In this document: piece after piece, positions 1 through 64,000 of the stretch | Layout of the letters: every line of letters starts with the position of its first letter | Position numbering within the stretch: position 1 is the first letter of the stretch | NCBI GenBank assembly: GCA_003194525.1 | Contig: NBIV01000312.1 | Span: 32,994-96,993 of the forward strand | Direction of reading: 5' to 3' | DNA length: 64,000 bases | Source of the DNA: Gracilariopsis chorda | Taxonomy: Eukaryota > Rhodophyta > Florideophyceae > Gracilariales > Gracilariaceae | The notes under the pieces: generated by a model | What the model was told of the DNA's origin: nothing | The model's input: only the letters and a program-made list of their open reading frames with translations | Database searches by the model: none | Made by a program: the position numbers and the translations under genes

Positions 1-1952
1 CTCCTAAGTACGATGCAATCGGAACGGTCTGCTTCTCCGCTGGAGTAAGGGCTTCATAGTTACTGATCACTCGGGTTACTTCTCTCAAAGTGAGGATGCA
101 GTCCGGTGAAATGTGACCGTGTTCGTAACATATGTGGCATATGACTCCAGAGCATGGGGGCGGCTGACCGGAACGAGCATCCGTGTGTCTCACCGCTGGG
201 CGAGTATCCTTCCATCCGGGACGACTCTGCCGGAGGGCACCATTCGCATAGGGAACGCGAGGTCCGTGAACACGGGGTCCGTCAACATACAGCAGGGAAT
301 TCTCCTGAGCTGTGTCGTAGGACGCATCCGTCGTGGACGGCAGTTCCGTGGTCGGAATAGACTGAGCACCGGCCTGAGCGAGGTACACGTTATTGTAGTC
401 CCTTGAAGGGCGTCCACTCGCTGCTAGCGATAAAGATGGTGAACTGGCTTCCATCATCAACGCCTTGGCGGAACGAGACTTCGATGCAGGGATACGTATG
501 AGCTCGATGGGCAACACCTTCCGCTTGCGCGTGTTGAATCAACTCCAGGTAGGTGGTGTTACGACGATCCTCCCGATATCGGGACACTAGCGTACGGATT
601 GCCGGATCCAATCCATCGATGTACATGGTGCAGCACTCTACAGAGGAGTAAACATTGCCACACCTGTCGAAAGCCTTATTAAGGCGTACCGAGAATTCGG
701 TTTCCGTCTCTCCAGATTTCTGGCGGGTATCGCGTAAAGCGAGAATAGCCGCTTGAATAGCGTTGTTCGTCGCGTAGGATCGCAAGAGGTACTGAACCGC
801 TTCCGGCCAGCACGTTACACCTCCTTCGGACGCTCGGGAAGAACCTCTTACAGAGTTGTATTGATCCTCGGCGAGGCCACGTAGAAAATACGGTGGGGCA
901 ATAAACGCCTGTCCTTCGTTTATACCAAGTATGTCCGCTCCGGAAACGAACCTTCCGAGGAAGTCTAACACCAATATTGGATCTTCTCCAGAAAAGGACT
1001 GCTTGCGAAGGGAAAGCTGCATACACTTTATGCAGTCCCTCACCTTACCCGTACCACGGGGTGTACGATCCAATGAGGAGTCCTCAAGCCGATAATATCG
1101 GTACGATACCAACCTCTTGTAGAGGGGATTAGTACATTTGAGTTCCCTCAATCCTAAGTGTTTCCTCCGCTTCCTCCGGGGGCGAATCACACCTTGGGTG
1201 GAAGAAGACCGTTTAGAATAGGACGGGCGTCGGCGACGATCATCGTCCGACGAAGAATCCGACGACACCGAACCATCAGAATGGTGAGAATCCTGTGAAG
1301 ACAGGGAGGAATCCGACGAGTCGGGATCGTGCTTGGGATGCTCTTTACGAGTGCGGCGGGTAGAATCTTTCTTTTTGCGCTTTGCTTTTTGCGAGACAGC
1401 AGCGGCCTCACCCGGGACGTTGTCATCCATCAAGATAGTTTGCTCCAACGTCCTCAGACGGGCACTGACACGATCAAATCGGGTTTCCACATTCTCAACA
1501 TAGTTGTCAGGACCACCAAAACATTCCAGCACAGTGTTGACATCCGCCCTTAAAAGGCGAATGTCTTCAGCCAAATCCTTCATAAAAGAGGTATCAAAAG
1601 AGGTATCAAACCTGGCACGCAGGACTTCAAACTCCTCCACGAGGGTATTGTGTGCTTCACGCACCTCATCAAGCTGCGCTTGGACACTAGGGGGGGCGTC
1701 GGTATCGGGTTCTCCCCTCCGGGGTGCAGCTACATCGGCAGAAGCCGGGTCGATACCAGAGTTGGGAGCTTCCTTCAACGCCTTAGGCGGGGGTTTCTGG
1801 GCTCTCGACGAGTCTTGGCCCTTCGAATTGCCTTTCAAAGTGGCACGTCGAGGGTGGCCAGCGGGGACCTTCGAGATCTCTGCCTGTTCCACGTCACAGA
1901 CGGAACGACTCCGCGTGACAACGGGTTCGGCGGAGGATGGTCGCCGAGACAT
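1..1952 (-). pseudogene. gag: gag of E1a, frameshifted and partial
   Basis: Capsid/nucleocapsid polyprotein of a Ty3/gypsy element. The start is placed at the methionine of MSRRPSSAEPVVTRSRS because the E2 gag begins with the matching MSRNPSDAEPVVTRSRS. A Ser/Asp-rich and Lys/Arg-rich stretch lies in the middle, followed by the conserved capsid-like block (YRYYRLEDSSLDRTPRGTG and later). The main frame is open from 1991 down to 390. The matching downstream sequence is then in another frame, so there is a frameshift near 400. That second frame contains a CCHC zinc knuckle (CHICYEHGHISPDC, about 80-130), an RNA-binding nucleocapsid motif. The C-terminus is cut by the window edge. Confidence 0.85.
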
Positions 1953-2049
1953 GTGTAGACCAAAAATTCCCACGAAGTGGTAGGAAACCAAAAGTTTGGA
2001 CAGTGAATCTCCGAGGAGAAGTAATACAAAACCTAACCGTTTCCGATTC

Positions 2050-2065
2050 TAGGTCGGGAGACCAC
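2050..2065 (-). other. Primer-binding site of E1a
   Basis: The minus strand reads TGGTCTCCCGACCTAG three bases inside the LTR end. The same sequence occurs at the same place in E1b (4388) and E2 (21171). The leading TGG would pair with a tRNA CCA end. It is not the common initiator-Met type (TGGTATCAGAG). Confidence 0.7.
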
Positions 2066-2067
2066 TT

Positions 2068-2968
2068 TGTAGTGCAATACCCGCAAGCGGGACAACACAC
2101 GAAGACGTTCAGATCTTCCCCTCTGGAGGGTAACACAGCGAATGGAGCCTCTCCGGATGAGCACGACGAAGTCGGGTTGTAAAGCCGAGGCTCACCCTCA
2201 CGCCAAGCGGTGAGAGTTGAAACGGTAGGATTAGGATCACCACGAATGGGAAAACAGCCCTTCCAAGGAGTACGAGTCCACGTAAGTGGGGGAAGACGTC
2301 ACGGGATACCGGCACGAGAGACACGCGTCGGCGGTGACGAGCAACCACACAAAGGGGTAGAAACCACGAGAGTGGGGTAAGGGAAATACGGGGGATGCCC
2401 GATTTGGGGCGACGGGGGTGTGGGCCAACGGGACCACGGAAAAAGGTACAAAGGAACCCTATACAGGGGCGAGAACACGGCGGTGGTGAATTAGGCGACA
2501 AGTGCCCAAGGCGGTGATACTCCTAGTGACACAGGGTGGATAGGTCTACCGTTAGTAACGCGGCTTTACCTCCGAGGAGTGTAGAAGACTCGCGAAAGCG
2601 GAAAAGACTTAGAGCCAAGAACCCTGGTTGGGGAAGTTTACTTAGTGTCGCGGCGAGGTCGCCGAGCCACTATATAGTGTAGTAATCTCCCTACTGTAGC
2701 GTAGATAAATTATAAATAATAAATATAAATCAAATAAATGTCCACACTGTGGTGCCAACCTCCTCCTGACGATCCGTGTCACACGTGGTCGACTCACGCC
2801 TTGGGCGACACACGGCGCATGCACAGGTGTGCACCTGGCGCACAGTGCGGATCTGCTGAGGGCTGAGACACCCGCTAATAGCGGTAGTAATCATAAACAC
2901 GCGAAAGCGGCAAAAACACCAAGTCCACAGGGCATCGCTGAGTCTTCCTCCTTGAGGATTGCACTTCA
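2068..2968 (-). repeat. 5' LTR of E1a (about 901 bp)
   Basis: Read on the minus strand, it begins TGAAGTGCAATCCTCAAGGA and ends TATTGCACTACA. The start matches the E2 LTR start (TGTAGTGCAACGCCCTCAGG) in sequence and position. An AT-rich stretch near 2700-2740 is a plausible core promoter. The outer boundary was set by similarity to E2 and E1b, not by a second LTR. Confidence 0.7.
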
Positions 2969-3613
2969 ATGTAGTTCTATCAATATAACAAGCAGTTCTA
3001 CAAACGCGTTTATTACTTACCTGGATGCTCTACATAAGCGATTTTATAACTTTAAAGCTCAAAATTTCCTTCTTCATATCGTTTGAGTATTGAGAAATAT
3101 TTGTTGAACGACTTTTGCGACGATGATCTGCAAGATTTACACACCGTTGAATTGTAAATCTAATCATTTCTTCTTGCATTAATTTTCGTGTTCAACCGAG
3201 ACAAATTCCGCCACAGAGCCCATTCAGTAGTTTTATTGCATGAATCTCCACGTTCCTTCAACGGCTGTTCACAACCACTTTTCAACTATGAAAATTATGC
3301 CTAATTAATTGTTACTGACCAGTCAAACAAGCAGGAGGATTATGTTTTTCTTTTAGTATCTGTTGCAGGCGATTTTGACAAGAAAACTTTTCTTGAGAAC
3401 GTTGAAAAGTACAAAAAGATTCACACCACGAGCGCATGTAATGCACAGCCACCCAGTACTAGTCATTACTCACTGCTACACTCACAAAGTTCAGAATAAT
3501 CATTCACCGCAGTCCGAAGCCAAAATAAACCGACAGTACATACTGAGAACGTGAGCACATCGGTCGCTCAGAGTACACCGCACGGTAATGTTTCCTTTCT
3601 TGACAACAATAGG
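2969..3613. other. AT-rich spacer without recognised gene
   Basis: Lies between the outer ends of the LTRs of E1a and E1b, which point away from each other. I see no convincing coding pattern, RNA gene or repeat here. It is probably host intergenic sequence or an older decayed element. Confidence 0.4.
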
Positions 3614-4384
3614 TGAAGTGCACGCCCGTTCCCAGGTGGGTGGCGCTGGGACTTGTGTTTTTCCGGGTTACCGGGTTGGACTCACTTATGATTAAGTGCA
3701 ACGGCTACCGCCGGTGGGTGCCTGCGCTACACGTGTGCATGGCAGCAGGGGCCGATGGATGGAGAGGGTGCGCAGTACACCGTAGAGGAATCGCAAGGAT
3801 AGCAGATCCTTTGGTTATATATTTTACTAACTGCCTACATTACTTAAAGGCGCTGGCGTCGCCGCCGCCGCCCCAGGGAAACGGTCAACCGAGTTCCGGC
3901 TTTGAGCCATCCGCCTACGACTGTATTCCTTCCTCTTCGAGGGATTCCCCGTATCCTACGGTCGCTCATCCGACTCGTTCGACAGGAGCACCCACCTTTG
4001 GGAAAGTTATTACCAGTTGTTACGGTGCTCGTTCTTGTATAAGGTTCCTTTCACGGTGTACCGATCGCCATAATTCGCCCCCTTTTTCTCAATCCCTTAT
4101 TTTTCCCCCACTGAGTGGTACATCCACCACTTACGTGGATCGCACCAGTCTCATGGCCCGCGCTTCCCTTTTCCATCCTAGGAGGATAGGCACAAGCCCT
4201 CATAACCACACTGGGGATCGTTCTTCGTAACCTTTCACGCCAAGTGCGGAAGGGTTCTGCCTCGGCCTTACAAACCGACATAGTCGTGCTGATACTTGAG
4301 AGACCTCTCTTGCTGAGTCAACCTCTGTAGAGGAAGATCCCAAACGTCTTCTTGGTGTCTCTCGCTGGCGGGCCATTGCACTAA
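3614..4384 (+). repeat. 5' LTR of E1b (about 771 bp)
   Basis: Begins TGAAGTGCACGCCC, like the E1a LTR start. It ends just before the shared AAAAG and primer-binding site. Internal blocks such as the hairpin-like TTCCTCTTCGAGGGA match the style of the E2 LTR. Boundaries come from comparison with E1a and E2. Confidence 0.6.
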
Positions 4385-4387
4385 AAG

Positions 4388-4404
4388 TGGTCTCCCGACC
4401 TAGA
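4388..4404 (+). other. Primer-binding site of E1b
   Basis: TGGTCTCCCGACCTAGA, identical to E2 and E1a over the core. Confidence 0.7.
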
Positions 4405-4493
4405 TGGATCACTTGAGTGTTTGTGTTTTCCCCCTTGGAGATGTTCCCTTGTTCCCCGGAAGATCTCCATATTTTTCCGTTGGTATGGTCCTC

Positions 4494-6760
4494 ATGGCGA
4501 GGAAACCCTCGGATGCGGAGCCTCCAGTTACTCGCAGCCGCTCCCACCATGGTGGTGATCGCCCAGATAAAGGGTTTCCATCTCGGATCCCAATCCTATT
4601 CAGATCGAGCCTAGCCGCCAGGGCTGCTCCCCGATCTACGGTCCATGGACCGGAAACAAAAGATCCTGCCCCAGCTTTGCTGGATAGCTTGACGCCCGGT
4701 GCTGGAAGGTCTACGGCAGCTCCCGCTGTAGCAGTCGCTCCAACAGCACTTGGGACTGTTGGGCACAACCAGGTTCAATCCCTGGAAGAGCAGCTTAGCA
4801 ATTCTGCGGGCCGCTCACAACACCATTTCTAGGGAATTCACCTCCCTTTGGGGAATTATTGAAGCCAAACCTGTTAGGGATGTGGTCGAGGACCTCTCCC
4901 TCATGTGTTTGGATGTTAACACCTTGCTCGAATGCTTCAGTGGACCCGCTGCCTTCGTCAAAGGAATCGAAACCCGATTTGAACGTGTTCTAACCATCTG
5001 GAGACGTTGGAGAAAACCATCTTGGTGGATTCACCTATCCCTGCGGAGCCGGCTGCTATCTTCCAACGTGAGGAAAGAAGGGAGAAGCGGAAGGAATGCC
5101 GCAAGCAGAAGTCAAGAAGACGGAAGCATACACAGTACGACTAATCGACATCGTCGAGTTCTTCCCCGAGTAACTCGGAACATTCCGAGAGCTCGGACCC
5201 TGATCCCGAAGATCGAAAAAGGCGCTCATCCCGCTTCAAGCGGTCATCGGCTACTGCCGTTGCCATCAGGACACGCTCAAAAGGCAGGAAGCACTTGGGT
5301 TTCAAGGAACGTGAGCCGAAAAACCCGATGTATTGGAAGTTGTTGTCATATACCGGTACTACCGGCTGGAAGATACCTCGAGGGATCGGACACCCCGTGA
5401 CACGGGAAGAATGAAGGATTGCATCAAACGGATGAAACTCACACTGCGTAACCAGACTTTCTCTGGAGAGGACCCAATATTGGTGTTGGATTTCTTGGCG
5501 CGCTTTGTCGCCGAAGCCGATATACTCGTGATGAACGAAGGTCAGGCCTACGTTACTCTGCCGTAATTTTTATGGGGGGTGGCCGAAGACCAATTCAACT
5601 CTGCAAGAGGCTCTAGTCGTGCCTCCGAAGGAAGGGCTAGTTGCTGGCCGGAAGCCGTGCAGTACTTACTGCGTTCCTATGCCACCAACCAGGCCATCCA
5701 GGCTGCCATCCTCGCTCTGCGAGACACCCACCAGAAGGACGGCGAGACGGAAACCGATTACTCGGTACGCCTTAACAAGGCATTCCACCGTTGTGGTAAC
5801 GTTTATCCCGCTACTGAACGGTGTACGATGTTCATCGACGGGTTAAACTCGGCGATCAGGACGCTGGTTGCCAGATATTGGGAAGAGAGGTGGAGGCTCA
5901 CATACCCGGAACTCGTGTAGTATGCACGCACCGAAGGTGATGCGCTTCGTGCCCGCCACCCTCAAATGAGGTCGAAGTCCTCCAAGGCGTTGATGAGGGA
6001 GAATCGCTCTCCATTTCTTTCCCTCATGGCAGAGGAGCAACCTCAACGCGGATATGAAAACGTCCAATTCGTCCAAGGCAACGCTCTGTCGGTACCAATT
6101 ACAAAGCTCCCGTCTACGACGGAGGAGAACTATGAGACTGCACAAGACGGAAAACTCCTGTACGCGGGTAAAGGAAGGACCCAGGCCCCTCGTATCCCGT
6201 ATTCAAACGGATATGTCTACAATCAGCAGCCTTTTTGGTCGAACACCGGCATCCGGGGACGGGTACCCAGATATCAGAATGCTCCCTCGTGTGGCGTGGT
6301 GAGCCTGATCTGTCATCTGTGTTACACCCATGGTCATACTTCTCCACACTGCCTCCTATCAATCAGGGAGTTGCCGGTGATAACGGCAAACTACAAGGCC
6401 TTGACCTCCGAAGAGAAGGCAACCGTGCCTATGACCTTGTACCTTCGTCCCGAGATGTAAGTCTCGCACGCAGTTCCACACAACCCGCTAACGTGGCGTG
6501 ACCCAGTGCAACCGGTACTTCCTCCTCAGAGGGGTATCGAGCCAAACTCCGCTTCTGTGTGAACCCGTGACCAACATGGCCAGGCCCTCGTTACTGAGGA
6601 AGCCGAGCATCCAGTTCAGGAAGTCCCTACTCAGGGAAACTAACCGTCGGAGTCTCCCCTTTGGGAGTGGCGTCCACAGAGTCGAGGTGTGGGACGCCCG
6701 AGGCGCCACAATCTCGCTCCTCGGTGAAAATCCGGACAAGAAAGGACGCCGCTGACGCGG
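4494..6760 (+). pseudogene. gag: gag of E1b, multiply disrupted
   Basis: Starts MARKPSDAEPPVTRSRS, matching the E2 gag start. The reading frame moves from frame 3 (to 4832) to frame 1 (about 4830-5400) to frame 2 (5333 onward). Within frame 2 there are in-frame stops at 5564-5566 and 5918-5920. At the latter, E2 has Gln within LELVQHARAEG. A CCHC zinc knuckle (CHLCYTHGHTSPHC) is present near 6310-6355. Similarity to E2 continues to about 6760, where E2 would enter pol. The protein cannot be made as it stands. Confidence 0.85.
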
Positions 6761-7176
6761 ACTGGGAAGGCAAACGCGCACCCGAACACGGGGGGGTCAC
6801 AACGAACTTCAACGCAATCGCGGGCGCAGGGCAACGATCGCCAGACAACCGACAGTGGTGCACCGCCAAGTGCCGGCCTCCGCAGAGGATAGACACGTTG
6901 GAAACGGAAAAGTTCCACCAAAAAGGGAAATTCTTCGGAAAATATCCGCTGCTCGCCAAGTAGCACGGCTGCCGCGGGAGCTCACCCGGCGGCAGCCAGG
7001 TCAGAGATCTCCAGCAGGGACAGTCCGTCGACCCCTCACCCGGGCAACACCGCGGCAACAAGGGGGGCGGATCGCTCGGCAATCGCCGAGCACCCGTTGG
7101 GGAGATCACTTGCAAGCACGGCCGAAATGCAAGCACGGCCGAACTGCAAGCGCAGATACCACTTACCGCCCAAGGC

Positions 7177-7593
7177 GTGGACGCCTGGGCAAGCAGACCC
7201 AAGGCACCGCCCCGTCCGCGGGAGACGCGCAAGCTTGCGATGAGGCCAGATTACCGGGAAACTGAAGTCAGCACCCCGAAACGGGAAGAAAAACCCGAAA
7301 TGGGAAGCAAACAACCCTTGAGGGAGAGTGAAACAACTACACGGCATGGCCAGGGAACCTACGCACAGGAGTACGTAGTAGACCGAATCGTCAGACACTC
7401 GTATGACGAGGAATGACTGCTGCTGTACCACGTACGTTGGCACGGGTACGACGCTTCCTGCGACCCCGCAGAGCCGGTTGAACACTTCCCCGATCGCAAG
7501 TGGTACGCTATCACCGCAACGCGGGTACTGCCACACCAGGAACGCTTTGCAATGCGCAATCGGGCTAGTTTCACCGGTGAACAGGCAAAATGA
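7177..7593 (+). pseudogene. Chromodomain tail of E1b pol
   Basis: The reading frame contains YAQEYVVDRIVRHSYDEE, a TGA stop at 7414-7416, and then LLLYHVRWHGYD followed by EPVEHFPD. This is the chromodomain pattern at the C-terminus of chromovirus integrases (E2 counterpart at about 28936-29100). It directly follows the gag-end region, showing deletion of the rest of pol. Chromodomains of this kind are thought to steer integration to marked chromatin. Confidence 0.75.
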
Positions 7594-7899
7594 GTAGAGC
7601 GGAGCAGCACGCTTGGCAATGGCCGCGGCTCCTCTCACCCCTTTTTCTCGTTAACCCACGGATGGTTTTTTTTATCCAGCTTTCTGGTTTGCGACTTGCT
7701 AGCATCCGCAAGTACGGTTCTTCCCATCTGTGATGGCGTATGTTTCCGGCTACGCCGTATTATTGAGTCTCACCGTAGTTTCAATTTTACGTGACCACTA
7801 CGCACAATTACACCCCTATGGGGGAAGGATTAGAGGACTGCAAGGCAGGGAGATCACAAGCAGGACCAGATTTATTGGAAAAGAGCCCCAGAAGGGGAA

Positions 7900-9281
7900 G
7901 GAGAACGATGTGCGTCTTACTCCCGCTGCCCGCTCGGCGGATTGTCTCCGCCAATGCGGTTTACGAGCAGGTTCGGCATCGCAGAGAGGTTACCCGATGT
8001 GTCTTTCACACTGAACCCAAATCTGCGGAGGAAACTTGCGACGACCTCACCCTCGTGAACACCCGCCCGAGGGGCACTGTCCCCACCACTGGGGGTTGGA
8101 ACGGCCAGACCATCGGAAGACGAAGCGGCCGGATCATCGGAAGACGGAGCGGCCGGATCATCGGAAGACGGAGCGGCCGGAACAACGGATGAAAACGCAG
8201 CAGGGGACCAAAACGGGCTCGTCGCCGCAACCTCAGGTGCCGACTAGGTTGGATTGGCAGAAGGCTCGAACAACAGCGTCGCAAGATTCTCAATGTCTTC
8301 CATGGCCCCCTGGCCCGAGTCTTTTTCTTCGAGGTCACCCGCAACGGAATTTTCCGGCTCGTTATCGACCATCGGGTCATCCTCCTCATAGGAGCAGTAC
8401 CACTCGTCGCAGTCGATATACCCGGTTGGGTGCCCCGCAGGGATAACGCTCGGAGCCATCCGAAACTCCTCCGCTTCTTCGCTGCTAATGTCCTGACACT
8501 ACCACTGGTCAAAATTGATGAAGTCTCCCAGTCTTGCGTTGTTTCCCACACCTGAGCCCGAGCCACCGCTACAGCCATCATGACGTCCACTCTGGCCCAG
8601 AGAGACCTCGTCCCAATGGAAAGAATCGATATAATCGAGGAGGCCTGCGACTTCTTCGCGGTTGGCCACACCCGCAAGGGGGACGCGCATGTCAAGATGA
8701 CGAATCGCGGCACGCACACACTTTTGGATGTACCAAACTCTGTACTGGTCGTAAGCCTCCACGAGGAGATTCGCGGCAGTGCGGACCGCCCATTCGGTGA
8801 TTAACAACGACCACATCCCAGCTTGCGGGTCCGTCAGGAGGTATAACCCCAGATAGGTGAACACTGGGGGCAGCTGGATGTAGCACCGCCGGCATGGCTC
8901 CATGTGACTCCACCAGGAGGTAAAAGCCACGTAACGACCTCGTTGGTGCGCCGGAGCAAGCCGTCCGATTTCCACGTTCTGGTACTGGACAAAATACCCC
9001 ATTCGGGAGCGTGCACGCCGTTCAAAACGGATGGTGTTCTGCAGAAAGGTTGACCGGAACGCCCGGGAAAGATAGCGAAACTACGCACGGAGGGCGGGTC
9101 GAGTCCAACAATTGGCCGCTTGCATAGCGATCGGGACGGTCCGCCACGCGAAGGTCTCCAACCCCGCCAGGCGGCTACAGCAACCAGTCTCCCCGCGATT
9201 GCTATAGAACGTGACGTCAAACTGCATGGAATACGTTATCGTGCACTCGAACGGAGCCCAGCTTTGCCATTGATAGGCCAA
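7900..9281 (-). pseudogene. Antisense ORF (aORF) of E1b, degenerate
   Basis: One minus-strand frame runs from the start codon at 9281 to about 7900, broken only by stops at 9081, 8499 and 8244. The part from 9002 to 8499 encodes 167 residues. The stretch LITEWAVRTAANLLVEA and the following EEVAGLLDYIDSFHWDE parallel FAEWAVFCFMVFLGTA and EEAEALLDYVLQVDWAQ in the antisense ORF of lineage 2. Both proteins have a Pro/Ala-rich tail after this block. It lies between the chromodomain and where the 3' LTR should be, as in lineage 2. Function unknown; I recognise no domain. Confidence 0.6.
8108..8179 (-). repeat. 24-bp tandem repeat, three copies, in the aORF
   Basis: Three consecutive 24-bp units (core ATCGGAAGACGGAGCGGCC) encode an eight-residue repeat, PAAPSSDD, in the aORF frame on the minus strand. 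The multiple-of-three period keeps the frame. Confidence 0.8.
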
Positions 9282-9579
9282 ACGGACGAGACGGGCGTGT
9301 GCTGTCGCAGAAGACTCTCCTCAGCCACGTCGAATATGATGAATCGGCACTGCCACGCGGGTTCTCCAATCCCAAGATGCCACTACCGCTCGTTACTGTC
9401 ATCCTGAAGAACCAAGTTCACTTCAAAGACTGGTGTGGTTTTCGCCAGGATGCCCAGAAGGTGCGCTTGCTCCTAGACATTTTACTAAGGTAGCTGCACA
9501 CTGCAACAACATCTCCAGGCGCAGACGGATCAAACAAAACCAACATCAGAATAAAGTCCTTGACTTCAACAATATCTAC

Positions 9580-10025
9580 AGTTCGTCTCTCATCAAACGG
9601 ATTGAGAAAAGATTCTGCCCCGGCTCTTTTGTTGACGTAGATGCACCGCGGTTTTTCATTGGTATCATAGAGGCATGTATGCTCTATAGCCGTATCGGCA
9701 AACGCCTTAAGCTTTTAAGTTCCAGCCGCAAGTTTTGCATCGCAGATTCTGTGTATGATTCTTTGTGAAGGATCATGATTCCTTTAAACACACCGCCCGG
9801 AATGTCGTCTATACCAGCCGTGCTAGACGGTATCTCTGCAGATGTTCCTGCACTCATGGACATGGATATGTTTGACTAGCATTCGTTAGCGCCGTGTACG
9901 GTCTCAAGTAGGGTTATCAAGGGAACCACCTTGGACGACGACGAGAACTCTTACGCCATTGATGACTGGCATATTCAGTTAACCAGATTTGATGGATATC
10001 TCATGCCCAATATTCCATACCGGGT
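9580..10025 (+). pseudogene. Copia aspartic protease region
   Basis: The frame ending at 9768 contains SFVDVDAPRFFIG in the place of the active-site motif (usually D-T/S-G-A). It is followed by SSSRKFCIADSVYDSL, which corresponds to the second half of such proteases. Downstream, SADVPALMDMDMFD and DDWHIQL match the protease to pre-integrase linker of copia polyproteins. Stops interrupt it. Confidence 0.55.
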
Positions 10026-10935
10026 ATGACAAATTGTACGAGTCAGCAGCTGCCTAAACGTCATCGTCAGTTCTTCCACCCCTCTTCGGAAAAGCTCTGT
10101 AAGCTTCTGAGGGAAGCCCGCCCGAAAGACACAGCTCCAGGGACGCAGAAGCAACTCGAGGAGATAAATTGTGCATGTGATCCATGCCAAAGGATTCAAT
10201 CTGGACCAAATCGGTTTAAAGTCTCACTTTACACAGAGAACTTACGCTTCAGTGAAGAGATCATTGTTGAACTAGTATTCCTCGAAAGTAAGCCTGCATT
10301 TCACATAGTGGATGGGCAGACTGGCTTTTCTGCCACTCTGTTCTCGTCTGGTATCTCCGCTAAAACAATGTGGAGGACCATTGTTGAGTGCTGGATACTC
10401 ATCTACTGTGGTTACCAAATCAGATTAAGGTGGATCAAGTTTCCGCTTTCGGAATCAGCTTCATCTCACTTGCAGAGGCTTCGAACATTTATGTCGTCCA
10501 CTCTGCTATTGAATTACATTCTTCCATGAGAGTAGATGAACACTACCACGATCCGTTACGGAGGACCTTCAGGAAACTGAAGATTGTCTCGCCTAATGTG
10601 GAACTGAGCACCTTGCTCGCATTCTCTGTCAATGCGATGAACACCACCTTGGGCGCAGAAGGTTTAATTATGTCCGTTCTAGTATTCGGGGAATTCCCTT
10701 CACTCCGTATGATTGGTGAGGACTTGCAGTCAAAGGCCACTTTGGACGAAAGAGCCAAACTGGATAGTGCCGAAAGAAGAGAGATGGAACAGCGCATCGC
10801 AAAGCTTGTTCAACGCGCTTTGCGTCATTTTGTTCCGTATTCGGCCAATGTCGCTTATTAAACCGGCAAAACATCCTCGCTTGGACGGAGATGGTTGTTT
10901 CCACCTGTGTCAGCAAATGGCATGGTCCTTATAAA
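10026..10935 (+). pseudogene. Copia integrase (pre-integrase, core, C-terminal part)
   Basis: 10026-10529 encodes the pre-integrase motif HRQFFHPSSEKL with CDPCQR, then the core start (FLESKPAFHIVDGQTGFSAT). A frame change near 10420 leads to 10388-10861, with IKVDQVSAFGISF (second catalytic Asp region) and MRVDEHYHDPLRRTF. Near 10905 a further frame reads VSKWHGPYKM, the integrase C-terminal part. It cannot be functional. Confidence 0.75.
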
Positions 10936-10949
10936 ATGACAAGAGTAAG

Positions 10950-11158
10950 AAGGGCCTTCGGCCCTACCACTCTTGCCTGCAGTTGTGACGTCTGTATCTT
11001 GCCTGCAGAAAAGAGTGGTAGCGCCGCCCTACCACACTGTCTTGCAGTTGTGATGTCTGCATCTTGCCTGCAAGAAAGAGTGGTAGCGCCGGCCTACCAT
11101 TCTTTCCTGCAGTTGTGACGTCTGCATCTTGCCTGCAGGAAAGAGTGATAGGGCCGGA
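10950..11158. repeat. Three tandem 65-bp hairpin units
   Basis: Units start at 10964, 11029 and 11094 with an exact 65-bp period. Each begins CTACCA and ends in a partly complementary GAGTGGTAG or GAGTGATAG, so each unit can fold (CTGCAG arms flank TTGTGACGTCTG). The whole array is also bounded by a near-inverted GGCCCTACCACTCTT and AAAGAGTGATAGGGCC. A perfect small palindrome GGGCCTTCGGCCC lies at its left edge. It sits between the copia integrase and reverse transcriptase remnants. It looks like a foldback or MITE-like insertion amplified in tandem. Confidence 0.75.
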
Positions 11159-11181
11159 GCTTGAGCGGTCACAAACCTGAG

Positions 11182-11215
11182 AATCAAACGTTTTGGTTGT
11201 CCAAAACGTTTGATT
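11182..11215. repeat. Perfect 15-bp inverted repeat, 4-nt loop
   Basis: Arms AATCAAACGTTTTGG and CCAAAACGTTTGATT with loop TTGT. Just downstream (about 11266-11318) is a second nested inverted repeat: GCACGATTT with AAATCGTGC, enclosing TGGCGCAGTTTGCGCCA. Confidence 0.9.
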
Positions 11216-11519
11216 ATCATTGGCGCAAAAAGTTGGCGAACCAAAAGACTCAAAAAATTAACGTGAAGCACGATTTTGGGTGCTGGCGCAGTTTGCGCCA
11301 AAAAAACGAAATCGTGCATTTTACTAATGTTTTAAGCGATGCGAAGGTCGTTGTCGCACAAATCCTTAGTAAGGTTGGACTGCTGTAGAAAATGACGCTA
11401 AGCTCGTGTATTTACGACTATCACCTAACTCGGATCTGACCTCATTCAACTTCGCTGAGGCTAAGCGTTATGTTTTGCTATCGGACTCATATCACACGCA
11501 AATGTGGGACATACTCGAT

Positions 11520-12360
11520 GGCTTAGCCAAGTGCTATTTCGACTCGGATGCCATATACATTACTGAGATTCTCATTTCTGGAGGTTCCCGGACCAGAGAT
11601 CTCCAGATGTTGGAAGCTAAGAAGGCCGAACTACAATGTTTAAACGAGGTGCCTTTAAGGTTATCCTTAAACCAGACACACTACCAAACGTAAATTTGCT
11701 CCCTAGTAGATTATGGTTAACAGTCAAATCGAATGACGACGGAAAAGAACATTTTAAAGCCTGATACGTGATGGAAGAACACCGCGATGGGATGAAGCAT
11801 CCCATGGCTCATGATAGCCAGACTTTACAACCGCAATTGGTCAGGATTATTCTTGCAATATCTGCTCTATTTGGTTTTGACGTGTGGGTGAACGACAAAA
11901 CGCAAGCCTAGTTGCAGTCGATGGAACCACTCCGCCGTGCTCTATACATTGCTGAACCCGTTTCGGAATTTGAACTCCAGCCCCATCAGTGCTTGCAGCT
12001 CTTGAAACCAGTATACGGACTCTGTGATTCAGGAGACCTTTAGTTTGCTACAATGGATAAGCACACCCACTCTGAGCTATGGAAAAGAAAGCTTTACGCT
12101 CTTACCCAGCGCTTTACTACCTAATTCGCGATTGTTCCCTTAAGGGACTCGCTTGTTCTTATTTTGATGACCTGCTGCAAACAGGAACGAAAGAGTTTCG
12201 TGAATAGTGCCACCAAACCCAGGACATGTTCGATACTAAACACTACTTGGACTTACCCAGCACTTTCATTGTTTTTAGGATTCACTGTAGCCGCTTGGAA
12301 AATATGCAGATCAAGCAGCAACATACGTCGCAAAGATCACATCGGTTCCTGCTGATAGTA
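11520..12360 (+). pseudogene. Copia reverse transcriptase region
   Basis: Blocks across several frames include RGAFKVILKPDTLPNVNLL, EEHRDGMKHPMAHDSQTL, LKPVYGLCDSGDL and, near 12155-12190, a YFDDLLQTGTKEF-like stretch at the catalytic YxDD position. Several stops (for example near 11763 and 11910) interrupt it. Confidence 0.7.
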
Positions 12361-12490
12361 CATATGCAAGCTTTACGTCCCTTCGCATGAAGCTCGCATA
12401 GAATGCTCACTGGAGGAATGATATCTTTTATCAGTTATCTCAATTCAATCAGGTGACAAAGGAACGCTTCGAAAAGACCGCATTCAGATA

Positions 12491-13015
12491 ATGAAACAAG
12501 TCAACAAGACTATCGAATACGTCAAGTCCCATGATATTTTTATCCCTTTTTGGTCTTTGGAGATAGAGTCTATCTGTATTCTTGATGTTTCAGACGCTTC
12601 GTTTACCAACCATTCGGACTTGACTTTCCAGCTTGGATATATTGTGCTCATCTCTGACCGTTTCGGAACAGCTATCCCGCTTTGCTTCAAGTCGTATAAG
12701 GTTCTTCGCGTCACCCACTCGTTCTTGGCCAATGAACTGATCGCCTTCGCAGATATGTTCGATGTCGCATGCACGCTTTCGGCCAGACTCGGAATTTTGC
12801 GCCACAGAAATCCTTTAACAGATGTATGCTTACAGAATCGAAGTCCCTGTTTGACATTATCCATAAAGCATCCCTGAATTCGGAGAAAAGGTTGATTATT
12901 GACATCGCCATTGCTCACGAGGAATACCGCTCGAGACCTTCCGACATCGATTTTGTCAGAAGTGGTCAGAACTTGGTTGATCATTTGACCAAGATGACTC
13001 TGCCCCTGCCTTGAT
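12491..13015 (+). pseudogene. Copia RNase H region
   Basis: 12491-12877 holds ILDVSDASFTNHSDLTFQLG (first catalytic Asp) and THSFLANELIAFADMFD (Glu). After a frame change, 12769-13014 holds TESKSLFDIIHKAS (Asp position) and ends QNLVDHLTKM, the usual end of copia pol. Confidence 0.75.
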
Positions 13016-14183
13016 TCGACATGTTCTCGTTATACCACAGTTGTATATCACTCCCCGCGCCACAATATATTTTGTGCTCGAACAATTTCCTTTTGGCAAA
13101 ACCGCTTTCGGTCTACTTTTGTGGTTCTACCACAATTGGTTTGGTTTGCATTGAATACCTTGGTACACCTGTCGTTCTACCATACTACATATTCTCTCTT
13201 CGCTGATTTTCTTCTTGAAGATGTTCTAACGCATGGGATATCCTCCGCAAGCAGCAGGAGTGTGCATTTGTGGGTGTAAACCATACTTTACTGTTCAGCG
13301 TTTTAGTACCCCACTACCGCTCGGAAATTTCTACTTATGTATTGCGCTTAGCGACTTGTTAGCGCAAAAGAGCACGTCATTAGAGAGATCGTCAGTTTGG
13401 GCACTTCTGGGATCAATTCCCGAGTTGCGGTAGGAACATAGCAAACAAAAAACTGCGTATTCTTTAACCAACTTCTGCAATCGGATTGCTCACCTCAGAT
13501 ACTATCTAAAATACCAGAAGTCATGCAAAAGATTGTTCGGGCCGCGAACTATCTTTCAAGGCATTGGACAACCCAACGACCAGCGATACGCAATACAAAT
13601 CGGAATGGAAACAAAAATTTGAAATTTCTTCTTTTCGTTCCTAAAAAAGAAACTCCATGGTTCATATGGTACTAAAAAGCACCGTTTTGCATGATAGTAA
13701 AAATTTGAATAATGAAGGCCCTCTTGCGGCACGTTGCAGCCACCAACGTATCTGGCACGAGCTGAGATACAAAGCCCCTCACCGGCGAGACTGTCTTGGG
13801 TGGCGTAGGCCAGACGCCCATCGAATTCCATTTTACCATTCATCGCTCCCGGAGCACTGCTCCTAATATGGTAGCAATTGGCTGAAATTGCACTCGCCAC
13901 AGCTGCTACATGCAGCTACGCGCTTTACTTCTAACTCAAGTAAACTGTAGACGCGACGCTCGAAGTGCCTCCTCTTGTCATCTAGCGAGAGTGTGACTGG
14001 GCCTCTCTCTGGTTTTTTGTGATTGCTGCATTGCGACTGTCATCTAGCATCTTCTTGGGCAATAGGAAATGCCCTTTGAACTGTAATGATGAAATCAGTA
14101 TTAAATTTCATTTATTGTATGAAGTACCCGTTAAATGTGGTGCAATGCAACATGTGAAACTTGTGCAACTACAGTGACAATTC
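13016..14183. other. No recognised gene
   Basis: Follows the copia RNase H end and may contain the decayed copia 3' LTR, but no matching 5' copy was found to prove it. Short ORFs on both strands show no recognisable domain. Confidence 0.4.
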
Positions 14184-14186
14184 TTA

Positions 14187-14200
14187 GGCCCTTTCTACAT
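14187..14200 (+). repeat. Left TIR of PIF-A
   Basis: GGCCCTTTCTACAT, perfect complement of the right end. Preceded by target site TTA (14184-14186). Confidence 0.95.
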
Positions 14201-14444
14201 ATGAATTGAGACAACCCGGGCCGGGACACTATTTTCGAGCGAATTGTCCATTGGACATTTTTCATGTAAAGACCCAACTCCCGCCACAATGTAGAAACAC
14301 CCAGTAGACAACACATAACAACTGCCCGGAACCCTTTCGCGCCAAATGACAAGACGCAGCCGACTATAAAGCAACGTTCCCACCATTGCTCCCTTTTGTC
14401 CATTTCCTTTATGCGTCACAACGGCCATACAACCACTAGAAATC

Positions 14445-15143
14445 ATGGCTCAGAGCACATCCCAACACAATACCCAGCTGCCTCTGTCACCTGAAACCGC
14501 AAACAATGGTAGCAGTTCTTCCCAATCTTTGTTGGCCACACCACAACCAGCACCAACGTCCACACCCTCCGTTCCATCTTTGGACGAAAACATCGGACCA
14601 AAAAGGGCGTCCCCCAGCTCAACACGACCCACATCTGAGAGCCAGCACTACGACAATGACACAGTTCTCATATTGTTCCAAATGATGAAGCAAGCTGGTT
14701 ATGGTGACAGGAGAGCTCAGAAAAAGAGTATCAAAGACGTCTTCACAGAGGCTGTTAAGCGAGCGGAGAAAAAATACCAGACAAAGCGCATTGCCAAGGG
14801 TTGGCAGAAGAAATTTACGCGCATCAAGCAAGAATACGCAGTTTTCATTACCAAGCTAAAAGCATCCGGAAGAGATGGAGATGACGCAGACCTTTATGAT
14901 AAACCCGAATATTTCGAACAGATGCACGAATTGGAGAATGGAAAAGCTCGGTATGATCCACCTGCGCAGTATTATACTGACGACGGAACACATGGCACAA
15001 CATTACCAGAATCCAGCAGCCAAAAAAGGATCAAGCTCTCCAGAGAGGTGCTTCTGGCATACTTCGTTGCTAAGCAAGAAGCAACTAATGCATCACTTAT
15101 ATCGGAGCTGAAGAGATGCAACGATGAACGGGAAAAGTTTTGA
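14445..15143 (+). CDS. PIF-A ORF1, Myb/SANT-like DNA-binding protein
   Basis: 232 residues, intact. The first 65 residues are Ser/Pro/Thr/Gln-rich and probably disordered. Residues about 68-160 form a Myb/SANT-like (trihelix-type) domain: a helix around VLILFQMMKQAG, a basic middle, then GWQKKFTRIKQEYAVFITKL, the conserved tryptophan-containing third helix. A charged C-terminal helix (EVLLAYFVAKQEATNASL) may mediate oligomer or transposase contact. In PIF/Harbinger elements ORF1 helps the transposase enter the nucleus and bind the ends. The start is the first ATG in the frame, 258 bp inside the left TIR. Unlike the partner transposase it has no visible damage. Confidence 0.8.
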   Translation: MAQSTSQHNTQLPLSPETANNGSSSSQSLLATPQPAPTSTPSVPSLDENIGPKRASPSSTRPTSESQHYDNDTVLILFQMMKQAGYGDRRAQKKSIKDVFTEAVKRAEKKYQTKRIAKGWQKKFTRIKQEYAVFITKLKASGRDGDDADLYDKPEYFEQMHELENGKARYDPPAQYYTDDGTHGTTLPESSSQKRIKLSREVLLAYFVAKQEATNASLISELKRCNDEREKF

Positions 15144-15163
15144 AACCAGAAAAAATTGCATAG

Positions 15164-16312
15164 CTATTCCCTGTTGACATCCTTCGTTATATAATAAAGC
15201 AAAGCATCCCTCTGCTTCTTTCCGGCTCCTGTCTCAGCGGTAACCACAGCGTCTAGATCATCTGTTTCATCGGGAGGTAAGTATTCTTCAACGACATCCC
15301 CGTCATAGATGCACATATTGTGCAGCATCACACACGCCAAAATGAAGAGTACAATTTCGTTTTCGTGGTGGAGCTTGATTCCATCTTTCAGCACAGAAAA
15401 TTGGTGCTTGAGCATACCAAACGCACATTCTACCGGCTTTCTCGTTTTCCCTGCAATTTGATCCCAAGTCCGAAGGACAGGATTAGCGTTCTTTTCCGCT
15501 TCACTACAACTCTTCATCATATTTTGGCTGAGCTGAAACGCTCAATCTCCAATGAGATACGGACGTACGGGAACATTCGCAATAATGAGATCCGGGATAT
15601 CATCCCCTAGCCACACCCCGTTCTCAATGTTCTGCTTCAAACTTGATCGTTCATAGATTGTAGAGTCTCCTAGCACTCCAGGCTTTCCGATGTCGACGTA
15701 AATAAAACGTCTATCTGACGTTACCACTGCGAATAGTACGATGCTAGGGTATCCTTTGTAGCATAGATACTCATAATATTGGTCCTGCGGACAAGCGGGC
15801 CACTTTATATGAGTCCCGTCAATGGCTCCAACACAGTATGGAACACCATTGATTTGTTGAAAGCCTTTCATCGTAGTAGCAATACCCTGTTCGGATGTTG
15901 GAAAGCGAATAACATGTTGATACTTTTGTGCAATGGCAGTACTAACTGTCGAAACGGCCGCAGATACTGTGCTAAGTCCAATCCCGAGTTGGGCTGCTAC
16001 TCTCTCACAAGTCCCTCCAACAGCATAGAGAAGGAAAGCAGCAAGTTTGATTTCTGCTGGTAGTGCCTTTCGGAACTTTGAGTTGCTGAGCTGTATTTGG
16101 GAACGGAGGTCGCCTGCAATGCGTTGAAAAATAGCGTAGGCTATGCGAAAGTTGCTTCGCCAAGAGGCACTTCCCATAAAGTCATATGTAATGGCATAAT
16201 CAAAGAACCATGTGGGAGAGTTGCGCTTGCGCTCCCACAGACGTCCTGTAGCTCCAGTTCGTGGATCTGTCGTCAACATATGAGTGGCATAGGCAAGTGG
16301 CTTCGACGACAT
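15164..16312 (-). pseudogene. PIF-A transposase (HARBI1-like DDE) with one in-frame stop
   Basis: Reads on the minus strand from ATG at 16312. The N-terminal half carries a helix-turn-helix-like region (AAFLLYAVGGTCERVAAQLG, then STVSAAVS). The DDE nuclease follows: GVPYCVGAIDGTHI with the first Asp, GVLGDSTIYERS with the second, and ECAFGMLKHQFSVL with the Glu. A TGA at 15542-15544 splits the frame right after RPYLIGD; the same frame continues AFQLSQNMMKSC to the end at 15164. No frameshift is needed, so a single base change may be the only lesion. Length and domain order fit the family. It is inactive unless the stop is read through. Confidence 0.9.
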
Positions 16313-16567
16313 GGCGCTGCCAACTGCATGTTCGACTACATCGTCGTCGTCGGTTCATGCGTTGCAAACGGCGATTGCGACCAAGCGACGTCTTTTCGTG
16401 TCCATGGAGATGATCCTTTGGTTGGGTCAAGCGTGGGTCCGGAGTTGTGCTCGCTTTCGAGCGACCCCAAAATGGAGGGAAAATTGGACAGCTTGGAAAG
16501 TGCCCTGTGAAATGGGAAATCCCCAGAATACTGGGTATTTGAGACAATATGCGCCGTGAGACGTCTA

Positions 16568-16581
16568 ATGTAGAAAGGGCC
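16568..16581 (-). repeat. Right TIR of PIF-A
   Basis: ATGTAGAAAGGGCC. Followed by TTA (16582-16584), which is immediately followed by the left TIR of PIF-B. Confidence 0.95.
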
Positions 16582-16584
16582 TTA

Positions 16585-16617
16585 GAGCATCTCCACCCAT
16601 CTACCAAATTCGAAATC
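16585..16617 (+). repeat. Left TIR of PIF-B
   Basis: Starts GAGCATCTCCACCC immediately after the TTA shared with PIF-A. Confidence 0.9.
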
Positions 16618-16767
16618 AAGGAGTGCCAGCAGGCAACGCGTGATTGGCTGACTTTAATCCACAAATAGTTTGAGTCATGTTATGCGCACAGTGCTCACAC
16701 CGGGAAACTCCAACTCCAAATCAGCCTGCGGAACATCAATACCGTTTCTCTCAAACCTTCACATGAA

Positions 16768-18120
16768 ATGGCGGAAAAACACAACCTTCTCTTTGATGTC
16801 GATGACAGCGAGGAGTTTGCTGTTAGCTTTTGGTTGCAGATGGCATCAGTCGCCATTCTTTATTTCAATCGCCAACATGGGGGATCACTGCCTGGAAAAC
16901 CCCAAATGATCATCGTGACTACACTGCCGCCCACTATCACTATATGGTAAAATACTTTTGGTCTGAGACAGAAATGAGATCAGGAACTAATCAAAGGGGA
17001 CCGCAACAATCCTCATCGGTGTTTGAACGGCGATTCAGAATGCCAAAATGTGTGTTCAATACACTGACCACAAAGGTGTCTATGAACTCTTTCTACATTC
17101 GACAAGGATTGCGACCAGACGCAACTGGTCTAATAGGAATCACACCACTTCTAAAAGTCATTTGCGCATTTCGTCAATTAGCGTATGCACTCCCTGCGGA
17201 TCTTGCTGATGATCTCTTCGATGTATCAGAAACCACTGCTGCGAAATGCCTCGAAGAGTTTTGCATCACTGTGGCAAAAGCATTCTCGTCTTTTCACTTG
17301 CGTTCTGCCATGCGAAGCAGATCTGCAAAGGATCGAACGTAGCTTTGCTTCAGCAGGGTTTCCGGGATGCATTGGATGTCTGGAATGCGCTGGCTGGACA
17401 TGGAAAAACTGTTCAAAGGCTTTACAGGGTATAATGATTGGAAAGGAAGGACAACCATCTGTTAGAATGGAAGTTATATGTCCTCTCGATTTATGGATAT
17501 GGTCGTTCCAGTTTGCGCTACCAGGGGCTATGAATGATTTTAATATACTAGAAGTAAGCAACTACTTCACCAGAGTGCTATTTGGTGACTTCCCTCCTGT
17601 ATCCCGAACGTTCACAATCTTTAGGGAAGTTTTTAACTGGTTCTACTACCTTATGGATGGCATATATCCCAATTGGAAAGTCTTCGCCAAATCAATCAGT
17701 TCTGCATGTGACAGACGGTCTAAACTATACACAAGTAGGCAGGAGGGTATAAGTAAGTGTATTGAGAGGGGTTTTTCTGTCTTGTTCCGCCGTTTCAAGT
17801 TATTGTTTATTGCTAGTGGGTTTTGGTCCTTGGAAAAGATGAAGTGGCTTGCAACCGCTTGTGTGTGTATGCACAATATGATTGTAGGAATTCGCGGGGT
17901 TTCATACTAAATTGATGGAGCAGGAGGGCGAACGGCACTATTTAATGAAGACGAAGATACTACGGATATCGTTCTGGAGTCGGCCGCGCCGGGCGATGTA
18001 CTACTATCACCACATTCATCTACAGTTATCAGTGATAGCATTAAGCTTCGCGCATTGGACCAACGACTCTTTTCTGCTCTGATTTCGCACATTTGGAACG
18101 CACATGACTCGGAGTCCTGA
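16768..18120 (+). pseudogene. PIF-B transposase (Plant_tran/DDE_Tnp_4 type), disrupted
   Basis: 16830-17342 encodes the N-terminal half (FERRFRMPKCVFNTL, RPDATGLIGITPLLK, FDVSETTAAKCLEEFC). A one-base shift near 17305 moves to the frame that is open to 17910, with GFPGCIGCLECAGWTWKNC, ALPGAMNDFNIL, FYYLMDGIYPNW and CIERGFSVLFRRFKLL. A TAA at 17908-17910 interrupts this frame, which then continues to 18120 (LRALDQRLFSALISHIWNAH, the usual C-terminal helix). In the family the first motif reads SIDCMHW; here the Asp position is Glu (CLECAGW). So there is at least one frameshift, one stop and one altered catalytic residue. A short upstream frame from 16768 may be the true N-terminus. Confidence 0.85.
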
Positions 18121-18153
18121 CTTTATGTGAATGATTCATATTCTATGTGGTGA

Positions 18154-19326
18154 TTAACACATGGAACTTTCTCGAATACGTAGGACCATTGCTTTTCTCC
18201 CAAGCACCAGCCAAGAATCCAAAGACTTGCAGCGTGTAACTGCGTGACAGAGACACACTATGTACTGGTTTAATAAACTTGGGATGTTGCTCGTCTGAGA
18301 TATGCCCCTGGAGCCATTTTCAGTCCTCGTCTCAATACTTTTGAAACAGATTCCATTCCTTTCCTTACCTTGAGTGACATTTGTTGGGCTAACATCACTC
18401 TGTCCGAGATCAATTTGGGCACCACTGCACAATTCATTACGACCATGTTCAGTCCCTAGGACATTTATATTTCCGATCTTGTCAACTGATATAGTTTTCT
18501 TTGTAAGCAGTACTGGTTGATGCTCGGTTCTGTGACCTGCGTCATCTACAGGTTCCTCTTTGTCTGCAGTCAATGCATACGAATCCGTGTTCTGTGGTCC
18601 CGTACCTTCACGAAGCTCTTGTTCAAGTTCCAACAGCGCTTTTCTCTGCTTTAACATCAGGCATTTTTCTCGCAGTTGCGGATCCGTGCCGGACATTGAA
18701 AACAATTCTATCAGGGCCCGCTGTTTGTCTACACCAAGCATTTCTCCAGCACCTTTGGTCCATTTCATTGACGTCGCCGCCATTTTATCAATTCTTTCTG
18801 CTCCTTTGTTCAATGCAGCAACCTGGTTGGACACTTCTAGCGCTCGCTTTGTTCCTGTCGGACGTCTGTGGACCGTACTGCGGTCTTGCGACTCTGCATG
18901 CTGTTGGCCAGGTCCTGTGGACTGGTTACTAGTTGGACCAACCTCGTCGCTCTGATTCTGACAACGTACGCCCACTAACATTTGTTGAGATTGTAGGATC
19001 ATATTCCAAGTGTGGGTTTCTCGCAAAAACGTCAAAGCCGATCGAAACACAAATTTAGGCCCAGTGGTTAGAGTCTTATCTGACATAAACTTATACATGT
19101 CAGATATATTTCCTTCCCCATTGTAAATTGCCAAAGCAGCGCGTTCTATATCGTCCTCTGTCGCTGACCTAGTCGGTTTCTTACTCTTAATTTTTTGAAG
19201 AACTACCTCGAATTTAAGGCACTCGCAACGACCTTTACAATAAAGCTGAGCTACAGCAGCCCCCGTGCGCTTCGGGAGTAGAATGTCTCTTACAATAGAT
19301 TCAACTTTCTTTTCATAAAACTGCAA
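18154..19326 (-). CDS. PIF-B ORF1, NAM-associated-like protein
   Basis: 390 residues, open. The N-terminal part contains CKGRCECLKFEVVLQKI and GNISDMYKFMSDKTLTTGP. The centre has KRALEVSNQVAALNKGAERI followed by a leucine-rich helix (CLMLKQRKALLELEQELRE). This resembles the no-apical-meristem-associated C-terminal region found in ORF1 proteins of plant PIF/Harbinger elements, which contact the transposase. The last 130 residues are less typical. It converges on the transposase. Assignment rests on position inside the TIRs and on the helical block. Confidence 0.6.
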   Translation of the reverse strand: MQFYEKKVESIVRDILLPKRTGAAVAQLYCKGRCECLKFEVVLQKIKSKKPTRSATEDDIERAALAIYNGEGNISDMYKFMSDKTLTTGPKFVFRSALTFLRETHTWNMILQSQQMLVGVRCQNQSDEVGPTSNQSTGPGQQHAESQDRSTVHRRPTGTKRALEVSNQVAALNKGAERIDKMAATSMKWTKGAGEMLGVDKQRALIELFSMSGTDPQLREKCLMLKQRKALLELEQELREGTGPQNTDSYALTADKEEPVDDAGHRTEHQPVLLTKKTISVDKIGNINVLGTEHGRNELCSGAQIDLGQSDVSPTNVTQGKERNGICFKSIETRTENGSRGISQTSNIPSLLNQYIVCLCHAVTRCKSLDSWLVLGRKAMVLRIRESSMC

Positions 19327-19933
19327 TACCTAAGAAAAGAACACATCACGCTTCTTGTTGTTACCTTTCCATGGATTTTCTGAGGCCGTAACATGTGCAC
19401 GACACGCCGCTACCGTTTCAGAGCTTGTCCATCCTTTCCCAACCCCCATGTTTGTATGTAATGCTGTTGGAACTCTGTTTAGCAGGTCAAGAGATGTAGA
19501 AAAGTTGTGGCAGTTTCACTTTAACGTTTATGTACCTCAAAAATGGTTTGAGACCCACCGACGAGACAGTTAGTTGCAGGACGCTGTGCATGAGCACTGG
19601 CCTTGTGTCACTTGTTTTGTTTGCAGCAATCTGTTTGGCGCCAAAAAAGTATTGTTCAGTCGCTATTGTGTAAATCTAGAGCACAAGAATTTGAGAAGAG
19701 TTCACTTCTTTTGGCGGGAAACACTTTCCAGCGGCAAAAGTGTTGCGGTGATGGCAGCCAAAAGTCGTAGGAATTCTTGCAAGGCGCGCTTTGTCGGTTT
19801 GGTTTCCAAAAATAGTTCCAAGCTTGCCATTTGGAGCGCGCTCGAAGGGAATTGGACTTTTGTCTCGGAAAATGTTTTAATTACAACACCGGTGGCGACA
19901 GAACTGAAAGCTTCAAACTACAAAATCTTTGAT

Positions 19934-19966
19934 TTTTTGGAGTTTGGTAAACGGGTGGAGATGCTC
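19934..19966 (-). repeat. Right TIR of PIF-B
   Basis: Complement of the left end with a few mismatches; followed by TTA at 19967-19969. Confidence 0.9.
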
Positions 19967-19969
19967 TTA

Positions 19970-20337
19970 TGGCCGTTGTTAACAAGCGTGAATTCACGGT
20001 AGATATACCTTGAACGGCATGTGGCAGCATATTATTGGTCAAAAAAGCTCATGGCTTTTAATCAATTCTTTTCTTAAATGCCCTGAAGGAGCTCACACTG
20101 TAATAAAAATTCGCGGTTCTCAATGATTTGAAGACCCACAACACTTCCCATGGACCACATCCCCAGAGGAGCATATTATCGAGAGCAACGCTGTTTGCTG
20201 CGCCATAAGCGAAGCAAGCTTACTCCACCTATAACCAGGAGGCAAAGCTGCATTTTGCGTTCCCCTGCGCTCTTCTGCTTGCCTTGCCTTCGTTACTTGA
20301 ATATGGCTCAGCACAATCCCAGCCGTGTCCCAAAACC
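19970..20337. other. Unassigned flank between PIF-B and E2
   Basis: A minus-strand frame crosses 20120-20342 (TKARQAEERRGTQNAALPPG) but ends in the E2 LTR. Joining the sequence on both sides of E2 at the target site does not give an obviously longer meaningful protein. I see no recognisable gene. Confidence 0.35.
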
Positions 20338-20342
20338 GCTTC

Positions 20343-21167
20343 TGTAGTGCAACGCCCTCAGGGAGGGATTCTTGGTACTTGAACGCTTTCCCGATATTAT
20401 CGGTTGTGTAGTGTGTATATGAACTTCGCCCCACTATGGTGGATATGGACACGTGGGACACGGTTTTCGGTCAATTGGCGGTTGGCCACAGTAGTGGATG
20501 TTGCCACGAAATGTGGAGTATTTTAGTTAATATTATTTATTATTTTCACACCCATTTCTGGGAAGCTAGTACTTAGTGCGACGGCGCACTGCCGTCGCAC
20601 CAGTAAACCTTCCCCAACAAGGGACCCCAACCTGGGGAATTGGCTCTAGTTGTTGCCGCTTGCGCGCGTACTCTACTCCTCCTTGGAGGGAAACGCCGTA
20701 AACCACGGGACATCTAACCCCCTTGCACATCTAAAGAAGCCCATCCTTGGGAGTACAATTGTTCCAATCATATTGGTGTTTCGCCCTGTATAGGGATATT
20801 GTTACCGGCATCGCCGTTCGTCCCCGTCGCTCCCGCGACTCACTTCGCCCTCTTCTTCTCCACTTCGCCCTTCCTTTTTCCCCTTTTTAGGGTAGCACCT
20901 CCCGCTATCCGCGGCCCTCGTGTGCGCATCCGCTCACACACCCCCACTTACGTGGAAACATACCTCTACTGAGGATCACACCCCGCTCACGCGGATACGG
21001 ATTCTTCGCCTTCACCTCCCTGCGCGAGTCGCGACAGGTGTCCCTGGTCTTACAAACCGGCTTCGCCGTGACACCTGTGAGAGGGCTCTACCCAACTGGG
21101 TTCACCTTGTGAGAGGAAGATCCTGAACGTCTTTCGGTGTTTTTCCCCTTTGGGGCATTGCACCACA
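20343..21167 (+). repeat. 5' LTR of E2
   Basis: 825 bp, TG...CA ends. An AT-rich stretch near 20520-20550 (TTAATATTATTTATTATTTT) is a possible core promoter, followed by a perfect hairpin GTGCGACGGC/GCCGTCGCAC at about 20577-20599. Confidence 0.95.
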
Positions 21168-21170
21168 AAG

Positions 21171-21187
21171 TGGTCTCCCGACCTAGA
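21171..21187 (+). other. Primer-binding site of E2
   Basis: TGGTCTCCCGACCTAGA, three bases after the LTR. Its first bases would match a tRNA ending in CGGGAGACCA. A tRNA-Tyr-like acceptor is conceivable but not established. Confidence 0.7.
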
Positions 21188-21271
21188 ATCGGTTTTTGTT
21201 TCCCTCTTACGAGATTTGTTTTTATTTAACGGAAGTTCCGTGATCGTTTCCCGTCGTAACGGTATTTTCTC

Positions 21272-23446
21272 ATGTCGAGAAATCCCTCCGATGCGGAGCC
21301 AGTGGTTACGCGTAGTCGCTCCCGCGACAACGCGGACACATCCGAAGTTCGGTTCGTACCCCGTATCCCTATACGGACAAGTTCCAGCCGTACTGGCGCC
21401 GCTTCATCGCGGAATGATACCCCCGACCGGGAACCCCGGAACCTCCTTTTGCCCTCGTTATCACCCCCGCAGGGGAATGCAGCATCGACTCCGGCTGTTG
21501 CCGCAGTGCCCCAGGCACCCCGGCCTGCTTCCGCTGTCGCGGCTTCAAGCCCCCGTGGAACGGGCGATAACACCCCCCAGGGGACTTCCCTGGAATCCCA
21601 GGTCCGCGCTCTGTGGACCGCCCATGACACCCTTGTAGGGGAACTAAAATCCCTCCAAGAGGTGGTCTCGGCAACCCCCGTAAAGGAGGTCGCCGAGGAA
21701 CTCCGTATTTTACGGTCTGACGTCAACTCCGTGTTGGAGAGTTTGGGACAACCCGCCGCCTTCATCGAAGGAGTTGAAGCCCGATTTGATCGGATTGGTG
21801 CCCGCCTGGAGACGCTGGAGCAGTTCGTCCTCATGGACAAACCATCCCCGGATGATCCGGTAAACCAGGCATCGCACAACGACCAGCTTGCTGGGAAGAA
21901 GAAACGCCGTCATCGACGGAAACACCACCGAAAATATTCGGATTCCGATTCTTCGACATCGTCGGACTCATCCCGAAACCATTCGGTTAGCTCGAGCTCC
22001 TCGGACTCCGACTCGGAGGACGAGAAGCGAGGCTACTCCTCCCGCTTGAGGCGGTCATCGGCCACTGAAGGTGTGGTCCGAACCCGCCAGAAGGGGAGAA
22101 GACACCCCGGTCTCCGGGAATTGAAACCGACAAACCCGGATTACCGGAAGCTTTTATCATACCGGTACTACCGGCTCGAAGACTCGTCACTTGGACGTAC
22201 GCCCCGTGGTACGGGAAAGGTGCGAGAATGCATTAAGCGAATGCAGCTCTCGCTCTGCAACCAGTATTTTACTGGAGAGGACCCAGTCCTAGTACTGGAT
22301 TTCCTATCCCGCTTTGTAGCGGAGGCCGATATCCTCCGTATGAATGAGGGACAAGCCTATTTGGCTTTACCGTATTTCTTACGGGGAGTGGCGGAGGACC
22401 AATACACCTCTGTCAGAGGATCTTCTCGCGCCTCCGAGGGAGGAGTTACTTGCTGGCCGGAGGCTGTGCAGTATCTTCTGCGCTCCTACGCCACCAACAC
22501 CGCTATTCAGCAGGCTATCCTCGCTTTGCGAGATACACGCCAGCGTGCTGGAGAGACCGAGACCGATTACTCGGTGGGCCTTAACAAGGCTTTCCACAGA
22601 TGTGGTAACGTATACCCCGCTGGGGAGCGCAGTACCATGTTCATTGATGGTCTTGACCCGGCAATCCGGAGCTTAGTTACCTGTTATCGGGAGGACAAGC
22701 GGAGGATCACCTACCTCGAGCTGGTCCAACACGCCCGAGCGGAAGGGGATGGACTTCGTGCAAGAACTCCGAACAATCGGTCTAAATCCGCCAAGGCGTT
22801 TTTGCTGGAAAGCGAAGCTTCCTCTCTCCCGCTCACCGCGGATGGGAACCCTGGACAGGGATTTGATACCGTGCATTTAGTGCAGGGGGATGGTGTGTCG
22901 ATACCCACCAGTGATTTACCGTCAACGACGGAGATGACCCGTGATACGGGAACGGAAGACCCCGTTTTGTACAGTGGTAACAGTCGGGTTCAACCCCAAC
23001 GACTCCCGTTTTCAAACGGTCAATCCCGTTATCAACGGCCTGGATGGACTGACGCCCGCCCTGCGGTTCGCTTCTCCGATACTCGGAATAATAATCCGCG
23101 TGTCGCGGTGCTGGCTCTCATTTGCCACCTGTGTTATGCCCATGGCCATACCTCTCCTCAGTGTATTTGTTCACTGAAGGATATGGCCAAGGTGGTGGCA
23201 AATTATGAGGCCCTCACTCCAGAGGAGAAACGTTCCGTCCCGACGGCTTCCTACCTCCGTGCTAAAACGGACTTTTCCCACGCCCTACCACAGACCCCGC
23301 GCGCGCGGCAAGCTTCATACACCCCGATTCGGGAGATCACGCAACCATCCGTTGCAACCCCCGCTTATGCGGATAGAAACCCCCGTCAACGGGATGAAGC
23401 AGTCGTTGTCGAGGAAACCAACCCACCGCCGAAGGCGGAAAACTAA
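21272..23446 (+). CDS. gag: E2 gag polyprotein
   Basis: 724 residues, uninterrupted. The N-terminus MSRNPSDAEPVVTRSRS is conserved in E1a and E1b and fixes the start. Residues about 30-120 are Pro/Ala/Ser-rich. About 125-185 is a predicted coiled coil (LESQVRALWTAHDTLVGELK onward). About 210-260 alternates basic and Ser/Asp-rich stretches. The capsid-like core spans about 290-500. A CCHC zinc knuckle, CHLCYAHGHTSPQC (C-x2-C-x4-H-x4-C), lies near residue 620 and would bind genomic RNA. Pol lies in the -1 frame relative to gag, as in lineage 2. Confidence 0.93.
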   Translation: MSRNPSDAEPVVTRSRSRDNADTSEVRFVPRIPIRTSSSRTGAASSRNDTPDREPRNLLLPSLSPPQGNAASTPAVAAVPQAPRPASAVAASSPRGTGDNTPQGTSLESQVRALWTAHDTLVGELKSLQEVVSATPVKEVAEELRILRSDVNSVLESLGQPAAFIEGVEARFDRIGARLETLEQFVLMDKPSPDDPVNQASHNDQLAGKKKRRHRRKHHRKYSDSDSSTSSDSSRNHSVSSSSSDSDSEDEKRGYSSRLRRSSATEGVVRTRQKGRRHPGLRELKPTNPDYRKLLSYRYYRLEDSSLGRTPRGTGKVRECIKRMQLSLCNQYFTGEDPVLVLDFLSRFVAEADILRMNEGQAYLALPYFLRGVAEDQYTSVRGSSRASEGGVTCWPEAVQYLLRSYATNTAIQQAILALRDTRQRAGETETDYSVGLNKAFHRCGNVYPAGERSTMFIDGLDPAIRSLVTCYREDKRRITYLELVQHARAEGDGLRARTPNNRSKSAKAFLLESEASSLPLTADGNPGQGFDTVHLVQGDGVSIPTSDLPSTTEMTRDTGTEDPVLYSGNSRVQPQRLPFSNGQSRYQRPGWTDARPAVRFSDTRNNNPRVAVLALICHLCYAHGHTSPQCICSLKDMAKVVANYEALTPEEKRSVPTASYLRAKTDFSHALPQTPRARQASYTPIREITQPSVATPAYADRNPRQRDEAVVVEETNPPPKAEN

Positions 23447-23463
23447 CTGAGGGAGTCTCCCCT

Positions 23464-24321
23464 TTGGGAGAGGCATCCTCAACAACGAGGCTGTTGGCGC
23501 CCGAGGCGTCCTCGCCTCGCTCCCCGGTGAAAGTCCTCTCGAGGAAAGACACCGCTGACGCGGACTCTGCGCACCTCGGTGTGTTGCGTCGCCCGTGGAT
23601 ACGGAGTAAAAATCCCCGGATCCCCGGTAGAGTCTTGGTCTTGGCCAAGCGCAATTATAAGCTCTATGCCGACCTTGGCCTTGACCCCCAGTTTATGGTG
23701 AGGTTTCTCACGGTCCTGTATACAGGTGCAGGCCCCAACTATGTTGTGGAATCATTGTTACCCCCGCTTGTGCGGTCGCGTATCCGCTCTTACGCGGTCC
23801 CCGAGATTTCGGATGCGAACAACAATCCGTTACAAACGGTGGGCACAGTGGACCTCGTCGTGAGACTTGGTACCTCTGTGGTGAAGTTGGACTTCATCGT
23901 TTGCCGTTCATTGGCAGCACCAGTGATACTGGGATGTGATTACTGCGACAGATTTGTCGACGCAATCAGGCCCCGCCTCAGGCGTGTAGAACTTGACGAC
24001 GGATCGTCGGTTCCGATTGTTCGCCGCCCGCTAAAGCGATCCTCTCGGAAACAAGTTCCGCTCCCTGCTGCGCAGGAACCACCGCCCGCGTCCCGGGAGT
24101 CCACCAAGCTCCGCGTCGCTGCCTCGGTTTCTATACCGGCTGAGTCCCAAGTCTGGGTGCAGGTAAATTCCCGTCAACACGGTCTTCGGGTTATACAAGC
24201 CTCGCCTCGTTGTACGAGAAATCCCAGCTGGCGCTGGCTAATGGAATTGTCTCCATTTCCCCGGATGTTCCTTTCCGGATATTGGTTGCCAACCTTGGCA
24301 AACACCCCCAGTATCTGGTAA
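23464..24321 (+). pseudogene. pol: E2 pol part 1: protease
   Basis: This frame holds the aspartic protease: FLTVLYTGAGPNYV at about residues 78-92, then VILGCDYCDRFVDAI as the second conserved block. The catalytic motif should be DTGAGP, and lineage 2 does have DTGAGP. Here the Asp codon is TAT (Tyr), one base from GAT. Protein similarity leaves this frame near 24200 and continues in the frame opening at 24210, so there is a frameshift. The product would be an inactive protease. Confidence 0.85.
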
Positions 24322-24781
24322 AACACCAAGTAATTGGGAGTGTAACCCCCCATCCTATGGGAATGCTGCCAACAAAGATGACAGCCGCCGATGTACTCGG
24401 AGTTACCACCTCTTCCGAGGAGTTCGCCCCGCCGTCCGAAGACGTCAATTCTAAGGAGGGGGAGGAAACCGCTACTTCAGCGTCGAACATACCGAGTAAC
24501 TCGGAATTGCGAACCACACCTGTTCCACAGGACAATGCTCCATCGAGCAACGACCGGATTGATCCGGAAAAAGCACTTGAAGCGCTGGACTTCAGCCACG
24601 TGCCAGAGTCGCACCGCGACAAACTCCGTATTATGTTACGGTAATTCACCACAATGTGGGATGGCTCGCTTGGCGAGATTAATGCAACGGAACACCGGAT
24701 CGATTTAATCCCCGGTGCGCGACCGGTTGCACAACCCCTTACAGGGCAGGTCCGAAAGCTCGGGAAGAGGAGCAGTCCCAG
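24210..24781 (+). pseudogene. pol: E2 pol part 2: protease to reverse transcriptase linker
   Basis: Frame 3 from 24210 reads VPFRILVANLGKHPQYLVKHQ and ends at a TAA at 24642-24644. The same frame then continues FTTMWDGSLGEINATEHRIDL, the conserved segment just before reverse transcriptase, so the TAA is an internal nonsense codon. Near 24750 the similarity shifts to the frame of the next segment. Confidence 0.8.
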
Positions 24782-27700
24782 GTGGACAAGATGCTCCGCG
24801 CAGGTGTGATTGAGCCCGCTCAATCGCCCTGGGCATCCCCAGTTGTACTGGCTTTAAAGGCTGACGGAACCTGGAGGTTCTGTGTCGACTACCGCCGGCT
24901 CAATGCCGTGACTGTTAGGGACACGTACCCCATCCCTCGTATGGACGAGTGCATTGACTCCCTTGGAGACGCCACCGTGTTCACGGCCCTTGATGCCAAT
25001 TGGGGATATTGGCAAGTACCTGTCAGACAGGAGGATCGCGACAAAACCGCATTCACCTGCCACGCAGGAACGTACCGCTTCAAGCGGATGCCATTTGGGT
25101 TAACCAACGCCCCCGCCACCTTTCAGCGTGCAGTAGATATTCTACTCAACCGCTTTAAGTGGCGGAGTTGTCTGGTCTACCTTGATGATATTATCATCTT
25201 CTCCAACTCGTTGGACGACCATCTCACTCACGTCCGAGACGTGCTGACCGTACTCCGCGATCCGGGAATTACCCTCAAGTTGAGGAAATGCGAGTTTTTC
25301 ACAGATACTGTGAAGTATCTGGGTCACATTATCCGTCCTGGACGGTTAGCGATCGAGAAAGCTCGAGTCAAATCCCTCGTTGAGGCGAAAGAACCCCGTA
25401 CTCAAACGGAACTGCGCTCCTTTCTGGGGCTGGTCAACGTCTATCGACGGTCTATCCCGAACTTTTCGGATACTGCGGCGCCCCTGAACGTGTTGTTGCG
25501 AAAGGGGAACCACCCAAAACTGGGAACATTTACGCCCGAGCAATCGGAAGCTTTTAACTCCTTGAAGGAGGCTGTCACATCAGCACCAATCCTACATCTC
25601 CCAAAACTTGGGTTGCCATACTCCGTAGATACGGACTCGAGCGACTACCAAGTCGGGTGTGCTCTTTTTCAAACCACCCCCGAGGGGGAACGACATCCAA
25701 TTGGTTATTGGTCGCGCTCGCTCAATGTTCATGAGCGGAACTACTCCGTATTGGAGAAAGAGTGCCTCGCCGTCGTATGGGCAATGACCACTCTGCGCCC
25801 CTACCTTATGGGAATTCACTTCACCGTGTACACGGATCATTCCTCATTGAGGTGGTTGATGAATATCTCCGACCCGTCGGGACGCCTCATGCGCTGGAGA
25901 CTCCGCCTCGCGGAATATGACTTTCAAGTCATTTACAAAAAGGGCGCGCAGAACACCCAAGCCGACGCTCTTTCGCGGTTACCCACAAGTGAAGTCCCAT
26001 GTTACATGGCTATAGACCCGGATGATGCGGAATATGCCGTCGAGGCTAGGCCAGAAAACTGGGACGAGGATGCTGATTTTGACGAACTACTCGCATCGCG
26101 AGATGAATCTGAGAACCCGTTACCGGGAAACTTTGTACCGGTATCACCGGAAGAAATGATCCGAGAACAATTTGGCGACCCATTCTGTACGAGGATTCGC
26201 GCCCGTCTTAACGGTGGTGAAGATCTCCCTTTCGGGGTAAACGACAAAGGCTACCTCGTAAGGAAGGTCGAAGCCCGCCCACAGATTGTGGTACCTCATT
26301 CCCTGCAATCGCGGGTGTTACATCTATCACACTACGCCCCCATTGGAGGTCACCCAGGTGGGAGGAAACTCTGCCTAACCCTGCGAAGGGATTTCTATTG
26401 GCCCGCAATGGCGGTGGATTGCTACGCAACTGTGCGGTTTTGTAGCGAATGCGCGAGGAATCGCGTCAAACTCCGCAAAAATGCGAAGAAGATGAAACTA
26501 TTCCCCGCAAGGGCGCCACTCGAGTTTATCGCAATTGATCTTCTCGGACCACTACTCACCACAAAACGTGGAAACAAGTTTCTACTTGTCATCACCGACC
26601 GCTTTTCTAAGCTGGTACGGACTGTCCCTCTTCGGAGGATAACCGCTCTCACGGTGGCCCAGGCTCTGGTGACGCACTGGATTTTTGTCTACGGTCCCCC
26701 TGTGGAGGTGCTCTCCGACAACGGGAAGCAGTTCGTGAGCAAGTTCTTCCAGGATGTTTGTCGCATCCTGGATGTCAAGAACTTGTTCACGACTACTTAC
26801 CACCCCCAGTGTAATGGGCAAGTTGAACGGTTTAACCGGACGTTACTCGCGGCGTTACGTTCCTACGTCGCTGACCACCCAACGAATTGGGATCTCTACG
26901 CTGATGCGGTAACCTACGCGTACAATACGCAGGTACACCGGACTACCGGAGTTTCGCCATTCGAGTTGGTTCTATCTAGAACACCCCCGCCTGTGGCGCT
27001 GGAACCCCAAGCTACCTTGGACAATTTCCCACCTGTGGGTATCTACCGGCAGCAATGGAAGCAATGGCTTTCCAAGCTGGTCCCCGCTGCGCGGAAGTCT
27101 ATGGCACGGGCCCAAGCCGCTTACAAGCGGGATTTTGACGCTCGCTTGCGAGGAAAGACCCCCCCGATTCGGGCAAATAACTACGTCTTCATCAGGAAGG
27201 AGTACTACAACCCGGAACGGGAGAAGCGTCACAAACTCTCGCCTGTGGCGGATGGACCCTTCAAGGTCATCTCTGTTAACACCGACACTGTCGTGGTAGA
27301 GATGGGCGACACGCACGAACGGATTTCCCGTGATCGTGTTGTCCTTGCCCCTCCTCCCTCGTCAGAGGTAGTCCTGGATCCAGGCAACCCCGTTTCTACG
27401 GACTCTGCAACACCGGAACCATCCGGGAGTACTAGACCTATGGTACTACCAAACCCCAGCCGGGGACTCTCAGACCTACCGACTCTGTCGGACTCACCGG
27501 CTCAGCCGGGTAATTCGGGCCCCTCAGCGCCCGCCCCTACCACGTCTGCCCCACTGGCGCGCATCTATACCCGCCAGGCGGGGAATGTTATCCCTTATCC
27601 CGCCGCTCCGTCTAAGGAGGGGGAGGAGAACACTCGTTTTCGAGGAACGATATCGCCGTCGCAACGGGAAACACACCGTAACATACGGAACACTGACCGT

Positions 27701-28459
27701 GGAGCACGGAGTATGTCACGCGACACTAATCCCCCGTTCCCGGGCAGTGCTGTGCAACAGGACCCAGACGCGCAGGCCCCGCAAAAGCGGCAAATACACC
27801 GTTTTTCACGGGAAAACGAGAAGCCTCACTCCAATACCGCAGCAGCGGAAAGGCAATCGCCCAATCCATCCCCGGAGGCATCGCCACAAACGCGGAAAAC
27901 ATACCGTGCTACACGGGAAGTTGAAGCGCAACTACCGCACACCCCTGTCAGGGAAGGATCCCCGACAAGGGAGTATGGTGACGATTGCCCCCAATCCCCT
28001 GAGCAGGGCGATGCCTCGAAGCCGCCGTTGGCGGAAGTCCCCGCGGAAGCGTTTCAATCAGGTCGATCAGACCCGCGCCTTGCGGAGAAGGGGCGCCCAG
28101 ATACGCCGGCCTCACAGGGAAATACCCACACCCCTCTTGGGGAAAAAGGCAGCCAAGCCGCAGTCGAAGCTTTAAGCCCTGGCTCGCAAGCACCGGAAAC
28201 GCCTCCCGTCGTTGACGGAATCGAAGCCCCCGCTACGGGGAATAATTTGCGCCAACCCCCGCAACGCTGCGGCGAAGAACCGAGGAACTCGGGAAAAACG
28301 CACGCCATCGCACGCTCGAGACCGGTCGTACCGGACGCTGCTCCTCCTCATGGAGATGGTGCACCGCGCTTAGCGGCAATTCCCCTGAAAAGGGTGTCAT
28401 CGGCACCTGCCCGGCACCCTCCAAAGGGGAATTTTGACCAAAATACCGGTGTACCGTAG
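24782..28459 (+). CDS. pol: E2 pol part 3: reverse transcriptase, RNase H, integrase
   Basis: 1225 residues open, but cut off upstream by frameshifts and a stop, so translation from the native pol start is blocked. Reverse transcriptase: FCVDYRRLNAV near residue 33 and the catalytic YLDD near 133-136. RNase H: DTDSSDYQVGCALF near 283, ECLAVVW and TDHSSLRWLM. Integrase: a HHCC zinc site (LSHYAPIGGHPGG to CSECARN, about 510-556), then D in AIDLLGP (about 583), D in LSDNGKQF (about 644) and E in GQVERFNRT (about 680). From about 858 to the end is a Pro/Ser/Thr/Arg-rich extension of some 360 residues without recognisable fold, unusually long for a chromovirus. All catalytic residues of these three domains are present. 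Confidence 0.93.
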   Translation: MDKMLRAGVIEPAQSPWASPVVLALKADGTWRFCVDYRRLNAVTVRDTYPIPRMDECIDSLGDATVFTALDANWGYWQVPVRQEDRDKTAFTCHAGTYRFKRMPFGLTNAPATFQRAVDILLNRFKWRSCLVYLDDIIIFSNSLDDHLTHVRDVLTVLRDPGITLKLRKCEFFTDTVKYLGHIIRPGRLAIEKARVKSLVEAKEPRTQTELRSFLGLVNVYRRSIPNFSDTAAPLNVLLRKGNHPKLGTFTPEQSEAFNSLKEAVTSAPILHLPKLGLPYSVDTDSSDYQVGCALFQTTPEGERHPIGYWSRSLNVHERNYSVLEKECLAVVWAMTTLRPYLMGIHFTVYTDHSSLRWLMNISDPSGRLMRWRLRLAEYDFQVIYKKGAQNTQADALSRLPTSEVPCYMAIDPDDAEYAVEARPENWDEDADFDELLASRDESENPLPGNFVPVSPEEMIREQFGDPFCTRIRARLNGGEDLPFGVNDKGYLVRKVEARPQIVVPHSLQSRVLHLSHYAPIGGHPGGRKLCLTLRRDFYWPAMAVDCYATVRFCSECARNRVKLRKNAKKMKLFPARAPLEFIAIDLLGPLLTTKRGNKFLLVITDRFSKLVRTVPLRRITALTVAQALVTHWIFVYGPPVEVLSDNGKQFVSKFFQDVCRILDVKNLFTTTYHPQCNGQVERFNRTLLAALRSYVADHPTNWDLYADAVTYAYNTQVHRTTGVSPFELVLSRTPPPVALEPQATLDNFPPVGIYRQQWKQWLSKLVPAARKSMARAQAAYKRDFDARLRGKTPPIRANNYVFIRKEYYNPEREKRHKLSPVADGPFKVISVNTDTVVVEMGDTHERISRDRVVLAPPPSSEVVLDPGNPVSTDSATPEPSGSTRPMVLPNPSRGLSDLPTLSDSPAQPGNSGPSAPAPTTSAPLARIYTRQAGNVIPYPAAPSKEGEENTRFRGTISPSQRETHRNIRNTDRGARSMSRDTNPPFPGSAVQQDPDAQAPQKRQIHRFSRENEKPHSNTAAAERQSPNPSPEASPQTRKTYRATREVEAQLPHTPVREGSPTREYGDDCPQSPEQGDASKPPLAEVPAEAFQSGRSDPRLAEKGRPDTPASQGNTHTPLGEKGSQAAVEALSPGSQAPETPPVVDGIEAPATGNNLRQPPQRCGEEPRNSGKTHAIARSRPVVPDAAPPHGDGAPRLAAIPLKRVSSAPARHPPKGNFDQNTGVP

Positions 28460-28567
28460 TTAGCCCAAGGCAACCCGTCAGTAGCCGGGGACACCATGGC
28501 ATCGCCGGAACGTATGGTGCAGAGCGCTCGTGCGCCTGGCAGGTAGGCGGTTTGCCACCCAATCACC

Positions 28568-29143
28568 GTGTCGCACGGGACCCCCCAGGGGATTGTGGAA
28601 ATGCCGATCCCGCAGGAGCGGTCATCTTCCCGCAAACTGGCGGTTCGTGAGCTCAACCGCGAAGGCGGAACCCAAGTCCCCCGCCGACTGGCGGTTCGCC
28701 CGCAATACCGCGAAAGCGGAAATGAACCTTCCCCAATGGGGAATGACTTGCCGGTGAAAACCGTGGCACCACACACCCTCCTGAGGGATATCTTCCCGCA
28801 TGAGCAGCGGCCGCTATCACATCGCACGGCAACGCCGGAGTTATCGCCGAACACCCTGCTAAGGGACATCATACCGCACAGCGGGCAGCCCCCGCAAGGA
28901 AGTACAACCACCACCCGGCACGGCCGGCAGGTCTACGAACGAGAGTTCGTAGTAGACCGACTTGTCGGACAGACCTGGGACCAGGATGGTATTCTACAAT
29001 ACCGCGTCCGCTGGTACGGGTATGACCCCAGTGGGGATACGTGGGAGCCAATCGAACACCTCCCACGGTCGCAGGTGCTGCGATACCACCGTCAAACGGG
29101 GACTGCAGCCCCAGCCACGCTGGTTAATGCCCAAGCTGGGTAA
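28568..29143 (+). pseudogene. E2 pol part 4: chromodomain
   Basis: Same frame as the integrase ORF but separated from it by two stops (TAG at 28457-28459 and near 28544). It contains the chromodomain core REFVVDRLVGQ, LQYRVRWYGYDPSGDTWEP and IEHL at about 28936-29075. The listed first codon is GTG and need not be a real start; the segment is most simply the C-terminus of pol. Confidence 0.85.
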
Positions 29144-29385
29144 CGTTGCCGCGCGAGCGGAGAGCGAAAGGAAAGGATAACAAGGCAAGGGCTGTCGAAG
29201 ACGGGGAACTCAAACGAGAATCACCGTTCTAAACGGGAAAGTTTATTTAAGGAAGCAGCTAGCCCCCCACAATACTATACTACAATAGCCGGCTATGCCA
29301 GGAAAGAAGAACCGGAGACGGCGTACGCGCTTTTATCACCCATTTTCGTCTGGGAACCCTGCGCGTCCGCGGTCGTTTTCCCGTC

Positions 29386-29399
29386 TTAGGGGGGGGATA
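29386..29399 (+). other. Polypurine tract of E2
   Basis: TTAGGGGGGGGATA abuts the 3' LTR and would prime plus-strand DNA synthesis. Confidence 0.75.
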
Positions 29400-30224
29400 T
29401 GTAGTGCAACGCCCTCAGGGAGGGATTCTTGGTACTTGAACGCTTTCCCGATATTATCGGTTGTGTAGTGTGTATATGAACTACGCCCCACTATGGTGGA
29501 TATGGACACGTGGGAAACGGTTTTCGGTCAATTGGCGGTTGGCCACAGTAGTGGATGTTGCCACGAAATGTGGAGTATTTTAGTTAATATTATTTATTAT
29601 TTTCACACCCATTTCTGGGAAGCTAGTACTTAGTGCGACGGCGCACTGCCGTCGCACCAGTAAACCTTCCCCAACAAGGGACCCCAACCTGGGGAATTGG
29701 CTCTAGTTGTTGCCGCTTGCGCGCGTACTCTACTCCTCCTTGGAGGGAAACGCCGTAAACCACGGGACATCTAACCCCCTTGCACATCTAAAGAAGCCCA
29801 TCCTTGGGAGTACAATTGTTCCAATCATATTGGTGTTTCGCCCTGTATAGGGATATTGTTACCGGCATCGCCGTTCGTCCCCGTCGCTCCCGCGACTCAC
29901 TTCGCCCTCTTCTTCTCCACTTCGCCCTTCCTTTTTCCCCTTTTTAGGGTAGCACCTCCCGCTATCCGCGGCCCTCGTGTGCGCATCCGCTCACACACCC
30001 CCACTTACGTGGAAACATACCTCTACTGAGGATCACACCCCGCTCACGCGGATACGGATTCTTCGCCTTCACCTCCCTGCGCGAGTCGCGACCGGTGTCC
30101 CTGGTCTTACAAACCGGCTTCGCCGTGACACCTCTGGGAGGGCTCTACCCAACTGAGTTCACCTCGTGAGAGGAAGATCCCGAACGTCTTTCGGTGTTTT
30201 TCCCCTTTGGGGCATTGCACCACA
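29400..30224 (+). repeat. 3' LTR of E2
   Basis: About 99% identical to the 5' LTR. Immediately preceded by a G-rich polypurine tract. Confidence 0.95.
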
Positions 30225-30229
30225 GCTTC

Positions 30230-31981
30230 AAGTCCAAACATCGCCACTAGACCCAGCTGTTGTCGAGATACGGCATTTTCTACAAGAACCATCGCAGTCA
30301 CATATTCCTGATAGACCAACATCAGCAATAACGTCCGTCAATCCGATCTCAAACATAACGGTCAGAACAAACACTCCATCGCAATCTCTTGTCCGCCGTG
30401 GTTCACGAAAGCATAATACTAGCACACAATGACGTTCCGAACAACGAGCCCTTCATGTTGGGGCCCGTACAAATCCTTCCAACGAAAGCATTGCAAGATC
30501 GTTAGAATTCGACTCGCAGCAATGGATGTCGCAACTGGATCATTTTCAGAGTCAAGAATTTGAGTATCGATATCGAATAATCCGTCTCTACTCTTAGTTA
30601 TCTTTGAAGACAGTCAAAGAGATACAAACCATCAATAGTCCGTGGAAACTCAAGGTACGTAGTCGAACTGAAGAGAAACTTTTTGCGAGAATTTTGATTC
30701 ATGTCTACATTTCCAATCGCAAAGGAACTTCTCTATCCCACTTCATCTCTACAAATCGTGGGTTGGCGGACTTTGAAAAATGGGGAAGAAAAATCTATGA
30801 AGAATTTGTTTACTTGGGAAATTCCCCTTGACTTTGCTACCATCATCACACAGTTGTCTCCGGCTGAAAGAGATGTGCTTAGACGATCGATCGCACGTTT
30901 GATGCGGCCGAAGAAGCACGGGAAAGAGGAGGAGCGAAAAGAGGACGTTGCGCAGCAGCAGAACAATTTTACGTAGAATGAGTTTGCGAGGCTGGTGGTG
31001 CTGCTTCGTGAGGACCGACGCTGTAGGAAGGCACTATAAAAAGCGACAGGAGCCGAATTGAAGCGGGAAGATTTGGATGCACGTGTAGCTCGAGAATCGT
31101 TTTGGTATATATTCGAGGATTGTTTCAATGACAGTGCAGTGGACTCGAGCGAAGACTTCAGTGGACATCTGGATGATATTGACTCTAATAAACGGCCAGT
31201 AGCGTATCGGAGCGCGACACCGTTGAAGAACCATTTTTACCAGGCTAAGAAGTTATTTATGAAAGTATATACCATATGCTCCACTTCCAGACGAAACGAC
31301 TAATCCGAATAACTACCTTTCTGGGGTATAATACAGCTGTTGACTACAATATGCATTCGAAGCGTGTTCTTGTTTTTTGTGGTGTGCAGGATATTCACTA
31401 AAAATCCCGATATGGAGCTGGTTCAATTGTCCTCCAAATTGACTGAACTTGAAGAAGGAGCACACGTTCAAGTTGAACAGGATGACGGTGAAGATAATTT
31501 TGAAGTTCGAAAGCAAGGCAGCAAAAAGCGGAAAAGTAGTGATCTACAGCAAAGCTTTGACGAAATTTCAAAGAGAGTGGACAGGTTTCAGGTTATCATG
31601 CAAGCACAAGTGAACCTGCAAAAAGCGCAAAGATCAACTACCGATAAGAAGCTTTCCAATTCTGAACAAAAGAGCAAGTTGCTTGACGACATTCTGGATA
31701 GTTTAGATAGATTCAAACGAGCAAGGGAAGGAAACAATGAAGAAGTCAAAGATATGGCGAGAATGCTTCTGACGCGAAAGAAGCAGCTATTTCGAAATTT
31801 TCTTGAACAGCATGGTGACCGTAGTTCAAATGCACTCAAAGTGAGTAGCAATTATCGTGCCTCCTGTTCAGGATATACTGCCCAGCACCCAAGAGGGACA
31901 AAGGGGCCCACAACGGACTGTAACAACGGGCCGTGCGATAGTCACGGGATCATCGGTAGCGGCATAGGTCGACCCTGTTAG
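30230..31981 (+). pseudogene. Degenerate coiled-coil protein gene, family unknown
   Basis: From about 30701 to 31981 one frame (frame 2) carries consistent protein-like sequence: LSPAERDVLRRSIARLMRP, LKREDLDARVARESFWYIF, FTKNPDMELVQLSSKLTEL, then a long heptad-like coiled coil (about 31500-31830). Stops interrupt it at 30974, about 31038, 31301-31303 and about 31312. A pyrimidine-rich stretch ending GTGTGCAG near 31388 could be a splice acceptor, so part of the gap might be an intron. The FWYIF...LKNHFYQAKKLF block resembles lineage-specific multicopy families in algae and protists, possibly transposon-borne. Function not recognised. Confidence 0.45.
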
Positions 31982-32230
31982 GGAAGAACTAGAATAAAGG
32001 AACCAAGGGATAGCACAACACTGTAGTGGGGGCTTAAGGTTTACCACGGTGAAGCGGGGCAGCCCAGAGGTGCTCAATTGCACCTCGAGCGGCGGGAGCT
32101 ACGTGTCGAAAATAATAAACTGTCTACCTATCAAGGGACCGAGCCGGGAGCACCCATTCTGCGCACAATCGTACACGTGACTGACTTGGGAGTACTCCGC
32201 TCGTACCACACTACTACTAACTCTACTATG
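31982..32230. other. Short spacer, no gene seen
   Basis: Ends at the outer boundary (TGTGAG) of the minus-strand E5 LTR at 32231. The 5 bp outside is CTATG; the partner target duplication is lost because E5 is truncated. Confidence 0.4.
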
Positions 32231-33054
32231 TGTGAGTGTCATGTTGCACGATTTCACGACACCGGACGACAACAGCCCTTTTTGTACCCTTCTTTGCAGG
32301 AGAGTAGCTTGAAAATATGTTCGTAGCTCGAGAGTACCAGCACTGGCGTGCAATGTCAATAGATAGTAGACCGAAAAGGGTGAGTAGCAACGTGAGTACT
32401 GCGCCGGCAGGCACAAGAAATGCACGGCCTTGACTAAGGCAAGGCGGAAATATATGATGATAAAGGCGTACCCAGGACAGAGGCTCACTAGTAGTGGTGG
32501 AGAAGAACAATGATGACAACAGGAGCCTGTCCAAAACCTTAGGTCTAGCGCAATAGGGATATAGATGTTTTCACTGAGCACGCACGACCAAAACCTTAGG
32601 TCTAGTGAGTGGCTTGGAGCAAACTAATACACTGGCTGATCTTGTAACAGACGGAGGCAGCCGAGTCACTCACGGTGTCTAGGAGACCGAGCTGCACGGT
32701 TATGCGGGGAATTTGGGATAGAGTAATGCTGGAGGCAAGGGGGAGCAGACAGCTCTAAGAGAAGTTGGGGGTCGCCAAAGGAAGGAGAAGTCGTCTGGCC
32801 CGAGTTGGCTTGGAAGTTGCCGAACTCGGGCTTTTATAGGCAATGGTTCTATACGCATATCCTCCAGTATTGCATACTATTTCTATCCACTAATTCATAA
32901 CCACGTATTGTGAGACACATCCCTGACATGAAAAACCAGCTTGGCACAAGGTATTATACCTCTCAGGGTATTTTGTCGTCTATAAAATATATGGTGAGGG
33001 CACTAGATAATTCCAAGAACATTGTTCCAGCCACCTCATGATGCCGAGGCCACA
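32231..33054 (-). repeat. 3' LTR of E5
   Basis: Read on the minus strand it ends GCAACATGACACTCACA, identical in its last bases to the LTR ending at 61687. The two share a TATA region (CTATAAAAGCCCGAGTTCGG) followed by CCAACTCGGGCCAGAC. The inner boundary is uncertain (between about 33020 and 33054), because similarity to the other LTR fades there and overlaps the ORF start. Confidence 0.7.
32832..32839 (-). promoter_or_regulatory. TATA box in the E5 LTR
   Basis: CTATAAAA on the minus strand, conserved with 61132-61139 in the related LTR. Confidence 0.7.
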
Positions 33055-33463
33055 CGCAACTTCTATCCTTCACGACATGACAGACGATTCTAGTTCATCA
33101 CAGCACTCCGTTACATACTACCCGTTTATCGAAATGGAAGCTAAAGAGGATAGTTCACTACCGTCATCGTCTCCGTGGACTGCGCACATGGTTACAGATG
33201 CAGTACTGTCACAGGTGGAAGGCTTCGGATTTTCTTCTTCCTTGTTAGAGGGGCTAGAAAAGGTACTCCGTCGTATTTCTGAAAGCAAAATGAAATGGGA
33301 AGAAGCTGCTGTGGTACTGAATGACCTCATTGCCCAGGCACCGAATCTTTACGTGCGTGGGCTACTGCATGTAGTGGTGTTTTCTGCAAACTGTCGTCTT
33401 CTGAATACCGTCGGCCCTATTCCACTCCTTCTCACTATGCTTGATATCCATCTAGACAAATAA
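33038..33463 (+). CDS. Antisense ORF of E5, 141 residues
   Basis: Open plus-strand frame, opposite to E5 transcription, directly inside the 3' LTR. The first 50 residues are Ser/Pro-rich. The rest is helical, with LLEGLEKVLRRISES and APNLYVRGLLHVVVFSA. A minus-strand ORF in the same position relative to the related LTR of element F (60471-60761) has LPLLYIQGILEGMVFVARIR at the equivalent place. The shared location and pattern suggest a conserved element gene. Function unknown. Confidence 0.5.
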   Translation: MMPRPHATSILHDMTDDSSSSQHSVTYYPFIEMEAKEDSSLPSSSPWTAHMVTDAVLSQVEGFGFSSSLLEGLEKVLRRISESKMKWEEAAVVLNDLIAQAPNLYVRGLLHVVVFSANCRLLNTVGPIPLLLTMLDIHLDK

Positions 33464-33509
33464 AGGATATCTCGTCTTCATTTTGATACTGTGGTTGTTG
33501 TGTTGTTGT

Positions 33510-33866
33510 TCATTTTGGGTAGGCCGTGAGAACGGCTTGCGCATGCGGACTGTTCGGGTGGTGCAGAATGATACTGAAGCGTGCTGGACATATCCAGTCT
33601 TCTGGCGGAAAAGGTGGGAGGGTAGGGCTCTGGGGAAACGGTGGGGTGATATTCCGGACCACCACACTCGAGGTAGACGGATAGATCGTGGTCAGTGGAC
33701 AGATTGCCTTTCGGAAAGATTAGAATACGTCAGAAGAAGCCGTCCAAATGGTGGTACGGAGAGTACACACGTTGGTTGGAGATTTTGTCGTTCGAGCGTA
33801 GGACGTAGGTGAAGAGCGTCTTGCGGACGGGATCTAAGATATCGAGAGGGTGGCTGTTCTCCATTG
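33510..33866 (-). pseudogene. MATH-domain fragment (USP7/UBP-like), disrupted
   Basis: Minus-strand translation gives KTLFTYVLRSNDKISNQRVY, then RILIFPKGN and DHDLSVYLEC, then in another frame EDWICPARFSIILHHPN. This is the MATH/TRAF beta-sandwich as in ubiquitin-specific protease 7 N-termini. A TGA at 33730-33732 sits where the family has Trp (before RILIFPKGN), and a frameshift follows near 33640. It lies between E5 pol and the antisense ORF, in E5 orientation, and may be host sequence captured by the element. The alternative is that E5 and an old host gene are merely juxtaposed. Confidence 0.6.
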
Positions 33867-34343
33867 CGGTTCCACGAATCGATGGCAGCTCAACGGGTGA
33901 GGAGGCAAGAGAGGCAGAGGAAGGCAGACACGCCGTTCTCGCCGTGGGGAGGTCAAGGACGGGGCGCGGGATGGTGGAGGCGCAGAATGTTGTGGGAGCG
34001 GAGGGAGGCGAGGGACGTGCATATGTGCAATCTGGTCCCTTACCTGCCTTGATGGCGGGATTTGCGTCCAGGGCTCTGCCACTTGCCATCAATGCAAAAA
34101 AGGAACACGTCCCAAATTCACAGCCCTAATTCGGATGAACTAGGGCAGCCAAACACTCCCCACTCAGCGGTCGCTTCGCCTGGGCAACCGGAATCTTGCA
34201 GCCATGGCGATTCTCGCTAGTAGTTGTGAGATAGCTTTCCAGAATAGGCCAGATTCGACGCAGGGTTTATGACAGTATGCAGACGAAAGTATATTCTCAT
34301 CTGGAGATGTTTCTTCGTAGAGTATGTTTTGGAGCACAGTCCA

Positions 34344-37300
34344 TCAGTGTGTGTGCTGAGGCTCAGGGGAGATCACCTGATAGCGGAATGGAAATTGAAT
34401 CATCATTCGATTGATATCAGGTTCATACTGTAGCACAAAGTCTTTTCCACGTCCCATCTGCTGCATGAACGCAGCTGTTTCCTGCTGATAGGGGGATTCG
34501 CGAGGAATGTGGCCATATCGACCTACCGTGAAATGATAAAGGTAGATGAAGGATGCAGAATCAACAGAGCGTCCTAGGCGGGGATGGACTGTTCCAAAGA
34601 GTCTGCGTAACTTCATGAAAACACTCTCAATCAGCACGGATCCACTAAGCTTGTAAAGTGATAAACAAAGATGCATAGCTGTCCAGGTGATCTTCTTCCG
34701 TACGGGAGGAGATTCTTGTAGGTCTGCAAGCCACAGAAATATACGACGTTTAGCCACAACAAGGTCCTGAAGGCTATCGTCCAGGTCTAAAATATTGTAG
34801 TCTACCATGAGAGGCAAGATTGTGATAGTATTGCTTCCTTCGACATGGCTAGATTCGCCTTGACGCTCATCCTCCGTTAAATTCATGACTGCGTTGGGGT
34901 GTAGATATTCTGGCCTGCGGTAGTAGAACTTCAAACGTCTAGCATGAATTGGTTTCCTGCTGTATCGTTGATTCGGTGAGACCAGGATATAACGCGGATG
35001 GTTTGTGTGGACAATTCTGCATGGACCATAGTACCTGGACTTGAATGGAGGCCATTTAACATTGCGGTTCGGAGCTTTTCCTCGAGTAACTAAGAACTCA
35101 TCGCCTGCTTTAAACTTGTGCACGTATCTGGGACTACTTTGAGGGTTTGGTTGCTTGATTATGCGCCATGCTCGGTGAGCAGAACACACCAAATTCTCAT
35201 GCAGGTGGTTATCAATGGTGACGTCGGTAATGAGAGATCCGGTGTCCGAAGGATGCATTCGAGAAAGGACTCCATACAACAATTCGAAGGGCGAGTAGTC
35301 GCCACTGAGCTTATGTTGACGATATCCAAAGAGCACTTTGTCCAATTCACGGTCATATACTGAGTTTCCGTCGGAAATCATCTTGGTTATACTGTGTTTG
35401 ATGGTCCTAACCATTCTTTCGGCACGTCCATTTGACATGGGAGCATAGGCCAAGAATCCCTTTCTGCTTCATAAGTTCCTGAACTGAATTAGCCATGAAG
35501 GCTGTAGCATTGTCTGAAATAATCGTGTTAGGGTACCCGAAAGGCTGTATGATTTCCTTATCTACGAACTGGTGCACGACTGTTGCCGTAGATGTTTCAC
35601 TAGCTATTGAAAGTGGTCAACCAGTGAGATGTTCAACTCCGATCAGAAGGAACGATTTCCCCGAGCTCGTGGTTGATATTGGGCCGGCAAAGTCCACCGA
35701 AAAAGTGTGAAATAGTTGGGTTAAGGGCAGCCTCTGCGCAGTCTGATACTTCACAAGAGGTGCCGCATGCTGACAGCTAGTGCAGCTGTGTACATATTTG
35801 GTTATGTCTGATAGCATCGTGCTCCACCAGAAGCGATCTTTCATGAATGTTTTTGTCGATGCTATATCCCAATGCCCAATGTCGTCATGAAATGTTCGAA
35901 TAAGTCCAGGTCGATCAGCTATTACAGGAACTAGTACCAAGCCTGTCCCTGTGCATCTGTACAGTGTGCCGTCCCATGCTACGAACTTCTTCGAATTCCT
36001 TTTGATGGCTGCTCGGATATTTGTATCGGGTTCCTCAATTGTCATGCCACTGATGTATCGACCAATATTTGCATAATATGGCTATAGTCCGGAGAAAGAC
36101 GTGTCCTCATGGTTAGCGATAGACAACGCAGGATCCTCTTCAATCTACCTAATAGCACATGTGTGGTGAGCTTATCGCAAGAGAAAGTCAGCAGCTAGGT
36201 TCTTTGAACCAGGTAGGTAGATGATTTCAAATTCATATTCGGCGAAGCGATCTAACCATCTGGCGAGTCCCCCATGTATATCCTTCTTTTGAAACGTGTA
36301 ATTAAGTGCTTGGTGATCTGTGACTAGTTGGAAGGGCCTGGATCTTAAGAGGTAGATACGAAACTTCATCTACGAAAACATAACAGCTAGTGCCTCCTTT
36401 TCGCAAACCGAGTACCGGCGTTCAGAATCACTCATGTTGCGAGATGCAAATTGAATCAGATGAAATTTGCCATCTTCCTTTTCCTGTGCAAGGATTGCTG
36501 CGACAGTCACTGACGAAGCGTCCGTTTCGACACGAAAGGGTAAGTAAAAGCTCGGAAACGCCAATACTGGTGAGGAGGTAAGCTTGAGTTTCAGCTCTTC
36601 AAAAGCATATCACATGAAAATTTAAGCTTCTTATTATCCGATGTGGCGGCGTGCAAGACAGATGCTGTATCAGTAAATCCCTTGATGAAGGTTCTATAGT
36701 ATCCTGCAAGTTTTAGGAAGCTTCTGAGCTCCATCACCGCAGCCGGTAAGGGGGCCCCGCGTATCGCTTGGATCTTCTTCATATCCACAATTATCCCATT
36801 GGAATCTACCACATGTCCTAGCAGTTCTATTCGAGGCTTAGCGAAGTAGCACTTCGATATTTTCAGCTTGAGGCCATGTTCTGCCAGTATTATCAATACG
36901 TAGATGACATGTTCTACATGTTCATCGAGATTGTTTGAGAATATAACAACATCATCAATGTATACGCGAGCAAACTCGACTCTTCCCAATATGGAATCCA
37001 TCATTATCTGAGAGGTTGAGGGTGCATTCATTAGTCCAGACGGCATTACCTCAAATTGATAGTTCCCCTGCCGGCAGATGAAAGTAGTCATCTCCTTACA
37101 TCTGGGCGACATCCGTATTTGCCAGTAGCCTGAAAACAAGTCCAAAGTGGTAAAGAACTTGCATCCACGAAGGTCATCAAACACTTGATCCATGTGAGGT
37201 AATGGCCAACGGTCTGCTTTCATCACAGAGTTAAACGCTCGGTATTCGATACAGAAGCGAGGCCTTCTGTCTTTTTTGAGGGAAATTACAATTGGGGATG

Positions 37301-37716
37301 ACCATTGAGAACAGCTTGGCTTGATGATACCGGCTACTAACATCTTGTCGATTTCCTCTTGTAGAACCCTGTCGTCTGTCGTATTTCGGTGGAAATCTGC
37401 GTACAAGAGAATGAATAGGTGTATTGGTTTCTAATGTGAACTCATGCATTACTGGTACCTTCACTGGTCGAAGGTCATCCAAAGACCAAGGGATTAGCTC
37501 TGCGTTTTCAATTGTATCTAGCAGCTCTGAGCGTCTTGGTTCGGGAACATGGCGTAACTTGTCATTAAGCATTCCCAATTGGTCAGGATCTTGCGGGGCT
37601 GCTTCAATAAGATATGAAATCCACCAGGCCTTTCTGATATATCGTTGTTGGATGAGACGAGCAAAACATGGTTTCTGGTATTTTCTGTTGTATTGTTTTC
37701 TCGTAGTCGTGGCACA
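34344..37716 (-). pseudogene. pol: E5 pol (reverse transcriptase, RNase H, integrase), degenerate
   Basis: Reverse transcriptase at 37406-36591, with PRFCIEYRAFNSV and the catalytic VYIDDVVIFS. RNase H is split at 36370 by a stop: ETDASSVTVAAILAQ, then VTDHQALNYTFQ. Integrase: HHCC site (FHDDIGHWD to CTSCQHA, about 35900-35770), DFAGPI with the first Asp, IISDNATAF with the second (about 35530), then after a frameshift near 35440 NGRAERMVRT with the Glu. The last ORF (35453-34344, 369 residues) continues well past the integrase core. Breaks: frameshifts near 37400, 36580 and 35440; stops at 36370, 36172 and 35617. The N-terminal part is cut at E4. Confidence 0.85.
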
Positions 37717-38242
37717 GTCCGTAGAATACTATTTCCTTTGGCCAACTGGGGTAGTAGTCTATAAGGGGGTAGTAGCAGCAGATAGCCAGCCACTGGGGTG
37801 ACAATCCACTGGGTCTACTAGTGACGCGGGCACCAAATGGCAGCGAAGCGCAATGGGCGGGCGCTATCTCAAGTCCCTACAGGTCGGGAGAATGGTAGCG
37901 ATGGCTTGGAGGCCTTTGGAGTTCTACTGGCTGCATATGGTGGCAAGAAGACGGTAAGGGTGCTTGTCTTTACGCTTAGGAGATCGGCGGCACCCGAGCC
38001 AACCTATATAGCTGGCAAGGCGCTGTGACCTCCGGAAACTATCCTAACAAATTAAATAAAACTAGCTACATAATAAACCCTATGACCACAGTGCCTTGGC
38101 ACTCGCACTGTCCCCTGATATCTCCTACCTAGGAACCCAGCTTGGCCACGTGGAATATTTCGGGCAGCGATGTTCTGACCTCTGCCAGCCCAGCCCCATG
38201 GTTACTTCACCACTGCACCTGCCCAATGGTCATTCTCCTACA
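37717..38242 (-). repeat. 3' LTR of E4 (reverse oriented)
   Basis: Reverse complement of the lineage-2 LTR, about 526 bp. It starts (minus strand) TGTAGGAGAATGACC at 38242. The far end near 37717 is mutated. Adjoining sequence at 38243-38262 is the complement of an AAAGGGGGAGGTC polypurine tract. Confidence 0.85.
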
Positions 38243-38391
38243 GACCTCCCCCTTTAAGATCCGACGTCCCGTCGGCGGCTTCCCCGTCGGTGAGCTATTC
38301 TTTTCTTCCGCTGGCGTTCTTTCCTCCAGCCCAATGGGGTTGTCCTTCTCGCGTCCTCTCTCCCGATTAGGTCTCTCGCCCCCTGGTTGAC

Positions 38392-38844
38392 ATGGCTGGT
38401 CGGCCCTTCCACAGCAGGTATGGCGGCGGTACCGGTTTGCGTCCATTTGGCTGCTTTCTCGGCAAGTGGCACGTGGCCGCTACCATGCCATTGGTAGCCT
38501 ACGAGCGGGCCTCATTACTAATGAGTCTCAACTGCGGGGCGCTCCTCGTGCTCCTGCATTGCACCGACCCCTGGCGCGGACGCCCATACTTCCCTCTAGA
38601 TTACCTCGTCCTTCTGGTCGCTCTTTTCTTCGCATACCGCCTTGGTGCATCCACCATCCCCGCCCCTTCGGTAGATCGTGGTGCATTCCCTTGGCCTTTC
38701 AGATTCCTGACCGTTGGTCTCCACGGGCTCCGTGTCCGCCGTGCCGGCTTATCGATCGCGTCTACGCCATGTCCTCAGGGGCATATAAGGGCTCCCATGG
38801 CTACCTCTTGGACTATGATGGCTTCGAGCCTATCCCTCGGGTGA
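38392..38844 (+). CDS. Overlapping 150-codon hydrophobic ORF of E4 (orfX)
   Basis: Lies upstream of and overlapping the start of the aORF (from 38768) in another frame. It contains two hydrophobic stretches, around LLMSLNCGALLVLLHC and YFPLDYLVLLVALFFAYRL, that could be membrane segments. An ORF of exactly 150 codons with nearly the same sequence occurs at the same place in E3 (49278-49730, minus strand). Preserved length in two diverged copies suggests it may be translated. Alternatively it is a chance open frame in a constrained leader. Confidence 0.4.
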   Translation: MAGRPFHSRYGGGTGLRPFGCFLGKWHVAATMPLVAYERASLLMSLNCGALLVLLHCTDPWRGRPYFPLDYLVLLVALFFAYRLGASTIPAPSVDRGAFPWPFRFLTVGLHGLRVRRAGLSIASTPCPQGHIRAPMATSWTMMASSLSLG

Positions 38845-39982
38845 CCATAACTGTAGAATCGACCAACATGGCTCTGGTCCCCAGCAGCACATATGCCCAC
38901 CCTGGGGAGAAGTACGACCACACCTTGGGTTGGAATCCTATGGCCGTGAGGAGTACCCATTTACCCAGTTCGGTCACTGAGTTCGTGCGGTATGCTGACC
39001 AATACTTGGACGCCCGGCGGCTCGCTGCGATCCCCAACTATGCCCTTGAGAAGACGAACTCCCAGGAGGACTCCTGGTACAACCTTTGGCTCCACCTTCC
39101 TGCTGATGCCCGTTCGGTCGCGGGTTGCCGCGCTCTTGTCCCACTGGATATGCCCTTCGTCCGCTGCGGCGAGGAGTCTGATTACCAATGGAGAGTAAAC
39201 AAGCTCCTGGAGGACTTGTATTCGATGCATGGTGACCCTAAGGCCCCCTTTCCTCCCCCTGGTCATAGCCTCTTGGGGTTAGTCTGCTTCAGACCTCCAT
39301 ACGACTGCTTATACTGGTTATCGAACCGGAAATATTGGAATGATATGATCGAACCGGATGGTCGTATTCGAACCAACCTCAAGTACTTCTTCTGTTGGCA
39401 CCAAGTGGAGTTTCACGATATGCCTCCATCTCGCAGGTCTTCTCTATATCTCCCGCTACCTCCACTTAGCGCTGGACCTGAGGCCGCCATTTGGCACGTT
39501 TCCAATCTCCTTATGGTACTTACTCCGTCCGTGGTGGCCTACCACACCTATCAGCTCCAGGGGGACTTCACTAAACGTCTCCCCTGGCTGACCTGGCAGG
39601 TGTTTGCCGAATGGGCCGTGTTCTGTTTCATGGTCTTTCTGGGTACCGCCCGCAATGGGGTCCAAGCTAACGTCCGGGAGGCCGACTGCCGTATCTGGAA
39701 CGAGCGGGTTCTTCCCAGTCCTGAAGGCCCACTCTTCCCTCTTCCGCGGCACTGGATCCGGCTCATCCGTGAGTTGGGGGTGCAGAACATAGTCCGGGAT
39801 ACGGAGTACGAGGTTGAAGAGGCCGAGGCCCTATTGGATTATGTCCTTCAGGTCGACTGGGCGCAGACCCCCGGGTTCCTTCGGTACGATTATGACACGG
39901 ACACCTTCTCCCCGATCCCGAGACATCCTCTGGTCAATGAAGACGAGAACGCCTACCAAGCCAGACCATTGCTGGCTGTCCC
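38768..39982 (+). pseudogene. aORF of E4, first part (interrupted by E3)
   Basis: Antisense gene of lineage 2. The start at MSSGAYKGSHGYLLDYDG is chosen because in E3 a stop separates this methionine from the upstream frame. In E4 the frame is open further upstream, to 38466. Conserved blocks: HLPSSVTEFVRYADQYLDA, PPGHSLLGLVCFRPPYD, LKYFFCWHQVEFHDMPPS, WQVFAEWAVFCFMVFLGTA, EEAEALLDYVLQVDWAQTPG. Cut after LLAVPV by the E3 5' LTR; the gene resumes at 50861. No known domain recognised, and there is no gag-like zinc knuckle or protease motif. Confidence 0.8.
39978..39982 (+). repeat. Left target duplication of E3 (GTCCC)
   Basis: GTCCC before the 5' LTR; ATCCC (50856-50860) follows the 3' LTR. 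One mismatch. The undisturbed sequence in the E3 aORF (complement, GCTGTCCCCGTGAA) confirms the join. Confidence 0.85.
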
Positions 39983-40508
39983 TGTAGGAGAATGACCATT
40001 GGGCAGATGCAGTCGTGAGGTAACCATGGGGCTGGGCTGGCAGAGGTCAGAACATTGCTGGCCGAAATATTCCACGTGGCCAAGCTGGGTGCCTATGCAG
40101 GAGATAAGAGGGGACAGTGCGTGTGCCAAGGCACTGTGGCCATAGGGTTTATTATGTAGCTAATCTTATTTAATTTGTTAGGATAGTGTCCGGAGGTCAG
40201 AGCGCCTCGCCAGCTATATAGGCTGGTTCGAGTGCCGCCGACCTCTGAAGAGTAAAGACACGCACCCTCACCGTCTTCTTGGCGCCATATGCAGCCAGTA
40301 GGACTCCAAAGGCCTCCAAGCCATCGCTACCATTCTCCCGACCTGTAGGGACTTGAGATAGCGCCCGGCCATTGCCCCTCGCTGCCAGTTGGTGCCCGCG
40401 TCACCAATAGATCCAGTGGATTGTCACCCCAGTGGTTGGCTCTCTGCCGCTAGAAACCCCTAGTAGACCACTACTTCAGTTGGCCAATGGACGTAGTATT
40501 CTACTACA
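39983..40508 (+). repeat. 5' LTR of E3
   Basis: TGTAGGAGAATGACC ... GTATTCTACTACA. A TATA-like CTATATAGG lies at 40214-40222. Confidence 0.95.
40214..40222 (+). promoter_or_regulatory. TATA box in the lineage-2 LTR
   Basis: CTATATAGG, conserved in the 3' LTR (about 50562). It lies roughly midway along the LTR, a usual place for the U3 promoter. Confidence 0.6.
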
Positions 40509-40510
40509 AC

Positions 40511-40526
40511 TGGTCTCCTGACTAAG
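40511..40526 (+). other. Primer-binding site of E3
   Basis: TGGTCTCCTGACTAAG, two bases after the LTR. It shares TGGTCTCC-GAC with lineage 1. Confidence 0.65.
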
Positions 40527-40647
40527 AAGCATGACTAAGAAGCCTACAGGAACAGCCGTTTGGACCTTAAGGAAAGAAGCTTACGCATAGGACTTCTTCC
40601 ATTGGACTATTAGTCGACGCAACTGGCTCGAAAGCAACACCGACCGT

Positions 40648-42832
40648 ATGGATAACCAACAACCCAACCCAAGGAACGAAGACCAACAAGGAACCCCGGG
40701 TGCAGCCGCACCTCCTGCAGTCGCCGTAACCCCATTGGCCGCCCAAGCGGACAATAATAGTGACCGTAGGAGTACCCGCAGCCGCTCCAGTGGACGTTTT
40801 ATAGACCCTGTGGACAATACTGAAAGGATAACCAGAGATTCGCCATTGGTCGGTCGCCTCCGCGAGAGAATGGATCAGCTCAATCTTCCGCAAGGCCCAA
40901 GGAATGATGCAGAATAGCCTCAGGACTTAGCTGCTACCGTAACCACCCCCCGTATGGTGGACGATGTCGCCGCTCTCCTATGGCCCGCAACTCCGCTCTT
41001 GGTGCGAAAACCAAGTGGAGCAGTTCTTTAGGGACCAACTGGATAGAGTATTACGGGAGCGCCTCTGCTCTTTGGAAGACCAACTGGTTCCTCAGGTTGT
41101 GCAATCAGATGTTCTCGTGGAGTCCATTGCCACGACCATCCAAGGGGAAATCACCCGCCAGGCAGGCACATTTCACAGCCCTCGGGCTGTTTCTCAAAGT
41201 TTACCATTGGATGTCCATCGGTCAACACACACCGGACCTCAGGGAGCAGCTATAGAAGTATCCCCTCGCATGGGTACAGCACAGGAAGGCCCATTGGGTT
41301 ATATACCGCCTGGAGAAGAGAGACTCCAGAGGCAAAGAGGCCGTGCGGGAGATAAGACCAATGGACAACATGGCGTTCGGTACGCCAACGAGTACCTCGA
41401 GGACGATGAAGAGCTCGCCCAAAAGGACCTCGTAGATACCGAAACCCAGAAGAAGAAGAGACGCAGCCGAAGGCGTAAGTCGAGGACGAACCATCGGAAG
41501 AGGCACCACTCGGACTCGAGCGATGACCATTCGGACTCGTCGGACTCTTCCGATACCGATACGGATGAGGCGGATGTTCGGCGCCTCAAACCATTGGTCA
41601 CGACTAATGAGCTTTTCCAGAAGGTTTTAGACGTGAACACGTACCGTTTGATGGATCGGTCCACGCGGTACACCTCTTCGGTCGCCAAGAAGATTGCCAG
41701 GTGGGCGAAGAGAATGCAACTGACCGTCCCGGACAAGTTTTCTGGGAAGGATCCCATCACAGTCGTTAGGTTCTTGAGCTCGTTCCAGGTGGCCTGTGAC
41801 CAGAATGGTGTCCATGAAGGAGCGGCGCTTCATTGCTTCCAGTTTTTCCTAAGTGGACAAGCGAAGGACCAAGTGGTTGCCAAGATCTCCGGCTCGGCCA
41901 ACCCCATTGATGCCCGAGATCGGGAGCTCCTAAGGGCCTATCCAGAGGTTGTTCATTACCTGTTGGAAACGTATGCGACTGATGACCACATAATGGACGC
42001 CTATCACGACGTAATTTGATACCACCAGAGTTCCAGCATGTCCGAAACGGACTACGCCGACCAACTTTGAACTAGAGCCCGCAGGTGCGGGAATGTGTTC
42101 TCCGAGGGTCGGCTGAAGCGACATTTTATCGCGGGATTGCTCCCTGCGATACGGACTCATGTCCGAAACCACCACACTGCCCATCTGGACTTGAAGTTGC
42201 GTCAACTGGTCACATATGCCGAAGGATACGGCAAGACCTGTAGGAATGTTCGTTGAACGGGTGACGCGGATACTAGGGGTCACGCAAGACCCCTGACCAG
42301 AGGGGTGAAGGCCCACATGGTAGAGTCCCCGTCGGAGTTGGACTCGGCCTTTGGACATTCAGACACCGCAGGTGCTCTTGCGGTGAGCTTCTCCTCAGCT
42401 CCGTCAGGGGCACCATCGGCCTTTTCGTCAGGGACGAACACCCCATCGGCCCCGGCGACACCCCGTTATTCTCCGATCGCCCCCAGGAAGGACGTCATTA
42501 CGAAGTCCAATCAGGCCTGTTATATTTGTCTTTCCACGGCCCGGCCGTGTGACTGCATAAAGTATATGCTTGAGGACATCCGCAAAGGAATTATGGCGCG
42601 AAGGGAGGAGAACTATCAGATGCGCCGAGCCGAGGGTTACTTCCGTAGAATTTTCCCTCAGAGGACCACTGGAACGCCAGGGAGCTCAAGGTATGTGACT
42701 CCCCTGATCACACCGGTGAAGCAACTTGAGGTCGACATGGTTGAAGACCCAAAAAATAGCGTCGAATACCTGGACGGACAAGGCGATCTTGCAGTGCCCA
42801 CACCGCAGGAAAACGACCAGAGGGACGCATAG
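40648..42832 (+). pseudogene. gag: gag of E3, disrupted
   Basis: Starts MDNQQPNPRNEDQQ in frame 1 (to 40917), then shifts near 40970 to frame 2. Frame 2 is open from 40964 to 42019 and again from 42305 to 42832, with stops at 42017-42019, about 42070 and about 42255. It contains a coiled-coil region (QVEQFFRDQLDRVLRERL), a Lys/Arg then Ser/Asp-rich stretch, the capsid-like region (MQLTVPDKFSGKDPITVVRF) and RRCGNVFSEGRLKRHFIAGL matching the lineage-1 gag. The knuckle region reads CYICLSTARPCDC: the first two cysteines are kept, but the His of C-x2-C-x4-H-x4-C is Arg. Confidence 0.85.
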
Positions 42833-42921
42833 AGGCGTATCGTCCCTCTTATAACTGCCGCCTCAAACCATCAGACTCGCAGACCACAGGAGCTGAGAAG
42901 AGAAAGAAACCAGAGGACGAA

Positions 42922-44937
42922 ATGACAGGGGTTTCGAGTCGGGTGTATGCTGTGGACCAATGGGAAGACCTGGAGGACGCTGTTTGGGTCCTGAGGAAAA
43001 ATAACTACAAGGTACAGGGAACCTTGGGACTACAAGCCAATACCACAAGGAAGTTTACGGCCGTATTGGATACTGGAGCAGGCCCCAATCTGGTACATTC
43101 CAAGGTCTTACCATTGGGCTGGGAAAGGATGATACAGGAAAAGAAGTCACCGAAGGTAACGGACGCATCACGTCAGCCAATGGACATTCGCGGAATACTT
43201 CCGCTTTACGTCCAATTGGGTCACCTGAAGTTTAAGACTTGGTTTCTTGTATGTCCGAACCTGGGGGCAGAAGGGATCCTAGGGACGAGCTTTATTGATA
43301 GATATGTAAAGGCAATCTATCCTGGCCAAAAGAGGGTGGCTTTCTATCTAGGACCACCATTGGCGATTGTCGGCTCGCGCCCTGGACCCGAGGCTGCCCC
43401 AGCTAAAGTCAAGTTTCCCACGAGGACCGTGTGCAACATGGTCAGATTGGCAAAAGCGATAGTCATACCACCTATGACCCACGTAGCCGCTGCAGCGGTA
43501 TGCGAGTCCTCAGGTCTGGTTTTGTTGCAAATCCATCCCAAGTTGGTAACGAAACACCTTTCCCTCATGGCCAATGGAATAATGAATGTGGTACCCAACC
43601 GGCCCTTTGCGGTCACGATGAGCAACTTCCGTGACAAGCCTACAAGGCTACCCAAGGGTGCAGTGTTGGGGGTATCTAGGCCTGCTCCAGTGGCCATTAT
43701 GGAGATTGATGCGGAGAAGTTGCTTCCTGGGGGTGGACCACAGGCCAATTGGGAAAACGACTTCAACCTTGGCGATGACTTTGAACCACATAGGAAGCAA
43801 GTCATTGATCTCCTCAAGGACTTTGCTAGCATGTGGAGTGGAAAGCTGGGCGAGATCGATGCCACAAGGCATCGAATTGACCTTAAGGACGGGGCCACGC
43901 CCCAATATCAGCACCCATATCAGACTGGCCTAAAAGGACGAGAGGTGGTAGCCAAGGAGGTTGAGAAAATGAAGTCCGCTGAGGTCATTGAGCGTGCACC
44001 ATCCACTGAGGCCGAATGGGCTAGCCCTTTTGTCCTAGTGGCCAAGAAGGACGGGACCGTACCGTTTTGTATTGATTACCGCAAACTAAATGCGGTGACC
44101 AAGAGGGATACTTACCCTATCCCCCGTATGGACGACTGCTTAGACTCCCTTGGAGACGCGCAAATTTTCACCACGTTGGATGCCAATTGTAGGTATTGGC
44201 AGGTTCCCATGGACGACAAGGCGAAGTCGCTGACTACCTTCACGACCCACGAGGGATTATTTCGATTTCCACGGATGCCCTTTGGTCTTATGAATGCGCC
44301 AGTTACTTTCCAGCGGGCCATGGACATCATTTTGTCCAGGGTCAAATGGAAGTTCGCCTTGGTCTACCTGGATGATGTGATCATCTTTTCCAGGTCCATT
44401 AGGGAACACTTCGCACATGTGAAGGCATTCCTTAGGTTACTCCAGCAGGCTGGTGTCACACTGAAATTGAAGAAGTGCTTCTTCTTCCAGCCCTCCGTGG
44501 ACTACCTCGGCCATATGGTTCTGCCGGGTAAACTCCAAGTAGCCCAAGTTACAACAAAGGCCTTACGGGAAGCACGAACCCCTAGGACCCATAGGGAATT
44601 GCGCTCCTTCCTTGTTCTTTGTAATGTTTACCGTCGGGTTGTCCCAGAGTTCGCGAAAATTGCAGCACCTCTCAATGAGATGCTGAAGAAAGGGACCGCT
44701 TCGGAATTTGACGACCTCACGGACGAGCAGCATGAGGCCTACCAGAACCTCAAGGACCATTTGGTTAATCCGCCGGTCTTGGCGCTACCCAAGGCCAATA
44801 AACCGTATATCCTAGATACGGACGCATCTGCGACCCAAGTGGGCTGTGCCCTTCTACAAGAGCAGGAGTCCCCTAAGGATTATTCGCCCAATTGGCTACT
44901 GGAGAAGGTCCCTGACCAAGGCCGAAAGGTACTATAG
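42922..44937 (+). CDS. pol: E3 pol part 1: protease, reverse transcriptase, start of RNase H
   Basis: 671 residues. Protease: FTAVLDTGAGPNLVHS near residue 48, with the catalytic Asp intact, and ILGTSFIDRYVKAI. Reverse transcriptase: FCIDYRKLNAV near 380 and LVYLDDVIIFS near 480. RNase H begins at LDTDASATQVGCALL and runs into a frameshift near 44900 (frame 1 to frame 2), so this ORF ends in out-of-frame residues. Pol lies in the -1 frame relative to gag, as in E2. Confidence 0.9.
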   Translation: MTGVSSRVYAVDQWEDLEDAVWVLRKNNYKVQGTLGLQANTTRKFTAVLDTGAGPNLVHSKVLPLGWERMIQEKKSPKVTDASRQPMDIRGILPLYVQLGHLKFKTWFLVCPNLGAEGILGTSFIDRYVKAIYPGQKRVAFYLGPPLAIVGSRPGPEAAPAKVKFPTRTVCNMVRLAKAIVIPPMTHVAAAAVCESSGLVLLQIHPKLVTKHLSLMANGIMNVVPNRPFAVTMSNFRDKPTRLPKGAVLGVSRPAPVAIMEIDAEKLLPGGGPQANWENDFNLGDDFEPHRKQVIDLLKDFASMWSGKLGEIDATRHRIDLKDGATPQYQHPYQTGLKGREVVAKEVEKMKSAEVIERAPSTEAEWASPFVLVAKKDGTVPFCIDYRKLNAVTKRDTYPIPRMDDCLDSLGDAQIFTTLDANCRYWQVPMDDKAKSLTTFTTHEGLFRFPRMPFGLMNAPVTFQRAMDIILSRVKWKFALVYLDDVIIFSRSIREHFAHVKAFLRLLQQAGVTLKLKKCFFFQPSVDYLGHMVLPGKLQVAQVTTKALREARTPRTHRELRSFLVLCNVYRRVVPEFAKIAAPLNEMLKKGTASEFDDLTDEQHEAYQNLKDHLVNPPVLALPKANKPYILDTDASATQVGCALLQEQESPKDYSPNWLLEKVPDQGRKVL

Positions 44938-46345
44938 CACCACGGAAAAGGAATGTTTGGCCATCGTGTGGTCAGTGCTCCATCTTTGGCCTTATTTGGA
45001 AGGAACTCGCTTTACCATTAGGACAGACCACCACTCCCTCCGCTGGATACTGAACATGACGGACGCATCTTCCCGTCTGGCCCGATGGAGATTGCGCCTG
45101 GCCGAATTCGATTACGAAGTGACCTATAGGCCAGGGCTGAAACATCAGGCCGCAGATGCGCTGTCACGCATCCTGACCGATGGTACCTACCAAACTCCCC
45201 TGGACGATGAGATTCCCACCATCTGGGACAGACCACAGTACACTGATGACGAGGGAGAGGAACCACCCGTGGCTGAGGTGAGAATGGCCGAATGGACGGA
45301 CGGACACGGCGCAGCGATCTTATGCGCCGTGGACTGGGAAGATCCACCATCGGATATCCATATGGCCCAGTCGGAAAGCGCAGACCTTACCCCAATACCC
45401 CTCGAGGAATTCCTTCAGGCCCAGAAAACGGACGAATACTGCGCCCAGATAGGAGAGAAAGTAGGGACCCCTGGGTCGCTGTTTGATTATGACCACCGAG
45501 GCATATTATGTCGCAGGTCACCATTGGACGGGGCGATACAGCGGGTAGTGCCTAAGGCCTTACGGGCACGCCTTCTTTACCTCGCGCACTATCCGAGGTT
45601 GGCTGGCCATCCTGGAGGGACTAAGATGTATCAGACCCTGAGGAGATACTTCTACTGGCCCCTGATGGCCAATGACATAATGGAGACCGCAAGGGCTTGT
45701 GCAGCATGCGCAAAGATCTGAGGGACAAGAGCGGTACATCAAGGGAAACTGAAGTTATTCCCAGCGGCCGGGCCTTTGGAGTTCATTGCTATTGATATCC
45801 TAGGGCCATTTCCGAAGTCGACCCACGGCAACCGATTTATATTGGTTATTACCGATCGGTTTACCAAGTTGACCCGAGCAATTCCGCTCAAATCAACAAC
45901 CGCCACGGACGTCGCCATGGCTTTCCTTGTCCATTGGATTTATCCCTATGGACTGCCACTATATCTCCTTACGGACAATGGCTCCCAGTTTGTCTCCAAA
46001 TTCTTTGAGCATGAGTGCTCGGCCTTAGGTCTAAAACATCTCCTCACCACCGCGTACCATCCACAGACCAATGGACAAGCCGAAAGGTGTAACCGAACTC
46101 TGGGCAAGAGGCTAATTCACTACGTTTCCGAGCACCAATTGGACTGGGATGACTATGTCCAGCCGCTGGTCTATGCATATAATAATCAAGTGTATAAGTC
46201 CACTGGTACAACCCCCTTTGACCTCACCCTCGTACGGGCCCCGGCGCCGTACATGGTTGACCTACAGGACTTAGGAGCACCTCAGGACATAACGGAGGAA
46301 ATGACTCCCGCCCAGGCCAAACGGAAATTCGCGGAAGCGAATTGA
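44900..46345 (+). pseudogene. pol: E3 pol part 2: RNase H and integrase
   Basis: Frame 2. RNase H: RPIGYWRRSLTKAERYYSTT, ECLAIVW, RTDHHSLRWIL. Integrase zinc site: LAHYPRLAGHPGG to CAACAKI. TGA at 45719-45721 interrupts; the same frame resumes with the core: AIDILGPF, LLTDNGSQF, GQAERCNRTL, so all three acidic residues are present. It ends at a TGA at 46343-46345, after which similarity continues in frame 3. Confidence 0.88.
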
Positions 46346-46352
46346 TTCTATC

Positions 46353-47165
46353 TTGAGAGCCGCACAGACCACTTTGGACAAAGCGCAAGCGCGCTATAAG
46401 GCCGAATTTGATCGGTCCGTTTGGTTTACACCGCAAGTGGCCATGGGAGATTACGTCCACTTGGACAGACCACCGAAGGAAAAGCCCGAGGACGAGGACA
46501 TCACCAAGAAGCTGTTGCCAAAGTCCACTGGGCCCTTCAAGGTACTTAAGTCCCTTGGACACACGGTTACTATCGACCGAGATGGGCTCCAGGATACAGT
46601 CACAATGGAATGAGTCTCTCTGGCACCACGCCCACCTTGAACTGGCCCATTGGACTCGCGCGCTTTCCCTTCGTCCCAAACCCCACCCTCCATACCTACG
46701 CAACCACGGGTCAATGACCCTACAGGCCCTCAGGAACTGCAGGTCTCCGCGGATCCAGAAGGCCCTTCCCCCGATGGCTACGGTCCCCTGGATGGAATGG
46801 TACTTCCTGAAGAAGTACCCGAGCCTATGGAAACCCCCGACGCTGTTCCTTCGGACGCTGACGGGTACGGTCGCCTCGATCAGATGGACCTACCGGAGGA
46901 CGCCGGAATGAACGATCAACGGGAGTATGTCGTCGACCACATCGTCTCCGCTGGGCTCACCGACGATGGCGAAGTGCGCTACAAAGTCCGTTGGTATGGC
47001 TATGAGCCCAAGGACGATACTTGGCTTCCGAGGTCAGACATCCCGGATAATTTTGTGGCCCGCTATTGGTCAAAAACAGGCCACACGGAGCGTGATCTTA
47101 ACGAGGGGGGTATCCCTGGCCACAAATTTGCGCCAGCACGGGCCCAATCCGCCTCCACCCAATAG
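46353..47165 (+). pseudogene. E3 pol part 3: integrase C-terminus and chromodomain
   Basis: Frame 3: TTLDKAQARYKAEFDRSVWF and STGPFKVLKSLGHTVTI (integrase C-terminal SH3-like region), stop at 46611-46613. Then the same frame carries REYVVDHIVSAGL and VRYKVRWYGYEPKDDTWLP, a chromodomain, ending at 47165. Confidence 0.85.
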
Positions 47166-47520
47166 GAACACTGCTTTTAGAAACGGCGCCCACGGAACCG
47201 CCTCCCACGCCACCCCACTCGCTGGGCGCGCGCCAGTTCTTCCAAAGGTCTATCGCGACGATGACCAACTTGGACGCCACATAACTCCAAATTCCCTTGG
47301 TCATCAAGGCCGAAAACCTCAGGAACGAAGCGCCGACGGCTCACCTATAGAAAGAATGCACCAAAACCCCAGGGACTTGTTTCAAAACCGACCTAGTGGT
47401 ATTCAAGGGTAGAGATGAAGACCAATGGAGCGCGACAGAGAAGACGCACACCTTGACGCTAGAAGGGCCAAAAAGGGAACCATAGTGTTTACTGAGGACT
47501 ACTGGCCATAAGGACGACCA
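47166..47520. other. Spacer between E3 pol and the antisense gene
   Basis: No clear coding signal. A lineage-2 CCAATGG motif lies near 47424. Confidence 0.4.
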
Positions 47521-49353
47521 CTAGGACGACGCAGCCGGTTGAGAAGGAGATCCCATGCAGGCACGCTTGCGAGCCGGACTCCGGGCGGAAGAGGATGAGG
47601 CACCACCAGCGGACTCCGTGTCCGAAAGGTTAAGACCAAAGCGGTTATCAAGGTCTGTCGCGACACGCTCGGACAACACCTTAGAGTTCTCCTCCAGGAT
47701 GGTCGCTAAGGCGTCTTTGACCTCTTGGTTACGCTGAACCAGCGAGAGGTACCGCGAAGCCCGGCGAGCCCAGCATTGGGCGGAACGAAGAGCCTCTACG
47801 ATACCAGTGGGTTCAAGGATACCGACGGACGTGCATACCTTCTTCAGGTCATCGAAGGCCATCGGAATGACCTCTGGAATGCCCGGCACGGGAGGCGGAG
47901 GAGGGACCATAGGGGCGGAAACCGTCATGGACGTAGGAGGTGGGGAAGCCAAGGGACCGATAGACGCCTCTGGGGGCTCTTCCACGGCAACCTCATGCGC
48001 TGGCACGAAAGATGGCGCTACCGATGGGGCCGGTACAGGAACTACTGCCTGCTCCCGGACTGGATGACGAAGACAATCTTCGTGAAACCCAATGGCCTGA
48101 GGATAGTAATACGGCACGGACTGACGTGGCTCGTTCACGGGGACAGCCAGCAATGGTTTGGACTGGTAGACGTTCCCGTCGTCATTGCGTAAAGGATGTC
48201 GCGGGATCGGAAAGAAGGTGTCGGTGTCGTAGTCGTACCAAAGGAACCCGGGGGTCTGCGCCCAGTCGACCTGAAGGACATAATCCAATAGGGCCTCGGC
48301 CTCTTCACTCTCGTACTCTGTACCCCGGACAATGTTCTGCACCCCCAACTCACGGATGAGCCGGATCCAGTGCCGCGGAAGAGGCAAAAGTCGGCCTTCA
48401 GGACTGGGAAGAACCCGCTCGTTCCAGATACGGCAGTCGGCCTCCCGGACGTTAGCTTGGACCCCATAGCGGGCGGTACCCAGAAAGGCCATGAAACAGA
48501 ACACGGCCCATTCGGCAAACACCTGCCAGGTCAGCCAAGGGAGACGTTTAGTGAAGTCCTCCTGGAGCTGATAGGTGTGGTAGGCCACCACGGACGGAGT
48601 AGGGACCATAAGGAGATTGGAAACGTGCCAGATGGCAGCCTCAGGTCCGGCGCTAAGTGACGGTAGCATGAGATATAGAGAAGACCTGCGGGACGGAGGC
48701 ATATCGTGAAATTACACTTGGTGCCAACAGAAGAAGTACTTGAGGGTGGTTCGAATACAACCATCGGGTTCGATCATATCATTCCAATAGTTCCGGTTCG
48801 ATAACCAGTACAAGCGGTCGTATGGAGGTCTGAAGCAGACTAACCCCAAGAGGCTATGACCAGGGGGAGGAAAGGGGGCCTTAGGGTCACCATGCATCGA
48901 ATACAAGTCCTCCAGGAGCTTATTGACTCTCCCTTGGTAATCAGACTCCTCGCCGCAGCGGACGAAGGGCATATCCAGTGGGACCAGAGCGCGGCAACGC
49001 GCGACCGAACGGGCATCAGCAGGAAGGTGGAGCCAACGGTTGTACCAGGAGTCCTCCTGGGAGTTCTTCTTCGCGCGGGCATAGTTGGGGATCGCAGCGA
49101 ACCGCCCGGCGTCCAAGTATTGATCAGCATACCGCACGAACTCGGCGACCGAACTGGGTAGATGGGTACTCCTCATGGCCATAGGATTCCGACCCAAAGT
49201 GTGGTCGTACTTCTCCCCAGGGTGGGCATATGCACTGCTGGGGACCAGAGCCATGTTGGTCGATTCTACAGTTATGGTCACCCGAGGGATAGGCTCGAAG
49301 CCGTCATAGTCCAAGAGGTAGCCATGGGAGCCCTTATATGCCCCTGAGGACAT
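47521..49353 (-). pseudogene. aORF of E3 (antisense gene), one internal stop
   Basis: About 610 codons on the strand opposite to gag-pol, between pol and the 3' LTR. It starts MSSGAYKGSHGYLLDYDG at 49353. The only break is a stop at 48712-48714 (TAA), where the E4 copy has Glu (HQVEFHDMPPS). The C-terminal third is Pro/Val/Ala-rich, then FDDLKKVCTSVGILEPTG and WARRASRYLSLVQRNQEVKD, a helical block, and a Ser/Arg-rich end. The E4 copy and the more distant E1b copy show it is conserved across two lineages. I recognise no domain. It could be an accessory or regulatory protein, or the opposite-strand transcript itself may matter. Confidence 0.8.
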
Positions 49354-49730
49354 GGCGTAGACGCGATCGACAAGCCGTCACAGCGGACACGGTGCCAGGG
49401 GAGACCAACGGTCAGGAATCTGAAAGGCCAAGGGAATGCACCACGACCTACCGAAGGGGCGGGGATGGTGGATGCACCAAGGCGGTATGCGAAGAAAAGA
49501 GCGACCAGAAGGACGAGGTAATCTAGAGGGAAGTATGGGCGCCCGCGCCAGGGGTCGGTGAAATGCAGGAGCACGAGAAGTGCCCCGCAGTGGAGACTCA
49601 TTTGTAATGAGGTCCCCTCGTAGGCGACCAATGGCATGGTAGCGGCCACGTGCCACTTGCCGAAAAAGCAGCCAAATGGACGCAAACCGGTACCGCCGCC
49701 ATACCTGCTGTGGAAGGGCCGACCAACCAT
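49278..49730 (-). CDS. Overlapping 150-codon hydrophobic ORF of E3 (orfX)
   Basis: Same length, position and frame relation to the aORF as 38392-38844. Starts MAGRPFHSRYGGGTGLRPFG and has the same hydrophobic stretches. A third, shortened copy begins at 50181 in the duplicated leader. Confidence 0.4.
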   Translation of the reverse strand: MVGRPFHSRYGGGTGLRPFGCFFGKWHVAATMPLVAYEGTSLQMSLHCGALLVLLHFTDPWRGRPYFPLDYLVLLVALFFAYRLGASTIPAPSVGRGAFPWPFRFLTVGLPWHRVRCDGLSIASTPCPQGHIRAPMATSWTMTASSLSLG

Positions 49731-50330
49731 GTCAACCAGGGGGCGAGAGACCTAATCGGGAGAGAGGACGCGAGAACGACAACCCCATTGGGCGGGAGGA
49801 AAGAACGCCAGCGGAAGAAAAGAATAGCTCACCGACGGGGAAGCCGCCGACGGGACGTCGGATCTTAAAGGGAAAGGTCTGTAGGAGAATGACAATTAGG
49901 CAGGTGCAGTGGTGAAGTAACCATGGGGCTGGGCTGGCAGAGGTCAGAACATCGCTGCCCGAAATATTCCACGTGGCCAAGCTGGGTTCCTAGGTAGGAG
50001 ATACCAGGTGAAATGCAGGAGCACGAGGAGCGCCTTGCCGTTGGGACTCACTAGTTAATGATGCCCCCTCGTAGGCGACCAATGGCAGGGTAGCGGCCAC
50101 GTGCCACTTGCCGAAAAAGCAGCCAAATGGACGCAAACCGGTACCGCCGCCGTACCTGCTGTGGAAGGGCCTACCAGCCATGTCAACCAGGAGGAGAGAG
50201 ACCTAGTCGGGAGAGAGGGCGCGAGCACAACAACGCCATTGGGCGGGAGGAAAGAACGCCAGCGAAAGAAAAGAATAGCTCACCAACGGGGAAGTTTCCG
50301 ACGGGACGTCGGATCTTAAGGGGGTAAGTC
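49557..50330. repeat. Tandem duplication at the 3' end of E3
   Basis: The segment from 49557 (GGTGAAATGCAGGAGCACGA) to about 50005 includes the aORF leader, a purine tract (about 49866-49879) and the first 125 bp of an LTR (49880-50004). The leader is then repeated from about 50007 to 50330 before the complete 3' LTR. The partial LTR matches the E4 subfamily (GTTCCTAGGTAGGAGAT) rather than the E3 LTR (GTGCCTATGCAGGAGAT), pointing to recombination between subfamilies. Confidence 0.85.
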
Positions 50331-50855
50331 TGTAGGAGAATGACCATTGGGCAGATGCAGTGGTGAGGTAACCATGAGGCTGGGCTGGCAGAGGTCAGAA
50401 CATTGCTGGCCGGAATATTCCACGTGGCGAAGTTGGGTGCCTATGCAGGAGATACGAGAGGACAGTGCGTGTGCCAAGGCACTGTGGCCATAGGGTTTAT
50501 TATGTAGCTAATCTTATTTAATTTGTTAGGATAGTGTCCGGAGGTCAGAGCGCCTCGCCAGCTATATAGGCTGGCTCGAGTGCCGCCGACCTCTGAAGAG
50601 TAAAGGCAAGCACCCTCACTGTCTTCTTGCCACCATATGCAGCCAGTAGGACTCCAAAGGCCTCCAAGCCATCGCTACATTCTCCCGACCTGTAGAGACT
50701 TGAGATAGCGCCCGGCCATTGCACCTCGCTGCCAGTTGGTGCCCGTGTCACTAATAGACCCAGTGGATTCTCACCCCAGTGGTTGGCTCTCTGCCGCTAC
50801 TAACCCCTAGTAGACCACTATTTCAGTTGGGCAAACGACGTAGTATTCTACTACA
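50331..50855 (+). repeat. 3' LTR of E3
   Basis: Preceded by a purine-rich TTAAGGGGGTAAGTC. Same ends as the 5' LTR, with roughly 25 differences by eye. Confidence 0.95.
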
Positions 50856-50860
50856 ATCCC

Positions 50861-51498
50861 CGTGAATGGGCGACGTTCGTAGGTGCCGGATTACTACCAT
50901 CAGGCCATTGGGTTTCACGAAGATTGTCTTCGTCCTCCAGTCCGGGAGCTAGCGGTAGTTCCTGTACCGGCCCCATCGGTTGCGCCATTTTTCGTGCCGG
51001 CGCATGATGTTGCCGTGGTAGAGCCCCCAGAGGCGTCTATCGGTCCTTTTGATTCCCAATCTCCTACGTCCATGACGGTTTCCGCCCCTGTGGTCCCTCC
51101 TCCGCTGCCTGTGCCGTTCATTCCTGAGGTCATTGCAATGGCCTTCGATGACCTGAAGAAGGTATGCACGTCCGTCGGTATCCTTGAACCCACTGGTATC
51201 GTAGAGGCTCTTCGTTCCGCCCAATGCTGGGCTCGCCGGGCTTCGTGGTACCTCTCGCTGGTTCAGCGTAACCAAGAAGTTAAAGACGCCTTAGCGACCA
51301 TCCTGGAGAAGACCTCTACGGTGTTGTCCTAGCGTGTCGCGACAGACCTTGATAACCGCTTTGATCTTAACGTTTCGAACACGGAGTCTGCTGGTGGTGC
51401 CTCATCCTCTTCCACCTAGAGTCTGGCTCGCAAGCGCGCCCGCACGAGATCGCCTTCTCAGCCGGCTGCGTCTTTTAGTGGTCGTCCTTACGGCTAGT
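50861..51498 (+). pseudogene. aORF of E4, second part
   Basis: Resumes the reading frame cut at 39982: YHQAIGFHEDC, FDDLKKVCTSVGILEPTG, WARRASWYLSLVQRNQEVKD, ending with TAG at 51496-51498. In-frame stops occur near 50880, at 51330-51332 and near 51418. E4 sequence ends exactly at this stop; what follows is host duplication sequence. Confidence 0.85.
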
Positions 51499-53055
51499 AA
51501 AACACACACACAATCCGCTCAGAAAGGCCAGCCAAAGAAGTGACCCACGACGACAACAACAACGTACCACAAATGCACCCTACATAACTCATTCGAAAAG
51601 CGCCGTGGCACGCGCCATCGTTTTCCAACGGCGCGCCTCGCTTGCCAACTGTCACCTGCTGTATATATCTTACATCCTGCACAAGACATTGTGTGGAGTC
51701 CCGCCATCGTGCTCTACGAGCAGCAGCAGCATCGAGTGTATTCTTGGGAACCGGTTACGTATCTAGGGTTCCATACTCGCGCTCCCTAACAGTCTGATTC
51801 AGCAAAAAAAGTCATAAGAAAGCATTGGAAAGTGGAACTACCATCGGCGACACTCACTTTCAATGGGGTGTAATTGCTACAGCAGAGCAGCTCTATGTTG
51901 CCGAAAAGAATGTGAATTACTCTGACGTGCATCTTGGATCACTTACCGTAAGTCCGTCAGTCCAAAGCACTTTTGAGCTCCTGCCGGTTTCTATGACATG
52001 AGAAGCATCTTTGCGTTTCGAGGTAGAGAACCCTTTGTAATGCTCACTCTGTACGTTTGGAGCTGACGAATCATTGGACCAGCTCCAATGACAGAATTGC
52101 TGTTGCATGTCCATTGATGAATGCCGATGACGCGGTGTGATAGTAAAAAAATGATGACGTACGTACTGGTTTCGATCGAGTGCGCGTACGGATACGCGAA
52201 TTGCAAAAGGATACACGAGGTGGCCTCCATACATGGTAACTTTCTATTGTCAAAATGAAGCTATACTCCCAAGCTTCAAAAACAGGGAAACTGATGGAAC
52301 TGAGATCCACTTGACCAGGTAGCACAAATCATTTGCCAGTTTTGTTTTATGAGATTACGTGGAGAAACCTGTACTTTGAAACTTGATAGAAGCGTCATCT
52401 CTATCCCTCTGTCTCAAAGGTCCTTCTGCTCAAAACATATTGAAACAACCTTCAGGGGCTGATTTGTAATACCAGCAAAGAAAAGCAAAAGACCACAACA
52501 AAAAGCAGACCTTTATGGTGAACATGCTCAGCGACGCATTTCAAGTATGACGTTCGCAATTCTGTAGAATGACCAGTCCGCACAGAACACATACTGTTGT
52601 ACATCAGTACACGAATTCAGCCGAGAATTTTTACAAAGTAGTACTACTCCATCCGACTGCTGAAGCAGATGCAATGGTTTCACGTTCTCGCTCTCATTTC
52701 TCCGTCATTTACATATCTTCTTTGAAAATGTAAATAGGCGGAGAGGAGAATGGGCAAAGAAATGTTATACTATTTTCGTCAAAGGAACATGGGATTACAT
52801 ATATGCGCTGTAACACGCAAATATGTCGTGTACTCCATCTCTTGTACTCTTGCCCAGTTAGCGTCTCACCGGTAACGACTTCTCACTCACGGGCTATGTC
52901 CTCATCGAATTGATCTGACTGCAAGAGGGTGAAGATCAAAGTTTGCAAATGACATGAAAGTACTTTGGAGGCTGATTGTCATGGCCCGAACGTTGAAGCT
53001 CCTCCTCCTCTTTGTCCTCCTCTTCGATGGACCCAACGATGTAGTTCCAAAGCAC

Positions 53056-53063
53056 TATAAAAG
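53056..53063 (+). promoter_or_regulatory. TATA box of secreted-protein gene 1
   Basis: TATAAAAG, 121 bp before the ATG. The equivalent is present before the other two paralogues. Confidence 0.75.
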
Positions 53064-53176
53064 ACCCCTTCTTCGACCACTCTTTCCGTGTTCACCCTCT
53101 CCACCATCCTCATCTGCAACACTAACCAACGCACCTCTCGCTTCTAACACGGTTCAAACCCTCAGTACCTTTCACT

Positions 53177-53908
53177 ATGAACGCATTCACTGCTATTGTT
53201 GCTATGTTCTTTGCCAGCTTGGCTGCGTCCTCTGCACTGGCCCACCCGGTCCATGGCGCCAAGCTCCCAATTTTGAAGATCGAGGAGTCTACGATCGCCG
53301 TGCCACTCGTCCGCCAGCAAACAGAGGAGGCTGTCTTCGCCGTTAACAGTTCCCAAAGCGGATTCGCCCGCACTTCTGAAACTGGAATCACTGTGCAGCG
53401 TGGCACCAGCGGAACACTCACCTTCTCTTTCAATGTGTTCGCTGTCGAGTCTGAGACGCTTGCTAATCTCGACCAAGAATTTGAGTCCTCTCTGACTGTC
53501 TCAGAGCGCGAGGAATATGAGAGCTTCCGATCCGAGTACAACCGGGGCTTGAACATCCCGTTCCTGAGGTGGATCGGAGTCAACCTTGGAAACTCGCAGG
53601 TCACTCGCGAAGAAATGGAGCGCAGCTTCGAACTTCGTGAAAACTACAACACCCAGTCCAGCATTGCCCAGCAGATTGTGCAGAACGTGCAACAGCAGAA
53701 TATTCAGGTATCCGGATCGCTCACAGCGTTCGGAACTAGTTTCATCCCGACAACTGTGTTTGCTTTCGTTCGCATTGCTCGCGTCACGCTTCAAGACGGC
53801 AGCACGATGACTGTTGTGTCGCAGAGCGGTAGCGATCTGGTTGCTGCTGATGCCGGTGGAAACACTGTCCCGTCTTCCGGCGGTACCATCAACACTATCC
53901 CGCTCTAA
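53177..53908 (+). CDS. Secreted protein, 243 aa (paralogue 1)
   Basis: MNAFTAIVAMFFASLAASSALA is a clear signal peptide, with likely cleavage before HPVHG. The mature protein of about 220 residues is rich in Ser, Thr, Gln and Val, has no cysteine and no second membrane segment. It contains a charged helical centre (DQEFESSLTVSEREEYESF) and a C-terminal beta-like half (FVRIARVTLQDGSTMTVVSQ). I do not recognise a domain. A TATA box lies 121 bp upstream and AATAAA at about 54062. Its nearest relatives are the copies at 55891 and 63122. Likely exported to the cell surface or wall, or outside the cell; role unknown. Confidence 0.85.
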   Translation: MNAFTAIVAMFFASLAASSALAHPVHGAKLPILKIEESTIAVPLVRQQTEEAVFAVNSSQSGFARTSETGITVQRGTSGTLTFSFNVFAVESETLANLDQEFESSLTVSEREEYESFRSEYNRGLNIPFLRWIGVNLGNSQVTREEMERSFELRENYNTQSSIAQQIVQNVQQQNIQVSGSLTAFGTSFIPTTVFAFVRIARVTLQDGSTMTVVSQSGSDLVAADAGGNTVPSSGGTINTIPL

Positions 53909-54061
53909 GCGACCGGCTACCTGTAACTCTCAACTTTCGTGTACTCATTGAAAGCTTGACAACGTCTTATGCCACAGCAATATGTGTGCATGAAAGATTA
54001 GCGTGGTTTGGACTGTTTGTGGAAGTGGTTGTAGTATACGTCTGTTTTGCAAGTCCAAAGC

Positions 54062-54067
54062 AATAAA
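54062..54067 (+). terminator. Polyadenylation signal candidate of gene 1
   Basis: AATAAA, about 155 bp after the stop codon. Confidence 0.5.
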
Positions 54068-54076
54068 GAGTTGCTC

Positions 54077-55760
54077 CGTTTTCTAAACTTGATGAATGCG
54101 TCCTTAGAAATATCGTACTCGTAAGATACTAAATGAAAGCTACCCGTTCACATATCTTTGTTCTGGATTTATTTGAATGATTATTGCGTATGTTGGTGGT
54201 CCGCCCATGAACAAACAACAACAACATACTACTATCTGGCATACCCATCGGGGTAGTGTTGGTGCATGCTTCATTGTGGGGTAGAGCATGGTTGCGTGGC
54301 TACCACTAAAACGGAGTGTTTCCTTCTGTGTGTATCCGTATCCGCCAGTCGCGTTGTCTTAGCCACAGGAATGGGGCTGGAGAGTGTGTTCTGAACAGCT
54401 CAGAAAGAAGGCTGTCCAGTTCAAAACTTTTGAGCAATTCCGGGTGCATGTTGAATAAAAGATTTGCCAAAAGTATTTATCTCGGGGTAAACGGTAACGT
54501 CACCGCTTCGTAACCACTTCAACAAAGAACAGATATCGCATCATCCGCCTACACTGGCCGTGTAGAAGAGCCATGAACGACAACTCGAAGAAGCACAACC
54601 ACGAAATTCACCAGCACACGCATCAAAAAGCGCCGTGACACGCGTCATCCTCTCCAGCAGTGCGAAAAGTTTCGCGCGACGGACACCAGCCAGCGTCCGC
54701 ACTGTAGCGCTCTCTGACCAGCAACTGCGGCATCGATGCTACATACATGCATTATGAACGACCATTGGAACGGGGCTGGACTGACCGACCGTTCCACTGG
54801 AGGACACGACGTAAGAGTAGCCGGCCAGGGGTGGCATTGCTGCCCTTGCGGCGGCAGGGAGGTGAAGTGCTCAAGCACCTGCAATCGAGTCTTACCTTAG
54901 AAGAATATCCACGCGCTCTCTCTGTTGTAGACTGGCAGTGCCGAAGATAATGAGAATTACTCTGACGTGCTTTGATCCCTTTCACCAGTCTCGCATGTCG
55001 GAGCTCCCACAGTTTCTGTATGACATCGAAAGCTCTGCCTTTCCATATAGAGAACCCTTTGCAGTTTTCAGACAGCACGTGCGGAGCTGACGAATCGTTT
55101 GTGCGGTTTCAGTAATTTGTGCGGCTTCAGTGATGTGATGATGCTGTTCCAGAAACCCCATCACGTCCAGCGATGAACACTGATGGGGAGGACCGCATAG
55201 ACCCATAATGTCAACGTTTTCAGTTAGTTGAGAATGCCAGATGTGGGTATCACGAAGAGATACATGGGGTGACCTACATAAATAAGACCTTGTTTGTCGA
55301 AGGGCAGCTTTCCTCTTTGTCTTCAAAATATGTCTTTCCGTAGTCAAAGTGAGATATGTGTAATGAGTCTGTCTACAGCAAGCAAGTTCTTGCGCATCAC
55401 TAGCACAAGATTCAATGATGAATTCGAGGCAATTAGTCATACCGTATCTGCGCCCTGTAGTAGCTGTAATGGTGCCATGTTCGTGTTCTTAATTATCCTT
55501 CAATGAACCACGCAAGCAAAAAGGAGAGTGGACGCAGACCAATTGCTGCTTTCACCAAACGAACAGATTATTGCATCTCTTGTTGAGCGCTCACCATGTC
55601 ACTGGTAATAACTTCTCATTCGAGACCCTGGTCCTCACGGAATTGATCGATGTTACATGGTATGAAGATCAAAATTTGCAAATGTCATGGAAGTACTATG
55701 AAGGCCGAAACTCATTGCCCATTCGCCTGAACTCCTCCTCCGTGCACTCGACAACTCTTT
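54077..55760. other. Intergenic region between paralogues 1 and 2, diverged duplicate
   Basis: Pieces resemble the upstream region of gene 1: AAAGCGCCGTGACACGCGTCAT near 54627, AATTACTCTGACGTGC near 54953, and AGATCAAAATTTGCAAATG near 55666. The unit containing gene 2 therefore arose by an older tandem duplication. Short ORFs here have no recognisable domain. Confidence 0.55.
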
Positions 55761-55769
55761 CTGATACAA

Positions 55770-55777
55770 TATAAAAG
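55770..55777 (+). promoter_or_regulatory. TATA box of secreted-protein gene 2
   Basis: TATAAAAG, 121 bp before the ATG at 55891; same spacing as gene 1. Confidence 0.75.
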
Positions 55778-55890
55778 TAACCTTCATCGAGAACTCTTTC
55801 TATCTCACTTCCAGCTATAGCCTCATCTGCATTTGCAAGGAACAGCAGTCTCCGCTTCTCACCGAATTCAAACTCTCTGCGCCTTTCACC

Positions 55891-56622
55891 ATGAACGCCT
55901 TCGCCGCTATTCTTGCTATTTGTTTTGCAAGTTTGGTTGCCTCTTCCACATTCGCCCACCCTATCCAATACGCCAAGCTCCCAATTTTGAAGATCGAAGA
56001 GTCTACGATCGCCGTGCCGCTCGTCCGCCAGCAAACAGAGGAAGCCGTCTTCGCCGTCAACAGTTCCCAAAGCGGATTCGCCCGCACCACTGAGACTGGG
56101 CTCACTGTACAAATCGGCACCAGCGGAACCTTATCATTCTCTTTCAATGTGTTCGCTGTCGAGTCTGAGACGCTTGCTAATCTTGACCAAGAATTTGAGT
56201 CCTCTCTGACTGTCTCGGAACGCGAAGAATATGAGAGCTTCCGATCCGAGTACAACCGGGGCTTGAACATCCCGTTCCTGAGGTGGATCGGAGTCAACCT
56301 TGGAAACTCGCAGGTCACTCGCGAAGAAATGGAGCGCAGCTTCGAACTTCGTGAAAACTACAACACCCAGTCCAGCATTGCTCAGCAGATTGTGCAGAAC
56401 GTGCAACAGCAGAATATTCAGGTATCCGGATCGCTCACAGCGTTCGGAACTAGTTTCATCCCGACAACTGTGTTTGCTTTCATTCGAATTGCTCGCATCA
56501 CGCTTCAAGACGGCAGCACGATGACTGTTGTGTCGCAAAACGGTAACGATGTTGTAGCAGCTGATGCCGGTGGAAACACTGTCCCGTCTTCCGGCGGTAC
56601 CATCAACACTATCCCGCTCTAA
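55891..56622 (+). CDS. Secreted protein, 243 aa (paralogue 2)
   Basis: Same length as paralogue 1. The signal peptide MNAFAAILAICFASLVASSTFA differs in several residues, but from about residue 32 onward the proteins are nearly identical, including long stretches of DNA. The promoter and 3' flank are much more diverged than the coding region. This suggests gene conversion between the two copies, or strong constraint on the mature protein. No known domain. Confidence 0.85.
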   Translation: MNAFAAILAICFASLVASSTFAHPIQYAKLPILKIEESTIAVPLVRQQTEEAVFAVNSSQSGFARTTETGLTVQIGTSGTLSFSFNVFAVESETLANLDQEFESSLTVSEREEYESFRSEYNRGLNIPFLRWIGVNLGNSQVTREEMERSFELRENYNTQSSIAQQIVQNVQQQNIQVSGSLTAFGTSFIPTTVFAFIRIARITLQDGSTMTVVSQNGNDVVAADAGGNTVPSSGGTINTIPL

Positions 56623-59086
56623 GTGACCGGCTACCTCAACTTAAGATCGAGTATGCAATTTTTGAGAGCAGGACAAAGCTTACCGTCGGGCTTGAAGCTA
56701 CCTTTATTGTAGTAGATGAGGATAGATCTTATTTGGTGCGCCTCTCTAGATTTATACGACAGAACCGATAAAGCTATCTATACATGGCAAACAACCGTGC
56801 AGACATGGTCCAGTTGGTGAGAAATCTCTTGTACCTAAACTTGCCTTTGCATTTCGGCAGTAAATGAGCACTCAATTGAAAGAGGGCTGTTTACTGGTTT
56901 CCTTTGTGCATTTGCAAAATTCCTTAAACTTCATGTTCACAAGGTCGTTGGAAGGTGCCCGTCATCAAGAGAAACCGCTTAGCGATGCAGACGTTCAAAC
57001 ATTATTCTACACCTGATGCTCTCAATTAGAACGGAAGCGAAAATCCTTTTTGGTAAGAGTTTCGCAACATGTGACGATGGGGGTACTTTTGCAAATCTAC
57101 ATTGCACGCAGAGACAACATAGGTCTGCGATTTATAGATTTTATTCCTGAGAATCAAAAAGCATTTAGTTAATTCAGCAGCCAAAGTGTGTAAACAAAGC
57201 ATTCAGGCAACACTAAAGCGATTGGGATGGACATTTTCGCAAGGACTGCGAGAGCACAACGTGTTACAATATCATATGTGCTGCTCTATGGGTGATGCTG
57301 CTGCAATGTTTATCAATAGGTGGCGAAAGCTTCGCTTGTGGTGAGGGCACAAGGTGGACAAGAATATCGTTTTAGGGGTAGGGAGTTTATGCCACGCTGG
57401 GTGAATCGCCGATGGGTTCTTGATTGGCGCTCAAAGGGAGTACGCAGATTATGGAGGCATGTGTACAGAGGCGTTAAAATTGATAACCTTCATTTAAGGG
57501 CAGAGCGGTAAGCTGCGGCAGGCGGATGCATTGAGTCGGAGTTAACACAAGCGGCCACGGCTGTCTTGCTTTGCCTACCCACTGTAACAGGTGACACTGT
57601 CTCGAATTTGGAATTGAAGAAGTATAGTTCCAAATGGGTGCAGCAGGTCTAAAGTGGTCGAACACACGCGAAAGTATGGGGTACAAAAGGGGCAGGAATG
57701 TCGCTATGAGTTGTAGAAGAGATGATCATCGACCTGTCAGAAGAACAGATTCTAGTAAAGTATTTCCCAGTCGTTGCACCCACAGCGCTCACATTTGCTG
57801 GGTCTCTCGTTCCCTGATTAACATTTTCTCTGAACCATTCTCTCTCATCGCTTGACGCGTACTTCTGCTTCATAAATATTTAGCTGTTGCGTTTTTTACA
57901 ACCTCTAACTCTGCGCTTCTTTTTTTGTTCACGTGCTCACGTCAAGTGCTGCTTCATCCACCTGGAACTTTTGACTCACCAAACCGTACTGAGATCTAAC
58001 CAGAGGTTTTGAATGTCTATCCCCGGTTATTAAACATGGAAATATTGCGACAGAGTCGCTCCGAATATTGCAGATAAACGACGTTCTTGTATTTGGCCTT
58101 CTACGTTAGCATTCTTCTGCTTTTTTTTGTCATGCGATATGTCCTTTTGCACACGAGTGTTTTTGCTGTTCATCGAGGTTTGGACAATAATCAAGTTGTT
58201 TGAAACTGCAGTTTTTCTTTGTTATGAATCCCTTTGCAAAGGGTACTTTTGGGTGTTCTATTCTCTCACTAACATGCAGAAAAATACGTATCATTACGTA
58301 ACCGCAAGAACTACTAGCACAGTACATGCTGTGTCATCGACCATAACCTATACAGTGGCGTCGCGGTCAAAACCTCTGCGTGGCTAGTAGACTTTATTCT
58401 CAGCATCTGTTCTGCAATGGATATAGAAATCCAGAACCTAAAAACCAGGAATGGCTTGTTTGGGATGGGAAACGAAACGAATAACTGTTGCGATAGCTCG
58501 GCATAGATACCGAGCAGGGACTTCTTTCCATGCCACTTTTGGCTTGGGTTTGATGCCCTCTTCGCGGAGCCGACGCCCTCTCTGAGTGAAGTGTCTGTCT
58601 ACAAAACCTAAACGTTTTCGAAGCAAGACGAACTACTTGTTTGCCCGGTATCACAAGACTGAGATTCTGGATGTGGGATTTGCGGAATGATGCAGACTCT
58701 TGCACAACTGTCCTGTTTGAGAGAGTTGAACGATGACGATGGGGTGTTGGACGCAGGTCTTGGTGAAGCCGGTGCCTTAACAATTGGAAATGCCGCCAAA
58801 TCGTAACAACTTCATTCAGGAGGAGGCGCCGTCTGTCATCCGCTCAGGTGCCCGCTCGGATGTGGGCTCAAAATACTTAATAGTGCAGACCATTTCGTTC
58901 TTAGATGCCACCGAAGAGCGGCATCCCGGCGTCGAGAGCTCCCGCCTCTCCGTGAGAGGCAGGGCTCTGACGCCGAATCAATAGTAAGGACATGGCCAGA
59001 AAAGCTGTTGGTTTATCTAGAGAGAGAGGGGTTCTTTTCAATGTAACCCCTACCGTAGTCTTGGAATTAGAGACACGAGCTCATAC
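56623..59086. other. Long region without a recognised gene
   Basis: Mostly AT-rich, with scattered short ORFs on both strands. A minus-strand frame at 58626-58438 (GRRLREEGIKPKPKVAWKEV) looks somewhat protein-like but has no supported boundaries. I see no LTR, TIR or RNA gene. Confidence 0.4.
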
Positions 59087-59330
59087 AAACACACACACAA
59101 TCCGCTCAGAAAGGCCAGCCAAAGAAGTGACCCACGACGACAACAACAACGTACCACAAATGCACCCTACATAACTCATTCGAAAAGCGCCGTGGCACGC
59201 GCCATCGTTTTTCCAACGGCGCGCCTCGCTTGCCAACTGTCACCTGCTGTATATATCTTACATCCTGCACAAGACATTGTGTGGAGTCCCGCCATCGTGC
59301 TCTACGAGCAGCAGCAGCATCGAGTGTATT
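59087..59330. repeat. Right copy of the segmental duplication, first part
   Basis: Matches 51499-51742. Ends in GTATT, the left target duplication of insertion F (59326-59330). Confidence 0.9.
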
Positions 59331-59592
59331 TGTTAGGCATTCCCCCCCAACTGTTGCCCTAAGTGAAAAAGACTGGGAGGGGGTGGAGTCCCTATGAGAT
59401 TCGATCTCATTCTAAGGGCCAACCCCCTCTCGCCGCTTCCACCCCAGGCGCGTCCGCCTCAGCAGATGCGCGCGCTGCAACACGGTTGTTCAGCTTTTCG
59501 TGTGGAACGCCGCCGTCCAACGCTACCTTGTAAACCGCCCCCGCCTTTCTCACTCACCTGCAGCCCAACGACAGCAAACGCTGAACTTCGTC

Positions 59593-59832
59593 ATGAGAGG
59601 AGGAAACGGAGCTAAAGACACCACCAACCGCGAGTGCAATGCCGCAAAGAACAAGAAGGCCAAGGGCTCTCAGATCGATTCCAATCAGTCCGCCATGAAC
59701 ATCATTTGCAACATTTGTCGCGCCACCTTCATGTGCACTATGAAAGAAGCCTCCCTGTGCCAGCACGCTGAGAGCAAGTATCCCAAGCATCAATTCACCG
59801 ACTGCTTCCCTCATCTTGCCAAGTCCAACTAG
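59593..59832 (+). CDS. SERF/zf-met2-like small protein, 79 aa
   Basis: MRGGNGAKDTTNRECNAAKN begins a basic N-terminus of the 4F5/SERF type. A single zinc-finger-like segment follows: CNICRATFMC, then H and H in QHAESKYPKH, ending TDCFPHLAKSN. This arrangement, including the FPHL ending, matches the small eukaryotic At2g23090-like family (SERF-like N-terminus plus zf-met2). Members are usually 75-80 residues, so this copy is full length and intact. The start is chosen at the family-like MRGGN; the frame is open further upstream without similarity. It lies inside insertion F in the same orientation as the LTR, so it may be a captured or retro-copied host gene. A parental copy elsewhere is expected. 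Confidence 0.85.
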   Translation: MRGGNGAKDTTNRECNAAKNKKAKGSQIDSNQSAMNIICNICRATFMCTMKEASLCQHAESKYPKHQFTDCFPHLAKSN

Positions 59833-60470
59833 CCGCCATATCAGCAAGCGCTATCCTCACACCCCGTATCCCAACGTCACATTACTGCGCATGTACATCT
59901 CTGTCCGCATTGCTTCGCTTGCGCTTGGAAACCTTTCAGTTCGAGTCAAAACCATTTGCCTTCGCTCCCAACCTTCGCCACCTGCCTCTTCTGCCTGGAA
60001 CACCAAGGATACCCGTGGAAATGAAAAGCGCTAGGACGATTGAGAGCACCAGGGCGGCAAAAGCATTAGTGAGGCGACCAGCCATGGAGTCGTGAACGTC
60101 GCCCACATGGAACGAGGGCAAGTTTTTGCTACCGACCCGACGTCAGCGTGAAAGTGGACGTAGACGTCCGCGAACAGTGTGAGGGAAACTTCTCCGTTCT
60201 ACACCTACGTAGTCTTGGTAGTCACACCAATAGGCCCGGTTCTACCAAAGCGAAGAATATACGGAGCAGACAGGAATACAGCCCAAGTTATCGATTGCCC
60301 ATTTTGAAGTCTCTTTGAGCTTTTGTCATCGTGTGTAGAAACAGAAGAGACACGATAGCTGCCACCGCGCGCGATCGCGCAGCCATGTCGTCTCACCACC
60401 GCCGCCACCATTCGCAGTAACCGCATCTCTATTGCAACGTATACACGCAAGAAGAAGCAGTTTATTGACA

Positions 60471-60761
60471 TCATAAAGGAAAGATGGTAGCATATATTAG
60501 TCTCCTCCTCTGCAATTCTTCATCTATTGCTGTGGCCACCGCAAGCATAACACCCCTCACAAGGGGACGCCGACGAATCCGCGCCACGAATACCATTCCT
60601 TCGAGAATCCCTTGTATATATAAAAGGGGAAGGCGCTCCAAACGATATTGAAGGGAAGGCTGCAGCTCACCTACTTTCTGATGGCCATCCGCTAGAGCCA
60701 GGAGTAGGCCACCAAACTGGGCAACATCGTGAGATGGGTTGATGGCGCTGTCCTCAGGCAT
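60471..60761 (-). CDS. Antisense ORF of insertion F, 96 residues
   Basis: Minus strand, just inside the plus-strand LTR. The segment LPLLYIQGILEGMVFVARIR parallels APNLYVRGLLHVVVFSA in the antisense ORF of E5 (33038-33463), which has the same position relative to its LTR. The frame remains open some way upstream of the first methionine (EEALSIQAEYGL). No known domain. Confidence 0.45.
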   Translation of the reverse strand: MPEDSAINPSHDVAQFGGLLLALADGHQKVGELQPSLQYRLERLPLLYIQGILEGMVFVARIRRRPLVRGVMLAVATAIDEELQRRRLIYATIFPL

Positions 60762-60918
60762 CAGACCATACTCTGCCTGAATTGAGAGCGCCTCTTCGTG
60801 TGGAAGGCCCGGCCTCGGAAAGCTTCGTCATCGATGAAACGATTGCGTTTACAAGGTGGTTCCGGGGACGAAATCGTCGGATATCTCTCGAACAAGCCTG
60901 GTGACATTCGGACGTGGA

Positions 60919-61687
60919 TGTTTAGGCATAGTGGGGTGGTTGGAACAATGTTGCTGGAATCATCTGGTGTGGGAACAACGTACTATAATAGACTCAAAAA
61001 TACCCTAGGAGGTACAATGCCTTTCGCCAAACTGGTCCGTCCATGGCGAGGAAGTGTCCATGACCGATTGTTATGAGTTGTTACTTAAACCTAGTATGCG
61101 AAACTAGAGGGTATTCATATAGAACGATTGTCTATAAAAGCCCGAGTTCGGTGGCCTCCAAGCCAACTCGGGCCAGACCACTTCTCCTCTCTTCGGCAAC
61201 CCCACCTTCTCTTAGAGCAGTCTGCTCCTCCCTGCCATCAACCACACTTTTCCCCCACCTACCTTTACACGTGCTTTTTACTAACACCGCCCTTGTTTGG
61301 GCTCATCATCTGTGGCATGGTGCACTTCGGCGCATACTAGACCTAAAGTCTTGATCGTGCGTGTTGGCCGTGGTGCTATATCAGGAGTGGTCATCAGCAC
61401 TACGCTAGATCTAAGGTTTTGATCGCGTAGGTTATCCGCTGGTGCAGTCTCTTCGCTACATTGTCCCAAGCTTGTTCGCTTGTTTATACAATCACTACCT
61501 AGTTCCTTTGCTACGTAATACATTGGTTATTTGACGCAGTTTGTTTCTGTTTACTACATTGGCATTGCACGCCTGTGCTGGTACTCTCGAGCTACGATTC
61601 CATTTCTGACCTGCACTCCAGTGAACAAGGGTACAAAAAGGACTGTCATCGTCCAGTGTCGTGACAACGTGCAACATGACACTCACA
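60919..61687 (+). repeat. 3' LTR of insertion F (about 769 bp)
   Basis: Starts TGTTTAGGCATAGTGG and ends CAACATGACACTCACA. Shares the TATA block (CTATAAAAGCCCGAGTTCGG at 61132 onward) and the AAGGTTTTGATCG-like block with the E5 LTR. Confidence 0.75.
61132..61139 (+). promoter_or_regulatory. TATA box in the F LTR
   Basis: CTATAAAA, conserved with E5 (32832-32839). Confidence 0.7.
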
Positions 61688-63000
61688 GTATTCTTGGGAA
61701 CCGGTTACGTATCTAGGGTTCCATACTCGCGCTCCCTAACAGTCTGATTCAGCAAAAAAAGTCATAAGAAAGCATTGGAAAGTGGAACTACCATCGGCGA
61801 CACTCACTTTCAATGGGTGTAATTGCTACAGCAGAGCAGCTCTATGTTGCCGAAAAGAATGTGAATTACTCTGACGTGCATCTTGGATCACTTACCGTAA
61901 GTCCGTCAGTCCAAAGCACTTTTGAGCTCCTGCCGGTTTCTATGACATGAGAAGCATCTTTGCGTTTCGAGGTAGAGAACCCTTTGTAATGCTCACTCTG
62001 TACGTTTGGAGCTGACGAATCATTGGACCAGCTCCAATGACAGAATTGCTGTTGCATGTCCATTGATGAATGCCGATGACGCGGTGTGATAGTAAAAAAA
62101 TGATGACGTACGTACTGGTTTCGATCGAGTGCGCGTACGGATACGCGAATTGCAAAAGGATACACGAGGTGGCCTCCATACATGGTAACTTTCTATTGTC
62201 AAAATGAAGCTATACTCCCAAGCTTCAAAAACAGGGAAACTGATGGAACTGAGATCCACTTGACCAGGTAGCACAAATCATTTGCCAGTTTTGTTTTATG
62301 AGATTACGTGGAGAAACTGTACTTTGAAACTTGATAGAAGCGTCATCTCTATCCCTCTGTCTCAAAGGTCCTTCTGCTCAAAACATATTGAAACAACCTT
62401 CAGGGGCTGATTTGTAATACCAGCAAAGAAAAGCAAAAGACCACAACAAAAAGCAGACCTTTATGGTGAACATGCTCAGCGACGCATTTCAAGTATGACG
62501 TTCGCAATTCTGTAGAATGACCAGTCCGCACAGAACACATACTGTTGTACATCAGTACACGAATTCAGCCGAGAATTTTTGCAAAGTAGTACTACTCCAT
62601 CCGACTGCTGAAGCAGATGCAATGGTTTCACGTTCGCTCTCATTTCTCCGTCATTTACATATCTTCTTTGAAAATGTAAATAGGCGGAGAGGAGAATGGG
62701 CAAAGAAATGTTATACTATTTTCGTCAAAGGAACATGGGATTACATATATGCGCTGTAACACGCAAATATGTCGTGTACTCCATCTCTTGTACTCTTGCC
62801 CAGTCAGCGTCTCACCGGTAACGACTTCTCACTCACGGGCTATGTCCTCATCGAATTGATCTGACTGCAAGAGGGTGAAGATCAAAGTTTGCAAATGAAA
62901 TGAAAGTACTTTGAAGGCTGATGTCATGGCCCGAACGTTGAAGCTCCTCCTCCTCCTTGTCCTCCTCTTCGATGGACCCAACGATGTAGTTCCAAAGCAC

Positions 63001-63008
63001 TATAAAAG
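63001..63008 (+). promoter_or_regulatory. TATA box of secreted-protein gene 3
   Basis: TATAAAAG, 121 bp before the ATG at 63122. Confidence 0.7.
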
Positions 63009-63121
63009 ACCCCTTCTTCGACCACTCTTTCCGTGTTCACCCTCTCCACCATCCTCATCTGCAACACTAACCAACGCACCTCTCGCTTCTAACACGGTTC
63101 AAACCCTCAGTACCTTTCACT

Positions 63122-63854
63122 ATGAACGCATTCACTGCTATTGTTGCTATGTTCTTTGCCAGCTTGGCTGCGTCCTCTGCACTGGCCCACCCGGTCCATG
63201 GCGCCAAGCTCCCAATTTTGAAGATCGAGGAGTCTACGATCGCCGTGCCACTCGTCCGCCAGCAAACAGAGGAGGCTGTCTTCGCCGTTAACAGTTCCCA
63301 AAGCGGATTCGCCCGCACTTCTGAAACTGGAATCACTGTGCAGCGTGGCACCAGCGGAACACTCACCTTCTCTTTCAATGTGTTCGCTGTCGAGTCTGAG
63401 ACGCTTGCTAATCTCGACCAAGAATTTGAGTCCTCTCTGACTGTCTCAGAGCGCGAGGAATATGAGAGCTTCCGATCCGAGTACAACCGGGGCTTGAACA
63501 TCCCGTTCCTGAGGTGGATCGGAGTCAACCTTGGAAACTCGCAGGTCACTCGCGAAGAAATGGAGCGCAGCTTCGAACTTCGTGAAAACTACAACACCCA
63601 GTCCAGCATTGCCCAGCAGATTGTGCAGAACGTGCAACAGCAGAATATTCAGGTATCCGGATCGCTCACAGCGTTCGGAACTAGTTTTCATCCCGACAAC
63701 TGTGTTTGCTTTCGTTCGCATTGCTCGCGTCACGCTTCAAGACGGCAGCACGATGACTGTTGTGTCGCAGAGCGGTAGCGATCTGGTTGCTGCTGATGCT
63801 GGTGGAAACACGTCCCGTCTTCCCGGCGGTACCATCAACACTATCCGCTCTAAG
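63122..63854 (+). pseudogene. Secreted protein paralogue 3, frameshifted near the end
   Basis: Identical in protein to paralogue 1 through LTAFGTSF. An extra T near 63686 (AGTTTTCATC versus AGTTTCATC) then shifts the frame, giving a 218-residue product with an unrelated tail. Further single-base indels occur near 63811, 63825 and 63846 relative to gene 1. The cluster sits close to the window end. It is either a young pseudogene or uncorrected sequence error. Confidence 0.8.
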
Positions 63855-64000
63855 CGACCGGCTACCTGTAACTTCTCAACTTTGTGTACTCATTGAAAGC
63901 TTGACAAAGTCTTATGCCACAGCAATATGTGTGCATGAAAGATTAGCGTGGTTTGGACTGTTTGTGGAAGTGGTTGTAGTATACGTCTGTTTTGCAAGTC

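Follow-up and report, generated by a model that had tools for sequence, protein, structure and literature searches.

Several lineages of Ty3/gypsy retrotransposons in the red alga Gracilariopsis chorda carry a long gene antisense to gag-pol. Comparisons of its copies show that this gene has been passed down together with pol and that it has been under purifying selection between element subfamilies. The conserved core of the encoded protein has nonetheless been lost from a short form of one subfamily, which has recently spread. The reading that we prefer, with a probability of roughly 0.5, is that the antisense gene of several chromovirus lineages encodes a trans-acting nuclear accessory protein that would tune its own element family; its nuclear and regulatory parts draw on short motifs and on analogy with other antisense retroelement genes.

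The antisense gene in the window and across the genome

The window is the whole stretch of DNA analyzed here, 64,000 nucleotides of contig NBIV01000312.1; its features are collected in Table 1. Element E3 carries the antisense gene between pol and the 3′ LTR. The gene is read as two minus-strand frames, 47521–48711 (396 aa) and 48712–49377 (221 aa), which are in register and one stop apart, and this agrees with the first-pass annotation of the window, which had described a gene of about 610 codons with one stop on the strand opposite to gag-pol. The E3 frame is one decayed copy from a large gene family. The host element is flanked by 5 bp sequences equal at four of five positions (GTCCC/ATCCC), and a Pfam scan places its reverse transcriptase (RT) on the plus strand. 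Its pol ends in a chromodomain-like stretch that was read by eye, the Pfam Chromo domain having been scored in the related C18 pol instead.

Table 1. Positions of the antisense gene (aORF) and of associated element features in the window.
Feature	Position	Strand	Basis
E3 aORF, 610 codons	47521–49353	−	First ATG at 49353; single in-frame TAA at 48712–48714
E3 aORF, match to core profile	48097–49239	−	Core-profile search
E3 aORF, C-terminal part with short basic motif	47521–48096	−	Frame translation
E3 5′ LTR (528 bp)	39982–40509	+	LTR comparison
E3 3′ LTR	50330–50856	+	95.1% identity to 5′ LTR
E3 ORF in gag position, 351 aa	40964–42019	+	Gag by position; all Pfam matches below cut-off
E3 pol with RT, the beginning of RNase H, and a weak match to protease	42922–44937	+	Pfam
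E3 remaining pol, several frames	44846–47165	+	DNA matches to C18 pol up to 46345
E4 aORF, first part	38745–39992	+	Match to E3 pieces
E4 aORF, second part	50856–51473	+	Match to E3 pieces
Divergent E1b aORF, open middle part	8499–9080	−	Open frame
E2, interval from pol to 3′ LTR, no recognizable aORF	28460–29316		Core-profile scan and comparison with L070 DNA

E3 is inserted inside the E4 copy of the same antisense gene, and the E4 parts share 92%, 90%, and 83% amino-acid identity with the E3 pieces. E3 and E4, which had been proposed to share the gene, are one family, and E1b represents a second lineage. The related gene that had also been proposed for E1b is confirmed by a match to the core profile (8751–9047; domain E-value 2e-7) and by a two-row profile of E1b and its young relative L070, which aligns with the core profile over 200 columns (hhalign probability 96.5%, E-value 7e-10); in a four-sequence search, L070 matched the core with an HMM E-value of 3e-13. 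By these profile comparisons, the E1-type protein is a distant yet statistically significant relative of the core. The core profile found no match in E2 (20343–30224), a young element with LTRs of 825 bp that are 99.0% identical, in which a 188 aa minus-strand frame (28348–28914) overlaps the stretch between pol and the 3′ LTR. E2 is without about 730 bp that are present in an element adjoining C18, and these two elements are 91% identical.

The search covered the 91.3 Mb genome assembly (1,081 contigs). This assembly encodes light-harvesting proteins that bind chlorophyll (15 matches); the one compared is closest to PDB chains 9kc5 and 7y5e, of which 7y5e is from the red alga Porphyridium, with the cryptophyte ACPII and CAC chains next, as would fit a probable red-algal host. 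With the E3 pieces as queries and the match of the window itself counted, the C-terminal piece gave at least 117 matches and the N-terminal piece at least 150. Five or more related lineages have open antisense frames, 611–847 aa in length: the E3 subfamily (C50, 611 aa); the C18 subfamily (735 aa; nine of ten copies have no internal stop, and L037 has one); C144 (769 aa, minus strand); and, measured from stop to stop, C271 (708 aa) and C460 (847 aa). E1b adds a sixth lineage, which is divergent and high in copy number. A 193 aa E1b piece has at least 150 matches, one of which is the piece itself; the remaining 149 are 61–65% identical to it, and many sit in stop-free frames of 609 aa; a 1 kb DNA probe from L070 has at least 40 matches at 99–100% identity, itself included.

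The C18 carrier is a Ty3/gypsy chromovirus. Its LTRs of 478 bp differ at a single position (1/478) and are accompanied by the target-site duplication GATTC, and its pol contains, in this order, RT, RNase H, integrase, and a chromodomain (Pfam Chromo, E-value 2e-9). The ATG of the antisense gene lies about 330 bp from the 3′ LTR. C144 has the same layout: the plus strand carries pol and an ORF that looks gag-like by eye, and the minus strand carries the antisense gene; its pol is 59% identical to that of C18 over 898 aligned residues.

The protein and its proposed role

The core consists of about 370 residues, many of which are invariant among five aligned sequences; a proline-rich linker connects it to a helical C-terminal part. 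A structural model of the core (390 aa) is mostly helical (pLDDT 71, pTM 0.77) and matched nothing at E ≤ 0.001 among the PDB folds searched. Pfam and PDB sequences contained no convincing relative: at E ≤ 1, 47 core rows matched three Pfam families only, one row each, and PF04195 was not among them, and the antisense protein of L031 had no Pfam match at E ≤ 10. The first impression that the protein is unlike anything recognized withstood these searches. Among 5.8 billion proteins, of which the best candidates (about 8,000 per search) were scored, four unnamed homologues were found (P0001–P0004); P0001 lies on a contig of 2,530 bp and P0002 on one of 10,300 bp. Relative to P0002, identity is 33% over 49% for P0003 and 27% over 32% for P0004. 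P0004 (917 aa), the most distant homologue, contains repetitive, helix-like sequence, its C terminus is basic, and it gave weak, sub-cut-off Pfam matches to CENPH and CENP-F.

C18 and C50 have a short basic motif close to the C-terminal end, and by eye one is also present in the E3 frame and in P0001–P0004. The last 80 residues contain four RG dipeptides in C144, eight in C460, and neither RG nor the basic motif in C271; the net charge of this segment is 0 in C18 and C50, +2 in C144, +13 in C460, and −1 in C271. A low-confidence model of the C18 protein includes a long, coiled-coil-like helix (residues 618–672). With regard to a transmembrane segment such as env-like accessory ORFs would have, the top 19-residue hydropathy is 1.44–1.85 in five proteins, and in four of these it falls at the core helix.

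Genes of similar placement have been described before. According to the relevant passages of two papers, an ORF that runs antisense in the interval from pol to the 3′ LTR is known from the plant elements Grande, RIRE2, Retand, and PvRetro13, as well as from the fungal element Boty (PMC7264820, PMC11963269). The Retand ORFs (TRP28, PF04195) are stated there to occur across lineages, some with Smc-like stretches, and a DNA-binding or regulatory role has been proposed for them (PMC11963269). Retand shares with the elements described here a long ORF that is antisense to gag-pol and lies between pol and the 3′ LTR. However, its TRP28 domain is PF04195, to which the antisense proteins of the alga have no match in Pfam scans, a result that leaves room for remote homology; moreover, Retand is a non-chromovirus of angiosperms, whereas the C18 carrier has a chromodomain and resides in an alga. 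Maize Grande gene23 is presented as an accessory gene that lies antisense in the internal region toward the 3′ end, with a nuclear product and a reported promoter of its own (PMC7264820). It has the same layout as the algal gene and is likened to it by its published description only, as is the antisense ORF of Boty from Botrytis, which likewise belongs to an LTR element outside plants (PMC7264820). In HTLV, the passages concerned place an antisense promoter in the 3′ LTR and describe HBZ as a nuclear antisense product (PMC11963269, PMC7264820); the likeness of HTLV-1 HBZ is one of analogy and not of sequence. Among the openly accessible papers listed for red algae, Chondrus, and Rhodophyta, titles and abstract openings yielded no description of the gene, and the matching passages of PMC6431247, PMC2864245, and PMC8282616 do not mention it.

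The gene had been put forward as the best candidate in the window for an undescribed system. That claim has to be narrowed, since the kind of gene is already known from plants and a fungus; the apparent novelty lies in the protein family and its predicted core, and in the host and element lineage. Antisense genes of LTR retrotransposons have been reported from flowering plants and a fungus; here they are found in a distant host and in elements with a chromodomain. If the algal gene is truly unrelated to the plant proteins, antisense accessory genes have been adopted more than once.

According to the preferred reading, an antisense promoter in or beside the 3′ LTR would drive transcription of the gene. 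The product would be a nuclear protein composed of a helical core for which no known fold was matched, a segment resembling a coiled coil, and a tail bearing a short basic or RG-rich motif. It would act in trans on the nucleic acid or chromatin of the element, and would most likely tune how its own family is expressed or integrated, as has been proposed for Grande GENE23 and for retroviral antisense proteins. The nuclear and regulatory roles are suggested by short motifs and by analogy. Action in trans would also account for the continued mobility of copies that have lost the core.

Core-deleted derivatives

A probe made from the C18 LTR identified 11 complete LTR pairs in the best 40 of 91 candidates. 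Four are full-length, spanning 10,789–10,964 bp (C18, C119, C69, C196), and short pairs of exactly 9,025 bp are present at five loci (C216, C61, C253, C195, C37); the other short pairs span 9,022 bp (C28) and 8,288 bp (C4). In C61, the sole short form checked in sequence, 1.92 kb are absent; the deletion starts roughly 180 bp ahead of the antisense ATG, extends to about codon 581, and is bounded by two copies of a 9 bp repeat. The last 155–170 codons or so of the gene are retained, and the first Met of a 192-codon, stop-to-stop remnant lies within the retained part. The short form shares LTR and RT with the full C18 form and is about equally frequent. At 24 RT places with 99–100% identity, a core of 98–100% was listed in six, none was listed in 16, and two are outliers (see below); the listed copies with a core of 98–100% number at least 10.

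The recent spread of a derivative that lacks the core but shares LTR and RT with the full form shows that the core is dispensable in cis for the recent amplification of the C18 short form. The spread also fits a gene that is on its way out in the C18 subfamily. Together with E2, which has no recognizable copy, it means that the antisense gene is not obligatory for the element. A core-less frame of the E1 type adjoins C18 (L031:7669–8418, minus strand, 249 aa); in it, a stretch corresponding to sequence just past the E1-type core matches L070 with 99% identity over 192 bp.

These derivatives bear on two alternatives to the preferred reading. The protein could be a positive replication factor, that is, a structural component or a part of the pre-integration complex (for nuclear import, or as a capsid or integration cofactor) that core-deleted copies borrow. 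We consider this doubtful. Purifying selection between subfamilies, the coexistence of core-minus and full copies in one subfamily, and the combination of a coiled-coil-like helix with an NLS-like motif would all suit such a factor. However, a structural protein is expected on the genomic strand, E2 does without a recognizable copy, and neither capsid, matrix, nor integrase is significantly similar in Pfam, PDB sequences, or PDB folds, HIV capsid chains appearing in the fold search at E-values of 6.5–9.5 and TM of about 0.1.

Alternatively, the protein or its antisense RNA could restrain the copy number of the family, with deletion derivatives escaping or dampening this control and the retained C-terminal piece perhaps acting as a dominant-negative. 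The recurrence of the 9,025 bp form at five loci, the 16 of 24 near-identical RT places with no listed core, and the open 249 aa frame of L031 point in this direction. Yet a limiter acting in trans would hit the deleted copies too, and selection for self-limitation requires a benefit to the family. Furthermore, the short form keeps a C-terminal piece whose first Met is internal to the retained part, and the start of the L031 frame may not be E1-type sequence. Such a limiter is rather unlikely.

A fuller version of the preferred reading is advanced only tentatively. It holds that the gene represents a new protein family with its own fold and a long-kept trans-acting regulator of algal chromoviruses; that two element families have each given rise to core-less derivatives, of which one or more kept the C-terminal helix with an NLS-like piece and spread with the same LTR and RT; and that full and core-less forms might constitute a two-component regulatory or satellite system. 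That a single genome contains both forms, which have LTR and RT in common, is a natural experiment on antisense gene function, which thereby becomes testable.

Co-inheritance with pol and selection

Scoring of RT in the genome gave 103 places, and among the matches listed, 60 of these have an antisense-gene match no more than 9 kb downstream. The two genes are on opposite strands in 58 of the 60 pairs and on the same strand in two, whereas env-like accessory ORFs have the sense orientation. No antisense gene was found among the matches listed for the other 43 places, and two RT places have a match upstream. Over 36 opposite-strand pairs, identity to C18 of the RT and of the antisense protein is correlated with a Spearman rho of 0.87, the p-value of which is not independent evidence because the pairs share ancestry.

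Unsaturated comparison between subfamilies is provided by three pairs, with dN/dS of 0.10 for C18/C292 (378 core codons; dN 0.05, dS 0.53), 0.145 for C271/C366 (dS 0.66), and 0.20 for C50/L024 (dS 0.73). Distant core pairs, which are saturated or nearly so, give 0.08–0.39 at dS 1.7–5.3 where computable, and E1b/C53 gives 0.13 at dS 2.1, near saturation. The region after the core is less constrained, as its dN/dS is 0.23–0.78 in pairs with a computable ratio. Within subfamilies, the values are 1.13 for ten C18 copies (replacement in 33 codons, silent changes only in nine), 0.49–0.79 for C50 against eight E3-type copies (nine comparisons), 0.93 for C24/C123, 0.62 for C460/C62, 0.45 for C144/C156, and 0.70 for C271/C80. 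In five of the ten C18 copies, dN/dS is 1.02 for the antisense gene versus 0.34 for pol; because of this difference and of the value of 1.13, constraint on the gene may at present be low in the C18 subfamily. A ratio near 1 across intact copies, which the first-pass annotation had taken to speak against its proposal, was accordingly seen among the C18 copies but not between subfamilies. The overall pattern is that of a gene selected in active elements, with copies decaying after insertion.

The same annotation had taken the gene to be old and maintained rather than a captured fragment, and the opposite-strand pairs, the correlation with RT, and the three low ratios support it. Capture of a host gene or of part of another mobile element on a single occasion, with no present role in the element, would be in keeping with the failure to find a homologue of known function and with the near-neutral ratio of recent C18 copies; a place and strand shared by several lineages, divergence in step with pol, and dN/dS of 0.10–0.20 between subfamilies are unexpected for a passenger and make this origin improbable. 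Antisense frames can stay open opposite biased codons, but a mirror of a coding sense strand or a chance frame is highly improbable, given that in eight copies picked for open frames the antisense frame has no stops and each of the five other frames 7–28 (7–24 across the gene in the sense frames), that C18/C292 changes number 67/71/191 at antisense-frame codon positions 1/2/3, and that 2000 dinucleotide-Markov sequences as long as the C18 gene contained no open frame beyond 426 codons, versus 735 in the real gene.

Two of the 36 pairs are outliers, with RT 100% identical to C18 and an antisense core of 58% (C67:289664–295599) or 68% (C124:186516–192462, where the core is in pieces of 56–97%). 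It is possible that the antisense gene was swapped between subfamilies by recombination, or that these are nested fragments. At C43:129556–149885, C18-type LTRs lie 20.3 kb apart; one end of this stretch has an antisense core and the opposite end an identical RT, and there is probably a nested insertion between these LTRs.

Elsewhere in the window, a frame of 218–243 aa is repeated on the plus strand at 53177, 55891, and 63122, the first copy having no Pfam match. Direct repeats about 9.95 kb apart (51738–54055 and 61688–64000) are 95–100% identical in pieces, and there are also pieces of about 120 bp that are 7.6 kb apart. The repeat regions, 51500–54055 and 59087–64000, look like a very young element with long LTRs.
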